64,000 bases of DNA, taken from NCBI GenBank assembly GCA_016785955.1, contig JAEUWH010000042.1, forward strand, positions 1 through 64,000. Reading direction: 5' to 3'. Under the pieces are notes generated by a model, which searched no databases, was not told the DNA's origin, and saw nothing but the letters and a program-made list of their open reading frames with translations. A program made the translations under genes and the position numbers. This DNA is from Pseudobdellovibrionaceae bacterium. GTDB lineage: Bacteria; Bdellovibrionota; Bdellovibrionia; Bdellovibrionales; Bdellovibrionaceae. Positions 1 to 64,000 of this stretch are shown here, one piece after another; positions within the stretch are counted from its first letter, which is position 1; the number at the start of each line of letters is the position of its first letter.

Positions 1-2
1 AA

Positions 3-113
3 CATGTCTCTGCTCTAAAAGCACTTGGAGTTAATGTATTTCATCACAATCATCAAATGATCGTCTCAGAAAAACGTGTTGTGGTCGAACAATCGGGAAT
101 TATCCTAAACTGA
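3..113 (+). CDS. C-terminal end of an unidentified protein (5' truncated)
   Basis: An open frame runs from the first bases of the window to a TGA at 111-113 and encodes the last 36 residues of a protein, ending in SGIILN. The segment is histidine-rich (HHNHQ) and then alternates hydrophobic and charged residues like a terminal beta-strand. The rest of the gene lies outside the window, so I cannot name the family. A perfect inverted repeat begins at the base after the stop, which fits a real gene end. It could also be a chance open frame of this length. Confidence 0.4.
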   Translation, partial: HVSALKALGVNVFHHNHQMIVSEKRVVVEQSGIILN

Positions 114-133
114 TTTTTTGACTGGTCAAAAAA
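114..133. repeat. Perfect 9-bp inverted repeat after the first stop codon
   Basis: The arms TTTTTTGAC and GTCAAAAAA flank a central TG. The repeat starts immediately after the stop at 113. It could act as a weak bidirectional terminator (runs of T on either strand) or as a protein-binding site with a TTGAC-type half-site. Confidence 0.5.
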
Positions 134-148
134 GTTGAAACTATTTTG

Positions 149-166
149 AGCGCAATAAATTGCGCT
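149..166. repeat. Perfect 8-bp inverted repeat (AGCGCAAT, AA, ATTGCGCT)
   Basis: This compact palindrome with a 2-nt centre lies about 120 bp upstream of the toxin gene. No T-run follows it, so it does not look like an intrinsic terminator. A regulator-binding site is more likely. Confidence 0.45.
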
Positions 167-254
167 AAGGGGGAGGTTCGTCCTTCGAGCAGAGTTACTT
201 ACTGGGCAAATCGCTTTAAACAGGGCATGAGTGGCATTTCAATAAATGTATTTA

Positions 255-270
255 CATTGTTGTAACAATG
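255..270. promoter_or_regulatory. Candidate operator of the BrnT/BrnA operon
   Basis: CATTGTT and AACAATG form a perfect 7-bp inverted repeat around GT, ending 16 bp before the chosen start codon of brnT. BrnT/BrnA systems are known to repress their own promoter through the antitoxin, whose C-terminal region is a ribbon-helix-helix type DNA-binding fold. A palindrome at this position is the expected operator. No clean -10/-35 pair could be assigned around it. Confidence 0.5.
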
Positions 271-286
271 AGATAGGATGGATTCT

Positions 287-565
287 GTGGAATTTGAATG
301 GGACGACCTAAAGGCGGAGAGCAATTACAAGAAGCACGGGGTTCGCTTTACTGAGGCGGCTACGGTGTGGAGTGATGATTTATCTGTAGAAATGTCGGAC
401 CCCGATCACAGTGAAAAGGAAGAGCGCTGGGTTCGTTTAGGGCTATCGCAAAATATACGAGTTCTGGTTGTTGTCTACGTTGAAAAAGTCGAAGGCGAAA
501 GAATCAGGATCATTTCAGCTAGAAAGGCCAAGCCACGGGAAATTGAACACTATAATTCGAGGTGA
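287..565 (+). CDS. brnT: BrnT family ribonuclease toxin
   Basis: This is the toxin of a type II toxin-antitoxin system. BrnT proteins are small RNases with a RelE-like fold that slow translation until bound by BrnA. The N-terminal pattern FEWDDLKAESNYKKHGVRF (W-D, then K..N..KHG) is the family hallmark, and the C-terminal part ends with the usual RIISARKAKPREIEHY motif, with R, S and R in the RxISAR pattern. The length of 92 residues is typical. I prefer the GTG at 287 because the AGGA at 275-278 then sits at a normal distance and the protein begins like its relatives. An ATG at 278 would touch that purine run. brnA follows after 3 bases. Confidence 0.88.
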   Translation: MEFEWDDLKAESNYKKHGVRFTEAATVWSDDLSVEMSDPDHSEKEERWVRLGLSQNIRVLVVVYVEKVEGERIRIISARKAKPREIEHYNSR

Positions 566-568
566 TTT

Positions 569-811
569 ATGAGAGATGAATACGATTTTTCAAAAGCAAA
601 GAAAGCAAAAAAGTCTAAGGATTTAAAAGTCATTAAGACTTTCCGCTTGGATCCCGAGATATTGAATTGGCTTGAAGTCGAGGGAGAAAAACAAGGAATG
701 GGCTATCAAACATTCTTGAATTGGTTTCTTCGCAAATCTATGGATACCAATGATTCTGTTGAGGAGCGTTTGGAAAAATTGGAGCAGACGGTTTTTAGAA
801 AGAAGGCATAA
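569..811 (+). CDS. brnA: BrnA family antitoxin
   Basis: This is the antitoxin partner of brnT, whose stop lies three bases upstream. The AGGTGA ribosome-binding site overlaps the toxin stop codon, so translation is coupled. The N-terminus EYDFSKAKKAKK is the conserved BrnA toxin-wrapping segment. The C-terminal half (KTFRLDPEILNWL, then GYQTFLNWFLRK) is the ribbon-helix-helix-like DNA-binding part. At 80 residues it is of normal size, and the acidic C-terminal helix is typical. It should neutralise the toxin and repress the operon, probably at the palindrome at 255-270. Confidence 0.88.
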   Translation: MRDEYDFSKAKKAKKSKDLKVIKTFRLDPEILNWLEVEGEKQGMGYQTFLNWFLRKSMDTNDSVEERLEKLEQTVFRKKA

Positions 812-888
812 CCCCTAAGAGTCCGTTGCAATCCTGAAGAACTGACCTTGAAAAAACCAAGATCATAAACTTAAGTAAACAATAAATT

Positions 889-975
889 TGGTCCCCGGGA
901 CTGGACTTGAACCAGCACGCCCTTTCGAGCGCTAGCACCTCAAGCTAGTGCGTCTACCAATTTCGCCACCCGGGG
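889..975 (-). tRNA. tRNA-Leu (anticodon GAG)
   Basis: Read on the minus strand, the 7-bp acceptor stem CCCCGGG/CCCGGGG closes the molecule and is followed by discriminator A and an encoded CCA. The D-arm contains TGGCGAAATTGGTAGACGC, typical of leucine tRNA. The anticodon stem CTAGC/GCTAG carries the loop TTGAGGT (anticodon GAG). A long variable arm, as expected for a class II tRNA, precedes the T-arm with GGTTCAAGTCC. Length is 87 nt including CCA. Confidence 0.97.
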
Positions 976-1102
976 ATGTCGTTAGATTTTGTTATCTAGT
1001 GTACACCAATTTCACCATCGGTGCTTGCTAGAAAACTTTCATTCGTGCTGTGGTTGCTTGCCGCTTTCCACAAACATGTTTGCTTTGTCTAGAGGTAAAT
1101 TA

Positions 1103-1132
1103 ATACTAGAAGCGAATTTGGATTTTTGTCAA
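1103..1132 (-). promoter_or_regulatory. Sigma-70-like promoter for tRNA-Leu
   Basis: On the minus strand TTGACA (1132-1127) is followed after 18 bp by TAGTAT (1108-1103), a full -35 match and a 4/6 -10 match. Transcription would start near 1096 and give a leader of about 120 nt before the tRNA 5' end at 975. No other minus-strand gene lies in between. Confidence 0.55.
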
Positions 1133-1244
1133 GAGGCTGTACTCAGCCCGGCCGAGTTTTGGCAGGGGAGGGGGAGGGCTTTCGATTGGAATATACGAAA
1201 ATGGTAAAAATAATAAAAATTTTCAAAAAAAGTCACATAATATT

Positions 1245-1525
1245 AACCCTTCGATAGAGTGGCTGCGTCTTACAAATGAAAGGCGCTTCAAGGATGAAGA
1301 AAGCCGAAGGAAAAGCCAAGAGGGAACGTGAGTGGAGTGGCTAATCCTCGAGAATTCAGTAAAAAAAGCTAGGATGGCTTTTGAATTCTTGGATCGAGTT
1401 AGGTTTTTTGTTTGTGTGTTCATGATTCATTTTTCTCCTTTTTTTGGAGACATCTTATGAGGGTTTGGTGGTTCCCCGACATAAGAAGGTCTCTTGCGGG
1501 AGGCTTAACGCCTCCCGCTTTTTTT
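1245..1525 (+). ncRNA. Possible structured non-coding RNA ending at an intrinsic terminator
   Basis: Several hairpins are stacked just upstream of a strong terminator with no coding gene to account for it. They are: CTTCA/TGAAG inside a GGC/GCC stem near 1280-1310; GAATTCA/TGAATTC with inner AAAGC/GCTTT near 1349-1395; TCTCC/GGAGA near 1435-1450; and a 47-nt hairpin at 447-451/489-493 past position 1000 with inner TCTTATG (1453-1459) and CATAAGA (1480-1486). Signature motifs of RNase P RNA, tmRNA and SRP RNA are absent. The 5' end is a guess and no clear promoter was seen. It could be a small RNA, a riboswitch-like leader or the trailer of an unseen transcript. Confidence 0.35.
1496..1525 (+). 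terminator. Strong intrinsic terminator
   Basis: A perfect 9-bp GC-rich stem (GCGGGAGGC/GCCTCCCGC) with a TTAAC loop is followed by seven T residues. It is the best intrinsic terminator in the window, yet no protein gene precedes it on the plus strand within about 680 bp. Confidence 0.9.
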
Positions 1526-1771
1526 ATACTTCTCGCTAGACCTTACCCTAGAGTGCCCCCTTCATCCCCCCCCTTGCTCTCTGTCTTATAAAACCGGCAA
1601 ACAACTGGGCTAAAGGCAATAAAAAATTCTGTAGTGCCTCATAGATTAAAAACTCTGTGTCTGTATTGATCCCCATCGCTGTCCGTGATGTTCCATATGT
1701 CTTCTTTTGGATCAAGGTGCCGGGTCTAGCCCGATCATCGACTTATTTTAATATATGTGTCATTTTAGCCA

Positions 1772-1799
1772 TCAAGAAATCCTGAGTGTCTGTCGATAA
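1772..1799 (+). promoter_or_regulatory. Sigma-28 (FliA)-like promoter of locus A
   Basis: GTCGATAA at 1792-1799 matches the flagellar sigma-28 -10 consensus GCCGATAA at 7 of 8 positions. TCAAGAAA, 12 bp upstream, matches the TAAAGTTT -35 element at 4 of 8. The ATG of the first locus A gene follows 8 bases after the -10 element, so the mRNA would be nearly leaderless. The -35 match is weak. Confidence 0.4.
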
Positions 1800-1807
1800 T
1801 TAGATTG

Positions 1808-3577
1808 ATGAGACATATAAATTTGCAAAAAAAAATAAGGGGATTGTTGTCATGGTTGACCATTTTCTTGATGGTTCCTGTGATAACGTGGGCGCAATTT
1901 CGCGAAGAAATCGGATCTCTGGAAGCAAAGTATGAAGCCAGGGCGCGAGCGGTGCTGAACACCGTTTTAAAACCATATGAGTACTCACTCGTTGTGGCTG
2001 TCGACATCGATCGCGACGAAGCCAGATTGAAAGAAATCGAAGACGAATACGAAAAAAATTCTTTGCCCGGAATGCCCGGTGTGGCTGGTTTTGATTCTCC
2101 AGCGCTTTCAAATCAATTATATGATTTGAAAACTAAAATTGAAGTGCATCTTGTGGTCGGTGAAACGGTCAGTAAAGATCGTCAAGACACCGCCAGTGCT
2201 TTGTTAAAAATGAAACTCCGAATTGAGGAAAAAAACGGAGACATGCTCACAATCGTTCGCTCAAAATTACCTACGGCCATCGACGAAGAAAATCCAGTTG
2301 AAAAATTACCCGAGTTCTCTTGGAAAATGTGGAGCCTCATTGTCATCGTGGCTTTGTTGTTCTTATCCGGAATGTTTTTCTACTGGAGCCGTCGTAATGC
2401 AACTCAAGAAAAACATAGCGAGTCGCATACTGAAAATAATAAAACCGTGGATGCGGCCAATAGTGCTGCTGATAACGAATCCAGTGCCGAAACTGCTGGC
2501 GAACCGAAAGCTTCGGCCTATATTGATATACAGCTTGATCCCAGTGAGCTTTTATACGAAAGCAAGCAACAAATTTTATCCTTAGCGACACAGTACCCTC
2601 AAGCCACCATTCAAGCCCTGACCGAACATTTTCAAAAAGGTGAAGAACAAGACATCTTATTAATGTGTGAGTCCTTTGGTTTTGAAGTGGCCAAAAAAAT
2701 ATTTTCGGATTTATCTCCTCGCATTTGGGGGAAATTGGGATTCCTTTTGGTGCAACGTAAAGAAGTTCCTAAAACCTCGGCTTATTCGACAGCAGTGAAC
2801 TCGTGCAGTCGTATTATCCTTAAGAAGTTCTTAGAGATTGGTCAAGAAGACACCAAAAATCCATTCGGTTTTGTTTGGAAGTTGACGGCTGACGATCGTA
2901 TGAAGTTGCTCGAGGGTGAATCCACATCAAGTATTGCATTGATTTGTTTATACTCGGATAAGTCGCAGATGGCAGAACTGTTCGATAGCTTGACATCACA
3001 GCAGCAAGAAGCGGTCACAATGCATATCGTTCGGCTTGAAAAAGTGGCGGATAGCATGATTAAAACAGCAGTCGAGGCCCTAACAAAAAAATTACGTCTT
3101 ATCAAAGAGAATCCCGAAATGCTTACTAACGGAGTGGCCGTTGCTGCGGATTTGTTGAAAGCACTTCCCGCCGAAAAGGAACTTGTTTTCTTTGATAAAA
3201 TGCTACAGGACAATCCAACCCAAGCCGAAAAAGTTCGTCGATTTACGTTGATGTATCCTGATATGATTTTTGTCCCTAGTGATGTGATCGCTGATGTGGT
3301 CAGCCTCTTAGATTTAAATGTTATCGTCATGGCCCTTCGTAAAGGACACGATAATGTCCGCGCGCATATTCTGGCCTCGTTGCCACCGAAAAAAGCGATG
3401 ATGATCGAAAAAGATTTGAAATATATTGAAGCTAAGCCAACCGACAAACAATTAGCAGAAGCTAAACGCGCCATCGTAAAGGAAACAAGTGCTTTACTCA
3501 GTGCGCGTGGCATGGAACTCGAAACCTTGATTCCAATTGAAACTAAAATTCGTGATGTCAGTCAGGGAGCCGCGTAA
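1808..3577 (+). CDS. Membrane-anchored FliG-like protein with FliF-like periplasmic segment
   Basis: Predicted as a bitopic inner-membrane protein with its FliG-like part in the cytoplasm. Residues 1-29 form a signal peptide (positive QKKIR, hydrophobic core, ITWA end). Residues about 36-120 (ARAVLNTVLKPYEYSLVVAVDID) resemble the ring-building domain of FliF. One transmembrane helix spans about 175-193, followed by WSRR and a low-complexity linker to about 245. The rest resembles the middle and C-terminal helical domains of FliG: LEGESTSSIALICL recalls the FliG gE-pqtiAl motif, and MALRKGHDNVRAHILASL recalls ALkGa--elrekil. FliG is normally a soluble switch protein of about 335 residues that MotA pushes against. 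Here it is tied to the membrane and periplasm. It heads an operon that includes MotA and MotB. A TTG at 1805 is an alternative start; no clear ribosome-binding site precedes either. Confidence 0.7.
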   Translation: MRHINLQKKIRGLLSWLTIFLMVPVITWAQFREEIGSLEAKYEARARAVLNTVLKPYEYSLVVAVDIDRDEARLKEIEDEYEKNSLPGMPGVAGFDSPALSNQLYDLKTKIEVHLVVGETVSKDRQDTASALLKMKLRIEEKNGDMLTIVRSKLPTAIDEENPVEKLPEFSWKMWSLIVIVALLFLSGMFFYWSRRNATQEKHSESHTENNKTVDAANSAADNESSAETAGEPKASAYIDIQLDPSELLYESKQQILSLATQYPQATIQALTEHFQKGEEQDILLMCESFGFEVAKKIFSDLSPRIWGKLGFLLVQRKEVPKTSAYSTAVNSCSRIILKKFLEIGQEDTKNPFGFVWKLTADDRMKLLEGESTSSIALICLYSDKSQMAELFDSLTSQQQEAVTMHIVRLEKVADSMIKTAVEALTKKLRLIKENPEMLTNGVAVAADLLKALPAEKELVFFDKMLQDNPTQAEKVRRFTLMYPDMIFVPSDVIADVVSLLDLNVIVMALRKGHDNVRAHILASLPPKKAMMIEKDLKYIEAKPTDKQLAEAKRAIVKETSALLSARGMELETLIPIETKIRDVSQGAA

Positions 3578-3579
3578 AA

Positions 3580-6500
3580 GTGAAATTATACCACTGGCTT
3601 TTAGTCCTCATTACTGCGTTGAACTTGGTGGCATGCTCGGATTCGGGTGTGCAAGGCACCAGTCTGTACAGTGCATTCAAAGGTTTGTCGAAAGCAACAC
3701 CAATCAGTCCGACCGCCGTTCGTTTGAATTGGGGGTTAGATTCTAAGTACGCCGAATACAGAATTTATGAAAACGATGGTGCTAGCCCGATCAAAACCGA
3801 AACATTTTCGACTGTCATCGTCGCGGATTTACAACCAGGATCGACGTACTCTTTCATGGTCTCTGGTTACTCGTCGACAAACGGTGAAACATTCTTGGGA
3901 GAACGGCAAAGTGTTAAAACATTTGATCGTTTTGCGGGTATCGAGGCTGCTGGTGTCGTTGTCAAATCTTCTTCTGAGGTGAAGTTGTCATGGAAAACAA
4001 ATTCAGAGACAACGAAATATAAAATCTATTACAAAGTCAAAGCTGACAATTGGAGTTTTACCGCACCCAACGCCATGGTCGAAGGGGCAAACGAATATAC
4101 AGTTTCGGGATTGACCTCGGGAGCATCCTATTGTTTTTATATCGTGGCCAGTTATCAAGACGAAACATCTGAGCCGGCCGTCACCGATATCGCAGCTGTG
4201 AATGCTGGCGCGCCTTGTATACAGTTAACGACGCAACTGGTGGGACTGCCATCGGTTAATATTAATAATGTTGTACCTGGAACGTTTCCTTGGTTTTGGG
4301 CATCTAACGGTGATCCCAGTTATAAAACAGAAATTTATGAAGGCGATACAAACATTCGAGTCGCCACTCGAACGGGAAATGGAACATTCCGCGCATTCGT
4401 CAATACCTCGCAAGGATCGAAGCGTTATTATGCCTTGGTATCTGACGCTAGCCAAAACGTAGCGCGAGTAGAAGTGGGTTCGATCGGCACCGTTGTTACC
4501 GATCGTGTTTCCGTACGAAGTTTAAACGCCACAGGGAATTTAGGCCCGATTTATCCGCCCGTATTGGCTGGGGGACGAGGACAGCAAAATCTTGGCAATA
4601 GCATTGTTTCTGGGGATTTCAATTGTGATGGATTAACTGATATTGCCGTGGCTTCTTATAACTCGGTGCCGTTTGTTACAGATCGTCACTATACCCAAAT
4701 AGGTTCCGTATCTGTCTACTATACTTGGCAACCACCGGCCTACTTGGATCCAGAAACAAACTTAACCGTGACACCACCTTTAGAATTAAAAACGGACGTG
4801 GCTCCGGCCGCGTCGGCTGTGTTTCCAAATGCACAGTTGATCACCTATCCTGTGACTGTCTCGGCGGCACAAATAGGAAAACGTCTCAGCGTAGGAAATT
4901 TTAATGGTGATTGTTATAACCGTAACGTCCAGGATCTAGCGCATCCCGAAATTTTACGCGGGCGATGTGATGCGGTTTACATGAGTCTTTATAATCCTTC
5001 GGCTTCTAAGTATGAAAAAGTTAAAACGTGTGATGATTTGGTCATTGCCACCAGCGCCGGGTATTTTTACACCGTATTTGGTGATCCTGTCGATGGTCTG
5101 GTGACGGGTTCAATGTCAAACACCGCCGGTGAGGATGAACTCACATGTGATGCGTCCTCGTCTACGTGCCGTGCGGCCCGCTATACGACTCCGGCAACGT
5201 ATGCAAACGCGTCGTTTGGTAACGGACTGACAACGGGTGATTACAATAATGATGGCTATTCCGATATCGCCGTTTCGGCGGTTTCAGGGACACGCACAGA
5301 TGTCTTAGTTTATCGCGGTTCACCCCAAGGAATTATTCCTCATGGGAATTCTAAATCGCATGCTTACATCAACCCCTTAGTGGGTGTGGCTACTAATTAT
5401 GTCAGTTATATTCCTTTGGCTAATAAATCAAATACAGAAGTTGTTCAAGCTGACCGATTTGGAGTGACGCTGGGTACGGCTTATAATTCTCGCTATTGTG
5501 TCAATAACTCCCCGGCCGGCTATGTGTTTCGCACCAGTGGTATCCCACCAAAAAATGGTTATCATGTAAGTAAGTGTGATGACCTTGTCATTGGTTCGCC
5601 AGGTCGAAGTACGAGTCGTGGTTCGATCTATACATGCAAAGCCACCATTCATTTTGGCAGTGCGGATCCTCAACGTATTTCTCAGTGGACGTGTTTGGAA
5701 CACTATCCTAGTGATTTGGTCGGAACGGATGCTCAGTATGGTCTGTCGATCATGGGTGTGAAAAATCAAAATGGTTATCCCATGGCAACAAATATTCGTG
5801 CCAGCATTGCGGCGAATGCGCTTCCCGATGTTACCGGCGCGCTATTCGTGGGTGCTCCGTACGCGACATTTAATGGGTATGAAGAAGCCGGAAAAGTGTA
5901 TGGTTACTATGTCACGCCAACCAGTGCGAATTACTCCAGCGGCGGGATTCAAGGCATCTTGGGCTCAGGATCTCATGCGGCGACGGCCGTTAACACAATC
6001 CCCTGTGATGCCACTAACACCAATGTTATTAATGGATCATTACGTCAGTGCGAACACCAAATTATATCGGCGTCACCGGTCAACGCCTGGGCACGCTTTG
6101 GCTATTCTTTGGGAACCATTCCAGATCGTATTGGAGGCGTGGATCCTTGGATGCCCATGTTAGCCGTATCAGCTCCTTACCGTACAACAACCGATTCCAG
6201 TGGAAATTCTATTGCCAGCACGGGCAGTGTATTTTTATTTCGTGGTGATATCTCGACATTCATGAACCAAATTGATGGCATCGAAGAAATCACCGTTCCT
6301 AAGTACAATGCCGATGTGCCACCACCGGGAAATCCCGTGACAGGCAAAACATGGTATTCGGGTGGCGTCAGTCCTTATGGACCAAATATCATTTATCCCA
6401 CAGGGTTAACGGCCTATTCTTATTTTGGAATGGGCGGAATTGTTGGTGGCAGTTTCAATGGTGATACGTACGCCGATGTGATTTCAACGGCCATGGAACA

Positions 6501-8247
6501 AAACTCTCCCAGTTCTGCCAATGGGGGAATGTATGGATTTTTCTCGTCTCAAGGGACGTTTAATCCTTCGGTCAGCAAAGCAGATATAAAAATTACGGAG
6601 AATCACAGTCTTGAAGGTAACTATCGTTTCGAGGAAGCTCAGGTTGTTGGTGATTTAAATGGCGATGGTTATGACGATGTCGTCAGTCACTTGAATAATA
6701 ACGGGCGCTGGGTTTTAGTCGTGTACTATGGATCGTCGATGGGGTTAGTGAAAACGCCAGCTCCCAGCTATACAGCTGTGGGACTGCAGCCAAAACTGGT
6801 GCGTTCGGTGACAGACTCTATGCTGGGTGCCAAATTTTACCGTATTGGTGACAATAATGCCGATGGCTTTGATGACTTATTAGTACTAGGCAGTGGTGCA
6901 AGCTATATATACTTTGGTTCGTCGTCTGGTCTTGTCACATTGGCGGAACCTGATATCTCGCCTATTGGAAAAAATCCTTTAAAATTCGCGCTGTCTGGCT
7001 CGGGCGTGTTGCAGTTCAATGCGACTTCGAATAATGTCGATTCCTATCCGACATCGCTAGATAGCATTGGTGTGAATAGTTATATTCAAGGCGTTGCATA
7101 TGGTCGATACAATGATGACGAGTACAGTGATTTTGCTATTCGCATTGGCTCGAGTTCGTTAAATGTTCACACCTCGGTACAAAACAGTAATTTAACATAT
7201 ACAGCTTATGGACGTGTGTTCATTGTGTACGGCGGTGCCAGTGGCCCTAATACGAATCGGGTTACGGGTCGAATTACGATGAACAATCCAGACGAAGTCG
7301 TTGTGGATAATCCATGCGATACGGCAACTAAATTGTGTAAAGTGCAAATGCTGGCGTCGTTTGACAATACGGTGGGAGGAGCATTTGGCTTTGGCTTGGC
7401 AACTCGAAAAGGCAGTAACTCGGCAACCAGTGATCAATTTGATGGTTTAGTCATTACGAATCCAACCATCAATTCCAATGATGGGCGTGCCTATGTCTAT
7501 AAAGGATCGATTCGTGGTCTTGAGGCCATTCCGATACAAACCTTGGTTTCACGAAATACTGGCAGCTATTTTGGTTATTCCGTTGTCGAGGCTGGCGACA
7601 TCAATAGAGATGGCTACGCCGACCTTGTGATTGGTAAAGGATCCACGGATATATCGTCAGGGATCACTGTTTTCTATGGCGCCAAAGTGGGTGGACAAAA
7701 TGCCTACTATGGAGCGGGATCTTTGGCGTCCACAAATTTTTGGGCGGCACCAGCGATTGACGATAATGCTCGTCATACGTTGGTAACAAATCCTCGTCCG
7801 CAAGTGATCGTACCCAATCTTGTGGTCAGTGGTGATGAATTCGGACGGGGAATCGCAGCGGTTGGTGACTTCAATTTAGATGGTTATGCCGATGTGGCGA
7901 TGAACGTGTCTAATGGGGACTTCACGCTTTCTGGAACTTTGCAAGAAACGGGATATGTTCTTGTTTATTTTGGAAGTGAAACAGGTTTGCAAAGTATGGA
8001 TACTGCGACCAATATTCCGCTATCGCCGACGCCCTACCCACGGTGTTATGGTGGTACGACCTCATTGTGTGAACCTTTTCAAGTTTTCTTACCGAATGCG
8101 ATCGATTTTGAATACACGCTGATTGGTCCGCATTCAGTCGGAGATATCAACGGTGATGGATTAAATGACTTACTCGTTGGTGGTTATGGACGTAATCATC
8201 CAAGTGGCAAAGCGATTTCATCAGGGGTGCTGTATGTGCTTTACTAG
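3580..8247 (+). CDS. Giant surface lipoprotein with FN3 domains and FG-GAP repeats
   Basis: A 1555-residue predicted outer-membrane lipoprotein: signal peptide with lipobox LVAC (Cys19) followed by Ser, which does not signal inner-membrane retention. Two or three fibronectin type III-like domains follow (residues about 35-300; e.g. SPTAVRLNWG, LQPGSTYSFMVSG). The remainder holds about ten FG-GAP/VCBS-type repeats with calcium-loop motifs such as GDYNNDGYSDIAV, GDLNGDGYDDVV and GDINRDGYADLVIG, which normally build an integrin-alpha-like seven-blade beta-propeller. Cysteine pairs lie between blades. Such proteins are calcium-dependent adhesins or surface scaffolds. The GTG start has AGGGAG 10 bp upstream and follows the FliG-like gene by 2 bp. 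The next gene is a tandem paralogue. Ligand unknown. Confidence 0.82.
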   Translation: MKLYHWLLVLITALNLVACSDSGVQGTSLYSAFKGLSKATPISPTAVRLNWGLDSKYAEYRIYENDGASPIKTETFSTVIVADLQPGSTYSFMVSGYSSTNGETFLGERQSVKTFDRFAGIEAAGVVVKSSSEVKLSWKTNSETTKYKIYYKVKADNWSFTAPNAMVEGANEYTVSGLTSGASYCFYIVASYQDETSEPAVTDIAAVNAGAPCIQLTTQLVGLPSVNINNVVPGTFPWFWASNGDPSYKTEIYEGDTNIRVATRTGNGTFRAFVNTSQGSKRYYALVSDASQNVARVEVGSIGTVVTDRVSVRSLNATGNLGPIYPPVLAGGRGQQNLGNSIVSGDFNCDGLTDIAVASYNSVPFVTDRHYTQIGSVSVYYTWQPPAYLDPETNLTVTPPLELKTDVAPAASAVFPNAQLITYPVTVSAAQIGKRLSVGNFNGDCYNRNVQDLAHPEILRGRCDAVYMSLYNPSASKYEKVKTCDDLVIATSAGYFYTVFGDPVDGLVTGSMSNTAGEDELTCDASSSTCRAARYTTPATYANASFGNGLTTGDYNNDGYSDIAVSAVSGTRTDVLVYRGSPQGIIPHGNSKSHAYINPLVGVATNYVSYIPLANKSNTEVVQADRFGVTLGTAYNSRYCVNNSPAGYVFRTSGIPPKNGYHVSKCDDLVIGSPGRSTSRGSIYTCKATIHFGSADPQRISQWTCLEHYPSDLVGTDAQYGLSIMGVKNQNGYPMATNIRASIAANALPDVTGALFVGAPYATFNGYEEAGKVYGYYVTPTSANYSSGGIQGILGSGSHAATAVNTIPCDATNTNVINGSLRQCEHQIISASPVNAWARFGYSLGTIPDRIGGVDPWMPMLAVSAPYRTTTDSSGNSIASTGSVFLFRGDISTFMNQIDGIEEITVPKYNADVPPPGNPVTGKTWYSGGVSPYGPNIIYPTGLTAYSYFGMGGIVGGSFNGDTYADVISTAMEQNSPSSANGGMYGFFSSQGTFNPSVSKADIKITENHSLEGNYRFEEAQVVGDLNGDGYDDVVSHLNNNGRWVLVVYYGSSMGLVKTPAPSYTAVGLQPKLVRSVTDSMLGAKFYRIGDNNADGFDDLLVLGSGASYIYFGSSSGLVTLAEPDISPIGKNPLKFALSGSGVLQFNATSNNVDSYPTSLDSIGVNSYIQGVAYGRYNDDEYSDFAIRIGSSSLNVHTSVQNSNLTYTAYGRVFIVYGGASGPNTNRVTGRITMNNPDEVVVDNPCDTATKLCKVQMLASFDNTVGGAFGFGLATRKGSNSATSDQFDGLVITNPTINSNDGRAYVYKGSIRGLEAIPIQTLVSRNTGSYFGYSVVEAGDINRDGYADLVIGKGSTDISSGITVFYGAKVGGQNAYYGAGSLASTNFWAAPAIDDNARHTLVTNPRPQVIVPNLVVSGDEFGRGIAAVGDFNLDGYADVAMNVSNGDFTLSGTLQETGYVLVYFGSETGLQSMDTATNIPLSPTPYPRCYGGTTSLCEPFQVFLPNAIDFEYTLIGPHSVGDINGDGLNDLLVGGYGRNHPSGKAISSGVLYVLY

Positions 8248-11200
8248 ATGGAAATCGATTTCAAAAATTCTGGCACTTTTGTTTTTTACGGCTCTGGCCG
8301 GTTGTACCGGTGGTGGTGTGCAGTCGGGTTCGGTTATTCAGACCTTTATCGGAGTGGATGAAATTATAGTGTTGTCGCCAACCACAGTGAAATTGACATG
8401 GAGTAAGTTGGCGAATGTTAAAGAGTACAAAATTTATAATAGTTCCAGTTCACAACCGATTGCCACCACGACTTTAGATTTTTATTTGATCAAGGATTTA
8501 ACGCCGAACTCGGTTTATACATTTAAAGTGGTGGGCACCAGTGATTCAGCTCAGTATGGTTTTGACCGTGAGTTGTCGGTGACGATGTGGCCACGATTTA
8601 AAGGTATCACGACGGCTACGCTTTTAAATAGCACCTCTGCCGAACTGACGTGGGACTATCCATATAAACCACAAAAGTACCAAGTGTTTTACCTTAAAGA
8701 TCAAACACCGACGGCGTCTAATACGGACAATTGGAAACGGGCCAATATGGAAACGGCCGACAATAAAATCGTGATTCCAAATCTGGCGGGTTCCAGTACA
8801 TACTCGTTTATTGTTCATGCCCTTTATCAAGAAAAAGAATCAGAGATCACGTCTCAGGTATTGAGTGTCAGTACGCCGGCGGGATTTACTCAGCCAACGT
8901 ACTCGTTGTCGCCAATCTCTATTGGGAACTTGCCGTCTATTTCTGTAACTCCTGTTCCCGACGCTAAACATGCGATTAATTTTTTCAAGACAACAGTTTT
9001 GTGGAAGGGAAATCCAATCTCGGATCCATTGATGGGACAGGGAAGTATCGTACTTTCTTCGGGTGCAAACTTGCCCCTAGGGAAAATCACTGATTTAAGT
9101 TTGAAAGTTGAATATCAAGATGGAAATTTAACAGAGTCCATGAATGTACCCGGCCTGTCGACGTTCATTAAAGGAATTCCTTTGCATATCGAAAAACCCT
9201 CGGTTCCGTCCTTAGGCAGTGGGACATCATATATGGGTAAGGCTGTTGCGGCGGGTGACTTTAACTGCGATGGTATTGATGATTTAGCTATTGGTATCCC
9301 AGATATCAGTTTGGCGCAGTTAGGCGTCAAAGTCTTGTCGGCCGGTGCGGTGTTTGTTTACTATTCAAAATTTAATGCGGGTACAAATTCCTATTTCTTA
9401 AATACGACAGGCACGCCGTCGCTGACCCCAAATAAGCCGGGTGAAGATCCACAAATCATTACCTTTGATGATTTAGCTTTACGTGAACGCTTTGGGTTTT
9501 CACTTTCGACGGGAAATTTGAACGGTGACCAAAATGGTTTGAACTCGTGCATGGATTTAATCGTAGGTGCGCCTTGGGCACGCAACACGATTGCGGGGCG
9601 TACGAACCAGCATGGCGCTGCGTATATGTTTTTCGGAAGTACGAAAGGCTTATCAGCACCGTCTCATGTCGCGGACATGCCGTCGAACACGTCAACGTGC
9701 AATGGGGACTTGCAAGCGTCTATTTGTACACCAGTTAAATTATTCGAAGATCCCTCTACGGTGCCTTCGGCGCTGACCACGGGACAGTTAACCTACACTT
9801 ATGCGGGTAACTCAAACAATTATCAAACAGGATACTCTGTTGCATTCGTTGGAGATTTCAACGCTGATGGGTTTGATGACGTGGCCATTGGGCAGCCTCA
9901 AACTCCTTTCGATGGTGTTATTCCCGGCTATAATACGTATAGCGGGCTTATCGAGCGCGTGGGTTCTGTCCTTATATTTTTCGGTTCTCGTTATGGGTTA
10001 GGGTACGAGTATCCGGCCGCCGGTGGTACGCCCAGTGCCGGAGACTTAAAAGTCCGTTATTTAAAAATTTTCCCGCCGGTGCCGATCACTGGTTCGCGGT
10101 TTGGAGAGGCCATCGCTGGTGGTGCGGACATTGATGGAAAAAATAAAATTCGTTTAGCTGATGGACGCTTGGCGGGTGGTGGCGATATGGTCGTCGGTGC
10201 GCCGGGTTTCTCGTATGTCGACTACACAACCTCAAGTCCTTTAAGAACAAAGATTGATACGACGCCCGATGCCGCATCGATCATTCGTCTGCCGTCTAGT
10301 CTTGGCTGGTGGCAACCGTCGGTTTCACAAACCTTATCATCGTCGACACACTATTATGGTTTTCCTCAAGGTGGAACGGCGGTTGGAGCCGCATTTGTTT
10401 ATTTTGGTCGAGGCAGTCCTACGGCGCCATCCATGGCTAATATCGAAGTGCCCTCGCGCGCATCGTTTTGGGCTTGTGGACGTCGAGGTTTAAGTTTTAC
10501 CGAACATTACTCGTGTCTAGTGGATAATACCAACGTGCGCATGTTAACACCACGTGATCCTAATTCGCGTGCGTTTGGTTCGGCGGTCGCGGTCCTTGGT
10601 GATAAATCTCGTTTTAAGGTGTTGTCAAATAACTCTGTTTTATTGACGGACACGGATCCTAATCCGGCAGTGCCTCGTCAATATTTTTCAGATACGAATC
10701 GCGATGGTTACGCCGATATTGTGGTGACAGCACCAGAGTCTAACGTCGGTTCAAAAGTACGTGTTGGTGTCTTGACGACATTTTATGGTAATCCCGATCG
10801 TTTATTTAATGTGGCGGACTTGTATAATCTTTATTCCAACAACACGCCGACCAGTGATTATAGAATTAATGATCCTACGTGTGCGTCGTATGGGACAATT
10901 TCGGCGCTTACAAAACAAAACTGTGCGCCCGTGGTGATCCGATCAACCTCACTGGCCGATAATTCCATGATTGGTGCCAACCAAAAACAAATTGCGGTTG
11001 GCGATGTCACGGGTGATGGGATCAAAGATTTAGCTATTGGAGACTCTGGAGATTTCGTCAACGCGGCGGGATCGGGTGCGGCCCTTGTTTTTACAAGCGC
11101 ACAAGGCCTAGGCTTGACGGCCACATATAAGAAAATTTATTCTTTCTCGGCCGATGCGGGAGACGCACTAGGTTCGTCGGTTACGCTCGGAAATTTCAAT

Positions 11201-13504
11201 GGTGATTTTAACTCTGTGCCGCCTCCAGATGGTGCAACGACGGCGAACACGACATTCCCCTACTTTGACGTGTTTTCAGGAGCACCCAATGATGAAGTCA
11301 GCCATTTTGGCGGTGGTGCGGTCTATGGTTTCTTAAGTTCGAATACGTCGCTTCCTTCGATTGTCAGTACGCACAGTATTTTGATTACTGAAAACATCGC
11401 TTCTTTCCAAGACTATGGTTTGGGCGAATCCCGTCTGGTCGGTGACGTCAATGGCGATGGTTACGATGATGCGGTTTCCAAGATGGTTGGGGTGACGGCG
11501 ACAGGGCAAGTCAGTTATGACGCCGTTATTTATTACGGTTCATCTATTGGCTTAGTGACGACAGAGTTCTGTATCCAAAATGCGAGTCGAGTATTTCGGT
11601 CTTCAAGTACATCGACCAGTGCCTGTTACCCACAGGTAACACCTTCGCCAGGGCTTACCAATTCAGATATTCAGTTGCCTCAAAAAATATCTCGCCCTTC
11701 GAACTTGGATCCGCTTTGGGCCTATATGGCGGTCTCCGCGGGTGACGTCAACAACGACGGCTTTGATGATGTATTGTTTATTCCGAGCCAAAGTGCGACG
11801 AATAGGTCGTCGACGTTGTACTTCGGAGCGCGTGGTGGCTTGCAAAATGTGGTTGACCCTTCATGGGAGCCGGCGGCCGGTGATCCACAAATTGTTTCGC
11901 AGGTTTTTACCGTGAATCAAGGTTCTGAAACTGACGAATTCAATATGCAAAGTAGTAATTTGCGTGTTCCATACGTTGCAGATGATTTCAATAAAGACGG
12001 TTATTCAGATCTCGCAGTGGGGATGCCGTTCGAGACCTCACCCGTGATGAACAAATCCAGTTCATTGCAACCGCAACCGGGATACCCAAACACAGTGGCT
12101 AACGGCAATGGCTGGGTGTGTGGTACCGATGTTCTGCCTGAATGTACGGGTGGGCAGGGAATTCAATATCACGGTACGATTCGTATTATTTATGGATCAA
12201 GTCGTGGCTATCAGACTCCACGCAATAACAATTATTCAGGGGACATCACGACCGGAAATACGGCGGCGATGGTCAACATGCTCGATACGGAAACGGGTGG
12301 AACGAAGCCATGTCAAAATAGTTCGTCTCCAGATCCTGTGTGTAAAGCGGCTTATATGCACAATCCTGTGTTTGAGAATATTAACTATGGTTATTCGCAA
12401 CTTTCGCATAAATTTGGCTTCAGTGTTGCGACGGCCGATATGAATAAAGACGGCTATCCAGATTTGTTGGTCAGCGCTCCGGGTTTCGAGGATGTCAGCT
12501 GTTGGCATGGCGGTAGTCCAAACCGTGACTATGGGCGTGTGTACATATTTTACGGCAGTGCCAACGGTTTATTGGCGGGAAATCAATTTGAATATTATAA
12601 TCGTGCTTACAATGTCAGTTGCCCGGTGCCAGCGGAATCAGATCCTGCTTCGGGTTTAATGGTCAGTTCTACGAAGGTTCGAGCCATTATTCCTTCGCTG
12701 GTGACTTATGGGGTCGGTGGCAACGTCACCGGTCGCCAATTTGGTATAACTCTTTCTTCTGCGGGTGATTTAAATGGAGATACTTATCCAGATCTTGCGA
12801 TCGGCGCGCCCACAGAGTCTTTGTCGGGATTGGATAATGTTGGACTGAGCTATATTTACTATGGTCCGTTGTGTGCTGCTGACAATGAATCCAACGTAAC
12901 CAGCGCATTTCAACGACGCGACGGGAGTGCGGACAACATTAATCGACAGATGTATTACTTAGGGCAAGCGCCTGCGGGAACGCCGACAGCAGATATTTTC
13001 AATGGGGCTTTGTCACCAACGTATACGGCCGCGTGCTTTCGTGGTTCTGGTTCGATGATGAAACCGATGCCACAAAAGTTTTACGTATTTGGTGCTGATG
13101 CGAATCAAAGTTGGGGTACAACATTGATTGGAAATAAAATTTCTAAAGGCGACTTTAATCTGGATGGTTATGACGATTTGATTGTCGGAAGTGCTATAAT
13201 GGGTGATGTGTCGCGTGAGTTAACTCGGGTGGGTGCAGGTATCGTGTATTTTGGAAGTTCGCGAGGTCTTTATACGGCCGAATACCCTAACACGATGGTG
13301 TCGGTCAATGCCAACATGCAAGCGCGGCCATTTACTATTTTGCCTACGCAGTTTCCTAACGAGTCACTATTTTTCTATGGTAATAGTTCGGTCGGAGACG
13401 TCAATGGGGATGGCACAATGGATGTGATGGCGACATCGAAGTATTATAACGGTACAAGTGATTTCAGGGGTATTAATTTAGGTTCGTTTTTCTTATTTTA
13501 TTAG
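8234..13504 (+). CDS. Giant surface lipoprotein with FN3 domains and FG-GAP repeats (tandem paralogue)
   Basis: A 1756-residue paralogue of the preceding gene with the same plan: lipobox LAGC (Cys24), two FN3-like domains (LSPTTVKLTWSKL, LTPNSVYTFKVVG), then about fourteen FG-GAP-type repeats with loops such as GDFNADGFDDVAIG, GDVNGDGYDDAV, ADMNKDGYPDLLVSAP and GDFNLDGYDDLIVG. That number is enough for two seven-blade propellers. The frame is open from 8165, but the ATG at 8234 has AGGGG 6 bp upstream and gives a proper signal peptide. It overlaps the upstream gene by 14 bases, implying translational coupling. Predicted to sit on the cell surface as an adhesin or as a scaffold for the motor components encoded downstream. 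Confidence 0.82.
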   Translation: MCFTRWKSISKILALLFFTALAGCTGGGVQSGSVIQTFIGVDEIIVLSPTTVKLTWSKLANVKEYKIYNSSSSQPIATTTLDFYLIKDLTPNSVYTFKVVGTSDSAQYGFDRELSVTMWPRFKGITTATLLNSTSAELTWDYPYKPQKYQVFYLKDQTPTASNTDNWKRANMETADNKIVIPNLAGSSTYSFIVHALYQEKESEITSQVLSVSTPAGFTQPTYSLSPISIGNLPSISVTPVPDAKHAINFFKTTVLWKGNPISDPLMGQGSIVLSSGANLPLGKITDLSLKVEYQDGNLTESMNVPGLSTFIKGIPLHIEKPSVPSLGSGTSYMGKAVAAGDFNCDGIDDLAIGIPDISLAQLGVKVLSAGAVFVYYSKFNAGTNSYFLNTTGTPSLTPNKPGEDPQIITFDDLALRERFGFSLSTGNLNGDQNGLNSCMDLIVGAPWARNTIAGRTNQHGAAYMFFGSTKGLSAPSHVADMPSNTSTCNGDLQASICTPVKLFEDPSTVPSALTTGQLTYTYAGNSNNYQTGYSVAFVGDFNADGFDDVAIGQPQTPFDGVIPGYNTYSGLIERVGSVLIFFGSRYGLGYEYPAAGGTPSAGDLKVRYLKIFPPVPITGSRFGEAIAGGADIDGKNKIRLADGRLAGGGDMVVGAPGFSYVDYTTSSPLRTKIDTTPDAASIIRLPSSLGWWQPSVSQTLSSSTHYYGFPQGGTAVGAAFVYFGRGSPTAPSMANIEVPSRASFWACGRRGLSFTEHYSCLVDNTNVRMLTPRDPNSRAFGSAVAVLGDKSRFKVLSNNSVLLTDTDPNPAVPRQYFSDTNRDGYADIVVTAPESNVGSKVRVGVLTTFYGNPDRLFNVADLYNLYSNNTPTSDYRINDPTCASYGTISALTKQNCAPVVIRSTSLADNSMIGANQKQIAVGDVTGDGIKDLAIGDSGDFVNAAGSGAALVFTSAQGLGLTATYKKIYSFSADAGDALGSSVTLGNFNGDFNSVPPPDGATTANTTFPYFDVFSGAPNDEVSHFGGGAVYGFLSSNTSLPSIVSTHSILITENIASFQDYGLGESRLVGDVNGDGYDDAVSKMVGVTATGQVSYDAVIYYGSSIGLVTTEFCIQNASRVFRSSSTSTSACYPQVTPSPGLTNSDIQLPQKISRPSNLDPLWAYMAVSAGDVNNDGFDDVLFIPSQSATNRSSTLYFGARGGLQNVVDPSWEPAAGDPQIVSQVFTVNQGSETDEFNMQSSNLRVPYVADDFNKDGYSDLAVGMPFETSPVMNKSSSLQPQPGYPNTVANGNGWVCGTDVLPECTGGQGIQYHGTIRIIYGSSRGYQTPRNNNYSGDITTGNTAAMVNMLDTETGGTKPCQNSSSPDPVCKAAYMHNPVFENINYGYSQLSHKFGFSVATADMNKDGYPDLLVSAPGFEDVSCWHGGSPNRDYGRVYIFYGSANGLLAGNQFEYYNRAYNVSCPVPAESDPASGLMVSSTKVRAIIPSLVTYGVGGNVTGRQFGITLSSAGDLNGDTYPDLAIGAPTESLSGLDNVGLSYIYYGPLCAADNESNVTSAFQRRDGSADNINRQMYYLGQAPAGTPTADIFNGALSPTYTAACFRGSGSMMKPMPQKFYVFGADANQSWGTTLIGNKISKGDFNLDGYDDLIVGSAIMGDVSRELTRVGAGIVYFGSSRGLYTAEYPNTMVSVNANMQARPFTILPTQFPNESLFFYGNSSVGDVNGDGTMDVMATSKYYNGTSDFRGINLGSFFLFY

Positions 13505-13519
13505 AACGTGGAATGTAAT

Positions 13520-16500
13520 ATGAAAAAAACCATTTTTGTATTTTTGTGTGTTATATTTTTAATAGGTTGTACGGCACAAGAGAAGTCGTCTCCGATCATT
13601 ATTCCGCCCGGGTCAGAGGTCCAATACTCAAATGCCGAGTTTGTTCAACTGGCCAAAGAATTCTATTCCGTAGAACTTAAAATGTACGATCGTCAGAGCA
13701 AAAAGTTTATTGCGATCGAAGATCTAACGCCCAAAGATAGAAAAACAGATCTTAAAAATATTTCTTATATCATTCCTAAAGACAAAGATTCGCAGGGATT
13801 TTATATTCTTGATGTGCAGATGTCTCGATTAGGTATGGGATTTCAGGCGATCGTTTTACCAGGTGTTGTGACAACGCCAGACATAGCCACCACGATGGCC
13901 TATGAACTGTTGATGAATTATCCCAAAAAAGAGATCTTTGAAAACAGTATCGAGTTTGTCACCGCCATCGAAAATTTTATTCGTAAAGACCTAGCGGACG
14001 TAAATGCCCGTGTGCAATTTCCCGAGGATTTAGGTCTAAATGGCAAGTATCGATTTTATAAAAATGGTGTTTCCAGTCGAATTGATTTTTTAAAGTTAGT
14101 TAAGTCAGGAAATATTGAATTTAATTATAACAATCAAGGAAATATTCTTGGAGAACCCTATCCATTTGGTAAAAAAAATTCGATGCCGGGACTCGATACG
14201 TCGAATTCGACGCCGCTCAGTCGCGAGGTTCGCGGTGCTGAAAAATCCGAGATAAAAATTCGTGGATTTGCCATGGACCCCGACAATGATTTTATTTTGT
14301 ATCAATGGTATAAAGAAGGAACCTACTATAACAACAAACCAAAAGAATTTTTTTGGACGCCCGATTTTTCAGATAGTAAAGTGGATCCCTATAAGGTTAA
14401 ACTAGAGATCAGCGACGGGGGGCCCGTTCAAAGCTATGAATGGAATCTGATCGTCGACAATTTGAATCGTAAGCCCTATGTAACCAAAAACTGCGTGAAC
14501 ACGGTCAAGGAATGGGAAACGTACACGTGTAAAATCTCGGCGCAGGATTTTGATGGCGAAGCCATTTCATTCACTGTGTCTGATAGTGCGGTGAATGCAC
14601 GCATCAAAGTCAATGGCCAAGCCACGGATGATACAACCAGAAAAATCACGGTCAGTAACGTGAATGAAATCACGATTGAATTCACCCCGAATAACGAAGA
14701 TGCCCTTCGTCGGGCGGGTTATATCGAAGTCAATGTGGCCGATGTGTCGGGTGGGACGGAAGTTGTTCCACTGAATATCTTCATCGAGGATATCAATACG
14801 GCGCCAGATATTGTCGGTTCGTACTCGGTCCTTAGTGTGGGTGGAGGACAGCATGAGTGGGACTATTGTGAAAAGAAAGATCCCGATGGTAAAGCTCCAT
14901 TCTTTTTTAAAATCGAAGTGCGTGATCCTGACAATCAGCCGTCGGCCTTTCCACGAAGTCAACATCCAGACAAAGTTCAAGTGAATGTGGCGGGGACGCT
15001 GTCCGACAAAGTTAGTCGTATCGATGATCCAACAGATGCCGACAACTATGCACCCGGAGCATGCCCGGCATCGACTGCGGAAGCCATGTTTTTCTGCTAT
15101 GTTTGGAAACCGACTCAAACTGAAAAGTCAGGAACATTGACTTTTACGATGAAAGATAATCATGGCGGAATTTCACCGCTTAAAATCGTGAACATCGTCG
15201 CCGAAGATAGAAATCAAAAACCGTGTCTGGGTGTAGTGGCGAAAACTGCGGTTATTGACGAACTAGGTCCAACCGTCAGTTATAAAATCAGTGCTAATGA
15301 TTCGGATGGGGATTTGCCCTATATGACGATTGAAAATTTAAGCCCAACGGTCATGCCGTTTTTGAAAGATTGCAGTTCGGCCGTACAGCCTCTTATATTG
15401 AAAGAGAACTTTAACGATACTTTTTTTGCGGGTAAAGTATACCGTATAGCCGAAGGGGCTGGTGGTGGCGCTTCATCCTGCACGCAAGCCAATTATAACA
15501 GCACGTACTCTGGAGTCGTGACATTTTCTAGAACAGTGCCGTTCGGAACCGATGTGGTGATCCCGTTGGGATATCCGTTGCAGACAGCCTATCCGGCCAG
15601 TGGGTATCGTATTAAGTATACAGTTGCAAAAGAAGTAACCATGGGACCGAATGATAAAAGTGTCACGGTGCCTGTTACGGCGACTGATCGTGCGGCCACT
15701 TCGGGGATGTTAAACAAAATCAAAACAAATGTTCCGACGGGATTCATACCACCCGCTGATCTTACGGTTAGTCATACGGCCACGATCACCAACAAAGGCA
15801 CGGCCACGCTGACTCGTACCAATACAGCCTCGGTGTTAAACCTGCCGACGGGAATGATGGTCACTTCGGACGAGCTGGTGTCTAGTTCTCAGAGTTCCTT
15901 GGTGTATGTTACAACGAAACGATACAAGATGGCTGCGGGCGTGGCCAGTCTTCCGATTACGTTGGTGCAAAAGAAGTTACGTTTAAATCCAGGAGCTTTA
16001 ACCGTTATGACGGGAGCGGCCTTGGCTGATGCCGGTATCACGGCTTCAAATTTAGGAATTATTTCGGGTGAAGTGGGTTATACTCTGGCTCAAGAAAATA
16101 AAACAGGAGTCGATTTGAATGTTGATAACTTCTGTTGGAATATTTGGGCAGAAGATGGGTATAAAGTTCCAGCAAATTCGACGTTGCAATTTGTTGGTAT
16201 GGCTCCGGCCACGGGTCTGACACTCAGTAACTCGCTGATTGTGGATTTATTGGGGATTGTGACGGTGACTCGCACAAATACATCTGCGCCTTTGACAATT
16301 GCCGCGGGAACGGTCTTTAAAACGGCCAATGGATCACAATACCGCTCGAATGCTAACGTCACACTGGGGTCGGGCCAGGCGACGGCAAATTTGAATGTCC
16401 GACGAATTAATCATCTTAGCCCACTTCCCGTAACCAGTACCAGTGCCGTTGATCCAGGGGCGTTGAACCAATTCGTAGCCGCACCACCACAGGCGGGAAT

Positions 16501-19500
16501 GACGGTTGTAAACCCGACGAATCTTTTTGATTTTGGAGATGTTATATTTACGCGAACCGATGTGACATCGGCGTTAACGATTCCGGCTAATACAGCTCTG
16601 AAAACAGCGACGAATTTTGAATTTAAAACAACAGCGGCCGTAACGATGGACATCGGTCAGTCCAAGGCTGAAGCGCCCGTGCAAAATGTATCGCCGACTT
16701 CGATTGTTTACAATACCGGAGCGAATCGTCTATGTCTGGGCTTTAGTGATTTGAACTATATCCCAAAATTTATTTCATCACTATCGGCCGTAACGACAGA
16801 GGGTACCAATACGATTGATTTTCCCATCGAAGTGAACGACAATATTTCAGACCCCGATTTTCCAAATGACCCTTCCGACCGTCACTGGTTCACGATCACC
16901 AACCTAGGGGCTGCGCCCACAGGCACGATCCTGTTTTGCCGTGACCCCGGAGACAATCCCGCAAATGTAAATTCACCAGCCTGTGTACCGTGCTCGTCAC
17001 CGGTCGCGGCAGATTATTGGGAATCGGCTCGTTGTTATATGCGGTTTGCCCCGAATATCGCTCATACGGTGACTTCTGATATTACGAAGACGTTTAGTTT
17101 TGTTATATCAGCGAATGATAATGGTATGACTGTTCCGTCTGGCACTAACGTCGCGACGCAAACGCTGTCGGTCACCGTCGCTGAATTGAATGATCCACCG
17201 GTGCCCACCGATTTGGCGTGGAATCCTTTAGCAGGGAATACTCATTTAGCGCCACTGAACCTGGGTGGGTTTACCGAGGGAACTTTAAATGAATACTTCA
17301 TATATGCTTCGGACCCCGATCGTTTGGCGAACAATAAAAAAATTGCGTTCAGTCTTGAGGCTCAAGTTTATGACATTTCGACCAGTACATGGGTCAATCG
17401 ACCTTCCGGTATGAGTGTAGGGGTCGATACTCCTAATGATGACCCATTTGGTACGACATGGGGCTCGCGGTATCGCGGCAAAATATTTTGGACTCCCACT
17501 GATGCGGAAGCGAAAAAATTCGCGTCGCCATTAGGATTTGTGGTGAAGGTCAAGGTTTCGGACGCCAGCGGGACGGGTGTATATAATTTTGCGTATTACA
17601 AAGTTTCGGTTGTGAATATTAATCAGTTGCCATTTTTAAATGCGGCGGTGACCTTGAGTGCGGTGGCGGATACGTACTTTACGAGCTCGACTATTGTCAT
17701 CAGCGATAAAGATTTCTCCAGTGTTGGGGCCCCGGTTAATTTTCAAACCAGTTTAAGCCTTTGCAGTCCTAATTCAACGATCAATTGTGCAGCTCCGTTA
17801 ACGGGTTGGCCCGATGAAGTTTTAACTTATGATCCATTATATATGGGAAATTCAGCGGTTGCTTCATGTCGCACAGGCAGTAATTTAAAGACTCAGTTCG
17901 CGTTGCCTTATTTGACCCGCAGTGCCTCTGGCACGGTGGCAGCAGATCGAATTTCATATACCTATAGATTCGATTGGTGCCCTCAAAAGAGTCATATAGG
18001 AAATCATACGATATTTGTTAATATGAGTGATAATGGTGACAAAGACCGAAATAATTTGGCGTTGCCTTCACAAGAGGTCATGGCTCCGATTACCTTAAAA
18101 GTCGTGGCACCCGTATACTTTATCAGTCCCGGAAAAAATTCGGCGGGCACGGTTGTTCATTACATGAAACGGGCATTTGCGGGGCGGCCTTACACATATA
18201 AAACAATAATTAAAAACTCGAAGGGTAATGCTGTTACGTATACATTGCTGACTGCACCCACGGGAATGACCGTCAATACATCGGGCGTGATTTCTTGGAC
18301 ACCGACCAATGATCAAATTACTTCGGTGGATCCGTCTACGTGGCCAACGGTTCAAGTGCGTGTGCGAGACAATGCAACGGGCGAAATAGATACGGCCAGC
18401 TTTCGGGTTGAAGTCAAAAACATGTTATCACCAGTGCAGGCATCGCCGGTGATCGTGGATCAAAACCCGTTGACATCAGCAACGAGTGTCAAAGAACGCG
18501 TGCGAAAAAACTTTTCGGTCGTTGCGAGTGATGCGAACAGTGATCCACTTTTTTATCGTTGGTATTTGGATGATGTATTGGTTTACGATGCATCCTCGAC
18601 GTATGAATACTTTCCGGGAGTTTTGGATGGTTATACGGACCCTGATGGTGTGAACTCGTTAAAGCCAGGGCAACATAAAATTTTGGTAGAAGTGACGGAT
18701 GCATACAATACGGCATCATTCAGTTGGCTAGTTCAAGTTAAAAACACAGTACCCTCACCGGTATTAGCATTTAATTTATTGACCTATACCACAGGAATCA
18801 CGAACTTGGCGTGGGGGCCAGAGGCGAAAGTGGCTTTGACGTCGGGGGCGAATACCGTGAACTCGTTGGTTTTCTCGGGTAACTATAAGCGCAGTAACCA
18901 GGTTAAAAATTTCGTTTATAATTTAATTTTCCAAAACGGCAGTTTTGCGGCTTCGGCGTCCACCGTGAAAAGTATGGAAGTCTTGCAGTGGGCGGCGGGA
19001 ACAACCACCGAGCGAATTTCCTGGGAACCTGTTTCTGGTACTAATTTCAATATTTTGCTGACGTCTCAAATAAATCGGGAAGGCCCATTTAGTTCGTTGG
19101 TGAATGCGGCTCGGTTACCAAGCAGCTTAGGAATGACGGCTGTGAACGCAGCAAATTTGTGTAACGGTACGTGCCCCTTTACTTTGTATGGTGGTGCGGA
19201 CTCGTTTGGGTTTCGTCCTAGCACGACGTGGACGTCAGGATCGACATATGTATTTACGGCATCCAATGCTGCAGATCAGATTCTTTGGGATCGTGATGGT
19301 GGTACGTCGACAGTGTTTCAGACGTTGACGGGAAACTTTAGGGTGGTTTCTATGGCTACAAATCCAAATACAAAGCGATTGTACGCGGCAGTGCGGGATG
19401 TGGGCAGTCAAGTCAACCGTTTGATGGTGTTTGATATTTATCCTGTGACTTCAGGAAATCCACCGACATTGCTCGCGACTTTGAATGTGTTCGATGGTGT

Positions 19501-19900
19501 GATGGCGGATAATCGCATTTTGGATGTGGTTGTTGTACCCAATCTGAATAAAATTTTTGCATTGTTGCCAGGAACGGGTGGAATGGCGGTCTTAACAGAT
19601 AATGGTATGTCGACGCCGGTTAACGGTGACATCCAGTTTGTGGGGGTAACGGAAATTGGTTCATCGTATTCTGATGTTGTGGGTAGCGGACGAAAACTGG
19701 TTTACAACCCCACCGTCGAGCTTCTGTACGGCATTAGTAAAGATTCCAATCAGTTGTTTTCCTTGGACCCAGCCACGATGGAACTTAAGGTTTATGCCAG
19801 CAGTATCTCGGGTGGTTTTGATACGTTGGTGACCTATCCGAACGATAGTTTAACATTGGCCATCAGCAAGACTTTGGGCCAAGTTTTTATCGTAAAATAG
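13520..19900 (+). CDS. Giant lipoprotein with Ig/cadherin-like and baseplate-J-like repeats
   Basis: The largest protein in the window (2126 residues). Signal peptide with lipobox LIGC (Cys17). Residues about 220-600 contain Ig/cadherin-like domains with calcium-type motifs (AMDPDNDFILYQW, SAQDFDGEAISFTV, EDINTAPDIVG). Residues about 665-1075 hold four diverged repeats resembling the baseplate J-like beta-domain, with core patterns such as LTIAAGTVFKTANGS and LTIPANTALKTATN. More PKD/cadherin-like domains follow (LNDPPVPTDL, SVVNINQLPF), and the last 350 residues look like a beta-propeller (NTKRLYAAVRD, NPTVELLYGISKD). The start at 13520 has GTGGA 7 bp upstream; a GTG at 13508 is in frame. 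A long rod reaching out from the outer membrane is the natural reading. Gene 54315-57350 is the shorter counterpart in locus B. Confidence 0.72.
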   Translation: MKKTIFVFLCVIFLIGCTAQEKSSPIIIPPGSEVQYSNAEFVQLAKEFYSVELKMYDRQSKKFIAIEDLTPKDRKTDLKNISYIIPKDKDSQGFYILDVQMSRLGMGFQAIVLPGVVTTPDIATTMAYELLMNYPKKEIFENSIEFVTAIENFIRKDLADVNARVQFPEDLGLNGKYRFYKNGVSSRIDFLKLVKSGNIEFNYNNQGNILGEPYPFGKKNSMPGLDTSNSTPLSREVRGAEKSEIKIRGFAMDPDNDFILYQWYKEGTYYNNKPKEFFWTPDFSDSKVDPYKVKLEISDGGPVQSYEWNLIVDNLNRKPYVTKNCVNTVKEWETYTCKISAQDFDGEAISFTVSDSAVNARIKVNGQATDDTTRKITVSNVNEITIEFTPNNEDALRRAGYIEVNVADVSGGTEVVPLNIFIEDINTAPDIVGSYSVLSVGGGQHEWDYCEKKDPDGKAPFFFKIEVRDPDNQPSAFPRSQHPDKVQVNVAGTLSDKVSRIDDPTDADNYAPGACPASTAEAMFFCYVWKPTQTEKSGTLTFTMKDNHGGISPLKIVNIVAEDRNQKPCLGVVAKTAVIDELGPTVSYKISANDSDGDLPYMTIENLSPTVMPFLKDCSSAVQPLILKENFNDTFFAGKVYRIAEGAGGGASSCTQANYNSTYSGVVTFSRTVPFGTDVVIPLGYPLQTAYPASGYRIKYTVAKEVTMGPNDKSVTVPVTATDRAATSGMLNKIKTNVPTGFIPPADLTVSHTATITNKGTATLTRTNTASVLNLPTGMMVTSDELVSSSQSSLVYVTTKRYKMAAGVASLPITLVQKKLRLNPGALTVMTGAALADAGITASNLGIISGEVGYTLAQENKTGVDLNVDNFCWNIWAEDGYKVPANSTLQFVGMAPATGLTLSNSLIVDLLGIVTVTRTNTSAPLTIAAGTVFKTANGSQYRSNANVTLGSGQATANLNVRRINHLSPLPVTSTSAVDPGALNQFVAAPPQAGMTVVNPTNLFDFGDVIFTRTDVTSALTIPANTALKTATNFEFKTTAAVTMDIGQSKAEAPVQNVSPTSIVYNTGANRLCLGFSDLNYIPKFISSLSAVTTEGTNTIDFPIEVNDNISDPDFPNDPSDRHWFTITNLGAAPTGTILFCRDPGDNPANVNSPACVPCSSPVAADYWESARCYMRFAPNIAHTVTSDITKTFSFVISANDNGMTVPSGTNVATQTLSVTVAELNDPPVPTDLAWNPLAGNTHLAPLNLGGFTEGTLNEYFIYASDPDRLANNKKIAFSLEAQVYDISTSTWVNRPSGMSVGVDTPNDDPFGTTWGSRYRGKIFWTPTDAEAKKFASPLGFVVKVKVSDASGTGVYNFAYYKVSVVNINQLPFLNAAVTLSAVADTYFTSSTIVISDKDFSSVGAPVNFQTSLSLCSPNSTINCAAPLTGWPDEVLTYDPLYMGNSAVASCRTGSNLKTQFALPYLTRSASGTVAADRISYTYRFDWCPQKSHIGNHTIFVNMSDNGDKDRNNLALPSQEVMAPITLKVVAPVYFISPGKNSAGTVVHYMKRAFAGRPYTYKTIIKNSKGNAVTYTLLTAPTGMTVNTSGVISWTPTNDQITSVDPSTWPTVQVRVRDNATGEIDTASFRVEVKNMLSPVQASPVIVDQNPLTSATSVKERVRKNFSVVASDANSDPLFYRWYLDDVLVYDASSTYEYFPGVLDGYTDPDGVNSLKPGQHKILVEVTDAYNTASFSWLVQVKNTVPSPVLAFNLLTYTTGITNLAWGPEAKVALTSGANTVNSLVFSGNYKRSNQVKNFVYNLIFQNGSFAASASTVKSMEVLQWAAGTTTERISWEPVSGTNFNILLTSQINREGPFSSLVNAARLPSSLGMTAVNAANLCNGTCPFTLYGGADSFGFRPSTTWTSGSTYVFTASNAADQILWDRDGGTSTVFQTLTGNFRVVSMATNPNTKRLYAAVRDVGSQVNRLMVFDIYPVTSGNPPTLLATLNVFDGVMADNRILDVVVVPNLNKIFALLPGTGGMAVLTDNGMSTPVNGDIQFVGVTEIGSSYSDVVGSGRKLVYNPTVELLYGISKDSNQLFSLDPATMELKVYASSISGGFDTLVTYPNDSLTLAISKTLGQVFIVK

Positions 19901-19946
19901 TGGTCACGTGAGTAACGATTCCAGTTAAAGTAATCTTAAAGCAAAA

Positions 19947-21122
19947 ATGCGATTTATATATATACTGTTTTTGCTTTTTCAAATGGCCCGGGCTCAGGTT
20001 GGAAACGAACTTAAGTCAAAAAGTATTCCTGTGTTGGCGGAAAAAAAGGGAATAATCGAAATTCGTGAAACCGATTTTGCTCCTGGCCAACGGATGATCT
20101 TTATTCGTGTGATTCCCGATTACGATGAATTCGAGATCATTGCCGAGGGGTCCGTCACGGGAACCAAAAACAAGCGAACTTTTATTAAATTAAAGATGGA
20201 TAAGCTTAAAAAGATTCCGACCAAGGAAGATTTTGCGGTGATGTTAGGTGAGCCGAAAAAATTCACCGATCCTAAAGTGGAAAAAAATAATACGATCATA
20301 TCGCTCGAGCAAGAAGAGGTAAAAGAGTACGAGCCTGGCTATGTGGCCTTTTATATTTTGAATGTGAATGGTCAATTAAAATCAACATCATCGAATGTGG
20401 CGAACTCGCTTAAGCAAGTGGACGCCCTCAAGACCGGTGGTTTTGGCTTAGAATGGTATTTTGAATTCCTATCTAGCTATGGGTTTTCCTACGAATCGGC
20501 CAGTGGACGCGTGCCGGTGTATTCGTATTTTAAAGTGGAAGAGCTGACGACCTATGAATTTTCTGATTTTAAAATTTTATTCCGCAGTTCGTTGATGAAG
20601 GCCCCAGGCTGGCGTTGGAAGATACATCTAAGCAATTGGACGTCAAAATTTAAAACTACGAACGCGGACGCTTATGTGCTTTCGACTCAAATTGTAAGTA
20701 ACGGTCTGGGGCTTATGGTGGCGTATGATTTCAAAGCGCCATTGTTCGAGTCTCCCAAAATTTGGGGAAACCCATACTCGTTGTATGCGGGGTTCACATT
20801 TTATCCTGATGTAAATGTAAAGGACGGTGCCGTCAGTCGAGGCGAAACCAGTGCTGGTTCTGTGATGACCTCGCTGGTCGCGGGTTACACCCACAATTTA
20901 AATTTAAAATTTATACCGTATGTGAATCGCTGGTTTGTAGATTTTCGTTATAGTCAGATATCTCAATCGTTGAAAATGGCGGGTGGGACAACCAGTGAAG
21001 CCGGTGGGTTTTATACGGTGCCGATCGGTGGTGGCTATACGGAAAAACAAACTTTGTTCATGATAACTCTGGGTGTGCGGTTCCCAGACGTTCTGGGTGC
21101 GAATTTAAAATCTAGAAATTAG
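19947..21122 (+). CDS. Outer-membrane protein with periplasmic N-domain and predicted beta-barrel
   Basis: A 391-residue protein with a signal peptide (residues 1-16, ending MARA). Residues about 20-110 form a soluble beta-rich, charged domain (VIPDYDEFEIIAEGSVTG). Residues about 150-391 show alternating strands rich in Tyr, Phe and Gly with polar turns (GFGLEWYFEFLSSYGFSYES, NGLGLMVAYDF) and an aromatic penultimate strand, as in small outer-membrane barrels. No known family recognised. It sits between the giant lipoproteins and the VWA gene and has an analogue of similar plan at 43188-44267 in locus B, also adjacent to a VWA gene. Likely a barrel that anchors or passes the machine through the outer membrane. 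Confidence 0.65.
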   Translation: MRFIYILFLLFQMARAQVGNELKSKSIPVLAEKKGIIEIRETDFAPGQRMIFIRVIPDYDEFEIIAEGSVTGTKNKRTFIKLKMDKLKKIPTKEDFAVMLGEPKKFTDPKVEKNNTIISLEQEEVKEYEPGYVAFYILNVNGQLKSTSSNVANSLKQVDALKTGGFGLEWYFEFLSSYGFSYESASGRVPVYSYFKVEELTTYEFSDFKILFRSSLMKAPGWRWKIHLSNWTSKFKTTNADAYVLSTQIVSNGLGLMVAYDFKAPLFESPKIWGNPYSLYAGFTFYPDVNVKDGAVSRGETSAGSVMTSLVAGYTHNLNLKFIPYVNRWFVDFRYSQISQSLKMAGGTTSEAGGFYTVPIGGGYTEKQTLFMITLGVRFPDVLGANLKSRN

Positions 21123-21131
21123 GTGGATGTA

Positions 21132-22502
21132 ATGAAGGTTGTAGTTTTTCTTCTTAGTATTCAGATAGCCTGGTTATCTTATGCCGAGGTTACTGTTTTG
21201 GTTGATCCCTCGGAGGTCAACACTCCGAAAGACTCTTTTAGTAATACCCAGATTCAAGCCAAGGCTAAGAAAATGGAAGAAGCCGTGGTGACAAGTGGGC
21301 CCAAGGCCAAGGTGGAAGTGATCATCGACAGCAGCGGATCGATGGGGCAAATTTTGGCTAAAAATAAAACTAAAATGTACTACCTGAAAGAACTCATGAA
21401 GGATTTTTTTCGTGCTCGTTGGAAAGAGAAAAATTTAATGGGAATGCGAGTGTATGGTGGAAAGAAAAAAGGTAAGTGTGACGATATACGCTTGGCGGTT
21501 CCTTTTGGAAAAACCAATATCGAGCAAATGGAGCGTCAGGTAGCCGAGTTATCACCGATGGGTATGACGCCGTTGCATAAAAGTTTAACGATGGCGTTTG
21601 AGGATATCAAAGCCTATCAGGGGCCAAAACGGATCGTCGTGGTGACGGATGGGCAAGATACGTGTGGGGGAGATCCGTGTAAGACGGTCGAAGAATATAA
21701 AAAACAAAACTTGGATTTAAAATTTTATGTCATTGCCTTGGGCTTTAAGGGCGAGTCCGAGTCTCTCAAGAAAATCAGTTGTATCGGGGACACAAGCGTT
21801 GTCAATGATGGGGACAGTTTTAACAAAGCCTTGAATCAGATTGGTAAAAGTATAAATCAAAAAGATAATCTTCAGGTCATCAGTCCGAATCCCCAGGCCG
21901 TCGTGCATCTTTTCAACTACGAAGGTGATGTCCGTAAACTATTTCGTGTATTTTATGCCGATTCGTCGCAAGCGGTTCCTCCGGGCGACTACGAAGTTGT
22001 AGTGGATTTAAAACCGCCGTATCGATTTGGTCGTTTCACGATTCCACCTAATCGAAAAATTACATTGTCTGTAGTTGGCGATGGAAATGTACGCGTGAAC
22101 TATTTTAACAAATTGGTGAATGTCGAGCTGCTGGATAAGAACAATAAAGCAGTCGCAAAGTTTCGCAGTGATGAATTGACATCAATCGCCACCGGAAAGT
22201 GGCGGTTGCGTGCGTTTAAAGATCCTTTTTACGAAATGATTTTTCCCGAATTTTTTGTTTATCCTGATGGTATGCACGAGTTTGATATTAATGGTGTCGG
22301 CGCCTTTAAAGTGAATGCTCCCGAGATGACAGGTGTCTATGTTTATGACCAGGAAAACAAAGAAATTGGGCAATATTTGACTGGATATACATCAGTGATC
22401 AAATCCGGTACGTACACGATTCATGTAAATGACAAGTGTACATTCCCTGCGACTCAGGTCTTTGATCGCAAAGAAATTATAGTTCTTCCGTGTCCACAGT
22501 GA
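21132..22502 (+). CDS. Secreted von Willebrand factor A (VWA) domain protein
   Basis: A 456-residue periplasmic or surface protein. The signal peptide covers residues 1-18 (WLSYA). The VWA domain (about 58-240) has an intact metal-ion-dependent adhesion site: DSSGS at 66-70, the threonine in GMTPL and the aspartate in VTDGQDTC. The signature DGQDTCGGDPCKT is shared with the locus B VWA protein. The C-terminal 200 residues look like three small beta-sandwich domains (PPGDYEVVVDLKPPYRFGRF; ATGKWRLRAF; KSGTYTIHV). AGGTGG at 21121-21126 precedes the ATG at 21132; a GTG at 21123 touches the upstream stop. VWA domains bind protein partners through Mg2+, so a structural or sensing role in the complex is likely. 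Partner unknown. Confidence 0.8.
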   Translation: MKVVVFLLSIQIAWLSYAEVTVLVDPSEVNTPKDSFSNTQIQAKAKKMEEAVVTSGPKAKVEVIIDSSGSMGQILAKNKTKMYYLKELMKDFFRARWKEKNLMGMRVYGGKKKGKCDDIRLAVPFGKTNIEQMERQVAELSPMGMTPLHKSLTMAFEDIKAYQGPKRIVVVTDGQDTCGGDPCKTVEEYKKQNLDLKFYVIALGFKGESESLKKISCIGDTSVVNDGDSFNKALNQIGKSINQKDNLQVISPNPQAVVHLFNYEGDVRKLFRVFYADSSQAVPPGDYEVVVDLKPPYRFGRFTIPPNRKITLSVVGDGNVRVNYFNKLVNVELLDKNNKAVAKFRSDELTSIATGKWRLRAFKDPFYEMIFPEFFVYPDGMHEFDINGVGAFKVNAPEMTGVYVYDQENKEIGQYLTGYTSVIKSGTYTIHVNDKCTFPATQVFDRKEIIVLPCPQ

Positions 22503-22520
22503 AATAATTTTTTCTAGACT

Positions 22521-22546
22521 TAACAACTTTGTTTTCGTCCCGATAC
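22521..22546 (+). promoter_or_regulatory. Weak sigma-28-like element before the PEGA/TPR lipoprotein
   Basis: CCCGATAC (22539-22546) matches GCCGATAA at 6 of 8 positions, and TAACAACT about 10 bp upstream matches TAAAGTTT at 4 of 8. The ATG lies 6 bases downstream. It may be an internal promoter for the lipoprotein-motA-motB part of locus A. Support is only the motif and its position, which mirrors 1772-1799 and 49238-49264. Confidence 0.25.
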
Positions 22547-22552
22547 GGAAAC

Positions 22553-23452
22553 ATGGTTCATTTTTTAAGAATATGTTTTCTTGCAAGTTTTATACTGCTC
22601 ACGGGGTGTGGTGGCAAGTATATGATCAAGTCATTCCCTGCGGATGCACGCTTGTATATAAAAGACATTCGTACGAATGAAAAGAAGCTTGTTGGTAATA
22701 CGCCGACTCAAATTACGGAAGATCCAAAATTAGGTGAGGTTTTTTTCTTGGTTATGGAGAAAGAGAATTACAAGCCTAAGGAAATCATGGTGAAAATCAA
22801 TCAAGGCGAAAGTTTAGCCGTCTCTGCACGATTAGATCCTTTACTGCCCGGAGACGGGGGCGACCAAAATCTAGCGCAGAAAAAAGATCCAGAAAAGCCT
22901 CAACCGGGTTCTCCTAAAAAAGAGGATGAGCCCAAGGACTGGCAAAAAGAATTTGAAGATATCAAGTTGCGCATTGCGCTTTTAGAGAACACTGCCGTAT
23001 TTACGAAAGAGGCTTTATTTTCACCACGTCTGGCGGGTGGAATGCCATCAGCGGATCGTGATCGTAAAGAGACCACGATTTCACTTGTGTTCGAAGCCCA
23101 ACGCGCTATTACGGCGGGAAAATACGATGAGGCGTTGAAGCATATAGATAAGTCGATTCAGCTTGATGAGTATTCAACAAATTCGTGGTTGTTGAAAGGT
23201 TCCGTAAAATATTTGCAGAAAGATTTCAATGGTGCCCGTATCGCTTGGGAGAGGACGCTGAAGCTGGATCCCTACAACAAGGCGGCGTTTAGATATCTGA
23301 ATTCGGTTTACAAAATTTTAAAAGTAGAGCCATTGCAGGAAAGTGCAGCGGAATATCGAAGTCCGGCGACGACTTTAGAAATAAATCGACGTCAGTCAAG
23401 AATTCCAATTCCCGGTTCGGGAGCCGCCGCGCCTAGACGAGGGAATAAATAA
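22553..23452 (+). CDS. PEGA/TPR lipoprotein of the stator locus
   Basis: A 299-residue lipoprotein: signal peptide with lipobox LTGC (Cys19). Residues about 22-100 resemble a PEGA-like domain (SFPADARLYIKD, then GNTPTQI and FLVMEKENYKP), a small beta-sandwich often found in envelope proteins. A proline- and charge-rich linker (KKDPEKPQPGSPKKEDEPKD) leads to TPR-like helices at about 190-260 (EAQRAITAGKYDEALKHIDK, LKGSVKYLQKDFNGARIAWE). The C-terminal tail is basic and Pro/Gly-rich. It precedes motA by 12 bp. The locus B counterpart (44377-44991) has the same PEGA-then-TPR plan. The TPRs probably bind a partner in the periplasm and link the inner-membrane motor to the outer membrane. Confidence 0.78.
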   Translation: MVHFLRICFLASFILLTGCGGKYMIKSFPADARLYIKDIRTNEKKLVGNTPTQITEDPKLGEVFFLVMEKENYKPKEIMVKINQGESLAVSARLDPLLPGDGGDQNLAQKKDPEKPQPGSPKKEDEPKDWQKEFEDIKLRIALLENTAVFTKEALFSPRLAGGMPSADRDRKETTISLVFEAQRAITAGKYDEALKHIDKSIQLDEYSTNSWLLKGSVKYLQKDFNGARIAWERTLKLDPYNKAAFRYLNSVYKILKVEPLQESAAEYRSPATTLEINRRQSRIPIPGSGAAAPRRGNK

Positions 23453-23464
23453 AGGGGACAAATT

Positions 23465-24283
23465 ATGAATTTTGCAGGATTACTTGGTGCTTTTGCTGCG
23501 GTTGCAATTACGGTTTTTGCTATTCTTGACTCTACAAAGAATCCAAAAATTTTCGCCGATCCTCATGGGATTATCATCGTTGTTGGTGGTACGATCACGG
23601 TGGCGTTGATTAGTTTTTCGTTCAAGAAACTTTCTGATGCATTTAAAATCGTGGTACGTAAAACTTTGGGTCGCGAGCGTGATAACTATATCGATACGAT
23701 CAAACTTATTGTCAAATTGGCGGATGCTTACCGTGTAAATCCAAAAGGCTTAGAGGCTCAATTGCCAGCCAACGCGCACCCATTTCTGCGTGATGCGGTT
23801 CAAATGATTTCAAACTTCGGTTTTACGGCGGATGAAATGAGCGACGTGCTGACAAACTCGATGAAGGGCAAGTTAAAACGTGACGAAGAAGAATTGAAAG
23901 TATGGCATACCATTTCGCGATTTCCACCGGCATTCGGTCTGTTGGGCGCGACATTGGGAATGATCTCATTGCTTCAGACATTGGGCGAGCCCGGTGCGCA
24001 ATCGCGAATTGGTCAGGCAATGGCCACGGCATTGATCGCGACATTTTACGGTCTGGTCGTAGCCAATCTTATATTACTTCCCATCAGTGAAAAACTTGGC
24101 GCGGTAGCCAGTTCTGACAAAGTCATGAGGAGCATCATCAAAGATGGTGTGATCATGATCGTCGAGAAAAAACATCCGACTTATATTGAGGAATTTCTAA
24201 AACAATTCTTATCTCCTACGCAAAGAGCACAGGCGGGAAGCGATTCTGGTGGCGGCAGTGCGGGGGGCAAAGTTGCAGCATAA
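23465..24283 (+). CDS. motA: MotA-like stator protein (locus A)
   Basis: Proton- or sodium-driven stator subunit of the MotA/PomA family, 272 residues. Four membrane helices are visible (about 3-20, 35-52, 155-172, 187-207) with a long cytoplasmic loop between the second and third. Family motifs: GGT at 41-43, FLRDAVQMI with the loop arginine (109), FPPAFGLLGATLG at 153-165 with the conserved proline, and MATALIATFYGLVVANLILLP at 186-206 with the second proline. The Ser/Gly-rich tail is unusual. The ribosome-binding site AAAGGGG is strong. motB overlaps its 3' end. MotA forms a pentameric ring around a MotB dimer and acts on FliG; the only FliG-like protein in this operon is the membrane-anchored one at 1808-3577. 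Confidence 0.92.
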   Translation: MNFAGLLGAFAAVAITVFAILDSTKNPKIFADPHGIIIVVGGTITVALISFSFKKLSDAFKIVVRKTLGRERDNYIDTIKLIVKLADAYRVNPKGLEAQLPANAHPFLRDAVQMISNFGFTADEMSDVLTNSMKGKLKRDEEELKVWHTISRFPPAFGLLGATLGMISLLQTLGEPGAQSRIGQAMATALIATFYGLVVANLILLPISEKLGAVASSDKVMRSIIKDGVIMIVEKKHPTYIEEFLKQFLSPTQRAQAGSDSGGGSAGGKVAA

Positions 24284-25298
24284 AAAGTCCCGCGTCACAG
24301 AAGAGGAACATTCGCACCCGATGGTGCATGATGAGTCCAATTGGCTGGTATCCTATGCGGATATGATGACTCTTTTGTTTGGCTTTTTCGTATTGATGTA
24401 CTCGTATTCCAAAATCGACGAGGAAAAATTTGAGGTCGTTAAAAAGGACCTCGTGAAATATTTTGGTGGAAAGCTAAAAGAAGCCAATGGGGCATGGACT
24501 TTAAAAAAGACCGTGGATGAGAAGTTAAATGCGATTCTTTTGAATGGCGGCCAGAAGGAACAATTGTTCAATATGGAAGTTCAAGATAATACCTTAAAAA
24601 TTATCTTTCAAAGCAAAGTTCTTTTTGGGTCGGGTTCGGTTGAATTGACAGCAAGTTCGGCGAAGGTGATTGACGAGGTTGCGCGTGAACTTAGAAAATT
24701 TCCTTTAGAGTCTATTGAGGTCGAAGGGCATACGGATATCGATGCGGTTCAAAATCCCTATTTCCCATCTAATTGGGAACTCTCTGCGGCGCGATCGTCG
24801 CGGATAGTGCGTCGTTTGATTGAAAATCAATTGCCGGATAATATATTGATTGCAACGGGCTATGGTTCGTCTCGGCCGCAGGTGCCACATTTTGACGAAA
24901 ATAAGCAAGTCATTCCTGAAAACAAAGAGAAAAACCGACGAGTCGAGTTGCACGTTAAATTAAAACCCGAGGCCACATATGATTCTAAAGATCTAGCCAT
25001 GATGGGTTTTAAAGTTAAACAATCTCCCGCGGAACAAGCCGAGGTTGAAAAACGAGAAAAGGAAGCTTCGGATTTGAAAACGCGTTATGCTGAATCGCAA
25101 AAACGTTTAGATGAAGTGAATCAAAAACTGCGTGAGGCTCAAGAGCGCGAAAAATCTATCAAAGAGATGGAGCGTATGGCTAAGAAAGCCGAAGAGATTG
25201 AAGCTAAAATTAAGTCTATTCAAGAAAAAACGAAGGACACGGTTGAACGCACAAAGGATTTGAAAGATGAAGCCCGGGATCCAGCGCAAGCAAAATAG
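24249..25298 (+). CDS. motB: MotB-like stator protein with a coiled-coil tail (locus A)
   Basis: MotB-family subunit, 349 residues. A cytoplasmic N-tail is followed by one membrane helix at about 34-52 with the ion-carrying aspartate Asp38 (SYADMMTLLFGFF). An OmpA-like peptidoglycan-binding domain covers about 115-237 (VEGHTDIDAV, NWELSAARSSRI, GYGSSRPQ, NKEKNRRVELHV). Unlike flagellar MotB, it continues about 85 residues beyond the OmpA domain as a highly charged predicted coiled coil (about 262-345). The start is uncertain: GTG at 24249, GTG at 24258 or TTG at 24273 (preceded by a G-run) are all possible and all overlap motA. The next gene begins inside its 3' end, so the genes are coupled. 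Confidence 0.9.
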   Translation: MAAVRGAKLQHKKSRVTEEEHSHPMVHDESNWLVSYADMMTLLFGFFVLMYSYSKIDEEKFEVVKKDLVKYFGGKLKEANGAWTLKKTVDEKLNAILLNGGQKEQLFNMEVQDNTLKIIFQSKVLFGSGSVELTASSAKVIDEVARELRKFPLESIEVEGHTDIDAVQNPYFPSNWELSAARSSRIVRRLIENQLPDNILIATGYGSSRPQVPHFDENKQVIPENKEKNRRVELHVKLKPEATYDSKDLAMMGFKVKQSPAEQAEVEKREKEASDLKTRYAESQKRLDEVNQKLREAQEREKSIKEMERMAKKAEEIEAKIKSIQEKTKDTVERTKDLKDEARDPAQAK

Positions 25299-26040
25299 TA
25301 AATGGTTGATTGTTTTTCCTGTATTGATTGTGGGAATCATCGTTTATGCTTATTTTTCTAAATCCACACATGTTTCCGGTGGTGGGGAGCCTGGTTCTCA
25401 GCGTGGGGTGGCCAGTGCGGCGGGCTCGCACAAGGGTATTGTTCAGTATGATCAGAAACCAAAATTTGAAAGTCCGATCTATAAATCTTTGGACGCGAAA
25501 AACTGGGCCGAGTTTCGCAAATTATTTAAGGACGATAAGCTTCCTTTGGATACACGGTTAACTCAAATTATTTATTTCTTGGACAGTAAGGGGTTAGCGA
25601 AGCCTCAGGCGGCCGCGTTTTTGGCTGCGTTCGTTGAATGTATGACAACGGTAAAGATACATCGTGCTCGGGATCTGCAGCTGTTTTCACGAATTCTGGG
25701 AAAACTGTCGCTTGATAAAAAAGAACAGGCGATCGTACAAGAATTTTATGAGAAGAAGAAAATGTTGGAACATAAAACTTGGAAGGAGGTCACGATTGCG
25801 TGGAATCCACTTCCGAAATCAACAAAAAAACAGTTATTACAGCTGCTAAAGCCAGGGCGCGAGGATTTGTCTGCCGATTTTATCTATTTCTTATCTAAAG
25901 TTACGGATCAGAAAGAAAAAAAGGCATTGGTTGAAGACGCTAAAAAGGCGATGGCCAAATTCACGCCTTCGCAAAGAAATTTGTTCGAATCGAACTTGAA
26001 GACCATCGCAAATGTAGTAGCCTCAGAATATCATGAGTAA
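25267..26040 (+). CDS. Single-pass membrane protein of unknown function, downstream of motB
   Basis: 257 residues with a basic N-terminus (KPGIQRKQNSK) and one membrane helix at about 12-30 (WLIVFPVLIVGIIVYAYF), so most of the protein should be periplasmic. A Gly/Ser-rich spacer leads to an all-helical, lysine-rich domain (about 60-257) with repeats of amphipathic helices (TRLTQIIYFLDSKGLA; KSTKKQLLQLLKPG). No family recognised. It overlaps motB by 32 bases with an AAGGA site 8 bp before the ATG and overlaps the next gene by 8 bases. This tight coupling suggests it belongs to the stator complex. Locus B has no counterpart. Confidence 0.7.
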   Translation: MKPGIQRKQNSKWLIVFPVLIVGIIVYAYFSKSTHVSGGGEPGSQRGVASAAGSHKGIVQYDQKPKFESPIYKSLDAKNWAEFRKLFKDDKLPLDTRLTQIIYFLDSKGLAKPQAAAFLAAFVECMTTVKIHRARDLQLFSRILGKLSLDKKEQAIVQEFYEKKKMLEHKTWKEVTIAWNPLPKSTKKQLLQLLKPGREDLSADFIYFLSKVTDQKEKKALVEDAKKAMAKFTPSQRNLFESNLKTIANVVASEYHE

Positions 26041-27226
26041 AAAAAGAATCGGTCAGGCGTTACTTTCGGTTGCGGTTACTTTGTTGATAGCACTTGGTGT
26101 TATTGAATTCACGAATCGTAAGGACAAGGGGGCGACGGATCGTTGTCAAATGACTGATGTCAGTGTCGAGGCATGGCCCCGCGGTGATTCGATTAGATGG
26201 CTAGGTAAAAATTTAGTCGTATCGTTTCATGAGAAGAACCGTACATTGCGCAAGTATAATTGGTCAGTTAAAGATGGTCGTCTGATTTTAAATCATGAGT
26301 CGGAAATAAAGTTAGTATGTGATCAGCCAGGCTATAATTGTTTTCAGTCCCAAGTGAATAAGGAATCGTTGGTGCTGGATGTCGTTTATTTCAAACCGCC
26401 CTATGGAATAGCGAAAGCCCGGTATGGTGGACGAGAGAGTTTGTTTCCTATTTTTTGGGATGCTAAAGAGTCGCTCAAGCTTGGGGCGCCGGTTCAGATG
26501 TGCGGAAAATTATTTGATACGCGTCAGTATGAAATGGCGATTTTGGGTGATCGGCTTTATGTTTTTCAAAATACATTGCGGTTGTTGGGTGGATTTAGTT
26601 TAAGTACAATGAATGGTGCTGGGCCAACGGCTGCGGCTCGTGAACCAGAAGAAGTCTATTCGGTCACCAGTTCGGGGCGATTGGGTGATGCTACGTGTGC
26701 GGATGGGCAGTCGTCCACGCAGAGTTTGTTTTGGATTCCTCATAATGATTCTTTTGTATTTTACACCCCGGCGGAGTCGCTCAGTCTTTATTTTTATAAT
26801 CGCAGTCTAAATCGAGTTCAGCTGGTAGAAGAAAAACCGAACTGGGTCATTCGAGGGAATAACGGTTATTTGTTTATTGAAAAGGACTCATTGACGGTGA
26901 TTGCCGATGGAAAGAAGTCTGTAAAGAGCGTGCCGGGGTTGAGCGAATTTTCGCCGAAAAACGTGTACGATCTCTCGGCTTTTTTTTGGGAAGAACTTAA
27001 TTTTATTGGCAGCATTCAAGATCGATCTTGGCTGTCTAATCGACATCTCAACATGCTAGAACTCAGCTCGACTTCACCGGCGAGAGAGTCTTTAAATTTA
27101 GGTTTTAGTTTGACGAGCCGGAAAGATGATTTTTCGGCGAATATCAGTGATGACAATAAGTTTTTATATCACTGGGAACAGACTCAAAGTGGTGATTTAT
27201 CCATGAGATCAATTTCTTGCCACTGA
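26033..27226 (+). CDS. Membrane-anchored protein of unknown function, last gene of locus A
   Basis: 397 residues. A basic start (MSKKRIG) and hydrophobic helix (about 8-25) give a signal anchor or uncleaved signal peptide. The rest is beta-rich with aromatic strand motifs (SIRWLGKNLVVSFHEKNRT, LGDRLYVFQNTLRLLG) spaced like propeller blades, plus paired cysteines. No known family recognised; a beta-propeller-like periplasmic domain is a guess. It overlaps the upstream gene by 8 bases and overlaps the convergent gene 27184-27675 by 43 bases, so it closes the operon. No counterpart in locus B. Confidence 0.65.
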   Translation: MSKKRIGQALLSVAVTLLIALGVIEFTNRKDKGATDRCQMTDVSVEAWPRGDSIRWLGKNLVVSFHEKNRTLRKYNWSVKDGRLILNHESEIKLVCDQPGYNCFQSQVNKESLVLDVVYFKPPYGIAKARYGGRESLFPIFWDAKESLKLGAPVQMCGKLFDTRQYEMAILGDRLYVFQNTLRLLGGFSLSTMNGAGPTAAAREPEEVYSVTSSGRLGDATCADGQSSTQSLFWIPHNDSFVFYTPAESLSLYFYNRSLNRVQLVEEKPNWVIRGNNGYLFIEKDSLTVIADGKKSVKSVPGLSEFSPKNVYDLSAFFWEELNFIGSIQDRSWLSNRHLNMLELSSTSPARESLNLGFSLTSRKDDFSANISDDNKFLYHWEQTQSGDLSMRSISCH

Positions 27227-27675
27227 GTATTTTCGTCTTTCGTCTGTGATGTCTTGGGAATGATATCGATTCCTTCCGAGTATTCAATCTGAGCCATCAG
27301 CGCTTCTTGGGCAATCTGTTCTTTGTTATGAAAGACGGGCTCGCGATATGGTTTCTTTTGTATGGGTGCTGGCGCCGGTTGTTCCATCCACATTTTATGA
27401 AGTCCGGTGATTTCATCGACAAGCAATTTGTTGTCGTCTTTTAGTTCGGTAACATATTTTTCAAGTGTACGAATTTTCCGTTGTTGAATTTGTAGTAAAT
27501 TAAAGCGCCATTTCCAGCGATTGATTTCAAACCCATTAATTGAGCGCAGAAACTGCCAAAGGGGATAAATCATTAACACGCCAAAGACAATTAGGCTCTC
27601 GCTGGGCCATGCCAATTTTATATAGGCCACCCGAAAAAAACAACTTAACGAGAGCATTATGTAAAGCCATTCCAC
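27184..27675 (-). CDS. Small membrane protein with coiled coil, unknown
   Basis: 163 residues. Two hydrophobic segments at about 2-20 and 27-44 (SLIVFGVLMIYPLWQFL) are followed by a cytoplasmic coiled coil (about 58-95, QQRKIRTLEKYVTELKDD) and a polar C-terminal tail. No family recognised. Its 3' end overlaps the last locus A gene by 43 bases in convergent orientation, so the two transcripts would be antisense to each other at their ends. It could be an accessory membrane protein of locus A or an unrelated gene. Confidence 0.6.
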   Translation of the reverse strand: MEWLYIMLSLSCFFRVAYIKLAWPSESLIVFGVLMIYPLWQFLRSINGFEINRWKWRFNLLQIQQRKIRTLEKYVTELKDDNKLLVDEITGLHKMWMEQPAPAPIQKKPYREPVFHNKEQIAQEALMAQIEYSEGIDIIPKTSQTKDENTQWQEIDLMDKSPL

Positions 27676-27757
27676 ACTGAACTCCTAAATGTCGGGTGAT
27701 CTATTTTTAGTTTAACAAAAGAATGAGCGTATAAAAGTCTAGAATAAAAGAAACGGT

Positions 27758-28423
27758 CTAATAGTATGAGGTGCCGAATCCCAAAAATAGAGTGAAACCG
27801 CTGTAGTTAACTTGCTCTTTAGAGGTATTGGCATTGGTTCCGGACCGGTACGTGAACTCACCAGAAAAAATCATGTTTTGTTTGTACGGATAGTCATAAC
27901 CAAGACCTAGGGCTACTTCGTTTACTTGGGAACTGAAATAAAAATTAGTTAGGGGCGTGCTTTCATCGAATTTATTGATATTTAAATTTGCGGGGGTGAA
28001 CGAGCCCGACATATATGGACCTGGGCGAGATTTTTGGTGTAGAATATCATCATCTGTAAAAAGATGATTGGTCGTTATGCCGTAAAAGTAATAGTAACCC
28101 GTGACGCCGATTCCAGAAAGCGGGGTAAAGCCATACATGCTTTTTAGTTCTTGAAGAAAATGAACACCCATGCGCGAGCTGAAACTGGGTAGGTCCCAAA
28201 GAACGGTTGGTTTCAGAGTGATGGCTGGCTTGAGTGGAACATTCACGAGGCGATCGCCGGCTGTCACATTAATTGATGAAATTCCTGTTTTGAAATGCAA
28301 ATAGGGTATAGCTCCGGCCCATACGCAAGAGGTCCAGATAAAAGAAATCATTATAAGGGGAAAAGACATAGACGAAATTAAGCGATTGAGATTATAGTTA
28401 ACAAAGAAATGATTTTTTATCAT
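27758..28423 (-). CDS. Predicted small outer-membrane beta-barrel protein
   Basis: 221 residues with a long signal peptide (hydrophobic core PLIMISFIWTSCVW, cleavage near AGA). The mature part shows short alternating strands rich in Tyr, Phe and Gly (GIGVTGYYYFYGITTN; VALGLGYDYPYKQN) and ends with an aromatic strand (LFLGFGTSYY), typical of small barrels. The first in-frame start (28423) overlaps the divergent gene by 15 bases; an internal ATG at 28369 is an alternative. Neither has a strong ribosome-binding site. Function unknown; proximity to locus A suggests an envelope role. Confidence 0.62.
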   Translation of the reverse strand: MIKNHFFVNYNLNRLISSMSFPLIMISFIWTSCVWAGAIPYLHFKTGISSINVTAGDRLVNVPLKPAITLKPTVLWDLPSFSSRMGVHFLQELKSMYGFTPLSGIGVTGYYYFYGITTNHLFTDDDILHQKSRPGPYMSGSFTPANLNINKFDESTPLTNFYFSSQVNEVALGLGYDYPYKQNMIFSGEFTYRSGTNANTSKEQVNYSGFTLFLGFGTSYY

Positions 28424-29029
28424 CGACTGGGTTCACCCATTTTTGTAAATGTTATCTTTATCTGCTGCACATTTGCTTTTTCAAATTTCAGTCATGCGTA
28501 CATGACGTCTTCTTTTGATGCTAATTTAGGGATTGCTAATTTTCAAACCAAAAGTGCGGATTTTTCAAAGAGTATATCATCTATCTCGGCCATCGAGTTG
28601 AACTATAACTTAAATCATACGGCTGTGAATACGGCTTACTCGTTGTCTTTTTACGAGTTGGCAAAAACAGATGAAGGCATGGTGACGTTTACGCGTTTGT
28701 CTTTGGGCAGTCGTTGGTATCCGCGAGGCATGTCGGGTGGACGCATGATTATCGATAGTGATGTGCAGGCGCGGATATGGGCGGCGGCGCCGTTTATAGG
28801 TTTGAATATTGGTTTATCTACTTTGACGATCAAAGAATACAATGCGTCTTTTATCGATTTTGGTCCGCGTGTAGGTGTGGAAGTTCCGATTGCCATTAAT
28901 ATGCTTTTGATCGGTCAGTTTACTTTTAGCTCAAGTCTTTCCAGTTCAGCGGGGGATACTGCTCGTAGCGTATCGTATTCCGGAGGCAGTGTAACGGCGG
29001 GTGTTGTTATTTCGGGTTTAGATATTTAA
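28409..29029 (+). CDS. Predicted small outer-membrane beta-barrel protein
   Basis: 206 residues. Signal peptide of about 30 residues (FVNVIFICCTFAFSNFSHA), then a barrel-like pattern (FDANLGIANFQT, AIELNYNLNHTAVNTAYSLSFYEL) with glycine-rich strands. In size and style it resembles the 192-residue protein at 46873-47451 in locus B. It is divergent from 27758-28423 and their annotated starts overlap, so both promoters must lie within each other's 5' ends. No known family recognised. Confidence 0.62.
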   Translation: MIFYHRLGSPIFVNVIFICCTFAFSNFSHAYMTSSFDANLGIANFQTKSADFSKSISSISAIELNYNLNHTAVNTAYSLSFYELAKTDEGMVTFTRLSLGSRWYPRGMSGGRMIIDSDVQARIWAAAPFIGLNIGLSTLTIKEYNASFIDFGPRVGVEVPIAINMLLIGQFTFSSSLSSSAGDTARSVSYSGGSVTAGVVISGLDI

Positions 29030-29101
29030 AATCCAGGGGTATGGTAAAAGTCGCTCGAACTCGTTGCGTGATTCAAAGCTCTGTGATAGGTGCTTGTTCA
29101 C

Positions 29102-31388
<2,287 letters not shown>

Positions 31389-31450
31389 TGTATTCAAACT
31401 TGGATCCAACGGGTACAAGGTTTTTTGACGAATTAATAGCGAGGTAAATT

Positions 31451-31828
31451 ATGAAAAAAACAATTCTTTTATTATCGGTGTTGGTGCCGACGATGGTACT
31501 AGCTCAAGCGGCGACACCACAGCAACCATCTATGTTGGAAGCTTTATTTCCATTTGTGATCATGTTCGTGATTTTATATTTTGTGATGTTAAGACCACAA
31601 ATGAGAAAACAAAAAGAACATCAAACATTTGTGACCGGTTTAAAGCGTGGTGACGAGATTATCACACAGACAGGAATTTTGGGGCGTATCGAGGGATTAA
31701 CGGATCAGTTCGTAACTTTAGAAATCGCTGATGGGGTTCGCATTAAAATGCTTCGTTCTCAAGTGGCGGGTAGTGCTCAAGCAGTGATTCAAAATGCACA
31801 AAAAGAGACTTCGGCCAAAAAGGCTTAA
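31451..31828 (+). CDS. yajC: YajC, Sec translocase accessory subunit
   Basis: A 125-residue single-pass membrane protein that joins SecD and SecF in the accessory complex of the Sec translocon. Signature: hydrophobic helix FPFVIMFVILYFVMLRPQMRKQKEHQ, in which RPQ-RK marks the cytoplasmic face, followed by the small beta-domain (LKRGDEIITQTGILGRI, IADGVRIKMLRSQV). GAGGTAA lies 5 bp before the ATG. The tgt-yajC-secD-secF order is widespread in bacteria. Here a 517-bp gap with hairpins separates yajC from secD. Confidence 0.95.
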   Translation: MKKTILLLSVLVPTMVLAQAATPQQPSMLEALFPFVIMFVILYFVMLRPQMRKQKEHQTFVTGLKRGDEIITQTGILGRIEGLTDQFVTLEIADGVRIKMLRSQVAGSAQAVIQNAQKETSAKKA

Positions 31829-32040
31829 ATTCAAAATTTAAAGCTTAAAGCACAGTAATTAGTTAAATACTCAGTCATTGAAATGGCTGAGTATTGTCTT
31901 AAGTGTATGTTTAAGATCGCTAAAATAATTATAGTTAAAATTTAAGTTAGCCAGTTGAAAGGCAAGCATTTAAGATTTAATGCTGCTGACTCAATCTTTA
32001 AGACGAAACGTTATGTCTTAAAGTTATGTCCTAAAGTTAA

Positions 32041-32088
32041 GACTAAATAAAAAACGACGCGCAGAACGCGTCTTTTTTTTATTTAGTC
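32041..32088. terminator. Bidirectional intrinsic terminator after yajC
   Basis: The GACGCG/CGCGTC stem with a CAGAA loop is followed by a run of eight T. The flanking arms (32041-32054 and 32075-32088) are themselves complementary, so the hairpin extends to about 20 bp with A-rich and T-rich sides and can work in both directions. Confidence 0.88.
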
Positions 32089-32277
32089 TTTTGTTTTTTT
32101 GTTGTGTGCGATGAGGTGGGGCCGGTTGATATTTGTGGTGGGGCTGTGAGTGATAGGTGTTTAGGCTTAAGGTATTCCGTAAAAATTGAGGGAAACTGTT
32201 TGTCTAAATAATTAGCAAAACAGGATTGTTGGCTCGGTGTTCCTAAAATTTGAAATGAATCGAGACCTCTTTCGTAT

Positions 32278-32307
32278 TTGACAATACATTCCCTTACTTA
32301 GCACAAT
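32278..32307 (+). promoter_or_regulatory. Sigma-70-like promoter for secD-secF
   Basis: TTGACA at 32278-32283 is followed, 18 bp later, by CACAAT at 32302-32307 (4 of 6). The secD ATG is about 30 bp beyond the expected start site. CCCTTACT (32291-32298) within the spacer is complementary to AGTAAGGG (32332-32339), which contains the secD ribosome-binding site. Confidence 0.5.
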
Positions 32308-32345
32308 ACATGAGATTTACATCTTGCAATCAGTAAGGGGAAAAT

Positions 32346-34076
32346 ATGGAAAATTATAGATGGCGACTGATCGGCGCAATCGCTGGGATTTTAGCAGCAA
32401 TTGTCTTACTTACGCCCAACTTCATGGACACGAGTAAAATCAGTTGGTGGCCGGCTAAGAAAAAATTAAACTACGGTTTGGACATTCAGGGTGGAATTCA
32501 TCTGGTTATGGGTGTCGATATTAACGGAGTTATGTATGAAACGGCGACTCGTCAAGCCGCCAGTTTAAAAAAGGAATTGGCTACAACAGCCACTGAAAAA
32601 GTCGAGCTTGTGAATTTTAGAATCACAAATCCGACTATTGGTGAAATGGAACTCGAGTTCCCATCGGCATTAGATGCCGAGCGTGCCGACAAGTTTATCA
32701 ATGATCGTCATGGGACGATTTTACAACTTTCTGAGCGTCGCGATAAATTTCGTGTGTATCGCTATCTTGAAAACTCTTTGGTGGACATTCGTCAAAAGGT
32801 GATTGCGCAATCGATTGAAACAATTCGTAATCGTATCGATGAATTCGGCGTGTCTGAACCCAGTATTTCGGCTCAAGGGGATAATCGTATCTTGGTTCAG
32901 CTTCCTGGGATGGCGGATGCCGAGCAGGCCAAAAAATTGATCAATACCACAGCTAAACTTGATTTTATGATCGTCGACGATACGGTGAACTACGCGGATT
33001 TGCAAAAATGGATTAAGGATGCAGAAACGGCGGGTAACTTTACGATGGCGTCTATTAAGTATTCCGATTACGTGACGAAAATCAATGAAGCTCTGAAAGG
33101 TAAAATTCCTGAAAAATCCACGGTTCATTTCGGGAAAGCCGAAAATGCACGAACGATGGATGCTGGTTCGATTGCCTATGTATTAAAAACAGATACCAAC
33201 TTGGGTGGAACGGATTTGGATGATGCCTTGATCTCGTTCGGGCAGTTTGGTGACCCCGAGGTGGCGTTGCGATTCAATCCATCGGGTGCTGGTAAATTTG
33301 CCGATATTACGGGAAATAACATTAACAAGCGTATGGCAATTGTTTTAGATAAAATTGTTAAATCAGCGCCGAACATTCAAACACGAATTGGTGATGGAAA
33401 CGCGGTGATCACTTTGGGTCAGCGGGATCATCAAACGGCGTTGGACGAGGCCAAGATGATTTCGACCGCGTTAAAAGCGGGATCGTTGCCGGCATCGTTA
33501 GAACAATTAGAAGAGCGTCGTGTTGGTCCAACTTTGGGTGCGGATTCGGTTAAGTCGGCTCAAATGGGAGCCTATGCGGGTGCATTTTTGATTTTCTTGT
33601 TTCTGGTATTTTATTACCACGCCATGGGGGTGGTGGCATCGGCTTCTATTGCAATCAACGTACTGTCCGGTTTGGGGTTATTGACGGCATTAGGGGCAAC
33701 GCTGACTTTGCCGGGTATTGCGGGTATTGCGTTAACAGTGGGATTCGCGGTGGATGCGAATGTGTTGATTCAAGAACGTATCAAAGACGAATTGGCAAAG
33801 GGAGCCAGCTGGAAGCTGGCGGTTAAAGAAGGTTATACGCGAGCGATGTCGGCCATTTTGGATTCTAACGTGATGGTGGCTGCGGTGGGGATCATTTTAT
33901 TGAATTTTGGTACTGGTCCTGTGCGCGGTTTTGCGGTGACTCTGTTGATTGGGATCGTTACGACATTGTTTGGCGGCGTGTTTGTTTCTAAAGTGATGAT
34001 CGAGACATTGTTGTATAAATGGAATTTCAAAAGCATTTCCATCGGTATGTCTAAAAAGCAGCTTGTGAATAACTAA
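32346..34076 (+). CDS. secD: SecD, protein-export membrane protein
   Basis: SecDF uses proton flow to pull translocating proteins out of the Sec channel on the periplasmic side. The 576-residue SecD has an N-terminal helix (LIGAIAGILAAIVLLTP), motif LDIQGGIHLVMGVD, a large periplasmic domain, the junction LPASLEQLEERRVGPTLG and five further membrane helices with the conserved VDANVLIQERIKDE. AAGGGG lies 5 bp before the ATG. secF follows directly, and the two are certainly co-transcribed. Confidence 0.97.
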   Translation: MENYRWRLIGAIAGILAAIVLLTPNFMDTSKISWWPAKKKLNYGLDIQGGIHLVMGVDINGVMYETATRQAASLKKELATTATEKVELVNFRITNPTIGEMELEFPSALDAERADKFINDRHGTILQLSERRDKFRVYRYLENSLVDIRQKVIAQSIETIRNRIDEFGVSEPSISAQGDNRILVQLPGMADAEQAKKLINTTAKLDFMIVDDTVNYADLQKWIKDAETAGNFTMASIKYSDYVTKINEALKGKIPEKSTVHFGKAENARTMDAGSIAYVLKTDTNLGGTDLDDALISFGQFGDPEVALRFNPSGAGKFADITGNNINKRMAIVLDKIVKSAPNIQTRIGDGNAVITLGQRDHQTALDEAKMISTALKAGSLPASLEQLEERRVGPTLGADSVKSAQMGAYAGAFLIFLFLVFYYHAMGVVASASIAINVLSGLGLLTALGATLTLPGIAGIALTVGFAVDANVLIQERIKDELAKGASWKLAVKEGYTRAMSAILDSNVMVAAVGIILLNFGTGPVRGFAVTLLIGIVTTLFGGVFVSKVMIETLLYKWNFKSISIGMSKKQLVNN

Positions 34077-34088
34077 TTGGAGTCAGGA

Positions 34089-35039
34089 ATGAATCAGAAA
34101 AATAACAATTCAAAAAATGAAAATGAAGACTTTGGGCGTTTTGATTTCGTAGGCCTTACTCCGTTGTTTGGTGGAATCTCGTTGGTTCTGAGTCTTGTAT
34201 TTTTGGTGTACTTGACCGTCAATGGAATCAACTACGGGATTGATTTTCGTGGTGGAACGGAAATTCAGGTCAAGTTTGGCCAATCTGTGGAGATCGATAA
34301 TTTGCGTAAATCGACAGAGGGTTTAGGGATTGGAGAGGTCGGTATTCAAGGCTTTGGAGACGGTAACGAATTTATTTTTCGTTTCCAGGGTATTCAAGGA
34401 AAGACAGACAAAGAAACCAACGAGAACTTAAGCAGCTCGATTGCTAAAGTGCGTACGATGTTGGAAACTCAATTTGGCGCGCAACAACCGGATATTCGAC
34501 GTGTGGACACGGTGGGGCCTCAGGTCGGTGCGGAATTAAAACGCAATGGATTCTTGTCGATATTTTATTGTTTACTGGTGATCTTGATTTATGTGTCTCT
34601 TCGGTTTGACTATAAATACTCTCCGGGTGCGGTGATCTGTCTGATCCATGACGTGATTTTGACGATGGGTATATTTGTGCTTGTGGGCAAAGAAGTGAAC
34701 GTGTCGATTTTGGCCGCGATTCTGTCGTTGATTGGTTTCTCGTTGAATGACGTTATCGTTGTGTTTGATAGGATTCGGGAAACCGAGTCTATGTACAAAA
34801 ACAAGTCGTCTAAGTTTATCGTCAACAAAGCCGTTAACGATATGCTTGGTCGAACAATCATCACGGCCGGGACGGTATTTACGTCGGCGCTGTGTTTGTG
34901 GATTTTTTCGGAAGGAACAGTGGCGGATATCGCCTTTGCGATTACGATCGGGATGTTCTTTGGGACTTATTCATCCGTATTCGTGGCGGCGCCTTTGATG
35001 ATCTTCATCGAAAAAATGAAGTTTTTAGCAAAGGCTTAA
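34089..35039 (+). CDS. secF: SecF, protein-export membrane protein
   Basis: Partner of SecD, 316 residues and six predicted membrane helices. Motifs: YGIDFRGGTEIQVKF after the first helix, VGPQVGAELKRNG, and GFSLNDVIVVFDRIRE in the fourth-fifth helix region. A TTG at 34077 directly follows the secD stop, but the ATG at 34089 has GGAG with a 6-bp spacer and is the better start. recJ follows after 1 bp. Confidence 0.96.
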   Translation: MNQKNNNSKNENEDFGRFDFVGLTPLFGGISLVLSLVFLVYLTVNGINYGIDFRGGTEIQVKFGQSVEIDNLRKSTEGLGIGEVGIQGFGDGNEFIFRFQGIQGKTDKETNENLSSSIAKVRTMLETQFGAQQPDIRRVDTVGPQVGAELKRNGFLSIFYCLLVILIYVSLRFDYKYSPGAVICLIHDVILTMGIFVLVGKEVNVSILAAILSLIGFSLNDVIVVFDRIRETESMYKNKSSKFIVNKAVNDMLGRTIITAGTVFTSALCLWIFSEGTVADIAFAITIGMFFGTYSSVFVAAPLMIFIEKMKFLAKA

Positions 35040-35040
35040 A

Positions 35041-36897
35041 ATGACCGATTCAAAAATCCAGAACTGTCGGGAACCAGAACCTCATGCTGGTTCCTCAAAG
35101 TCGTCCCGGGACGTTCTGGATTTTTGTCATCAAATCCCGGCTAAGTTACGCGTGTACCTGGAAGATCATGGGTTAAGCACGTCGGAACAATGGTTTCAGT
35201 TCTTGCAGCCAAAGTTATCCTCTCTGGAAAATCCTTATAAAATAAATAACTGTGAAAAAGCGTCGGAACGTCTGTGGAATGCGTGGGTGAATCAAGAGTC
35301 TGTTTTGATTTATGGCGATTATGATTTGGATGGGACGTCGGGAATTATTCTTTTATATGACAGTTTCAAAGCGTTGGGTTTTCAAAATCTGCGTTATTTT
35401 CAACCGTCGAAAGCCAATGACGGATATGGATTGCATGCTGCGGTTCTGGAAAAACTGAATCAAGAAAATCATATTGATGTTGTGGTTACGGTGGATGTGG
35501 GGATCACGGGTCATGATGCGTGTTTGAAAGCAAAAGAATTAGGGATCGATGTTATTATCACGGACCATCATTTGGCGCAGGAGACTCTGCCCGAGGCCTA
35601 TGCGATTGTGAATCCCAATCAGCCGGGCGATGAATCGGGCCTGGGCTATTTGTGCGGTTGTGGCGTGGGCTTTTACTTGGTTCGTGGCTTATGTAAAAAA
35701 TGGATTGAAAAAGGTTCAGCGGTGAAACTGGATTTAAAGTCGATTTTACCTTATTTTGCAATTGCGACGGTGACGGACATGGTGCCGCTTGTAAAAGACA
35801 ATCGTACGCTTTTAAAATTTGCCTTTGAATCGTTTAAGAACGTGACTAACTTTGGTTTGAAAGCCCTGATGAAGGAATTGAATTTACTTGGTCGTAAGTT
35901 GGATTCCAATGATATTGGTTTACAACTGGCGCCCAAGATCAATGCGATTTCCAGAATGAGTGCAACTTTAAAACCGATTGATTTGTTGTTTCAGACGAAT
36001 GAGATTTCGGCGCAGACATTTGCCAAAGACATTTTAAAATTAAATGACGAGCGCAAGCGTCTGCAAGAGATCGGTCTTCAAGAGGTTAAGCAGGCCTACG
36101 AGGTCTCCGAGCCATCACGAGACTCTGAGACTGCGGTTTTGTCGCATGAACATCGCGTATTTTTTTACTCTTCGCCTCGTATTCATCATGGCATCACGGG
36201 TTTAGTGGCTTCAAAAATGGTAGAGCAGTATGGGGGCAGCTTTTTTATCGGTGCTCTTTCGGTAGAGACCGGCGTGGTGGTGGGCTCTTCACGTAAGTCT
36301 GATAAGATCGGCTACAGTTTGGTGGATATGATGGCTCACAGTAAAGATAAATGGATCCGTTTTGGTGGGCATGCCAGTGCGGCGGGTTTTGAATACGTTC
36401 ACGAAAACCAAGAACACCTGGTTGCGGGTTCTCAGCAGTTTCTTTCACGATTAAATAGCCACGCCTTTGCAGATTCTGCCGTCACAGATATGAACGAGGA
36501 AACAAACACGAGCGCGAACATGAATGCGAACGTGGTCGCCAAGGGCAGGAATTGTGTTGATCTGGAATGGTTTGATCTGAACGACCACTTTTATTCGTGG
36601 GTGCAATTCATGGAGCCATTTGGCGTGCAGTTTCCCGAGCCGGTATTTCAAATCAAAAATGCGTCCGTATTTTCTATTAAGAAAATGAAGGAGAAGCATT
36701 TCAAATTGCATGTGGTGAACCCTCAAAATCGCGAGTCCTTGAGTTTTGTCCTATTCAATGCCAGTGACGAGCAAAGAAAGCTGTTAACATCGTTGCATCG
36801 TGATTTTCATATTCGGTTTAAAATTAAACGTGATCATTTTAACCACAATCAAAGATTTCAATTCATTGTGGATGATATTCAAATGGTGAACTCATGA
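35041..36897 (+). CDS. recJ: RecJ, single-strand DNA-specific 5'-3' exonuclease
   Basis: DHH-family exonuclease of recombination and mismatch repair. Catalytic motifs: YGDYDLDGTSG (motif I), VTVDVGITG (motif II), ITDHHLAQE (motif III, DHH), VTDMVPL (motif IV). The DHHA1 domain carries GGHASAAGFEY. An oligonucleotide-binding region lies at the C-terminus (HFKLHVVNPQNRE, RFQFIVDDIQM). At 618 residues the length is normal. A low-complexity insert rich in Asn, Thr and Ala lies at about 485-500. The stop overlaps the queC start (ATGA). Confidence 0.94.
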   Translation: MTDSKIQNCREPEPHAGSSKSSRDVLDFCHQIPAKLRVYLEDHGLSTSEQWFQFLQPKLSSLENPYKINNCEKASERLWNAWVNQESVLIYGDYDLDGTSGIILLYDSFKALGFQNLRYFQPSKANDGYGLHAAVLEKLNQENHIDVVVTVDVGITGHDACLKAKELGIDVIITDHHLAQETLPEAYAIVNPNQPGDESGLGYLCGCGVGFYLVRGLCKKWIEKGSAVKLDLKSILPYFAIATVTDMVPLVKDNRTLLKFAFESFKNVTNFGLKALMKELNLLGRKLDSNDIGLQLAPKINAISRMSATLKPIDLLFQTNEISAQTFAKDILKLNDERKRLQEIGLQEVKQAYEVSEPSRDSETAVLSHEHRVFFYSSPRIHHGITGLVASKMVEQYGGSFFIGALSVETGVVVGSSRKSDKIGYSLVDMMAHSKDKWIRFGGHASAAGFEYVHENQEHLVAGSQQFLSRLNSHAFADSAVTDMNEETNTSANMNANVVAKGRNCVDLEWFDLNDHFYSWVQFMEPFGVQFPEPVFQIKNASVFSIKKMKEKHFKLHVVNPQNRESLSFVLFNASDEQRKLLTSLHRDFHIRFKIKRDHFNHNQRFQFIVDDIQMVNS

Positions 36898-37577
36898 GTT
36901 CCGCCATCGTGGTTCTTTCGGGAGGACTGGATTCCTCGGTGAATTTGGCTATGGCCAAAGAGGAAATGAACGTAAAGATGGCTATTACTTTTGATTATGG
37001 ACAGCGGGCGGTGAGCAAAGAAACTCGAGCGTCCAGGCAATTGTGTGCCCACTATCAAATTCCCCATAAGATCGTTCCTGTTCCATGGATCCGTGAGTTT
37101 GGTAAGTCGGCCTTGCTGGACCAATCGCAATCTGTGCCCACGCATGAGGTGGAGATCGATGATAGGTCGACGTCACTGAAGACGGCCACCAAGGTATGGG
37201 TGCCTAACCGCAACGGTATTTTTTTAAATATTGCGGCGGGGTGGGCCGAAGCCATGGAGTGTGAATACATTATTCCGGGTTTCAACAAGGAAGAGGCTGC
37301 GACGTTTCCCGATAATTCGATGGAATTTATCCAAACGTTGATTGAGAGCTTTTCTTATTCGACCGCTAATCAAGTGAACGTAAAATGCTACACGATCCAG
37401 ATGATGAAAACGGAAATCGTGAGCATGGCGATTCAAAAAAAATTACCATTGGAAATGTTATGGCCGTGTTATCTGGATGGTGATCAATGGTGTGGGCAAT
37501 GTGAATCATGCCAACGTTCGAAGCGGGCCTTTAAGGACAACGGACTAGATTTGAACGTTTATTTTAAACACACATAA
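36894..37577 (+). CDS. queC: QueC, 7-cyano-7-deazaguanine (preQ0) synthase
   Basis: ATP-dependent conversion of 7-carboxy-7-deazaguanine to preQ0, a queuosine precursor. The PP-loop VVLSGGLDSSVNLA begins at residue 7. PNRNGIFLNIAAGWA is the substrate-side motif. The zinc-binding tail CYLDGDQWCGQCESCQ has all four cysteines. At 227 residues the length is standard. It overlaps recJ by 4 bases, an unusual linkage. No queD, queE or queF is in the window. Confidence 0.95.
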   Translation: MSSAIVVLSGGLDSSVNLAMAKEEMNVKMAITFDYGQRAVSKETRASRQLCAHYQIPHKIVPVPWIREFGKSALLDQSQSVPTHEVEIDDRSTSLKTATKVWVPNRNGIFLNIAAGWAEAMECEYIIPGFNKEEAATFPDNSMEFIQTLIESFSYSTANQVNVKCYTIQMMKTEIVSMAIQKKLPLEMLWPCYLDGDQWCGQCESCQRSKRAFKDNGLDLNVYFKHT

Positions 37578-37605
37578 AGAGCACAGCGCGTATTTTTGCC
37601 TAGAG

Positions 37606-37647
37606 TGCCTTTATATAAAAACATGAAGTCCTAGTTTAATAAAGGCA
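37606..37647. repeat. 9-bp inverted repeat upstream of the DUF366 gene
   Basis: TGCCTTTAT (37606-37614) and ATAAAGGCA (37639-37647) are perfectly complementary with a 24-nt loop. It lies 59 bp upstream of the next gene and 29 bp after queC. It may be an operator or RNA hairpin. It does not match the preQ1 riboswitch pattern. Confidence 0.4.
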
Positions 37648-37705
37648 AAGCGCTGGTGCCAAAGAATTCGTTGCCTAATTCCGCTGATGGCTTTAGGTTG
37701 GCGCC

Positions 37706-38278
37706 ATGAAAACCAAATTTATTAAAAAAGTTTTTCCTTATACGGGCGCGGAATTAAGACCGCATTTTGCGTATGAAAATCACGGGATTTTGGGGTCTTC
37801 GATTGTGTCCTGGGTAGGCCCGTGTGATATTCCGTTTGATCATATGGTGGATTTGGAAGATGTACTGGCCCAGAGCCCCATTCGTGGTGGAATGATGTTG
37901 CATTTTATTGCCGAAGTTTTCAATCAATCGTTGTTTTCGGCGGTGGCGCTGCAACGTTTGCTTGCTTCCATTGTAAAAGATGAAATTGAGTGTCGCTGGC
38001 GCATGTCTAAAAAGAAGGGGGCGTTAAGGCGGGATGGGGATGATGTATTCTGGGGGGATAGAAAAATCACCATCAGTATTGCGTCTATCAGTGCGGTCTC
38101 GACGCAGATTCATTTCGCGGTGAATGTGAACAATAAGAACACGCCCGTCAAAACGGCGGCATTAGAAGATGATTTTGAAATTAACGTGAATGAGTTTGCA
38201 CAATCGATTCTCGAAGCGTTTCGTCGCGAGTTTGTTTCCATCGACATGGCCACTCAAAAAGTAAAACCGTTGAGATGA
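37706..38278 (+). CDS. DUF366 family protein, possible queuosine-related enzyme
   Basis: 190 residues. The N-terminal half (YTGAELRPHFAYENHGILGSSIVSW, then GPCDIPFDHMVDLEDV) fits the DUF366 family (COG2029), found in archaea and some bacteria and often next to deazaguanine genes. The middle has an alpha-helical stretch (MMLHFIAEVFNQSLFSAVALQRLL), and TKITISI-like strands follow. No catalytic role is established that I can state. Its position after queC suggests a part in deazaguanine metabolism, but this is inference. Confidence 0.65.
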   Translation: MKTKFIKKVFPYTGAELRPHFAYENHGILGSSIVSWVGPCDIPFDHMVDLEDVLAQSPIRGGMMLHFIAEVFNQSLFSAVALQRLLASIVKDEIECRWRMSKKKGALRRDGDDVFWGDRKITISIASISAVSTQIHFAVNVNNKNTPVKTAALEDDFEINVNEFAQSILEAFRREFVSIDMATQKVKPLR

Positions 38279-38285
38279 GTGTGTG

Positions 38286-39014
38286 TTAAGGTTGTTTTTT
38301 GTGAACACTGAGAAACAAATACCCTGCGGAAATAAAAAGAGGAACGATAAATCCATAGTATTGGTATTTCAAATACAGACTGGCGCCCATCCAGCTGCCA
38401 AAGATGAAACTGATGATGATCCCGAGGCGCATACCGGTGGCCTTCATTTCCTGGGCGCGTAGATTGGCCGACGTGGCATGAGAGAAAATGCGGACTAGAC
38501 CAATGCCCAAGTCCGTGGTCAACCCGGTCAGATGTGTGGTTCTGACGACGGAATTTGAAATCGACGTGAACATGGCGTTCTGGATACCCGAGCTTAAACT
38601 CAAGAGCCCCAGCAGTAAATAGTCATCGGCCATGGACAAGGGCGTGCCGAATTGGCCAAATTTATGATTCACTCCCATGGCGGTGACAAAGGCATAACAC
38701 AGGAACATCAAAAAAAATAAGATCGCAAACTTTGGTTTTTCGTTACGTATGGTCAGGCGGTCGGTGAAAAATGCGGAAATGCAGCTGCCGGCCAGGAAAA
38801 ATAGTGGCACCGAGAGTGTGCTCAGAGCCAAGGCGAAATGTCCGGTGGCCATCTCGACGCCAAAGTGGGTGGCAAAGCCGGTTGCGTGGGTGACAAATCG
38901 ATGGCACGCCAACAGCCCGCCGACATTTACAAATCCGGCTTGGAAGGCGAGGCTGTTCCAAAGCGCAAATTTTCGGGGAGAATAGTGAGGCTGGCTAATC
39001 AGATCAACGAACAT
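38286..39014 (-). CDS. YoaK/DUF1275 family membrane protein
   Basis: An integral membrane protein of about 242 residues with six or so hydrophobic helices (LSVPLFFLAGSCISAFF, FAILFFLMFLCYAFVTAMG, MRLGIIISFIFGSWMGASLY). Family pattern: N-terminal AGFVNVGGLLACHRFVTHATG and the central GIQNAMFTSISNSVVRTTHLTG, both typical of DUF1275. Function unknown; transport is often assumed. The ATG at 39014 is used; a TTG at 39029 is in frame. On the minus strand TATAAT ends 6 bp before the ATG, so the message might be leaderless. Confidence 0.82.
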   Translation of the reverse strand: MFVDLISQPHYSPRKFALWNSLAFQAGFVNVGGLLACHRFVTHATGFATHFGVEMATGHFALALSTLSVPLFFLAGSCISAFFTDRLTIRNEKPKFAILFFLMFLCYAFVTAMGVNHKFGQFGTPLSMADDYLLLGLLSLSSGIQNAMFTSISNSVVRTTHLTGLTTDLGIGLVRIFSHATSANLRAQEMKATGMRLGIIISFIFGSWMGASLYLKYQYYGFIVPLFISAGYLFLSVHKKQP

Positions 39015-39084
39015 GGTCCAATTATACAAACTGGTATGGGAAAAAGACTAGTCCAAAGTGAAGAATCAGTTTAGGCTTATAGGC

Positions 39085-39465
39085 ATGATAGATGTGGTGG
39101 CGGCCGTCGTCGAGAAAGAGGGTAAATTCCTTGTGGCTCATCGACCCGTGCAAAAAGGTGGCGATTGGGAGTTCCCGGGCGGCAAGGTGGAACCTGGAGA
39201 GACTTTTTTCGAAGCGCTGAAGCGAGAGATCGCCGAAGAATTAGGGGTGGGAATTAAACCTATCCGAATTCTTTCCAGTTATCCTAAAGAGATCAAGGGC
39301 CAGACCTATAGTATTCATTTTGTTGCGGCTACTTTGGAGAGTGATCGATTCACATTATCCGAGCATCAAGAGTGTCGTTGGCTAGAGGTCAGCGATATTA
39401 AAAACCTGACGATGTCATCTGTAGACAAAGAATTTGTAAAACAGCTGGCAGTCCCGCAGAAATAA
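39085..39465 (+). CDS. MutT-like Nudix hydrolase
   Basis: A Nudix enzyme of about 126 residues, probably cleaving 8-oxo-dGTP or another nucleoside triphosphate. The Nudix box reads GGKVEPGETFFEALKREIAEELGV, matching G-x5-E-x7-REUxEExGU fully. The preceding WEFPGGKVE and the downstream YSIHFVAATLE, HQECRWLEVSDI fit the MutT branch. I chose the ATG at 39085, which gives the standard IDVVAAVVE start; a GTG at 39058 would add nine residues. Confidence 0.9.
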   Translation: MIDVVAAVVEKEGKFLVAHRPVQKGGDWEFPGGKVEPGETFFEALKREIAEELGVGIKPIRILSSYPKEIKGQTYSIHFVAATLESDRFTLSEHQECRWLEVSDIKNLTMSSVDKEFVKQLAVPQK

Positions 39466-39520
39466 CTGTCATAAGTAAATATTAGTGGACGGCACGCGAG
39501 GGCAACAGTAACGTTTAAGT

Positions 39521-40135
39521 ATGGACGTGTTCGTGTTTCCGTTGGTCAATGTGAATTTATTTCCCAGGACCACTAAACCTCTGAATATTTTTGAACCCCG
39601 CTATCTGCAAATGATCAAAGATGCAGTCGCCAAAGATATGCCGATCGCCATTGGATTCATTGACGATCCCAACAAAATAGTGCCCGTCGGCGCGGGTGAG
39701 AAAATCAGTTTCGTCAATGAAGTGGTGGGATACGGAAAAGTTCAAGTCGTCGAAGAGCGACAGAATGGTTTTCTGTTGGTTTTTTTGCACGGGATGGGTA
39801 AGGCTCGGCTGGGACCGGTGGTGAGTTCGGCGACGCCGTACTTGGTTTGTGAAGCCACGCCGATTCAAGAAAACTTAGTTCCCAATCCCGCGCTTCACGA
39901 AAAAATTCATCTTATCAATCGCGTGCTAGCTAAATGGATCACGGATTATTTTAGCAATTCGATGCAAAGTGAAATGTTTTTGCGTCAGCTGGATGGTCCC
40001 GAGGCCATTATTTCGGCCTTCTCGGCGTATTTAGTAAAAGATTTCGAGCTTCAGCAAATCGTTCTGGAAATGGACGACATCAATGAAAAAATAGAATTTT
40101 TATACCGTTTGATTTTATCTAACGGTACTATCTAA
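39521..40135 (+). CDS. LON substrate-binding domain protein
   Basis: 204 residues with only the N-terminal substrate-binding domain of Lon protease; the ATPase and protease parts are absent. Signature: FPLVNVNLFPRTTKPLNIFEPRYLQMI at the N-terminus, then GYGKVQVVEERQNGFLLVFLHGMGKARL and a helical C-terminal half. Stand-alone LON-domain proteins are common; their job is not settled. The stop codon lies inside the first copy of a 20-bp direct repeat. Confidence 0.87.
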   Translation: MDVFVFPLVNVNLFPRTTKPLNIFEPRYLQMIKDAVAKDMPIAIGFIDDPNKIVPVGAGEKISFVNEVVGYGKVQVVEERQNGFLLVFLHGMGKARLGPVVSSATPYLVCEATPIQENLVPNPALHEKIHLINRVLAKWITDYFSNSMQSEMFLRQLDGPEAIISAFSAYLVKDFELQQIVLEMDDINEKIEFLYRLILSNGTI

Positions 40136-40184
40136 CAGCACTCTGTCATTACCAACCTATCTAACAGCACTCTGTCGTGCTGTT
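40128..40184. repeat. 20-bp direct repeat with terminal hairpin
   Basis: CTATCTAACAGCACTCTGTC occurs exactly at 40128-40147 and 40157-40176. The second copy forms an 8-bp hairpin with following sequence (AACAGCAC at 40163-40170, GTGCTGTT at 40177-40184). The first copy contains the stop codon of the LON-domain gene. Probably a recent local duplication of a terminator-like hairpin. Confidence 0.75.
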
Positions 40185-40260
40185 CTGATCAACTGTTGTT
40201 CTTAATGAGTGGAAAAACATCTTTTGACATGAGACGGGGACGGGCGTATCGCTGTCGCAT

Positions 40261-41250
40261 ATGGATTTAAAAACGGTAGAGTCTCGATTACGTAAGTGGG
40301 CTATTTTTCTTTTAGCCTACACTTTGTTGGTTATTCTTTGGGGGGCATGGGTGCGCATCTCTCATTCGGGGGATGGTTGTGGTGACACGTGGCCATTGTG
40401 TAACGGCGTTTTAATTCCCGAAGCGGCTCGCGGAAAAACCTGGGTCGAATATGGCCATCGTTTCACCAGTGGGCTCTATGGTCTGGTGGTTATTTTTTTA
40501 TTTTTTTGGTCACGTAAATTGAAATCAAAATGGCCGGTGGCCGCGGCTGCGCGCTGGGCGATGTGGACATTGGTGTTTATGATTTCCGAAGCGGCTTTGG
40601 GGGCCAAGCTGGTGCTGTTTGGTTTGGTCAGCAGTGATCAATCGGTATGGAGACTGATTGTTATGAGCTTGCATCAGCTCAACAGTTTTTTGCTGGTTGC
40701 TTTTACGGTTCGTTTTCTTGCGGCTACCTACGAGACCGATTACAAAGCGCATTGGGTTTATCGAAAGGCCGAAAAAACGACGTCAGGTTTTTTTGTGCGA
40801 CCGATTTTTTTAGCGTGCTTCCTGCTGATTGGGATCACAGGGGCGTGGGCGGCCTTATCGACGACCTTATTTCCGTCGTCCAATTTATTAGAAGGGTTGT
40901 TGAAAGATTTTGATTCCAGCTCGCATGTGGTGCTGAAAATTCGTGGCTTTCATCCGGCTTTGGGTTTGCTTTTAGGTGGTGGATTGAGCTTTGGCTTATA
41001 TAAACTGAGTGGTCAAGTGAACGAGTTTCTAAGCCGTATTGCTATTGCCGCTTCGGCATTAACGGCGACGGCGATGATCGTGGGTTTGCTGACTTTATTT
41101 TTGTTATCACCCGTTCCGCTGAAAGTGATTCATTTATTATTGGCGCATTTGTTATGGTCGGCGAGTGTTTTCTTTTATCATTTTCACCGCATGACCCAAC
41201 ACGAGGGATTTGGTAAAGGCATGCGCAACGGGGATAAGGTGAATGTTTAA
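40261..41250 (+). CDS. ctaA: Heme A synthase (COX15/CtaA family)
   Basis: Oxidises heme O to heme A for aa3-type cytochrome oxidase. 329 residues with eight predicted membrane helices. The motif VRISHSGDGCGDTWPLCNG after the first helix is the family hallmark. Conserved histidines appear in VEYGHRFTSG, MSLHQLNSF, RGFHPALG and VIHLLLAHLLW, consistent with heme binding. The thioredoxin-like gene overlaps its 3' end by 8 bases, which suggests a link to cytochrome or oxidase assembly. Confidence 0.92.
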   Translation: MDLKTVESRLRKWAIFLLAYTLLVILWGAWVRISHSGDGCGDTWPLCNGVLIPEAARGKTWVEYGHRFTSGLYGLVVIFLFFWSRKLKSKWPVAAAARWAMWTLVFMISEAALGAKLVLFGLVSSDQSVWRLIVMSLHQLNSFLLVAFTVRFLAATYETDYKAHWVYRKAEKTTSGFFVRPIFLACFLLIGITGAWAALSTTLFPSSNLLEGLLKDFDSSSHVVLKIRGFHPALGLLLGGGLSFGLYKLSGQVNEFLSRIAIAASALTATAMIVGLLTLFLLSPVPLKVIHLLLAHLLWSASVFFYHFHRMTQHEGFGKGMRNGDKVNV

Positions 41251-41698
41251 GGCGATATGTGTTTTTTTATTGTTGGGTTATTTTTCGATCGGGGAGAGCC
41301 TGGATTATAAAAAAGAGCTTTCGGCGTTGGATATGATAGGCTATAAAAAATTTGATAAAAATGAAACGGCCGATCTGATCCTGATCGATTTCTGGGCCAG
41401 TTGGTGTGAACCCTGCAAAGAAAGTTTTCCGTATTACGAGGCTAAAATCAAAGCTCAGAAAAAGAAAATTCTTTTCATCAGTATCAACATGGACGAGAGC
41501 CTTCAAAAAGCTCAAGATTTTTTAAAGGAATACCCCAACACACACGTCACGTTATGGGATGAGAAGCGCCACGTGATGAATAGGCTGGGTTTTGATTCTA
41601 TCCCGTTTCTAGTCATTCTAGATAAAAACTGGAAAGAACAAGAAAAGATCAAAGGCTTCAACGAGAAAGCTAAAAAACGAATTGAAAAATATTTCTAG
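41243..41698 (+). CDS. TlpA/ResA-like thioredoxin-fold protein
   Basis: 151 residues with a short signal peptide (AICVFLLLGYFSIG) and a thioredoxin fold carrying the redox motif WASWCEPCKESFP. The cis-proline lies in DSIPFLVILD. Such periplasmic reductases keep the cysteines of apocytochrome c or CuA-site proteins reduced. Overlap with ctaA points to cytochrome oxidase biogenesis. It is the last core gene before locus B. Confidence 0.87.
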   Translation: MFKAICVFLLLGYFSIGESLDYKKELSALDMIGYKKFDKNETADLILIDFWASWCEPCKESFPYYEAKIKAQKKKILFISINMDESLQKAQDFLKEYPNTHVTLWDEKRHVMNRLGFDSIPFLVILDKNWKEQEKIKGFNEKAKKRIEKYF

Positions 41699-41829
41699 AG
41701 CCTATTCATTTGAAACGGCACGCCAGGCAAGATGTCAAAAGACTCAGCTTTGCTCAGAGGTATTTTTTTTGCGCTCAGATATTGCAAAATATATGAATTG
41801 ATCTATAAAAAACCGATAATACATTTTAA

Positions 41830-43191
41830 TCATTCACCGCCATGTTTTCTTGGTTCTATCCATAAGTATTTCGAGCTTTTTAATATAGGAACTTTTTTAA
41901 TGTCGGGTTGGATTAGGTGCCGTTCTTGAGTCCCTTGATTGGACGTAATCTCTAAGACTTTAAGTTCACCAGTTGAAGGATTTTCTACCCATTGTAAATC
42001 ATTGCCATAAATTTGATTCAGATCAATAGCGGCATGACCCTCTTGGGTGACGGTAACTTTAAATGTTTGAAGAGTTCCTTTAAGCCAGGGAGGAGATGAA
42101 ATTTCCGCTTCCCATTCTCCGAGTGGAATTTGAGTTTGAATCTGATTTAAATTCAGTTCCGCAGTTTGATTGTGTTCACTGGCTTCTCCATGGATTTGCT
42201 TGGTCTGTCCTGTCGGTTTTAATTTAAAATTTAAAATCGGGGCATTTATCGTGACCGGAAATTCTGATATTTTCATAAGCCTTGCCCATGGAATTTTTGT
42301 AAAAGATCCTTTTGGGAGTTCCAAATCAAGTTCTGAGCCATTTTTGTTTTCGTAAGAGAGATGGTATTTCCCAGCTAAAAGTTTAACTGAAAATGGTCCC
42401 AGCCAGTTTTTTTGAAAACCATTTGCGGTGGCGCTAAATTTCGCAGTTGAATCAGCGCCGGTAATTTCAAGTAAAGCTTCTTTTTCGGGATCAAAGTTTT
42501 TACCTTTGTTGCCATCCTTGTCAGACACAGACTTATTTTTTCCTTTGTTCATCTGTGATCTTTTCGCGCCTTTAATATTAGAAAGAGATTTTTCATTTAT
42601 AAAATCTTTTTCATCAATATTACTAAGTTGGCTGTTTTTTAAGAGAGCTTGTAAATCACCACCTTTAACGGCTTCAGAAACATTGATATCGATATTTTTC
42701 AATTTTAAATTTTTAAAACAAGACACTTTTCCGGCATCTTGCTTTAGATCAAAGCCAATAATGTGAAGTTTTATTTTAGTTTTAGTATTTTTAATTTTAT
42801 CATCAGCTTCCTGAAGAGTCTTACATGGATCTTGATTACAACTATCAGCACCATCGGTTAAAGCTACTAAAGTTTTTGTATTGGTTTTATCGGCTTCTTC
42901 TACTAACTTCTTTAAGCCTAGTGCTAATGGGGTTTTGCCGAACGGCCCCACTTTTAATTGATTAATTTTTTGACTAAGTTCCTTTGTTGTTGAAGTCATG
43001 TTAAATAAATCTTTGCAGCCCATTTTAGGATTAGATCCAAAAATAAAGGCACTGCTTTTAGTTTTTGGATCTTCTGTCGATAGTAGTGCTGTGAGTTCTG
43101 TTTTCAAAACATCAATCTTAATTTTTTGATCTACTTTTTGGTCCATAGATCCAGAATAATCAAGTAGAAACAAAAAAGCTAAAGTTTTCAT
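41830..43191 (-). CDS. Von Willebrand factor A domain protein (locus B), no clear export signal
   Basis: 453 residues. The VWA domain begins at the very N-terminus: MKTLAFLFLLDYSGS places the metal-site DxSGS at residues 11-15, so the hydrophobic start is strand 1 of the fold, not a typical signal peptide. Other metal-site residues: GKTPLAL threonine and LTDGADSC aspartate. The sequence DGADSCNQDPCKT matches the locus A VWA signature. The C-terminal 230 residues resemble beta-sandwich domains (LLAGKYHLSYENKNG; IPLGEWEAEIS). Its ATG overlaps the stop of the upstream barrel gene (ATGA). Without a signal it would remain in the cytoplasm, unlike its locus A counterpart, unless exported by a non-standard route. 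Confidence 0.8.
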   Translation of the reverse strand: MKTLAFLFLLDYSGSMDQKVDQKIKIDVLKTELTALLSTEDPKTKSSAFIFGSNPKMGCKDLFNMTSTTKELSQKINQLKVGPFGKTPLALGLKKLVEEADKTNTKTLVALTDGADSCNQDPCKTLQEADDKIKNTKTKIKLHIIGFDLKQDAGKVSCFKNLKLKNIDINVSEAVKGGDLQALLKNSQLSNIDEKDFINEKSLSNIKGAKRSQMNKGKNKSVSDKDGNKGKNFDPEKEALLEITGADSTAKFSATANGFQKNWLGPFSVKLLAGKYHLSYENKNGSELDLELPKGSFTKIPWARLMKISEFPVTINAPILNFKLKPTGQTKQIHGEASEHNQTAELNLNQIQTQIPLGEWEAEISSPPWLKGTLQTFKVTVTQEGHAAIDLNQIYGNDLQWVENPSTGELKVLEITSNQGTQERHLIQPDIKKVPILKSSKYLWIEPRKHGGE

Positions 43192-44267
43192 TTAAAAAGG
43201 TCCTCTCCGATTCTTAAAGTTGTAAATAGCATGGTTCTTGTATAGGTGATCTCAGAAGTCCCATCGCTAGATAGACTAGAATCAAGACTGGCCTTTTGTT
43301 TTGATAAAGAATAGTTAGCGCCACCACATGCCTGAAAATTTATATCGAACAACGAAATAATTCCTGTGCATTTTTGCAATTGCAGTTTGTACAAATCAAT
43401 TGTTAAAGGTGCTTGGCGGAAATCTTGAGTTTCTTTCAAGTTTTGAGTTAAGCTTGTGTGCAGACCAAGTAGCCAATGTCGATATCTTATATTCCAACCT
43501 ATGAGGTAATTTGATTCAGAGAAGGCATAATGGCTCAAAGAATTAAATGAGCTTGTATACGCCTCATTGGAAATCGTAAAAACAGGTCCCTGTTTAAAGT
43601 TTTTATGAGGTATCAAAAAGTAAATAGGTATCTCCATAAGTTGATGAAAGAATGTAGTTTGATCTTTCGTTTTGAACTGAGAACCCACAAGTAAATTGAG
43701 TTCCATTTCTGGTAAAATCCAAAGATTAAATACTCCAAAAGGTTTTCCCTTCATAAGATTACCAACAAGCTTCAGGCTAGGAAATAAAGAGTTTGATTGA
43801 AATTGTGACTGAATGGCCGTGTTTGAAGTTGTTTTTACGCTTGAAAAATTGAAACCCCCACCGATGGAATAACCAAAATTGAACGGCATAACGGCGTACT
43901 CGGGCGGAAGAGCCTCTGCTTCCGGTTTGACTTCTGTTTCGGGGGCAGATTTGCCAGCCTCTACAACATAAGGTTTAATTGGAAGGACAGCGATTAACAG
44001 GGGATAAATGGGATCAGTTTTTCTGACAATTTTAAGGGAAGTCTTTTTCACTATTTCAGGCTTTAGGTCGGGAATCCAAGCTTGACCTTCTTTTAGGGAC
44101 ACAAATTGGCAATAGGGAATACAAGAATAAAGAATTCCTCTAAAGTCTTCTCCATAGTAGACCTCTATGTTTTTTTTATTAAGTAGAAGCTCATCCGTTT
44201 TAATCATCTGGGCAAAGATACTGGTGGAAAACAACAGAGTAAAAACTAAGGAAAAAAAATCTAGCAT
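43188..44267 (-). CDS. Outer-membrane protein with predicted beta-barrel (locus B)
   Basis: 359 residues. Signal peptide of about 19 residues (FTLLFSTSIFA). A periplasmic N-domain (about 20-105) is followed by a Pro/Glu-rich linker (ESAPETEVKPEAEALPP-like, about 105-122) and a barrel region with alternating strands (FGYSIGGGFNFSS; FGVFNLWILPEMELNLLVG; YLIGWNIRYRHWLLGLHTSL). The plan and its place next to a VWA gene match 19947-21122 in locus A. It is transcribed away from 44377. No family recognised. Confidence 0.65.
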   Translation of the reverse strand: MLDFFSLVFTLLFSTSIFAQMIKTDELLLNKKNIEVYYGEDFRGILYSCIPYCQFVSLKEGQAWIPDLKPEIVKKTSLKIVRKTDPIYPLLIAVLPIKPYVVEAGKSAPETEVKPEAEALPPEYAVMPFNFGYSIGGGFNFSSVKTTSNTAIQSQFQSNSLFPSLKLVGNLMKGKPFGVFNLWILPEMELNLLVGSQFKTKDQTTFFHQLMEIPIYFLIPHKNFKQGPVFTISNEAYTSSFNSLSHYAFSESNYLIGWNIRYRHWLLGLHTSLTQNLKETQDFRQAPLTIDLYKLQLQKCTGIISLFDINFQACGGANYSLSKQKASLDSSLSSDGTSEITYTRTMLFTTLRIGEDLFK

Positions 44268-44376
44268 AGTATCTTAAGAGTAAATAAACGATAGAAAAAA
44301 TCACTAAGAAAATGAGAAAAATAATTTGAGACAATAGTCTTGTTGTTTTCTACGACAGAATGCCGAACTGTTTGAT

Positions 44377-44991
44377 ATGACCAGAATTACAAAGGAAATA
44401 TACATTTTGATGGTGGCTGCGTTATTGTCGTCGTGCGCCTCTAAAATGATGATTCAAACGGATCCGCCACAGGCAGAAATCTATGCCTCTTCAGAAGGGA
44501 AATCTGAAAAAATCAAATTAGGACAAACCCCACTAGAAATTACAGAGGTTCAGATCAGTGATCAGTTGAAGGTATCTCCAGAAAATACGGAATGGATATT
44601 TTTGACGATTGAAAAAAAAGATTACGAAAAAAGATTTTTAGCTTTGCCTGCGAATCGCTGGGGATCGTTAACAAAAAATATTCGTCTTCAGCTTAAACCG
44701 ATGGAAGACAACGAAACTGTTGTGACAAAAATGCTAAAATATTTTTTTAATGCTAAAAAATTTGCGGAAACTAAACAGTATGATCAAGCTCATTCTGAGA
44801 TTGATAAAGTTTTAACAATCGATAATAAAATGATCCAGGCTTTGAGCATGAAGGCGGGAATATATTTTCTACAAGGAAATTTGGATGAAGCAAAAGTGCT
44901 GTATAAAAAAGCACTTGAAATAGATCCTGGATTTAGTGATGCGATTCAAATGCTAGAAAGAATTCAGAACAAGGTAGGTTCTAGTCAATGA
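44377..44991 (+). CDS. PEGA/TPR lipoprotein (locus B)
   Basis: 204 residues. Signal peptide with lipobox LSSC (Cys20). A PEGA-like domain (IQTDPPQAEIYASSEG, GQTPLEI, FLTIEKKDYEKRF) covers about 25-110, and two TPR-like units cover about 125-195 (AKKFAETKQYDQAHSEIDK, LSMKAGIYFLQGNLDEAKVL). Same plan as 22553-23452 but shorter, lacking the long Pro/Lys linker. Its 3' end overlaps the FliG-like gene by 4 bases, which ties the lipoprotein directly to the motor gene. GCCGAACT sits 7 bases before the ATG but is only a weak sigma-28-like element. Confidence 0.78.
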   Translation: MTRITKEIYILMVAALLSSCASKMMIQTDPPQAEIYASSEGKSEKIKLGQTPLEITEVQISDQLKVSPENTEWIFLTIEKKDYEKRFLALPANRWGSLTKNIRLQLKPMEDNETVVTKMLKYFFNAKKFAETKQYDQAHSEIDKVLTIDNKMIQALSMKAGIYFLQGNLDEAKVLYKKALEIDPGFSDAIQMLERIQNKVGSSQ

Positions 44992-46883
44992 AAAGACTTG
45001 GAATCTTTTTTTGTCTAATTTCAATTTTTTTATTTATGAGCAGCAGAGCGCTTGGCGTCACCCAGCTTTCTTCTGATGCTTTAGACGTAAAAAATAAATT
45101 AGAGATAGAGATTCAAAAAAGTCTAAATAATCTAATTTCAACGCAGCTATCGCCTGAATCTTTTTCGCTTGGAGTAAGAGTACAACTGACTTCTTTGAAA
45201 CCGCCAACGGCAAATGATGCAAAAAAGGTTGATGAATTACCCATTGGTATGAATTTAGGTGCTATTGATGTACGCGAGTTAGTCAGTTCTTACGAAAAGC
45301 AAATCGAAGAATTAAAACTAAAAAAAGAAGATAGAAAAGAAGATAAAAATCAATTTCAACTAAGTTTGATAGAAGTGACCGCAGGCCTGGATGAGAGCTA
45401 TGGAGATGAATATATCAATAAATTCAAGTCTTGGTTGCAAAACAAAATGAGAGCTGAATATGGAAGCATAGCTAAAGCGACCGTTAACAAATTAAATTTG
45501 AAAAAGTTAGCTCCTAAAGAAGATGAAAAATCTAAGCCCGCGGATAAACCTGAATTGAAACCAGAACCTACTTTATGGGATCGAATTAAGGATTTTATCC
45601 CAATCATGATGGCTTTGATTTTTTCATTGTCGCTGTTACAGTTTGGAAGAACCATCAAAAATGGACTATACCAAATTGCCTCTGCTCAGAAAACTTTGAC
45701 CTTGGAATCTAAAAGCGAATGGTTAATTGGCGCCGGAAAAAATGCGGAAAAGCTATTGAGTGGAGGCTCTGGTAGAAATGCAGAGGATCCTAATCAAGTC
45801 AAACGCATCGCTTATGCTATGGATGAATTCGAAAGAATTACGGGCAAGATTGCATTTGTGTGCCTTGAGTTAGGTGATAGATTGAATGAGTTAGTTCGGG
45901 TATGGATTGACTCTGGTGATGACGGATTTATTAAGACAGCTTTATTAATCGATACTATTGTGAACGCTCGTGAAAGGATCATGTCCAAAACAGGCGCCAT
46001 TGCTCCCATCAAAATCCCTATTGATGATCAATTAGTCAAGATGAGTGATGAAAATTTGTCGGAGGCTTATAGTCAGGTTTCTAATATGCCTATTCAAGAT
46101 AAGGTAGAAACACTAGATAGAATCTATTGGGATTTAGTTTCGTTTAAAACTTTAGGGATACATTCCTTAAGGAAACCGTTCGATTTTTTACAAAGTCTAC
46201 CAAAAGAGAACATCATAGAACTACTAGGTACTCAAAAAAAGGAAGCTCAGGCTTTGGCATTGGTGTACTTGCCTAAAGAAACTAAGACAGAAATTTTGAA
46301 TGAGTTTCCAGAAGAAAAAAGAACAGAAATGCTAAAAAATATGTTGATTCAATCACAATTTTCCCAAAAAGAAATCTGGGATATTGATATGTCGGTGAAA
46401 GTGGCATCATTAAATAATACCTTGGGGCCTATAGATAAAATGGTAAATCTTTTTCCAAAGACTTTAGAGGTTTTACAAACTTTGGATCATGTCAGTGAGA
46501 TTAGGATTTTAAGGCAAATTACGAATCAGTTGCCAGACGGTGGAGTGGCTCTAAAGGCTCAGTATATAACATTTGCCTTTATTGATGAGTGGAAAACAGA
46601 TTATATACGAAAATTAGCACAGCAAGCAACTGGGGACGAGATCTTAACTTTAGTAAGACTTATTCCAGAGGCTAAGGAGTTGGTTTTATCGGAATGTCCT
46701 CCGAAAATTAAAATGATTGTAGAAGATGATTTGAAATTAAATACGAAAGTTGATGAGGCAAATCTAAATAAAAAATTAAGCAGCCTTAAATCAAAATGGA
46801 ACAAGTTGCTAGTGTCTGAAAATATTCCTTTTTCTAAAGTGATCAAACCTAAAGATCGAAAGGAGATTAAGGATGCCGCCTAG
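44988..46883 (+). CDS. Membrane-anchored FliG-like protein (locus B)
   Basis: 631 residues with the same topology as 1808-3577: signal peptide (about 1-23), periplasmic domain (24-195; SPESFSLGVRVQLTSL recalls the FliF-type strand pattern, followed by a Lys/Glu helix at 103-120), one membrane helix at about 203-220 and a cytoplasmic region. Residues about 330-625 resemble FliG: LGTQKKEAQALALVYLPKE corresponds to the middle-domain pq-iAl-l motif, and EILTLVRLIPEAKELVLSE with IVEDDLKLN corresponds to the C-terminal torque domain. An extra helical segment (about 225-330) sits between membrane and FliG part. The match is weaker than in locus A. It is co-transcribed with MotA and MotB. Confidence 0.66.
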   Translation: MKRLGIFFCLISIFLFMSSRALGVTQLSSDALDVKNKLEIEIQKSLNNLISTQLSPESFSLGVRVQLTSLKPPTANDAKKVDELPIGMNLGAIDVRELVSSYEKQIEELKLKKEDRKEDKNQFQLSLIEVTAGLDESYGDEYINKFKSWLQNKMRAEYGSIAKATVNKLNLKKLAPKEDEKSKPADKPELKPEPTLWDRIKDFIPIMMALIFSLSLLQFGRTIKNGLYQIASAQKTLTLESKSEWLIGAGKNAEKLLSGGSGRNAEDPNQVKRIAYAMDEFERITGKIAFVCLELGDRLNELVRVWIDSGDDGFIKTALLIDTIVNARERIMSKTGAIAPIKIPIDDQLVKMSDENLSEAYSQVSNMPIQDKVETLDRIYWDLVSFKTLGIHSLRKPFDFLQSLPKENIIELLGTQKKEAQALALVYLPKETKTEILNEFPEEKRTEMLKNMLIQSQFSQKEIWDIDMSVKVASLNNTLGPIDKMVNLFPKTLEVLQTLDHVSEIRILRQITNQLPDGGVALKAQYITFAFIDEWKTDYIRKLAQQATGDEILTLVRLIPEAKELVLSECPPKIKMIVEDDLKLNTKVDEANLNKKLSSLKSKWNKLLVSENIPFSKVIKPKDRKEIKDAA

Positions 46884-47451
46884 TTTTACAAAAATCCTAG
46901 TCTCACTTTTCATTTGCCTACTTTCATTACATGCTCGGGCAGGATTTAGAATCACGGGTGGATTAGGGCTTGGATCGTCCTCATCGAAAAATGAAGTTTC
47001 CCAAAGTGAAGGTCCTTTAACAGATATTTTCACAATAGAGAGTGTTGTTCATTCGCGTTTAATTATTGGAGCAGAACATTTAAGATCCCTTAACTTGAGT
47101 CCTATGAGTACGGGAATAAGTTTTACCGGAATTTTTTTTAGGAACTACTTAAATTCGGTACCAACTCCTTATTATTCAGCGGATGCCGTTCCTTATCATC
47201 TGATTGTAACCAGAGATTTATGTTTTTTCACGGGCGTTGGAATTGGTATCGCACAGTCGAGCCTTTTACCTGATGCTGATGGCAAAAGTTCGAATGCCGC
47301 AGGTTTTTACTTAAGCCCTAGGGCCGGGTCCGAGTTATATTTAACAAAGTCTTTGGGCGTTCGAGGCGAGTTAATGATTGCCATGACAGTCGTTGGCAAG
47401 GGAACCGTTAACTCGGTTTCATTGATTGGGTCTTTATTTTATTCTTTTTAA
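46873..47451 (+). CDS. Small outer-membrane beta-barrel protein (locus B)
   Basis: 192 residues with a signal peptide (LVSLFICLLSLHARA) and a barrel-like mature part rich in Gly, Ser and aromatic strands (GFRITGGLGLGSSSS; LCFFTGVGIGIAQSSL), ending with the classic C-terminal aromatic strand SLIGSLFYSF. The start overlaps the upstream FliG-like gene by 11 bases with a strong AGGAG..AAGG region. It lies between the FliG-like gene and motA, so it is likely a physical part of the same assembly. The closest look-alike in the window is 28409-29029. Confidence 0.72.
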   Translation: MPPSFTKILVSLFICLLSLHARAGFRITGGLGLGSSSSKNEVSQSEGPLTDIFTIESVVHSRLIIGAEHLRSLNLSPMSTGISFTGIFFRNYLNSVPTPYYSADAVPYHLIVTRDLCFFTGVGIGIAQSSLLPDADGKSSNAAGFYLSPRAGSELYLTKSLGVRGELMIAMTVVGKGTVNSVSLIGSLFYSF

Positions 47452-47463
47452 AGGAGAGAAAAA

Positions 47464-48246
47464 ATGAATTTTTCATCTTTAGTTGGTATTTTTTTAGCGG
47501 TGGGAGTGATGGTAGGTACTATCATGATGTCTACCAAAAACTCAAAGATTTTTTTAGACACTCATGCCTTTATGATTGTTATAGGTGGAACTTTAGCGGC
47601 TAGCTTGCTAAGTTTTTCCGGAAAAAAAATTGTCCAATTGACTAAGGTTTTTTTTAAAAAAGTCTTAGGAAAAAACAACGAGATTTTTTTGGCTATCGCT
47701 GAAATTGTAGATTTAGCTAAGGGATATCGTGATAATGACAATTATTTAAGAGATAAAATGAAGAGTTTAAAAACACCTTTTTTGGCAGATGCTGTTGAAA
47801 TGATGACCGAAGGCGGTATTGATCCCGAGGATTTGGATAAGATATTAACCAAACGAGCTATCGCAATGAATCACCGTTATGAAGAAGATGCTGAAATGTT
47901 TAAAACTCTTTCCAAGTTTCCTCCAGCGTTTGGTTTACTTGGGGCCGTTATTGGTATGATTACATTGATGCAAGGATTGGGGGGGGCCGATGCGTTTGCG
48001 ACGGTGGGACCTTCTATGGCCGTAGCACTTGTGGCGACCATGTATGGTATCGCTGTTGCCAATTTCTTTTTCTTGCCTTTGGGTGAAAATTTATCGCGGG
48101 TTAATAAACAAGATCATATCGTCAGGCAGATGGTGGTAGATGGGATTAAATTGATAAGGCAAAAAAAGCATCCGTTGGTTGTTGAAGAAACTTTGAAGTG
48201 TTATTTGTTGCCGGCGGAACGATCTAAAATGAAAAAAGCAGCGTAA
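47464..48246 (+). CDS. motA: MotA-like stator protein (locus B)
   Basis: 260 residues, four predicted membrane helices. It aligns by eye with the locus A MotA: MNFSSLVGIF, STKNSKIFLDTHAFMIVIGGT, FLADAVEMMTEGG, SKFPPAFGLLGAVIGMITLMQ with the conserved proline, and ATMYGIAVANFFFLPLGE with the second. It lacks the Ser/Gly tail of the locus A protein. The loop arginine seen in the locus A copy (FLRDA) is alanine here (FLADA). AAAGGAGAG precedes the ATG at a good distance. motB follows after 32 bp. Confidence 0.92.
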   Translation: MNFSSLVGIFLAVGVMVGTIMMSTKNSKIFLDTHAFMIVIGGTLAASLLSFSGKKIVQLTKVFFKKVLGKNNEIFLAIAEIVDLAKGYRDNDNYLRDKMKSLKTPFLADAVEMMTEGGIDPEDLDKILTKRAIAMNHRYEEDAEMFKTLSKFPPAFGLLGAVIGMITLMQGLGGADAFATVGPSMAVALVATMYGIAVANFFFLPLGENLSRVNKQDHIVRQMVVDGIKLIRQKKHPLVVEETLKCYLLPAERSKMKKAA

Positions 48247-48278
48247 CTTATAATATAGCTGCCGAGCGGGAGTTTTCT

Positions 48279-49139
48279 ATGGGTGTTGCCAAAAAATGGA
48301 GCCAAGATAAAGAGGAACAGCAAAATCATTCATCTTTAAATATTGTGGAATCAGAATCTTCAGATCACGATGACTACCACGAAGATATAAGTGGTGGGCA
48401 TGGCAAGAAAGTAGACGAAGGCGAGGGGCCGTGGTTAGTCAGTTATGCTGATATGATGACTTTGCTTATGGGGTTTTTTGCATTGATCGCGAGTTTTTCA
48501 AAGCCGGATGCTAAAGAATTTGATAAAGTGGCTGCGGCCTCTAGTAAATTTTTTGGTGGAAAATATGAAGCCCCTTATGAAAAACTGTCTCAATCCATGA
48601 GTAAAGTGATACGGGAGAATAAATTAGAAGATAATGTTAAAATTGAGGTTGGGCCCGAGGGCGTTGAAATGACCTTTACTGGAACTATGTTCTTTGATTC
48701 TGGGGGAATAAAGGTTAAAGAGGAAGCTGCGGAATTACTGAATAAGCTTTCCGGCGCCATTAGAAAAGAAACATCAAATTTTAGTGCCATCATAGAGGGA
48801 CATACAGATAATACTCCTATTAATCACGAAATTATTGCCAGTAATTGGGAGCTTTCTGGGATTAGAGCTGCCAGAATCGCCAAAATTTTTGAAGACAATG
48901 GCTTTTCAAAGAAACAATTAACTATCATAGGTTGGGGGGAAACGAGACCCATTGTTAGTAATGAAAATTCTGATGGAACACCTAATTTAGAAAATAGAAC
49001 AAAAAATAGGAGAGTTATGATTAGGGTTTACAAGGAGTTCGAAAACAAATCTCAAGCACGAAGTGCGGCATCGGCGGTGAGTTCAGCAATCCCTTCAGAA
49101 GCGCGAGAAAGTAAAAAAAGCGAAAGTGTTTCAAAATAA
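48279..49139 (+). CDS. motB: MotB-like stator protein (locus B)
   Basis: 286 residues. A long acidic, histidine-rich N-tail (about 1-50) precedes the membrane helix with the ion-carrying Asp58 (SYADMMTLLMGFF). The OmpA-like peptidoglycan-binding domain spans about 120-255 (IEGHTDNTPI, SNWELSGIRAARIA, GWGETRPI, NRTKNRRVMIRV). A short Ser/Ala-rich tail follows; there is no coiled-coil extension as in locus A. The ribosome-binding site CGGGAG is clear. A perfect 20-bp palindrome begins 14 bases after the stop. Confidence 0.92.
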   Translation: MGVAKKWSQDKEEQQNHSSLNIVESESSDHDDYHEDISGGHGKKVDEGEGPWLVSYADMMTLLMGFFALIASFSKPDAKEFDKVAAASSKFFGGKYEAPYEKLSQSMSKVIRENKLEDNVKIEVGPEGVEMTFTGTMFFDSGGIKVKEEAAELLNKLSGAIRKETSNFSAIIEGHTDNTPINHEIIASNWELSGIRAARIAKIFEDNGFSKKQLTIIGWGETRPIVSNENSDGTPNLENRTKNRRVMIRVYKEFENKSQARSAASAVSSAIPSEARESKKSESVSK

Positions 49140-49152
49140 GATCTGATCTCAA

Positions 49153-49172
49153 TTTGTATTATATAATACAAA
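49153..49172. repeat. Perfect 20-bp palindrome after motB (locus B)
   Basis: TTTGTATTAT and ATAATACAAA are exact reverse complements with no spacer. It sits between motB and the following operon's promoter, 66 bp upstream of the -35-like element. The AT-rich symmetry fits a regulator dimer site better than a terminator, as no T-run follows. Confidence 0.65.
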
Positions 49173-49237
49173 GCTTATTTACTTTAAAAGTGGAAAATCC
49201 TAATTTAGGCGACTTAATAAATTTCTGTTAAAATGAG

Positions 49238-49264
49238 TACTTATTTTTTAAAAAAAGCCGATAA
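49238..49264 (+). promoter_or_regulatory. Sigma-28 (FliA)-like promoter for the locus B lipoprotein genes
   Basis: GCCGATAA at 49257-49264 is a perfect match to the flagellar sigma-28 -10 consensus. TACTTATT at 49238-49245, exactly 11 bp upstream, matches TAAAGTTT at 4 of 8 positions. This would place the three downstream lipoprotein genes in a flagellar-type regulon, separate from the motA-motB transcript. Confidence 0.5.
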
Positions 49265-49299
49265 GTTGTAACATGATAGTGAGCTTAGGGAGTGTGAAA

Positions 49300-51837
49300 G
49301 TGGCGGTCCATAAAATGATGGCTGAGTGGCTTCCGTCTAGAAAAATAGTTATTTTGTTTTTAGGGTTGGTCGTCCTTTTTTCGACGACGTCTTGCCTTCA
49401 AGAGCGTGGAAAAAAAGAAGTGTCAGTCTCAGTTCCGAGCTGGTTTGAGGGCGTGAAAGAAGTAAAAAATCTTGGAGGAAATCCGGCTTCGGTTAAAATA
49501 ACTTGGAATGCCGCTGAAGTTCCGGTCACGGCTTATCGTGTATACTCTTTAATATATAATACAGAAACAAAACTTAATGAGTGGTCACAGATTGACGAGG
49601 TGACTTCGGATCAGTTTTCTTATGTGCATTCAGAATTAAGTTCTGGGCAGGTTTATACCTATATGGTTCGAGCTGTTAATTCTTCAGAAGTCGAAGACGT
49701 GAATTCAAAACAATTGGCGACAGTGGCTTTTGAAGGAATTTCTTCTGTGCGAGTCACCGGTGCGAACACGGCAACAGTGTCATTGAACAATGGGACTGGC
49801 GCTTTTGATGAGGTTCGGGTTTACGCTCAACCGGTCAGGGCTGGCAGTGGAAAAGTTCTTATTAAGGCGATAAAAGGGAATGTAACGTCAATTGATGTTA
49901 CCAATTTGAATTCTGGAGTAAAATACAAATTTTTTGTAAATGCGTACATGAGTTACCTGGCTGGCGAAGATGGTAACGAAATATATGTTGAAGGTAAAAC
50001 TAATAGCGAAACTTTTGGTTCGGGATCAAATAATGATACAAATTATTCTTATCGCGGAGTTATGGCGGTGCAGGCTTTCGGTGATGCGCCCAATGCCCCT
50101 AAAGACCCTAAGGCAAGAATGGTCAAACTGGTTTGGAATCCTTTTAATGGAGCATCTAGTTCTACGAAATATCGAGTGATAAGATCTTCTACCGCTTATA
50201 CTCCTGATCTAACAACCGCGCTAACCTGTTCGTCATCCATGGCGCAATCATGTATTGTTAGTTGCACTAATACAGGGACCGGTACCCAGACGTGTGATGA
50301 TATTAACGTGGCGTCGCCGCCGATGACCTACAACTATGTCATCACGCAGGTTAAAAAGAATTCATCTACCAACGAAGAATGGGTGGAAGAATTACCTGAC
50401 AGTAATGCAAATGAATTTTATGTCAAAGTGGCGATTCCTTCAGATTATATGGTTTTAGTTCAAAGAGATGCTGCTAATTTTGAGATGTGTAAAATGTTGG
50501 GACAGACGTCTAATCCTAGAAAAAATCAAAGATGTTCTTATACCGGAATTGCGGCGAGTCCCTATAATTCGGGACCCAACAAAGCGGCCTTGAATTTTGA
50601 TAGTGGATATTATGATTTTGGATATAACCTTTTTGTTGATCGCTACCGCTTAGCCTGCAATTGGACGAGGGTTTCACCCTCGTGTGGGCCGAATGGTTGC
50701 ATTGGTGTTACAGGCAACTCGTCAACAGCTGGGGCGCCTGATAACTCTTTAGGGCAGCCTGGAGACGTCTATTTTGCACTGAATCCATTTTATGGTGCCA
50801 ACTGTTATTATAAAAATGGAACGAGTTGGATTTCTACGGCCGCTCTAACAACGGCAGATCAATTTAGAGTGGTTGCTAGAATCGATCCTGGAGAGGACGG
50901 AAAAAGACACTACCCTCAGTTGAATGGTTTTGGTCAGGCCCAGGCATATAATTTTTGTAGTAATCAATCTTCGGCCTACGGCAATAAGCGATTAATGAGA
51001 CGACGAGAATACGTGCATGCCTCGGCTTTTGCAACGTTACCTGGTGAGCCTAATGCTGTTTTTGATGAAGTTGCTGAATATAATTTAAGGGAAGGAATTT
51101 ATAGCTCAGCGCTTGTAACAGGTGGGCAGTTGCCTGGCTATCGTCGATGTGCCTCAGGGTCAGCGGCAAGTATGTTAACATTGCCAACCACTGTTGCTGA
51201 TGTTGTAGCACCGACTAATTACAGATCCCAAATGTTTACTGCCTATACGCCGGGAATACTTAATTATATGAATTCGCCATATTTTATCGGAACACCAGCT
51301 ACGGAGAACTGTGTCTCTCGTTGGGGAGCTCAAGATCCGATATCTCATACTTCATTCGATGGAAACAACACCGTCATGGCGGATACTTTTGTTAGAACGA
51401 ATATAGGTACAAATCCTCCGGTATTCTCGCCCGTGGCATCGGATAGTGATTCTGGAGTTATTTACGATTGGGGAAATTATCAATTTGATGGTGTTACGAG
51501 TGGCTTGACACAGTATGATTCAGCAACGTTTTTTAAAAGCACAGCCATTAATTCGACGACTATGACGACTTTACCCAAATACATTTTGACTATGGGTTTA
51601 GCGCTGATCAATTCTTCTTTTTCAGCTTATCGAAACTCTTCAGATCTTATTTATAATGGTACACTTGGGCCAAGCGCTTTTAATGGTGGAAGCAACGCAA
51701 CTCTAACACACGTCTATGATGCAACTACGGCAAGATACACTATGATGGAAGGGACCAAGAATAGATTTTCCTACACTATTCATCCTGATATTTCTAGCAC
51801 ACGAATTAAAGTATGGTGTGCGGTGGAGGCTGAATGA
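49300..51837 (+). CDS. FN3 lipoprotein with cysteine-rich lectin/FGE-like C-domain
   Basis: 845 residues. Lipobox TTSC (Cys32). Two FN3-like domains cover about 45-240 (GGNPASVKITWN, VYTYMVRAVNSS), then an FN3-like or linker domain. From about 390 to the end a cysteine-rich domain follows (LVQRDAANFEMCKMLG, YDFGYNLFVDRYRLACNWT, KRLMRRREYVHASAFA, YRRCASGSAA) that recalls C-type-lectin/FGE-fold domains. I start at the GTG at 49300, which has AGGGAG 7 bp upstream; the ATGs at 49273 and 49315 are alternatives. The first would be almost leaderless behind the sigma-28-like element. The next gene is a tandem paralogue overlapping by 4 bases. Likely a surface adhesin. Confidence 0.75.
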   Translation: MAVHKMMAEWLPSRKIVILFLGLVVLFSTTSCLQERGKKEVSVSVPSWFEGVKEVKNLGGNPASVKITWNAAEVPVTAYRVYSLIYNTETKLNEWSQIDEVTSDQFSYVHSELSSGQVYTYMVRAVNSSEVEDVNSKQLATVAFEGISSVRVTGANTATVSLNNGTGAFDEVRVYAQPVRAGSGKVLIKAIKGNVTSIDVTNLNSGVKYKFFVNAYMSYLAGEDGNEIYVEGKTNSETFGSGSNNDTNYSYRGVMAVQAFGDAPNAPKDPKARMVKLVWNPFNGASSSTKYRVIRSSTAYTPDLTTALTCSSSMAQSCIVSCTNTGTGTQTCDDINVASPPMTYNYVITQVKKNSSTNEEWVEELPDSNANEFYVKVAIPSDYMVLVQRDAANFEMCKMLGQTSNPRKNQRCSYTGIAASPYNSGPNKAALNFDSGYYDFGYNLFVDRYRLACNWTRVSPSCGPNGCIGVTGNSSTAGAPDNSLGQPGDVYFALNPFYGANCYYKNGTSWISTAALTTADQFRVVARIDPGEDGKRHYPQLNGFGQAQAYNFCSNQSSAYGNKRLMRRREYVHASAFATLPGEPNAVFDEVAEYNLREGIYSSALVTGGQLPGYRRCASGSAASMLTLPTTVADVVAPTNYRSQMFTAYTPGILNYMNSPYFIGTPATENCVSRWGAQDPISHTSFDGNNTVMADTFVRTNIGTNPPVFSPVASDSDSGVIYDWGNYQFDGVTSGLTQYDSATFFKSTAINSTTMTTLPKYILTMGLALINSSFSAYRNSSDLIYNGTLGPSAFNGGSNATLTHVYDATTARYTMMEGTKNRFSYTIHPDISSTRIKVWCAVEAE

Positions 51838-54311
51838 TAAAGAGTAACTTTTTGAAAGTTATTTTTATTTTCATCAGTATTTTTATGACGTCTTGTTTTG
51901 ATAATGCTGGAGGCGAGATTTCTAGCTCGTCTACAGCGCGGGACGAGTCTAAGAAGAGTCTTGTTAATTCTTTGAATTGGTCTGGAGCCAAAACAGGATT
52001 GAATAAAATCACAGGCGTATTAATCACTTGGGAGTTACCATCTGTCGAGGTGACTTCATTCAAGGTCTACAGATATTCAGGGAAAAATTTAAATTTGTTA
52101 GCTACACTTTCAAATACAACAAAGGGTTATATTGATGGTTCTGTCACTTGGGGTGTTATCTATACCTATATCGTTAGAGCTGTGGATAAAAATGGAGTTG
52201 AAGATGATAATACCAATAAAGTTTCCGCACTGTCCTGGTCTGGAGTGGCATCGGCTCAAGCGCTGAATCGCTCAACAATTCAGGTCAATTTTTCTAATGC
52301 CGTTGCCGTTATTGACGAGGTCAGGATTTATATTCAACCGGCATCTGGTGGCGATAAAGAGTTGATTAAAACAGTAACGGGATCTGATGTTTCTACTGAA
52401 ATTTCCGGTTTAAAAACAGGATTTAAATACAAAGTGAGTGCTCAGGCATATGTAGCCAGTTTGAAAAAAGAAGACGGTAACGAGGCCACCTTTGAAGTTT
52501 CAACTAATACACTCGGTTATCATGATGAAAATGCGTCCATTTCAAAATGGTTGAATGTTGTCAATCTTAGGGCCTTTGGTGCTTCTTCTGCGGCCCCAGT
52601 CCATCCTGTATTTCCAGAAAGGACACCGACAGCCGAACTAGTAGAGCTTTCTTTTAAAAGTTTTAATGGGATGGATGCTGGGACAACCTATGTGGTGACA
52701 CGAGTTTCTGAAAACACGTATTTAGATACGTCGTCCGAGGTGCCCTGTGATACGACAACAAAAACCTCGTGTCGGGTTAAGTGTTCGTCAAGCTCCTACA
52801 CCATGACTGGGTCTGGAATTTTAACTTGCAGGGACGAAAAAGCCGGGCCTTCACCAGCCCGTTACAGATACACGATGTCTGTTCAGCATTCCAGTGGTAC
52901 TTTGACTTGGGTGGAGCCACTACCCAAAGACAATTTGGATAATTTTAGCGTGGTTGTTCCAATGCCGCCAGCCAATATGATTTTAGTTCAAAGAGATGCT
53001 GTGAATTATGAAATGTGTGGACAGATGAATGCCGCTGTTGATCCTAAAAATCATAATCGGTGTCCTTACACAGGAATCGGGGCGATACCCTACAATTCAG
53101 GGCCAGGAAAACCAGCACTCACCTTTGTATCAGGTTTCTATGATTTTGGTTACAACTTGTTTGAAGACCGCTTTCCATTAGGTTGCAATTGGACGAAGGG
53201 TTCAGCTGGGGGGAAATGTGGTTCCGGGCAGACGACAGGTGACTGCATAGGATCCAGTGACGTTGCCAACGTTCTTCCTAGTAGTACGATTGGTAGTGAC
53301 GGGGATGTTTTTTACATGATGTGGCCTAGCGAGAATTTGTGTTTATATAAGTACGGTACATCCTGGTTAAGGCCGTATCAAATATTCACGACAGTTCCCG
53401 ACAGCAAGACAGCCTACGCCAAAATGTACAGATCAAATCCTAACCAAACAGATAATGGAGGCGTCCTTCCAACCCAAAGGGAAGTTACAAGTCAGTATGC
53501 CAGTGCTCTTGTGTGCCAGGCTCAAGAAGATAGTGTTTATGGAAGTAAAAGGATACCTAGGATGAGAGAGTTTCGAGCCATGCAGGCATTTCCAACCGTA
53601 GCCGGTGAACTTTATGGTATGACCTACAGTGCCGCTTCGACCGTGTATAGTGGGAATTCCTTTAACTCTTCTAGTGGATTCAGATGTCCTAGTGCTATTG
53701 GCACAAACTACACATGGCCAGCAGATGTTGCGGGTTTATTCACGGGGCTTAATGAATTAATGGGAGTCTATTCCAACTCTGTTTACCAAGGAAATGTTTT
53801 TAAAATAAACTCCCTAGCGAACGTCGACTGCCAATCTAGATATGGTGCTCATCAAATGCATCTTGGTACCTGGTGGTGGACTAGCGATGTATTTACATGG
53901 AATTCGACAACAAAAATTGTGACGGGAACGAGTTCAGTTATAGATGATGGCAATCGTGATTTATTAACAGATATAAATGGAGGTCAGACAGGATACCAGA
54001 TGAATTATACCACGGGAACTCCGAATGGTACGACACAATATCTTTATGGGATTAGTTCCAATACCAACGTTTATTTCATGTCGATTCCCTTGGGAATGCC
54101 CATATTAACATCGTCGGCGACCTCTTATTTATCAAGACTTTTATTTACAGAGAACTACGGTCCCACAATTTATTTCGCACATACAACCACCGCTACCTAT
54201 ACTGATAGGGGTGTTCGGACCCATGGTCGTTGGTCTACAAGTTTAGATACGACTGCTTTGTCAGGCGGATCATCACAGACCAGTACACGATGTGTGATGT
54301 CGGCGGACTAA
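51834..54311 (+). CDS. FN3 lipoprotein with cysteine-rich lectin/FGE-like C-domain (tandem paralogue)
   Basis: 825 residues; lipobox MTSC (Cys21). Same plan as the preceding gene: FN3-like domains (KITGVLITWELPSVEV, VIYTYIVRAVDKNGVEDD), then the cysteine-rich C-domain with nearly identical landmarks (LVQRDAVNYEMCGQMN, YDFGYNLFEDRFPLGCNWT, ALVCQAQEDSVYGSKR). The ATG overlaps the upstream stop (ATGA). The pair mirrors the tandem FN3/FG-GAP pair of locus A but with a different C-terminal module. A duplication followed by divergence is the simplest history. Confidence 0.75.
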   Translation: MIKSNFLKVIFIFISIFMTSCFDNAGGEISSSSTARDESKKSLVNSLNWSGAKTGLNKITGVLITWELPSVEVTSFKVYRYSGKNLNLLATLSNTTKGYIDGSVTWGVIYTYIVRAVDKNGVEDDNTNKVSALSWSGVASAQALNRSTIQVNFSNAVAVIDEVRIYIQPASGGDKELIKTVTGSDVSTEISGLKTGFKYKVSAQAYVASLKKEDGNEATFEVSTNTLGYHDENASISKWLNVVNLRAFGASSAAPVHPVFPERTPTAELVELSFKSFNGMDAGTTYVVTRVSENTYLDTSSEVPCDTTTKTSCRVKCSSSSYTMTGSGILTCRDEKAGPSPARYRYTMSVQHSSGTLTWVEPLPKDNLDNFSVVVPMPPANMILVQRDAVNYEMCGQMNAAVDPKNHNRCPYTGIGAIPYNSGPGKPALTFVSGFYDFGYNLFEDRFPLGCNWTKGSAGGKCGSGQTTGDCIGSSDVANVLPSSTIGSDGDVFYMMWPSENLCLYKYGTSWLRPYQIFTTVPDSKTAYAKMYRSNPNQTDNGGVLPTQREVTSQYASALVCQAQEDSVYGSKRIPRMREFRAMQAFPTVAGELYGMTYSAASTVYSGNSFNSSSGFRCPSAIGTNYTWPADVAGLFTGLNELMGVYSNSVYQGNVFKINSLANVDCQSRYGAHQMHLGTWWWTSDVFTWNSTTKIVTGTSSVIDDGNRDLLTDINGGQTGYQMNYTTGTPNGTTQYLYGISSNTNVYFMSIPLGMPILTSSATSYLSRLLFTENYGPTIYFAHTTTATYTDRGVRTHGRWSTSLDTTALSGGSSQTSTRCVMSAD

Positions 54312-54314
54312 AGT

Positions 54315-57300
54315 ATGTTCAAGAAGCAAAAATGGATTTTTTCACTAATGATTTTTATTATTGTAGGTGTAATATCCTGCAATAAAGCGTCGCTAAATAG
54401 TGAGGCTTCAAAAAATACCTTAAGTGATGAAAACTATTATTTGCCAGCCTCTTCTGAGGCACGGATATACTGGCTAGATACAGACCTGGGTACCTATATT
54501 ACACAGTTGTCACCTCTCAATGGACAATTGATACTCCCAAAATCTTTATTGGTAGGTGATTACGGATCTAGAGAAAAAAACACGGAACCTGTAACTTTAG
54601 ATTTAATAGCTAAAGTTTATTATTCCAATCACCCTTCAGGTGATTTCTATTTTGAATCTCCAGTGTTGGGAACCAACTTAGTTGTGAGTAATGTAACGAC
54701 GGCACTCAGTTGGTTTTTAAAGTATAGTTACTATGGGCAAAAAATAAAAATTTCAAAGCAATCTTTTGATCTGTTAACTTTAACTATAGAAGTGAAATGT
54801 ATTGAATGCCGAAAAAAGACAAATACAGAAATTTTAAATTTAATTAAAAGTGATATTTCAATATCAGAAATGATAAGGGACGTTTTGATTAAAGAAAACC
54901 CGAATCTTAATTTCAATTCGGCGGGTTTGAAGGCTGGAAATTGGACAGAACCAAAACCGAATTGGGCTTGGAGTACACCGATTTTATCCCTTCATGGGAC
55001 TAGTTCGAAGGATTCTGATGAAAGTAAAACGATCAAGCTGTCTTGTTTATACGTAGACCCACTTAATAGCACCGTCAAAATATTTCCCAAAGCATGGAGT
55101 CATGTATTTAAATCTGTGACGACATTGATAGATGCCAATAGTAATGATATTGACTATTCTTTTTCATACGAAGATAGTGGCATTCACGAATTTCGGCCGT
55201 TGTTTTCAGCTCCGGTCGTTCAAGAAAATATTTCGTTTATTTTTTCTGTCAATGATAGTAATCGATCTCCTCGATGCGATAATCCTTTGGTTATTCATGC
55301 GCGGGCAAATGTTTTTAATTCTGTACCATTAAGTCCTTTCTGTAGTGATCCTGACAAGGACGAGACCGGTTTAGCTTACACTCTTTCTAGTGGCCCTAAC
55401 GGTTTAGTTATCACTAATACGGGCCTGGTGAATTGGACACCTTCAAATTCGTTGTCAACGGGTAAAATCTTTTTCACTGTGAATGATTCTAAATTGGCTG
55501 TATCAAATGAATCCGCTATGATCGTTGTTGATCCGGATAATGCGCCTACATTTACAAACGTTCAAACCGACTATCATTTTGTTGAAGGCACTGAAACGAC
55601 TTTCACTGTTTCAGCTAAAGACATAGATGGTGATCCTTTAGAGTTAACAATTGAACCTGTGGATCCTATAAAAACGGGCTTTCCAGATGGTGCGGGAAGC
55701 CTATCAGCTATCACGAGAACATTTTTAAATGGCGAATATACGTTTACAGTTAAGTTCAAACCCAGTTACTTACAAATGATTGGTGGGGACGGAATTTCAA
55801 AAGTAAGATTTTTTATTCACTATGAATCACAAGACGGAAAATTTGATTCGTCGATTCGGTTTGATGAAAGAGTTATCAATTTCAATGTCACAAATGTTGA
55901 TGATCCACCACAGTGGGATGTCCAGCCTATGGATTTTAATGCGGTGGAAGGTGTTAATTTTAATGGCCTAAATATCGGTCATGCGACAGACCCTGCGTTG
56001 AATAAAACGGCTATCACTTATTCGATTGTATTTATTGGTGATGATCATTGTCGATGGCCAGGAATAACTTTCACAAAAGATGTTTCTGATAATGCTTTTA
56101 TGTGGGGAGTGCCACCATATAATGCTTATGCCGAATGTTCATTTTACTTTAAAGCCACTGATGCCAATGGTCTTTATGGTGAATCGAGTATTATCATGAT
56201 CACCACAGACAATACGAATCAGCCCATCACTTTATTAGCGTCACCCACGACAGTGGTAAACGGAGTAGAGGGCAAATTAATGAGTATTAGTCTTGATGAA
56301 ATGTTTCAAGATCCAGATTTGGAAACTAATCCGATTGATACCAGAGAACTGTTAGTTTACGACTGTATGACTGATACGGATAACAATGGAACGTATGAAT
56401 CTAACTGTATGGCGGTGGGATTGAATATTAGTTTTAGCTCTAATTCTTTGACTGCCAGCTGGACACCACCGGCGCTATCAGCAGGAACTTACAAAATACG
56501 TCTGACAATTACGGATGTAGGAGGGGCTTCTGCCACCAATAACTTTGATCTGGTGATTGCTGAATCAGCGACCCCGATGGTTTTATCGGCGTGGCATTTA
56601 GGAAATGTTTCTACAGATTTTACAGTTGCCGAAGGGGCAACTGTACCGCTAATTTTAAAGGCTGAGGCAGCGAGTGTCCGTGCGATTGATAGTTATGATT
56701 TTATCGTAAGCGCCCCGACATGTAATATTGTTGGTGGTTCTGGCGCTTGCAGTGCTTCTTTGATTGTTTCTCCAGGAACCTTGGGGGGCCAAGGCACTAC
56801 AGATCTTACGTTTACACTTAATCCTGCCTATACCGATTCGGATACTTATTTCCCGGCCACTACGCGCAGGTATGCTATATCTTTTTATCTGCAGAAAAGT
56901 GATGATCCTACAGTATACAGTCAGCACAGTATTAACGTGACTGTGTCAAATACAAACAGAAATCCTACCGCAATCAACATAACAAAAAGCAGTTTTGGAT
57001 GTACGGGAAGCATAGCTAACGCTGACTCTACGGCCTTCACGGTGTGTGTAGATGCATCCCAAGATAAAAAAGTAGGTAATAGCTGGTCAAAAACTTATTC
57101 AGTTCCTGTATTGCCTGTGGATCCAGATGGTAACAATGATTCTTACAGCTTTGCCTTTCAAGACTCGTTGGCTCCAGGAAGTGTTACAGACGGAGTTTGG
57201 AATTTCAAATTGCCAAGCTGTATGAATAGTGCGTCTACCACGATGACAAGGACTTATGATCTTCAGCTGTCAGATGGGCGTGGTGGAACTGTAGTAAGAC

Positions 57301-57350
57301 AAATTATCCTGAAGATAGTTAAAGGTTCAGCGTCGCTATCATGTATGTAG
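54315..57350 (+). CDS. Large Ig/cadherin-like lipoprotein (locus B)
   Basis: 1011 residues; lipobox VISC (Cys22). The N-terminal 330 residues are unlike known domains. From about 340 on, cadherin/PKD-like units with calcium-type signatures repeat: PFCSDPDKDETGLAYTLSS, VSAKDIDGDPLELTIEP, ATDANGLYGESSI, FQDPDLETNPIDT, PVDPDGNNDSYSF. Two segments show the put-Ig type phrase LVNWTPSNSLS/LTASWTPPALS. It is the counterpart of 13520-19900 but half its size, without baseplate-J-like repeats and without the C-terminal propeller. It ends locus B. The 5' part is very AT-rich (14 G or C in the 60 bases from 54781, counted by hand). Confidence 0.72.
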   Translation: MFKKQKWIFSLMIFIIVGVISCNKASLNSEASKNTLSDENYYLPASSEARIYWLDTDLGTYITQLSPLNGQLILPKSLLVGDYGSREKNTEPVTLDLIAKVYYSNHPSGDFYFESPVLGTNLVVSNVTTALSWFLKYSYYGQKIKISKQSFDLLTLTIEVKCIECRKKTNTEILNLIKSDISISEMIRDVLIKENPNLNFNSAGLKAGNWTEPKPNWAWSTPILSLHGTSSKDSDESKTIKLSCLYVDPLNSTVKIFPKAWSHVFKSVTTLIDANSNDIDYSFSYEDSGIHEFRPLFSAPVVQENISFIFSVNDSNRSPRCDNPLVIHARANVFNSVPLSPFCSDPDKDETGLAYTLSSGPNGLVITNTGLVNWTPSNSLSTGKIFFTVNDSKLAVSNESAMIVVDPDNAPTFTNVQTDYHFVEGTETTFTVSAKDIDGDPLELTIEPVDPIKTGFPDGAGSLSAITRTFLNGEYTFTVKFKPSYLQMIGGDGISKVRFFIHYESQDGKFDSSIRFDERVINFNVTNVDDPPQWDVQPMDFNAVEGVNFNGLNIGHATDPALNKTAITYSIVFIGDDHCRWPGITFTKDVSDNAFMWGVPPYNAYAECSFYFKATDANGLYGESSIIMITTDNTNQPITLLASPTTVVNGVEGKLMSISLDEMFQDPDLETNPIDTRELLVYDCMTDTDNNGTYESNCMAVGLNISFSSNSLTASWTPPALSAGTYKIRLTITDVGGASATNNFDLVIAESATPMVLSAWHLGNVSTDFTVAEGATVPLILKAEAASVRAIDSYDFIVSAPTCNIVGGSGACSASLIVSPGTLGGQGTTDLTFTLNPAYTDSDTYFPATTRRYAISFYLQKSDDPTVYSQHSINVTVSNTNRNPTAINITKSSFGCTGSIANADSTAFTVCVDASQDKKVGNSWSKTYSVPVLPVDPDGNNDSYSFAFQDSLAPGSVTDGVWNFKLPSCMNSASTTMTRTYDLQLSDGRGGTVVRQIILKIVKGSASLSCM

Positions 57351-57513
57351 TTTACCCATAGGTTATTCGCTAGTGAGTGTCAGAGATCTTTTTGGGCCCG
57401 TCTAAGAGCAACAAATTAAAAAAATACGTGCGCTTTGATACGTAACCTGTAGCCTGATCAAAACGGAGCCGTGTATTTAAAATAAGGTCAGGTTATACAA
57501 AATATGGAGGCGA

Positions 57514-57532
57514 GTCTCTATCCAATAGAGAC
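57514..57532. repeat. 8-bp hairpin between locus B and the UbiB-like gene
   Basis: GTCTCTAT and ATAGAGAC are perfectly complementary around CCA. It lies in the 207-bp gap between two convergent genes and may serve as a weak terminator for both, although no T-run is present. Confidence 0.4.
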
Positions 57533-57557
57533 ACTCAGTAGATGCAGTTCCTCTGAA

Positions 57558-58958
57558 CTAGACCGTGTCCGAGTTCGCATGCACGGAATTTAGATACTTC
57601 ATGATGGTCGGCCGACTGTTCATTTTTGCTTTCAGCAGGGACATGATAATGAACACGCCTCCTGTTTTGCGGTCTAGGAACAAGATCTCGCGCGGGGGCG
57701 TTCGCCATTTGAAATTTTTAATAATTTCAAGCACACGTTTGGACAGGCGCTGGGGCAAATCGGTCGTTTTCCAATCATAGTTCCCTTGTTCATCGACGGG
57801 ACCTTTTTGTCTGGGGTCGGCCGCCTCTAGAAAGGGTTCGACGGTTTCGATGCAAAATTCTTCGAATTTTTCAATCAACAAAGGATCATCATGGTCGTAT
57901 ATAAATTTCAAGTCTTTGGCGGCCGCTCGAAGCATCTGCGGATTGTTCACCAGCGAACCTTTGATCATGCGGTGGTAGGCGTTCAGGAACGAGTCTGAAT
58001 AACTGCGAGTCGCACCAAAATCAAACAAAACCCATTGATCTTTGCCATCGGCGGCAAGGCGTATCTTATAGTTGCCGGCATGGGGATCGGTTTGTAGGTC
58101 CTTCCAAATAAACAGTTCTTGAAAATAGAGATCCAAAAAGTTTTGCGCCAATTGATTGCGGCGCTCTTGGGACAGGGATTGGATCAAATCATCTTCCAGA
58201 CGAAGCCCACGTTCAAAGGACGATGTTAGAATGCGTTTGTTGGAAAACTCGGGGTAAATTTTGGGAACGATAAATCGGGGATCATCTTTCACGCGCTCGT
58301 AAAACTGCATCGTTTTTTTTGCTTCTTGTTCGTAATCGCTTTCTTGCAAAAGCATTTCTTTGATTTCCTCAAACACGGGATCCAGCGCCGTGTCTTGAGG
58401 TAGGATTTTTAATAATTGAATGAACGTGCGGATTGCACGCAGGTCACTGTCGATGGCTTTGTCGACTTTGGGGTATTGAACTTTCAACACCACACTTTCT
58501 TTTGTTTTTTTAATGACGGCGCGGTGAACCTGTCCCAGCGAAGCGCAGGCCAAAGGCTCGTGATCGACGTCCAGTTCGTGGTATTTTTCGGCGCCTAAAT
58601 ATTTGATAATCAGCGGTTCGATCGCTTCCCATTTTAAGGCCGGGGAGTCTTGTTGAAGGGTTTTGAAATACTTATTCACTTCGGGCGGAAAGAAATGCTC
58701 GCCGTACATGGACAGCATTTGGCCGGCTTTCATGATCGAGCCTTTAAGCTCGCCGATCTCTTTGGAAAAATTTTCGGCCTGTGCGGCGATGAACTGATTC
58801 CATTGAATTTCGCCGGCCTCTTCACTCTTGAAAATCTTGGTCAGACCTTGGCCGGCTAAGCCAGCGCCGGCATTCAAAGAGAATTTGGCTAACGAAACCG
58901 TGCGGGAAAAGATATTGCTTTTTATCCGGTCGAGTTTCTTTCCATTTGTATTAGCCAT
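57558..58958 (-). CDS. ABC1/UbiB family atypical kinase
   Basis: 466 residues of the UbiB/ADCK protein-kinase-like family, linked in other organisms to ubiquinone or lipid metabolism. Family motifs are intact: KAGQMLS (KxGQ helix), LASLGQVHRA (the alanine-rich nucleotide loop), the lysine in VVLKVQYP, LQTDPHAGNY (catalytic loop) and LFDFGATR (DFG). No C-terminal membrane helices as in UbiB are seen, so it resembles the soluble ABC1 branch. The gene stands alone, convergent with locus B. Confidence 0.9.
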   Translation of the reverse strand: MANTNGKKLDRIKSNIFSRTVSLAKFSLNAGAGLAGQGLTKIFKSEEAGEIQWNQFIAAQAENFSKEIGELKGSIMKAGQMLSMYGEHFFPPEVNKYFKTLQQDSPALKWEAIEPLIIKYLGAEKYHELDVDHEPLACASLGQVHRAVIKKTKESVVLKVQYPKVDKAIDSDLRAIRTFIQLLKILPQDTALDPVFEEIKEMLLQESDYEQEAKKTMQFYERVKDDPRFIVPKIYPEFSNKRILTSSFERGLRLEDDLIQSLSQERRNQLAQNFLDLYFQELFIWKDLQTDPHAGNYKIRLAADGKDQWVLFDFGATRSYSDSFLNAYHRMIKGSLVNNPQMLRAAAKDLKFIYDHDDPLLIEKFEEFCIETVEPFLEAADPRQKGPVDEQGNYDWKTTDLPQRLSKRVLEIIKNFKWRTPPREILFLDRKTGGVFIIMSLLKAKMNSRPTIMKYLNSVHANSDTV

Positions 58959-59094
58959 GCTTTGTTTTACCTGAAGTTCATTTTATTTTAAACCTATATC
59001 CGTAAGAGTTGTTAAACCTCATGTTTGCGATACATAATTTTTGCAAAATCCATTCATTAATATAGTACCGCCACTCGTGAATCCCCGCTATAAT

Positions 59095-60135
59095 ATGAGC
59101 TTCATGGTTGAGTTGTTTATAATATTGCTTTGTTTGGCATTTAATTCGTTATTGTCTTTAGTGGAAATGGCATTTGTCACGGTTTCCAAATCAGAAATCA
59201 AGGGTCTCGCAAAAAGTAATGCGCATGCGGCGCGATTATTAAAACTGCGAGAGCATCCCGAGCGAACCCTTTCGGTATTACAAATTGGTATCACTATTGT
59301 GGGTGCGTTGTCCGCCGCGATTGGTGGGGTCGGGGCTGAAGAAAAATTGTCTCCGTATTTTGAGTCGGTGGGAATGTCCGAGCATGGGGCCGAGGCTCTG
59401 TCGCTGTTTATTGTTGTTATACCGCTTACGTATTTGAACGTGGTACTAGGGGAACTGGTTCCTAAATCCTTCGCTCTTCGCGATCCAATGAAAATTGCAT
59501 TACGCTCGGTCAATGGGCTTATCGTGGCCGAAGCTGTTTTGTCTCCGTTTGTAAAATTATTAGAAAAATCGACACAATTCTTTTTAAGAGTTTTTACGCG
59601 GCCCTTGAAGCTTAAGGTTAAACAGTCCGAAGAAGCCGAGTCTGTGAATATTTCTAATTTGTCTAATGCGCATCAACAATACGTAATCAATTTGGTGCAT
59701 ATCGAAACCAAAAAAATTCGCGATATTTTAGTTCCTTGGAGTCAGGTGAATGTCGTGGATGTAAAATATAATTTGAACGAAGTATTGTCTTTGGTGATCA
59801 AGAGTGGGCACACGCGTTTGCCAGTATTTGCCGAAAATGAAGTCGTGGGAATTTTGCACTCGAAAGAGTTTATTACGTTCATTTCTTCTGGCGATGAAAA
59901 CTGGAAAAAAATCATTCGGCCGGTTATCCGCATTCGTCCGACTGAAGGTATTTTGAAAACCTTGCGTATTATGCAAGAAAAGAAAACACATATGGCATTG
60001 GTCGAAAACGATTCCGAAATCATCGGGATTGTAACCTTAGAGGATATCATTGAAGAGATCGTGGGTGATATCTATGATGAAGACGACGATGGAATGCTTC
60101 GAAAAGTTCTCAGTCAGCGACTACTTAAGCGATAA
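59095..60135 (+). CDS. CNNM/HlyC-CorC-type membrane protein with CBS domains
   Basis: About 346 residues. An N-terminal DUF21 (CNNM) membrane domain with three or four helices (FIILLCLAFNSLLSLVEMAFVTVS, SVLQIGITIVGALSAAIGG, VIPLTYLNVVLGELVPKSFAL) is followed by a CBS pair (about 210-330; SGHTRLPVFAENEVVGILHSKEF, THMALVENDSEIIGIVTLEDIIEEIVGDI). The family exports Mg2+ or Co2+. The usual C-terminal CorC_HlyC domain is missing, leaving the protein about 80 residues short. The start is uncertain: ATG at 59095 or 59104, or a TTG at 59041. Confidence 0.88.
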   Translation: MSFMVELFIILLCLAFNSLLSLVEMAFVTVSKSEIKGLAKSNAHAARLLKLREHPERTLSVLQIGITIVGALSAAIGGVGAEEKLSPYFESVGMSEHGAEALSLFIVVIPLTYLNVVLGELVPKSFALRDPMKIALRSVNGLIVAEAVLSPFVKLLEKSTQFFLRVFTRPLKLKVKQSEEAESVNISNLSNAHQQYVINLVHIETKKIRDILVPWSQVNVVDVKYNLNEVLSLVIKSGHTRLPVFAENEVVGILHSKEFITFISSGDENWKKIIRPVIRIRPTEGILKTLRIMQEKKTHMALVENDSEIIGIVTLEDIIEEIVGDIYDEDDDGMLRKVLSQRLLKR

Positions 60136-60229
60136 GTGTCGACAAAAACTGTCACGACGTAGGTTAACCCCTCTATTTGGTTTATTAAGTGGCCCAAAAT
60201 GGGAATAAGAGCTGCAATGTATGTAGGGT

Positions 60230-62299
60230 ATGAAATCGATTTTTCTTACTCTCAGTGTATGGGCTTTTACTTTTCATTCGTCTTTCAGCTTGGCAAATAC
60301 ATGCGAGCTTATAAGTCCCGAGCATGGTGATATATTGTCTTCGGTGCGATCGCTTCAAGCCGAGTTAAATCGTATCCCCGAGGCTTGCCGGCAAGGTGCG
60401 GCGCAAGAGGCATTTAAAAGTGTTGAGCAACTTCAAGGGGCTTCAACGCATCTACAGCAAATGTGGAGTAATAGTTCCTTAGTTACCACGGATCCGACTG
60501 GGTTTGGAGTTTCTGCGAGCACCGCGATCAGCTCGATCGAAAGTATTGGTAATTCTATTAAAGCTGTGGCGAATTGCGGTCAGTTAGACAAGAAAAGCAA
60601 TAATGTGGTGAAGCTTTTATCCAGCCTATCTGATGTCACCATGAGTTTGGCGCCGGTATTAATGGCCGCAACTATTTTTCTGCCGACGTTGAAAGGTGCG
60701 GGAATGCTAGCGGCCGGAGCGGCTAAGCTGGCTTCAGGAACCAGTGTGACGAAAGCCTTGACTGCGGCGTTAGCGGTGGGCATCAGTGCGAAGTTCGTCG
60801 AAGTTTTAACAGACATGTTTGATGACGACACATTGAAAATGGAAAATCCCAGCGATCGCGATTTGGTTCTTCGCAGTATCTGTGACTACCAACGAATCAA
60901 AGAGCGTGCGGACTTTTTAGCACCGTTAAACTCGGGACGAATCGATTATAAATTAACGATGGAACAAGTCCGCATCAACATCGCAAAATTAAGGGAAACG
61001 TACGGTAAAGGAAAACCAAAATTAAGAGAAATGATTGAAAAATTTGAATTGTTCAAAGCTAATATCCAGGGCGAAGGTGATAAAATCAGAATGGCCCGTG
61101 AAAAACTGTACAATTTAAAAAATGAAATCGAAAGAAGTCCGGATAAAAATTATCAATGCTTAACCGCTCATAACAATATCAGCAAAGGCTCGATTTTGGC
61201 GGGTTTAAAAATGCCAAATACCGAAAGTGGTCAAGTTTTACTCAAAACCATTCGGGAAAATCAACGAGTTATTAGCTCCTATTTAGCGGAAGCGCAAAAA
61301 GATATGGTGAAGGATCCACGAATTGATGCGCGGGTATCATTTTTGACCTTTTGCTTATCGGAAGTGGCTAATTGGCAAAAAAATGTCGACATACTTTTGA
61401 GCGACCTGGCGGCGCAGATGCAGGAAGCGTCTGAGGATGGATTTTTAGCTTTGCAAAAAGACCCCGCATACCTAGAGTGGAAAAACGAGTTTCTAAAATG
61501 GCGTCGCGAGAGTCGGGGGCAAGAGGTCGATTTGGTGTTGTTAGAACGTATCGATGGCTATATGTCAGCGTCGTTAGAGCTGCGTAATATTATTCCAGAG
61601 TCTGACTTGGTGATCGAAGTGCGGGGCCTAGCTGCGAAAATTTTCGGGCAATCGTTGAGAAAAAAATCTTTAGCGGGAAAATGGTTGAAGCAAAGACTTG
61701 ATAGTTACGATGAAATCGTTAGCGATTTTAGAAAGTCATTCGCTCAAGCAAACGTGGAAGTCAATCGGCTAGCACTGAGTAAGTTTTTTGTAGAAAAAAA
61801 AGGCAAGATCACGCAAACAAATTATTCGACTTATCAAAATGAAATGTTGGATGTTGACAATAGGTTTCATTTGGAAAACTTGAATCAACACCTTGTTGCC
61901 GGTATTTCGCCAGAGACAGCTCGTGCTATGTGTACCTCCTTGGGGCAGCTTAAAATTCAATCTCAATATGCAGGAAAGGTGTTGAATTCGGCTGATTATT
62001 TTTGTCATTTTATGACAAAAAATAATCTGAAAGAAGTGAACATAGACTCGTATATTATTAAACAATGCTGGGGACGGCTGGGGTTTGATGGTGATCGCTC
62101 ATGGGCTGGAATTGAACAGCTCATTAAAGGTTCGGTTTCTAAATATGGAGTTAATTCGCTTACGGGAATAATTGATGAAAAGGTTTCGATACTGGCCTGT
62201 CCAGCGACGCGAACCATTCGTTTTTCGGGTATCGGTACTGGTCAAATTGAATTCATTGAAAAACCAATGGATAAGGCGGTGAACGGTGTTAAACCCTAA
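60230..62299 (+). CDS. Large secreted helical protein of unknown function
   Basis: 689 residues. A cleavable signal peptide (about 1-23, SFSLA) exports it. The mature protein is mostly alpha-helical and charged (LREMIEKFELFKANIQ; LRNIIPESDLVIEVRGLAAK), except for a long hydrophobic stretch at about 135-195 (LAPVLMAATIFLPTL, GMLAAGAAKLASG) which could insert into a membrane as a helical pair. Conserved-looking cysteines occur (CELISPE, NCGQLD, CLTAHN, CTSLGQ, CHFM, CWGRLG). No family recognised. The pattern of helices around a hairpin of small hydrophobic residues recalls pore-forming or membrane-inserting proteins, but this is only a resemblance. AGGG lies close to the ATG. Confidence 0.72.
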   Translation: MKSIFLTLSVWAFTFHSSFSLANTCELISPEHGDILSSVRSLQAELNRIPEACRQGAAQEAFKSVEQLQGASTHLQQMWSNSSLVTTDPTGFGVSASTAISSIESIGNSIKAVANCGQLDKKSNNVVKLLSSLSDVTMSLAPVLMAATIFLPTLKGAGMLAAGAAKLASGTSVTKALTAALAVGISAKFVEVLTDMFDDDTLKMENPSDRDLVLRSICDYQRIKERADFLAPLNSGRIDYKLTMEQVRINIAKLRETYGKGKPKLREMIEKFELFKANIQGEGDKIRMAREKLYNLKNEIERSPDKNYQCLTAHNNISKGSILAGLKMPNTESGQVLLKTIRENQRVISSYLAEAQKDMVKDPRIDARVSFLTFCLSEVANWQKNVDILLSDLAAQMQEASEDGFLALQKDPAYLEWKNEFLKWRRESRGQEVDLVLLERIDGYMSASLELRNIIPESDLVIEVRGLAAKIFGQSLRKKSLAGKWLKQRLDSYDEIVSDFRKSFAQANVEVNRLALSKFFVEKKGKITQTNYSTYQNEMLDVDNRFHLENLNQHLVAGISPETARAMCTSLGQLKIQSQYAGKVLNSADYFCHFMTKNNLKEVNIDSYIIKQCWGRLGFDGDRSWAGIEQLIKGSVSKYGVNSLTGIIDEKVSILACPATRTIRFSGIGTGQIEFIEKPMDKAVNGVKP

Positions 62300-62311
62300 T
62301 GAGCGCGAAGA

Positions 62312-63277
62312 TTAAGTTGTTCCTATGTGTAAACGGTTAACGAGTAAAACAATCTCGCGTGCGACATTGAAGGTGTAGGTTTGTTCGATGCCTTCAAATC
62401 CAGGACTGGGATTAATTTCCAAAAACTGCGGGCCTCGAGACGATCTCAAAAAATCAATTCCTGAATAGTTAAGGCCAGAAAGCTGATGCACGCGAGTGGC
62501 GAGTGTTTGCTCGGTCTCGGTGAGTTCGGTTCTTTTTGCTTGGCCACCGCGATGCAAATTGCTCAAAAATGAATGTTCATTTTGCCTGGCGATGGGAAAC
62601 TGTTGACTGGTCAGCTGAAAACAGCGCACATCTTGCCCCAGGCTTTCTTGGATGCACTCTTGTACCAGCCAGCGGCTCAGGGGCAGCTGATAGGTGGAAA
62701 GGTTTGTATTCTCATTTTTAAAATAAGTGAATTCTGGTTGCGAAACGGTTTCGAACAGAGCGAAGTCTTTTTCTAGAATCGCATTCCATTGTTGTTGATC
62801 TTGGATTTTAAAAACCTCTCGTCCTTGACTCGACATTCTTTTTTTTAGAATGAATGGCAATCCCAGGTGACCTTGCACGACGTGAAAAATATTTGCGGCT
62901 GTCATTTCGTATTCAGACGCAAACTCGCTGGCCTTGAAGGTGGTAGGAAAGGGGATGTTGTTTTTCTTCCATGATACATAGGTTCGCCATTTATCGCGGC
63001 TTTCAAGAAATGCTTGGGGGGCGTTAATCACGCGGCCAGGGTAGCGGGAAATCAGGTGATGTGTTTCCCAAAAGCGAAACTCGCCTTGGCGATAAAGAAT
63101 TGCTGGACGAAGGCCAGACGTTTCAAATTGAGGCAGATAGTCGCTCAGTTTTTCTGGTGAGATCAAGTGACCATTCAATTTTAAGTGTGCTATTTCTTGG
63201 GCGAATCGTCGTGCCGAATACAGGCTGGGGATTCGATTTAAAATCAAAAAATCAGAGTCTAGGACCGTTTCTTTCAT
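62312..63277 (-). CDS. RimK-like ATP-grasp ligase
   Basis: About 321 residues of the ATP-grasp superfamily, close to RimK/LysX-type amino-acid ligases. The ATP-grasp core is visible: LGLPFILKKRMSSQGREVFKI (phosphate-binding loop), WLVQECIQESLGQDVRCFQL, SFLSNLHRGGQAK and the metal-binding end SGIDFLRSSRGPQFLEINPSPGFEGIE (E-x-N-P-x-P-G-F). Substrate unknown: it may add glutamate or another amino acid to a protein or small molecule. The ATG at 63277 is preferred; a TTG at 63310 would overlap the divergent gene. The start regions share overlapping -10 elements on opposite strands (63289-63296). Confidence 0.88.
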   Translation of the reverse strand: MKETVLDSDFLILNRIPSLYSARRFAQEIAHLKLNGHLISPEKLSDYLPQFETSGLRPAILYRQGEFRFWETHHLISRYPGRVINAPQAFLESRDKWRTYVSWKKNNIPFPTTFKASEFASEYEMTAANIFHVVQGHLGLPFILKKRMSSQGREVFKIQDQQQWNAILEKDFALFETVSQPEFTYFKNENTNLSTYQLPLSRWLVQECIQESLGQDVRCFQLTSQQFPIARQNEHSFLSNLHRGGQAKRTELTETEQTLATRVHQLSGLNYSGIDFLRSSRGPQFLEINPSPGFEGIEQTYTFNVAREIVLLVNRLHIGTT

Positions 63278-63304
63278 CAACAGTCTCGAGTATAATGAAG
63301 GGAT

Positions 63305-63721
63305 ATGCAAAGCGCAAAAAAATTGTCAGTAGAAATTGAGGGACGAGATCAAATCACTTGGGAGTCTTTGGGCGAGCAAAACAAAGTGACGTTTGTTGGG
63401 TGCTTTGAGTTCACTCAACTTGTTAAAAACTACCGCACGCATTTTGGTAACGATGTTTTCAAGTGGCCATTGCCAAATGGCAGTACTCATTCCGAGATGA
63501 TCATTCGTGAATTTATTCTCAAGCTGAAAGGGCGTTGGGAGTATCCTTACAAAGACGAAGAAATTTGTCATTGTCGGCATGTGAAAACCAAGACGGTGGA
63601 CAACGCCGTGCTGAATGGTGCTCACACGCACGAGCTGGCCAGTCGTTGGACGGGGTGCTCGACGGCATGTGGAACATGTAAACCCGATGTCGAAAAAGTC
63701 ATCAAGTACCGAGTGGGATAG
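63305..63721 (+). CDS. BFD-like [2Fe-2S]-binding domain protein
   Basis: 138 residues. The N-terminal two thirds have a small alpha/beta fold (ITWESLGEQNKVTFVGCFEF, KWPLPNGSTHSEMIIREF) that I cannot place. It looks like the NifU/NADH-sulfite-reductase-like scaffold. The C-terminal 50 residues match the bacterioferritin-associated ferredoxin domain: EEICHCRHVKTKTVDNAV and GCSTACGTCKPDVEKVI, with four cysteines in the C-x-C ... C-x4-C-x2-C type spacing. TATAAT at 63291-63296 lies 8 bases before the ATG with GAAGGG between, so the message has a very short leader. Confidence 0.75.
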   Translation: MQSAKKLSVEIEGRDQITWESLGEQNKVTFVGCFEFTQLVKNYRTHFGNDVFKWPLPNGSTHSEMIIREFILKLKGRWEYPYKDEEICHCRHVKTKTVDNAVLNGAHTHELASRWTGCSTACGTCKPDVEKVIKYRVG

Positions 63722-63764
63722 TGGGCTCTAGGCGTAGAGTTCGGTGCTCTTAATTGCTCGGTAT

Positions 63765-64000
63765 TCAGATAAGCCGAGTGGTTTCCAAAGTCATGAGGCC
63801 TTCATGGCTTGGATGAAGGAACGAGGGAACGTCTTCGTCCGGCAAAATTGTGCAGTAGAGTCCATACGTTTGCTCGGCCGAAATCCATCCTAATGGCGGC
63901 TTCAAATTAATATTCTTTCGGTCTCGGGCATAAACTAAAAATTCATTGTCCCGGGCTTCGTCAAAAGCTTTCCAAAGCAAACTGTGAAACACATCGGGGT
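63765..64000 (-). CDS. C-terminal part of an unidentified protein (5' end outside window)
   Basis: The minus-strand frame is open from the window edge to a TGA at 63765-63767 and encodes at least 77 residues. It is rich in aromatic and acidic residues (KAFDEARDNEFLVYARDR, PPLGWISAEQTYGLYCTI, DVPSFLHPSHEGLMTL). The start is probably beyond position 64000, as no ribosome-binding site precedes the GTG at 63992. Family not recognised. Confidence 0.55.
   Translation of the reverse strand, partial: PDVFHSLLWKAFDEARDNEFLVYARDRKNINLKPPLGWISAEQTYGLYCTILPDEDVPSFLHPSHEGLMTLETTRLI

Follow-up and report, generated by a model that had tools for sequence, protein, structure and literature searches.

A FliF RBM3–FliG fusion encoded with its own MotA–MotB pair and giant lipoproteins as the probable rotor of a non-flagellar motor in Bdellovibrionota

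The window, i.e., the 64,000-nucleotide stretch of Pseudobdellovibrionaceae DNA analysed here, contains a gene at 1808–3577 (plus strand) whose product, hereafter ROTOR1, unites two parts of the flagellar rotor in one chain. An RBM3 domain, which is the ring-forming domain of FliF, is followed by one membrane helix and by a part resembling FliG, the known flagellar rotor protein; this domain architecture is nearly certain. The fused gene is in one operon with its own MotA and MotB genes, for an ion-driven motor, and with genes for giant surface lipoproteins. These predator-type bacteria therefore appear to have a second rotary machine that is separate from the flagellum, although its motor genes have until now been counted as flagellar. 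We estimate a probability of about two in three that ROTOR1 is the rotor subunit of a dedicated MotAB motor that is non-flagellar, non-switching and export-independent and that acts on surface lipoproteins. Somewhat less firmly, but still as the likely case, we propose that Bdellovibrionota possess a FliG machine distinct from the flagellum. It would be an export-independent rotary motor in which a ring of fused RBM3-FliG, served by its own MotAB, turns giant lipoproteins of the cell surface or drags them along; some genomes would have two diverged versions of it, and it would include one of the three stators of Bdellovibrio bacteriovorus that are called "flagellar". The MotAB-FliG motor as such is known, and we rate the fused RBM3-TM-FliG rotor with its own MotAB and surface lipoproteins as a new variant of it.

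The ROTOR1 reading frame is intact, running from an ATG at 1808 to a stop at 3577 and encoding 589 amino acids. A signal peptide at approximately residues 1–28 is indicated by a hydrophobic stretch at residues 10–28 and, after it, an AxA-type site that relatives share. The RBM3 domain covers approximately residues 25–155 (the FliF RBM3-like periplasmic domain, taken as residues 28–170, is encoded at 1889–2317, plus strand), the membrane helix residues 174–192, and the FliG-like part approximately residues 277–571. A signal peptide-like start and a single membrane helix were found in all 15 family members compared, and an extra hydrophobic helix, inside the FliG fold, was found only in the window copy. 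An earlier note, made from the sequence alone, had described an exported 589-residue chain with a signal peptide and one membrane helix, and the presence of the helix at 174–192 in 15 of 15 members agrees with it. ROTOR1 lacks the first helix of FliF (TM1), RBM1/2 and most of the collar; in place of two membrane helices flanking RBM1-RBM2-RBM3, it has a signal peptide, one domain and one helix.

In a Pfam search, ROTOR1 matched FliG_M (E = 2.2e-10) and FliG_C (E = 5.5e-10), each above the curated cut-off. A family profile built from six full-length relatives matched Thermotoga maritima FliG with an E value of 1.9e-29, co-linearly over residues 355–565, and significant matches of this profile among solved structures were to FliG exclusively. 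These matches bear out the FliG-like helical repeats seen in the earlier note. The middle and C-terminal domains of FliG occur in order, and the FliG N-M-C order is kept in full. Against the NCBIfam FliG equivalog model, ROTOR1 scored 49.8 bits, below the cut-off of 226.7; canonical FliG is a separate soluble protein, whereas ROTOR1 is a membrane-anchored fusion.

The motifs of 15 ROTOR1 family members were compared with those of canonical FliG from the same order and of T. maritima FliG. Every canonical FliG compared has the FliM-binding EHPQ motif, which none of the 15 members shows, a single one having EHPK instead. The alignment with canonical FliG also shows that the family lacks the GPVRL loop. 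The torque-helix equivalent of ROTOR1 is LPPKKAMMIEKDLKYI, at residues 525–540 (3380–3427, plus strand); it had earlier been placed around EKVRRFTLMYPD, a segment that in fact aligns to the MFVF stretch of FliG (RRRMFVFEDI). Using Escherichia coli residue numbers that we placed on this helix, we found the R281 position to be basic in 13 of the 15 members, with an invariant lysine beside it, and the D289 position to be acidic in all of them. The D288 position is not kept and is mostly basic or neutral. The picture for the charged residues of the torque helix is thus mixed, its basic and acidic ends being kept and D288 not. The MotA contact residues of the FliG torque helix are those named in PMC12505986.

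Searches of ROTOR1 against Pfam and NCBIfam gave no FliF match, and within the window's own genome Pfam YscJ_FliF_C detected only the canonical FliF, on contig C69, and not ROTOR1. The FliF identity of ROTOR1 therefore rests on structure together with profile–profile evidence, in which ROTOR1 scored a modest 26.5 against FliF at the corresponding place in the domain; the maximum score of 200 column-shuffled decoys was 20.4. A ColabFold model of ROTOR1 calculated from six sequences had a mean pLDDT of 70.6, and about 70 is the level of the models of the whole protein and of the isolated domain alike with this six-sequence input. When the whole model was compared with PDB chains using Foldseek, FliG occupied ranks 1–13 and the FliF RBM3/collar nearly all of ranks 14–32, maps 8z4d and 8z4g being among the matches. 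Alignment with VIA-align gave a Z score of 16.0 over 288 residues to C-ring FliG (the rmsd over the whole of FliG is large, about 16 Å, because the domain orientations differ), 10.8 with 2.0 Å over 88 residues to the MotAB-bound FliG domain (8ucs), and 11.9 with 2.4 Å over 101 residues to FliF RBM3. For the isolated periplasmic domain, the top 17 of 17 Foldseek matches and the best 15 structural alignments were all FliF RBM3, with Z scores up to 13.8 (2.4 Å, 95 residues), and the first unrelated fold had a Z score of 8.8. The element order of this domain, alpha-beta-insert-beta-alpha-beta, is that of the ring-building motif. Its length is 131 residues compared with 211 (228–438) in FliF, and therefore most of the collar is absent. 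The model thus resembles both FliG and FliF RBM3, as the structure prediction proposed in the earlier note was meant to reveal, and the D3-type segment named there is confirmed by the Z score of the isolated domain. Chance similarity to FliG or FliF is ruled out by the E value of 1.9e-29 and the shuffled-decoy scores.

ROTOR1 is the first of 11 genes on the same strand, separated by gaps of −83 to +46 bases and including MotA and MotB. It is followed by genes for two giant FG-GAP/fn3 lipoproteins, one of 1555 residues (3580–8247), kept with ROTOR1 in several relatives, and one listed as 1779 residues (8165–13504), the true start of which is probably later because the listed frame overlaps the preceding gene by 83 bases. 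Next are a putative surface lipoprotein of 2130 residues (13508–19900; Ig-like by eye, with no firm Pfam match, and kept in relatives), a 391-residue exported protein that is possibly an outer-membrane barrel (19947–21122; no Pfam match), a VWA-domain exported protein (21123–22502; kept in relatives) and a TPR lipoprotein with a weak PEGA match (22529–23452), which is present in all ROTOR1 loci examined. MotA, nearest to the PomA model, is encoded at 23465–24283, and MotB, with a plug, an OmpA-type peptidoglycan-binding domain and a coiled-coil-like tail, at 24249–25298. A one-TM helical protein (25267–26040), to which a weakly similar, similarly placed protein adjoining the rotor in relatives corresponds, and a 397-residue exported protein (26033–27226) complete the tight run. 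Beyond it lie two small putative outer-membrane proteins, one of 221 residues on the minus strand (27758–28423; kept in 14 of 14 examined relatives) and one of 206 residues on the plus strand (28409–29029; kept in nearly all of them). Upstream of the operon, at 278–811, two reading frames of 95 and 80 residues look by eye like a BrnT/BrnA-type toxin–antitoxin pair.

A second module with a rotor, MotA, MotB and lipoproteins lies 40 kb from the first, at 44377–57350 in its widest extent. On the plus strand it encodes a TPR lipoprotein (44377–44991), ROTOR2 (44988–46883), a small putative outer-membrane protein (46873–47451), MotA (47464–48246) and MotB with a plug and an OmpA domain (48279–49139). 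ROTOR2 is a diverged full-length homologue of ROTOR1, and the two aligned over their full length (543 columns, E = 1.8e-23) with little sequence identity. The periplasmic halves alone also aligned end to end (1.2e-4), and on account of this match RBM3 is assigned to ROTOR2; a direct profile comparison of its periplasmic part with FliF yielded nothing significant, and its FliG_C score is below the Pfam cut-off. No flagellar structural genes (export, rod, hook or filament) were recognised in either module. Related VWA proteins stand beside an exported protein of approximately 360–390 residues in both modules (41830–43191 and 21123–22502), the pair of module 2 being on the opposite strand.

ROTOR1 was found in 16 of 141 genomes of the order, and the ROTOR2 profile had matches at E ≤ 1e-100 in 38 of 369 genomes of the phylum, patchily and with other classes included. 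In the loci of 14 ROTOR1 relatives, MotA and MotB are on the examined stretch in 12; one of the remaining two has MotA just upstream, and the contig of the other is 13.8 kb long. On every contig of sufficient length, ROTOR1 is accompanied by MotA, MotB, the PEGA/TPR lipoprotein and the small putative outer-membrane proteins, and between genera this gene set is kept while its order is rearranged. A single-sequence scan of the genome contigs for ROTOR1 relatives found nothing, and an alignment-based scan found five. No relatives were found in viral contigs, and plasmid matches concerned the FliG part only. Contigs C120 and C65 matched FliG_C weakly, but the proteins concerned are by eye an RND-type and a regulator-like protein and were rejected as rotors.

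The same searches yielded several other observations. The window's genome has, in addition to the flagellar FliG and the two rotors, a further FliG relative (L005; contig C55, about 2595–3341, minus strand). The protein is soluble, 248 residues long and has the C-terminal domain of FliG (E = 6.8e-10); its gene adjoins a Ppx/GppA-like gene and has no FliG neighbours. The same genome has sixteen MotA/TolQ/ExbB-family genes, two of them within the window. A 572-residue frame (G079:C4:452738-453298) matched positions 10–212 only of the ROTOR2 profile and an 802-residue frame (G353:C43:17501-18139) positions 243–456 only; these may represent additional rotor types that are combined with other domains. 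In L140 and L127, true genes of the rotor module are overlapped by long open antisense frames, which automatic ORF selection can choose in their place.

Canonical FliF and FliG are encoded separately in the window's genome, on a different contig, and FlhA is present in 34 of 37 rotor-bearing genomes. In two genomes of different genera that are 97% and 99% complete (G125 and G127), neither FlhA nor FliF was found; both retain full-length ROTOR2, its TPR lipoprotein and its outer-membrane neighbour, with MotA-MotB on the same contig about 24–25 kb off and not adjacent. Another genome without FlhA (G091) was not counted as flagellum-free because it is 84% complete and FliF is present. The rotor module is thus not dependent on the flagellar export gate (FlhA), which holds for the ROTOR2 branch only; ROTOR1, unlike ROTOR2, has so far been found only in genomes with FlhA or FliF.

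In the single-contig genome G060, which we take to be that of B. bacteriovorus HD100, motA genes of this type lie at three places, 0.13, 2.92 and 3.17 Mb, in agreement with the order of locus tags Bd0144, Bd3021 and Bd3254. The MotA at 2.92 Mb is 65% identical to that of the window and is encoded about 4 kb from the ROTOR1 orthologue, inside the ROTOR1 module; the orthologue is located at about 2,913,426–2,915,168 on the minus strand. HD100 motAB2 (Bd3021/Bd3020) therefore probably belongs to the same module as the ROTOR1 operon of the window. In the open-licence literature, to which our search was limited, we found no description of a membrane-anchored FliG or fused rotor linked to motAB2 and no described non-flagellar FliG motor.

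For the machine itself, we infer ring formation, rotation by the co-encoded MotAB, the force path and the biological output as follows. After cleavage of the signal peptide, the RBM3 domain would lie in the periplasm and presumably assemble into a ring like that of FliF, the lone helix would span the inner membrane, and the fused FliG would form a cytoplasmic ring; that the FliG part faces MotA in the cytoplasm, as the earlier note held, is supported by the sequence and structure comparisons. MotA-MotB, anchored to peptidoglycan via MotB, would push the torque helix in the C-terminal domain of FliG and turn the ring. ROTOR1 lacks the FliM-binding motif and therefore should run without the FliM/FliN switch and not change direction by switching; likewise, because an export gate, RBM1/2 and a full collar are absent, neither rod nor filament would be built. 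From the turning ring in the periplasm, force may pass via the co-encoded one-TM helical protein and the TPR lipoprotein to the small outer-membrane proteins and the giant FG-GAP lipoproteins, and the output would plausibly be surface movement or contact with prey or surfaces. Between a ring builder and a single tethered track, we favour the ring for ROTOR1, since RBM3 is ring-forming in FliF and engineered FliF-FliG fusions also form rings. Such engineered Vibrio fusions form S-rings, seen in the 34- and 35-fold maps 8z4d and 8z4g (PMC11481574). Together with a Salmonella FliF-FliG fusion-deletion mutant that rotates (cited in PMC9389320), they make a rotor built from one chain feasible.

Alternatively, the fused rotors and additional MotAB pairs might be accessory parts of the ordinary flagellum, supplementing or altering its polar motor. 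According to work by Morehouse in 2011, all three MotAB pairs of HD100 reportedly contribute to flagellar motility. MotA2-Bd3021/MotB2-Bd3020 are treated as flagellar stator proteins (PMC11323537), B. bacteriovorus is described as having three MotAB pairs and two FliG copies (PMC3539863), and the frequency of FlhA shows that most rotor-bearing genomes are flagellated. We nevertheless consider an accessory role unlikely, as two nearly complete genomes devoid of FlhA and FliF have kept ROTOR2 and MotAB, neither module has a recognised flagellar structural gene, the FliM-binding motif is lost, and the same genome encodes canonical FliF and FliG separately.

Less likely again is a mobile or fixed force coupler with no rotating ring, in which MotAB pushes a few FliG-bearing subunits and thereby drags lipoproteins in an Agl/Glt-like manner. 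The co-encoded large surface lipoproteins and TPR lipoprotein would suit such a device, whereas the ring-forming nature of RBM3 in FliF and the complete FliG N-M-C order argue against it. B. bacteriovorus does glide on agarose, but four separate Tol-Pal-TonB-like gliding operons are described in it (PMC3539863). That the FliG part is only a scaffold that has lost its motor role, in an operon with MotAB but without mechanical contact, appears very improbable: the altered D288 position and the low FliG_C score of ROTOR2 are in its favour, but MotAB remains co-encoded in two diverged modules and across genera, and the end charges of the torque helix are conserved. If the preferred reading of a dedicated non-flagellar motor is true, MotAB and FliG would be working here with neither secretion nor switch nor filament. 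The flagellar torque module could then stand alone, which bears on the origin of the flagellum from separable modules, and the way in which MotA pushes FliG could be studied in a minimal motor. In B. bacteriovorus, a model predator, one stator pair out of the three called "flagellar" would belong to another machine.

The flagellar motor and the modules of the window have in common the RBM3 fold, FliG N-M-C, a PomA-like MotA and a MotB with plug and OmpA domains, and the feature of a MotA-MotB stator encoded with the rotor is found in the window module as well. By contrast, ROTOR1 joins the C-terminal half of FliF and FliG in one chain without TM1, RBM1/2, the full collar or the EHPQ site, and the modules carry surface lipoproteins in place of recognised export, rod, hook and filament genes. 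The engineered FliF-FliG fusions likewise have both proteins in one chain, form rings and can rotate; they are laboratory constructs that keep flagellar FliF, whereas ROTOR1 occurs in nature, is shorter and is encoded together with a stator of its own. HD100 motAB2 has been described as one of three flagellar stators, whereas here it would be the stator of a fused-rotor module. The Myxococcus AglRQS/Glt system (PMC9389320) is a MotA-family motor that is driven by the PMF and whose targets are proteins of the envelope and the surface. The description of Agl/Glt includes neither FliG nor FliF, whereas ROTOR1 has parts of both, and AglQ/S carry TolR-like domains where the MotB of the window instead has MotB_plug and OmpA domains.

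Follow-up and report, generated by a model that had tools for sequence, protein, structure and literature searches.

Why should two giant lipoproteins with integrin-like repeats stand in one operon with the parts of a flagellar motor? The question is raised by the 64,000-nucleotide stretch of a Pseudobdellovibrionaceae contig that was analysed here (the window), in which eleven genes of one strand form a tight run (1805-27226), neighbours overlapping or lying a short way apart, and encode a rotor protein (the fusion), the FG-GAP lipoproteins FGG1 and FGG2, CAD, OMB, a VWA protein, a PEGA/TPR lipoprotein, MotA, MotB, X257 and X397. We infer, with moderate confidence, that the FG-GAP lipoproteins function as the outer-membrane module of an ion-driven rotary motor that lacks a flagellum although its rotor and stator parts are of flagellar type. 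A preliminary description of this DNA had noticed the two genes in their motor operon; what the present analysis adds is the FliF-FliG fusion, a second motor locus in the window and a gene order that is not conserved.

Two FG-GAP lipoproteins in a motor operon

The two genes had been described as spanning 3580-13504 and encoding over 3300 residues, and both open reading frames were confirmed, with a total of about 3311 residues. FGG1 (3580-8247, plus strand) is a lipoprotein of 1555 residues with two FN3 domains and FG-GAP repeats, and FGG2 (8234-13504, plus strand) is an FN3 and FG-GAP lipoprotein of about 1756 residues, whose listed frame begins at 8165 and for which the ATG at about 8234 was picked, as it yields a signal peptide. 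The Pfam family PF01839 (FG-GAP) matched FGG1 in 6 stretches (E 6.3e-30) and FGG2 in 12 (E 1.8e-57). Calcium loops counted by a strict regular expression numbered 7 and 11, and the earlier figure of about 10 and 14 is a fair count once relaxed loops are included. N-terminal FN3 domains and a lipobox in each gene were likewise borne out: fn3 matched N-terminally in both (2.2e-12 in FGG1 and 2e-8 in FGG2, two stretches each), and the pair carries the lipoboxes LVAC-S and LAGC-T. These lipoboxes suggest that the proteins are surface-exposed, and the FG-GAP module is probably located at the cell surface. Elsewhere in the 4.34-Mb genome, neither PF01839 (E <= 0.1) nor PF13517 (E <= 0.001) gave a match. 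The genes do lie between the FliG-like gene (1805-3577) upstream and the stator genes MotA (23465-24283) and MotB (24249-25298) downstream.

Structure prediction was the check proposed for the propellers, and a model of FGG1 residues 21-1010, based on an alignment with six relatives (mean pLDDT 68, pTM 0.61), gave a positive answer for the first propeller of FGG1. Residues 332-992 (312-972 of the model) superposed on integrin alpha propellers with a best Z of 24.5 (7usl) and an rmsd of 3.2 A over 361 residues in a second look with VIA; the best 50 of the VIA matches listed were all integrins, and the matched span was the whole seven-blade range. The top Foldseek rows were fibronectin FN3 fragments and integrins. 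As modelled, then, FGG1 332-992 is a seven-bladed propeller of the integrin alpha type. A sequence search of the PDB matched integrin alpha at FGG1 1282-1375, in the second half of the protein and outside the model (7ceb at 1302-1365, E 3.8e-9), and residues 993-1555 most likely form a second propeller, making two per FGG1. The central statement of the preliminary description, that integrin-alpha-like propellers are encoded on a motor operon, thus has the support of profile matches and of the predicted fold, and the propeller genes strictly co-occur with those of the motor.

The other large genes of the run are less readily classified. CAD (13508-19900, plus strand) is a lipoprotein of 2130 residues in which no Pfam family scored above the cut-off, and OMB (19947-21122, plus strand; 391 residues, signal peptide, no Pfam match) looks from its sequence like a putative outer-membrane beta-barrel. 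The PEGA/TPR lipoprotein (22529-23452, plus strand) matched TPR_2 at 1e-7 and PEGA weakly at 0.02, and has the lipobox LTGC. X257 (25267-26040) and X397 (26033-27226), both on the plus strand, each have a single N-terminal hydrophobic helix according to the open reading frame list and Pfam scan. Beyond the run lie R221 (27758-28423, minus strand) and F206 (28409-29029, plus strand), two small secreted proteins that look barrel-like. Near the operon on its other side, two small open reading frames at 278-811 resemble what we take to be a BrnT/BrnA toxin-antitoxin pair.

A fused rotor protein with a flagellar-type stator

The gene at 1805-3577 (plus strand), previously called FliG-like, is a natural fusion of 590 residues that joins a signal peptide, one FliF RBM3-like domain, one membrane helix (TM) and FliG, and it is the rotor protein of the set. 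It matched FliG_M at 2e-10 and FliG_C at 6e-10, and both families were found in all seven fusion members; the FliF Pfam model matched none of the seven. The likeness to FliF came from structure, where model residues 14-142 fitted FliF RBM3 with a Z of 11.1 (8z5v) and an rmsd of 2.7 A over 98 residues, the collar being skipped (second look with VIA). Other FliF RBM3 chains mostly gave a Z of 8.8-10.4, and the next unrelated chain, MamM, gave 8.2. Model residues 264-558 matched full-length FliG with a Z of 15.8 (8wiw). The model as a whole has a pTM of 0.31 and a mean pLDDT of 67, and its domain arrangement is unreliable. Its periplasmic part runs helix-strand-(insert)-strand-helix-strand, followed by the TM helix, and hhalign placed this part just before TM2 of flagellar FliF, weakly, with a probability of 9.9, where the highest of 50 column-shuffled controls reached 2.2. 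In the torque helix, the charged residues K516 and D523 (numbering of alignment A2) are invariant in 7/7 sequences and presumably correspond to the torque-helix residues of E. coli FliG.

The stator is of the flagellar type as well. MotA (plus strand; PF01618 1.5e-21) has PomA as its nearest PDB structure (8bri, E 2e-27) and is matched by the NCBIfam PomA/MotA models, and MotB, also on the plus strand, has the plug and the OmpA peptidoglycan-binding domain by Pfam and NCBIfam, with a YAD motif that is invariant in 14/14 sequences.

Co-occurrence and gene order among relatives

FGG1 was found in 6 of 59 relatives, and the full-length fusion in the same 6. Among the 140 genomes of the order, the PEGA/TPR protein occurred in 16 and the fusion in the same 16; the FGG1 profile matched these 16 and also G103, weakly, in an 835-residue open reading frame. 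In the 15 mapped loci of this kind besides the window (type-1 loci), the fusion, the PEGA/TPR protein and R221 were each present in all 15, and MotA, MotB and F206 in 13, followed by the VWA protein and FGG2 (12), FGG1 and CAD (11), OMB (10), and X257 and X397 (2 each), the last two being poorly conserved in sequence. Where large genes are absent, the locus is truncated at a contig end or by the slice taken (G071, G077, G090, G100, G001 and G057). In G059, which we take to be Bdellovibrio bacteriovorus HD100, F206 was probably lost to an overlapping frame during open reading frame calling. The order of the genes varies, in that the fusion opens the locus in the window and G002 but closes it in Bdellovibrio-type loci; the link among the genes of the motor set is therefore more than mere neighbourhood. 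The distance matrices of the fusion, MotA, MotB and PEGA proteins correlated with r 0.82-0.90, values as high as which arose in 0 of 2000 permutations and part of which is due to shared genome ancestry.

A search of wider genome contigs with the FGG1 alignment returned 26 loci, of which seven (L084-L090) were used and the other 19 were FG-GAP proteins of other lineages; the fusion protein as query gave no match in the same contigs, and a plasmid search with it gave two weak FliG matches. Loci L091-L109 hold FG-GAP proteins with GDFNCD- or GNFNGDC-type loops in Marinicella, Lysobacterales, Alcanivoracaceae and some archaea. A FliG-like match on contig C115 of G000 (E 2.6e-4) was dropped, its locus (L078, C115:8000-27999) having no matches to the motor genes; that locus encodes tandem secreted proteins of 490-660 residues with a common Cys-x-x-Phe-Tyr-like N-terminal motif.

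Further motor loci and a wider family

A second complete motor locus occupies 41830-57350 of the window, and there FN3/Ig lipoproteins replace the FG-GAP proteins. It begins on the minus strand with a VWA protein (41830-43191; PF13519 3.6e-9) and a secreted protein of 359 residues (43188-44267), and continues on the plus strand with a TPR lipoprotein whose N-terminal part is PEGA-like (44377-44991), a FliF-FliG-like fusion of 631 residues (44988-46883; FliG_M 2.8e-6, RBM3/TM profile E 1.3e-18), a small secreted protein (46873-47451), MotA (47464-48246; PF01618 1.3e-23), MotB (48279-49139; OmpA 3e-16, MotB_plug 7e-14) and three large lipoproteins (49273-57350) of 854, 825 and 1011 residues, with FN3, FN3 and Ig domains, respectively, and no FG-GAP by Pfam. 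The 359-residue, TPR and small secreted proteins were assigned from open reading frames and a Pfam scan; homology between OMB and the 359-residue protein was unsupported (hhalign probability 0.4). The source genome holds a third motor locus (L190, G000:C69:9393-13808), which comprises a PEGA-type lipoprotein, MotA, MotB, the fusion and a small secreted protein. Beside it, at C69:2030-9052, a giant Ig-like protein is encoded on the opposite strand.

The RBM3/TM profile, made from the periplasmic part of the fusion and its TM helix, matched 61 of 143 genomes of the class (E <= 0.001) and 109 of 368 genomes of the phylum (E <= 1e-6), while it gave flagellar FliF controls no more than 4-10 bits. 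Sixty family loci were compared, hand-picked for contig room, 20 from inside the order and 40 from outside it, where about 49 genomes had matched. The FliG part was present in the fusion frame of 46, MotA in 48, MotB in 47, a PEGA-type gene in 50 and a VWA gene in 3, the usual order being PEGA, MotA, MotB, fusion, small secreted protein and giant protein. Fourteen of the 60 had no FliG match in the fusion frame at 1e-4 and 12 were without MotA, so that degeneration, miscalled frames or truncation may affect some of the loci. Large frames rich in calcium loops and resembling FG-GAP proteins were found in only two, L289 and L290, by a crude calcium-loop expression; in these distant loci, very large lipoproteins with 13 and 7 loop motifs may represent a surface module of the FG-GAP type. 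The divergent locus L079 (G006:C1:2994000-3013999) has a VWA protein, a TPR lipoprotein, a 622-residue fusion, MotA and MotB, arranged as in the second locus of the window. One genome holds up to three fusion-motor loci, and these differ in their surface proteins.

Relation to the flagellum

The set could instead serve the polar flagellum as an accessory: it would supply a stator and rotor ring as alternatives to the flagellum's own and, with the giant lipoproteins as an outer-membrane or sheath disk, tune swimming without forming a separate machine. We consider this unlikely. MotA is clearly of the flagellar type, but where a full FliF would stand, the fusion offers a single RBM3-like domain with no collar and a single TM helix, and the source genome already holds separate flagellar FliF and FliG genes (C69:23093-25779) and two other MotAB pairs without an adjoining fusion (C30 and C46). 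The third motor locus lies about 8 kb from the flagellar genes on the same contig, yet the variety of surface proteins among the loci of one genome does not suit an accessory role, and neither does the distribution of the set: FliG matches occurred in 55 of the 59 relatives, nearly all in proteins of about 345 residues, as is usual for flagellar FliG, whereas the motor set occurred in only 6. Families for FliM/FliN, the export apparatus, rod, hook and filament were absent from the motor genes at 1805-29029 and 41830-57350 by Pfam, although parts from the flagellar locus might act in trans.

Earlier work on Bdellovibrio also counts for the accessory role. Morehouse 2011 reportedly found that each of the three MotAB pairs of HD100 contributes to flagellar swimming, and that study is cited by two papers with regard to the three pairs. 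For strain Tiberius, three MotAB pairs and two FliG copies were counted among the flagellar-related genes (PMC3539863); the rotor gene has therefore probably been noticed before, but as flagellar.

The VWA protein and the integrin analogy

The preliminary description had compared the propellers together with the VWA protein to the headpiece of an integrin, each supplying one half. One side of this analogy stands: the propeller is there, and the VWA protein (21123-22502, plus strand; signal peptide, no lipobox) has an intact MIDAS, its DxSxS being invariant in all 12 VWA sequences that cover the motif. The pairing itself is unsupported. The protein matched general VWA models only in Pfam and no PDB chain at 1e-3, it is not integrin-beta-like, and VWA genes also accompany sister motors in which FG-GAP proteins were not seen (window 41830-43191, L079, L302, L313 and L314); the integrin alpha/beta pairing was therefore dropped as the main reading. 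Since the VWA protein is found in motor loci both with and without FG-GAP proteins, we regard it as associated with the motor, its MIDAS intact, rather than as the propeller's partner.

A weaker form of the same idea is that the FG-GAP and VWA proteins adhere to prey or surfaces as an integrin-like complex, their linkage to the motor being a mere regulatory convenience. The integrin alpha fold, the calcium loops and the conserved MIDAS all agree with such a complex, and another MIDAS lipoprotein, Bd0875, is given a role in prey invasion (PMC11003981), which counts in its favour. Yet mere convenience would hardly keep the FG-GAP genes in strict co-occurrence with the rotor fusion while the gene order changes, and this, with the VWA genes beside FG-GAP-free motors, makes the adhesion complex quite improbable. 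The motor might also power display of the giant lipoproteins, as the energy source of an export or assembly system of the outer membrane. In favour of this idea stand the barrel-like small secreted proteins (OMB, R221, F206) and giant lipoproteins beside the motor in most loci, but the Pfam scans of motor genes showed no known secretion family, and we give it very little credence.

A candidate machine for gliding

In the separate rotary motor that we favour, MotAB, anchored to the peptidoglycan by its OmpA domain, would turn a ring of the fusion protein through the FliG part. There being no rod, torque would cross to the lipoproteins via the PEGA/TPR lipoprotein, X257, OMB and the small secreted proteins, and the calcium-type propellers and FN3 domains would hold a surface or prey as adhesive or load-bearing parts. 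The result would be gliding, prey grip or surface sensing. Gliding or prey grip as the output is a tentative prediction, and gliding in Bdellovibrio is our leading guess.

A recent review states that the Bdellovibrio gliding machinery 'remains unidentified' and calls its motor and adhesins a major open challenge (2026; PMC13104615). In HD100, the type-1 locus lies at 2,913,420-2,940,595 with its main genes on the minus strand and the fusion frame at 2,913,420-2,915,153, and its MotAB pair is, by position, probably MotAB2 (Bd3021/Bd3020; names as in PMC11323537). The RBM3/TM profile found a single fusion-type match in this genome in both the class and the phylum searches. The probable MotAB2 identity, taken together with the swimming role reportedly assigned by Morehouse, counts against gliding and against a separate motor. 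Many genomes of g6, the Bdellovibrio-like genus that includes HD100, also have no type-1 locus, and such loci therefore cannot be a universal gliding engine. Other gliding candidates, the Agl-type bd1480 (aglQ) and the VWA gene bd3099, are described as induced on surfaces in Lowry 2022 (PMC9140294), and they too count against a gliding role for the motor locus.

Even so graded, the gene set may encode a surface motor of a new kind in Bdellovibrio and its relatives, a proposal open to testing, and in the model predator it offers a genetically testable candidate for the motor and adhesins of gliding. Should the machine prove to be separate, the rotor and stator of the flagellum would have been put to a second use with no export gate, rod or filament, a case relevant to how flagellar parts come apart in evolution. 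Taken further, there may be a phylum-wide class of flagellum-less motors, with a fusion rotor, a dedicated MotAB and exchangeable sets of lipoproteins, in which the version with integrin-like propellers would move adhesins and power gliding or prey grip; we put this forward as a conjecture about which we are somewhat doubtful.

Comparison with known systems

To our knowledge, the non-flagellar ion-driven motors Tol, Ton, Agl, Gld and Zor work without a FliG rotor, and an open-access literature search, which left most subscription papers outside, turned up no description of a motor apart from the flagellum that pairs a FliF-FliG fusion with MotAB. Animal integrin alpha shares with FGG1 the seven-bladed FG-GAP propeller and its calcium loops. 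In integrin alpha, however, thigh and calf domains and a TM helix follow the propeller, whereas FGG1 and FGG2 begin with a lipid-anchored lipobox and FN3 domains and stop at the last FG-GAP unit. The I-like domain of integrin beta is set among hybrid, PSI and EGF domains, a context that the VWA protein lacks, although it has the MIDAS DxSxS itself. Bd0875 is likewise a VWA protein with DxSxS in a predator, but it is a lipoprotein with a cap region, whereas the VWA protein of the window has no lipobox and belongs to a motor operon.

Among gliding machines, Agl-Glt of Myxococcus offers the analogy of an ion-driven stator coupled to the outer membrane; the stator here is MotA/MotB with an OmpA domain acting with a FliG rotor, not the TolQ/TolR-type AglR/AglQ/AglS. 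In the GldLM/T9SS gliding of Bacteroidota, too, a rotary stator is proposed to move surface adhesins, but the present set has a FliG rotor, and a GldKLMN-type match was absent from the Pfam scans of the motor genes. With the flagellar motor (FliF-FliG-MotAB), the set shares a FliG-type rotor part with M and C domains, an RBM3-type ring domain and a PomA/MotA and MotB stator with plug and peptidoglycan-binding OmpA domain. Where the flagellum has FliF with RBM1-3 and two TM helices, a single fused rotor protein here has one RBM3-like domain and one TM helix after its signal peptide, and giant lipoproteins take the place of the flagellar structures.

Follow-up and report, generated by a model that had tools for sequence, protein, structure and literature searches.

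Introduction

In the flagellum, the C-terminal tail helix of FliF binds FliG, and the FliF ring contains about 34 subunits. To our knowledge, FliG is known only as a part of the flagellum. In Salmonella, a FliF-FliG fusion is motile and assembles rings (PMC6079021). Hence, a one-piece architecture is mechanically plausible. The open literature that we searched contained no description of a natural FliF-FliG fusion accompanied by MotAB; an earlier description may exist in subscription journals or preprints. Here, we describe a protein predicted to be such a fusion, rotor B, and its relative, rotor A. Both are encoded within the window, meaning the whole stretch of 64,000 nucleotides that was analysed.

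Results

Rotor B is encoded in a conserved operon

The rotor B gene sits on contig 98 of a 4.34-Mb draft genome. Its open reading frame is single and intact. The features of loci A and B are:

1805-3577, plus strand: rotor A, same plan as rotor B, 590 amino acids (FliG_M 2e-10; FliG_C 6e-10; AF2 model; FliF RBM3 Z 12.2; FliG Z 15.6)
22529-23452, plus strand: TPR lipoprotein of locus A, weak PEGA match (present in 20 of 22 A loci)
23465-24283, plus strand: MotA-A
24249-25298, plus strand: MotB-A
41830-44267, minus strand: VWA protein and partner, divergent from the operon (VWA_2 4e-9)
44377-44991, plus strand: TPR lipoprotein with a lipobox-like LLSSC, overlapping the start of rotor B (TPR_2 8e-9)
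44988-46883, plus strand: rotor B, predicted FliF(RBM3-TM-tail)-FliG fusion, 631 amino acids (open reading frame, profile comparison, AF2, structural alignment)
46873-47451, plus strand: small putative outer-membrane protein, overlapping the end of rotor B (without Pfam match)
47464-48246, plus strand: MotA-B, stator subunit of full-length flagellar type (best PDB match 8ucs MotA, residues 7-258, E 7e-32; both conserved prolines kept)
48279-49139, plus strand: MotB-B, with a MotB plug (SYAD motif) and OmpA domain (Pfam MotB_plug 7e-14, OmpA 3e-16)
49273-54311, plus strand: two Fn3-type putative surface lipoproteins (fn3 1e-8 in the first)

Compared with a same-genus homologue, rotor B differs at 79, 33 and 303 sites in codon positions 1, 2 and 3, respectively. 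Hence, this is a real, selected gene. The codon changes comprise 264 synonymous and 84 nonsynonymous, a pattern indicative of purifying selection.

The TPR lipoprotein was found in 28 of 29 B loci, and is adjacent and co-oriented in 25. Similarly, the small outer-membrane-protein-like gene is present in 28 of 29 loci and next to the rotor in 25. Cadherin-like neighbours are conserved far less than these two genes. The Fn3 lipoproteins are rarely kept with rotor B (3 and 1 of the 29 fetched loci) and VWA occurs in five of 29. Promoter and terminator scans did no better than scans of shuffled sequence. Around both rotor loci, at window positions 3580-19900 and 49273-57350, lie genes for lipoproteins or exported proteins of very large size and of FG-GAP, Fn3 or cadherin-like type. 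Their products are candidate surface loads.

Rotor B is a full-length homologue of rotor A

An earlier note, made from the DNA letters, had described rotor B as a FliG-like membrane protein, strongly diverged from the locus A protein on the same plan. We compared the two using 23 A and 29 B sequences gathered from the phylum. The proteins align by hhalign at 99.6% (P 3e-24) over 538 columns, with 13% identity. Hence, the deep divergence on a shared plan was borne out, and the profile comparison that might have refuted any relation instead found one. Reversed-alignment controls for hhalign gave about 1% or less for A-B and for FliG, and at most 1.9% for FliF. The layout read earlier was also recovered by hydropathy and AF2: a signal peptide (hydrophobic at 6-24), a periplasmic domain, a single transmembrane helix (202-220) and a FliG part.

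The note had further claimed that rotor B has some 100 additional residues separating the membrane from the FliG part. This did not hold. The distance from the end of the transmembrane helix to the start of FliG_M is 160 residues in rotor A of the window and 177 in rotor B, and the family medians are both 163 (n = 23 for A, n = 29 for B). The supposed insert is the equivalent of the FliF tail and FliG-N, common to A and B. The surplus length of B is mostly periplasmic; the transmembrane helix starts at median residue 200 in B compared with 175 in A.

Rotor B joins a FliF-like half to a FliG-like half

The domains of rotor B are assigned as follows:

44988-45056, plus strand: signal peptide, about residues 1-23 (hydropathy peak 6-24)
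45069-45503, plus strand: RBM3-like periplasmic ring-building domain, residues 28-172, alpha-beta-(insert)-beta-alpha-beta (AF2; FliF RBM3)
45591-45647, plus strand: single transmembrane helix, residues 202-220 (AF2, hydropathy)
45789-45920, plus strand: FliF-C-tail-like helix, residues 268-311, with family-invariant W306 (hhalign to FliF tail 65.6% versus 1.4% reversed)
45921-46172, plus strand: FliG_N-equivalent helical region, residues 312-395 (structural alignment of 312-621 on FliG 5-328, 8umd_B, 236 residues; weak by sequence)
46173-46412, plus strand: FliG_M-like ARM domain, residues 396-475, EHPQ absent (4fq0_C, Z 11.0, 2.1 Å over 80 residues)
46452-46868, plus strand: FliG_C-like domain, about residues 489-627 (structural alignment; PDB profile match; acid at the D288 position in 29 of 29 B rotors)

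In the AF2 model, the periplasmic domain consists of H29-51, E59-69, E123-134, H140-161 and E162-168. This alpha-beta-insert-beta-alpha-beta order is the topology of a ring-building motif. Mean pLDDT was 71.5, and about 78-88 in RBM3 outside the 71-120 insert. The whole-model pTM was 0.34, so the arrangement of domains is not fixed by the model. For residues 28-172, the best structural match was RBM3 of FliF (8z5v_A, Z 12.7, 2.2 Å over 93 residues); the best unrelated fold was OsmC/Ohr (Z 8.9). Rotor A, with its own alignment and its own AF2 model, also matches FliF RBM3 and FliG, including MotA-bound FliG (8ucs_H, Z 10.9).

Sequence profiles gave a graded picture. Rotor A aligned with FliF at 92% by hhalign, in one register across RBM3, transmembrane helix and tail. 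Rotor B reached only 23%, in the same register as A. With the FliF-tail helix alone, scores were 66% for B and 62% for A (1.4% and 0.2% reversed, respectively). RBM3 alone gave only 12-16%, and proof by sequence only failed. Hence, the RBM3 assignment, like that of FliG_N, rests on structure plus register. RBM1 and RBM2 are absent; the RBM1-2 part of FliF matched at only 0.2-0.5% by hhalign. Between signal peptide and transmembrane helix there are only about 175 residues, occupied by one ring-building motif. The model thus places a FliF-type RBM3 fold, then a C-terminal transmembrane helix and tail, in rotor B, with a strong structural match and a weak sequence match for RBM3 in isolation.

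For the second half of the protein, Pfam FliG_M (2.8e-6 at 407-468), the match of the rotor B family profile to PDB FliG 1lkv (E 1.3e-12, M and C domains) and hhalign against local FliGs (97%) all agree on the FliG likeness. FliG_M and FliG_C occur in FliG order. The NCBIfam fliG model matches residues 395-584; rotor B scored 22.5 bits against a TIGR00207 equivalog cut-off of 226.7. The FliG_N region had no sequence support, its hhalign score of 7% being equal to the reversed control. The overall rmsd of rotor B 312-621 on FliG is large because the domains are arranged differently. The EHPQT motif is present in 35 of 36 local FliGs and in none of the A or B rotors. An acid is kept at FliG position 289 (23 of 23 A rotors) or 288 (29 of 29 B rotors). 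Taken together, the models and alignments indicate that in rotor B the C-terminal half of FliF (RBM3, transmembrane helix, tail) is naturally fused to FliG N-M-C. Hence, "FliG-like" was right about the relation to FliG and understated what the proteins are.

The rotor family is wider than A and B

In a tree with FliG, the rotors A and B form separate clades. FliG, A, B, C and D each group as one clade, with SH-aLRT supports of 99, 98, 95, 99 and 99, respectively; FliG stands apart from the rotors. Supports for the deep branching order of A, B, C, D and FliG are only 0-89. Hence, we make no claim as to whether the fusion is ancestral or derived. The C rotors (749-809 amino acids) and D rotors (575-585 amino acids) are encoded beside or near MotAB. 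Further rotors exist beyond A-D, unplaced in the tree. We conclude that an old, functional rotor family with specialised members, conserved across Bdellovibrionota genomes, is well supported. The note had proposed an old, functional family and counted two members; C and D rotors are also MotAB-linked. A contig scan using an alignment of close relatives returned three relatives and one weak Clostridium match limited to the FliG part.

Several other loci were observed. In family C (L290-L295), the periplasmic parts are long, MotAB lies beside the rotor and the FliG 281 position is acidic (D/E) in six of six. Family D genes (L298-L301) are near MotA-B-like genes, with three separate copies in genome G154. 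In some genomes, the gene immediately upstream of rotor A encodes a second one-TM paralogue, which has an A-like periplasmic domain and a FliG part that is slight or missing (L157 10857-12359, L160 16297-17325, L162 8619-9608). The genome of the window also encodes, on contig 55 (L108 1171-1917), a 248-residue protein with a FliG_C match (6.8e-10) outside a flagellar context.

Each rotor is paired with its own MotA

The alignment of MotA-B to flagellar MotA (8ucs) runs end to end. In a survey of 290 genomes, the 23 that carry rotor A are exactly those that carry MotA-A. Rotor B was found in 31, MotA-B in 32 and both in 29. Fisher P values for the rotor-MotA pairing were 1e-34 (A) and 3e-34 (B), with kinship among the 290 genomes ignored. 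Three genomes have MotA-B only. In two of these, G154 (three copies) and G029, a divergent D rotor occurs with a TPR gene or MotAB nearby; no rotor was seen near MotA-B in the third, G049. For 11 of the 29 B loci, the neighbourhood fetched around the rotor did not include MotA. In a quick tree of 71 MotA sequences, with some long branches, a single clade (SH-aLRT 97) unites the MotAs linked to rotors of families A to E and excludes the sampled flagellar MotAs, including those of the same genomes. Co-occurrence and tree thus agree with the suggestion that each rotor co-evolves with the MotA of its own locus, and indicate that each rotor family has a dedicated MotA lineage.

At the rotor-stator interface, the MotA R90 position is basic in 21 of 21 A and 21 of 23 B systems. 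The E98 acid is lost in A and B; flagellar MotAs of the phylum also vary at these torque-interface charges. The A and B systems lack the R281-E98 charge pair seen at the flagellar interface. A search of both for charges that had switched between FliG position 281 and MotA position 98, so as to compensate, found none.

Rotor B occurs in two genomes without detectable FliF and FliG

With regard to INDEPENDENCE from flagellum, FliF was found in 24 of 26 tested B genomes; none was detected in G109 (97% complete) or G185 (99%). Neither genome gave a FliG match, in a search that detects FliG in most other genomes. Both retain rotor B with its TPR and outer-membrane partners, and MotA-B is on the rotor B contig (56% identity in G109 and 60% in G185). 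G109 also has a second locus of the same plan (L310 7642-12054), encoding a TPR-like lipoprotein, MotA, MotB, a 554-residue one-TM protein and a small outer-membrane-protein-like protein. For the 554-residue protein, profile comparison matched neither B nor FliG and gave only a weak hint (19.5%) to the periplasmic domain of A.

Genome G073 is apparently B. bacteriovorus HD100. An open reading frame of 101 residues at 96873-97178 coincides with the place expected from the published Bd0108 breakpoint (near 97050 in BX842601). Here, rotor A spans 2913.4-2915.2 kb and its linked MotA 2919.3-2920.1 kb, on the minus strand. In the fetched locus (L148), rotor A occupies 8924-10654, MotB 13851-14807 and MotA 14813-15691. 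From position and gene order, the A-locus MotAB of HD100 appears to be MotAB2 (MotA2-Bd3021, MotB2-Bd3020). According to the title of a 2011 paper (reference 41 of PMC11323537), three MotAB products contribute to motility of the single flagellum. This title counts against full independence from the flagellum in HD100. In a two-hybrid assay, FliL-Bd1076 bound MotB3 and not MotB2 (PMC11323537).

Discussion

Rotor B probably serves as the rotor subunit in a rotary machine that MotAB drives independently of the flagellum. In the machine that we infer, copies of the fusion would form an inner-membrane ring that has RBM3 on its periplasmic side and the torque domain, FliG_C, on its cytoplasmic side. 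This ring would be turned by the MotA/MotB stator of its own system. Motion would probably be relayed across the periplasm by the TPR lipoprotein and the small outer-membrane protein of the same operon. The final load could be adhesin movement, gliding or envelope work, for which the surface proteins are candidates only. Since RBM1, RBM2 and EHPQ are absent, the rotor should house no type III export gate and carry no switchable FliM/FliN ring.

A flagellar role must be weighed against this proposal. The fusion could join or modify the MS/C-ring of an ordinary flagellum, as an accessory or alternative rotor, with its MotAB being another type of flagellar stator. Most carriers are flagellate, as the FliF count illustrates, and the literature regards MotAB2 of HD100 as a stator of the flagellum. 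However, rotor and MotA are retained in G109 and G185, where neither FliF nor FliG was detected, the rotors have no EHPQ motif for FliM, their MotA lineage is apart from flagellar MotAs, and FliL-Bd1076 did not bind MotB2 in the two-hybrid assay noted above. We therefore consider an accessory role unlikely.

Rotation itself might be dispensed with if the protein were a fixed membrane partner, gating or braking the MotAB channel, or a TolA/TonB-like force transducer, with FliG_C no more than a surface for binding MotA. One transmembrane helix and a compact periplasmic domain would fit an ExbBD/Tol-like device, and the R281-E98 contact is lost. Yet a mere clamp has no need of the RBM3 ring-building fold and FliF tail, both of which are kept, and several separate families retain FliG M-C. 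A fixed partner is quite unlikely on these grounds. More distant is the notion of a generic helical-repeat (ARM/MgtE_N-like) membrane protein that resembles FliG only in its common superhelical fold. It draws on a weak Pfam MgtE_N match (5e-4) and an MgtE structure low in the fold list. Instead, the FliG profile match covers the M and C domains in sequence, residues 395-584 fit the NCBIfam fliG model, and the rotor co-occurs with MotA among genomes. Hence, we regard a generic repeat protein as very improbable.

The preferred reading, an independent MotAB-driven rotor, can be extended to a proposal to which we give even chances. Bdellovibrionota would possess a superfamily, comprising at least A, B, C and D, in which each one-piece FliF-FliG rotor has its dedicated MotAB and powers a rotary machine independent of the flagellum. 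Among the three "flagellar" MotAB pairs of the model predator HD100, one would work in such a machine. The family may also have kept a version of the flagellar rotor that is free of export. If so, such a rotor, made in one piece, served by its own stator and lacking an export apparatus, would amount to a minimal rotary motor. This would bear on how the flagellar rotor and stator joined the export machine, and the three-stator model of Bdellovibrio motility would need re-reading.

How does the system compare with those described? A likeness to Zorya (ZorAB) is confined to MotB-B, for which the best ZorB model gave 5e-18. At E 0.01, no PADLOC model recognised MotA-B or the rotors. As there is no ZorA match, we rejected a Zorya identity. 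Agl-Glt and generic ion transporters (AglRS, TolQR, ExbBD) are similar, going by the literature, in being ion-driven and envelope-spanning. We know of no FliG or FliF part in any of them. The A subunits of the AglRS/TolQR/ExbBD type have condensed cytoplasmic domains and no flagellar torque interface (PMC12505986). The MotAB/PomAB stators are closer, sharing a full-length MotA with a long cytoplasmic loop and both prolines, the MotB plug Asp and the OmpA domain. Unlike flagellar stators of this kind, the rotor-linked MotAs form a separate clade, have lost E98 and are tied to a fusion rotor rather than to flagellar genes. The rotors differ from flagellar FliF and FliG in lacking RBM1/RBM2, EHPQ and MFXF, in having an N-terminal signal peptide, in lying outside the flagellar operon and in occurring without flagellar FliF/FliG. 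Like these proteins and the Salmonella fusion, they have RBM3, a transmembrane helix, a tail helix and the FliG N-M-C order. The rotor-stator system is a variant of the flagellar rotor-stator kind, and possibly a new class of machine.
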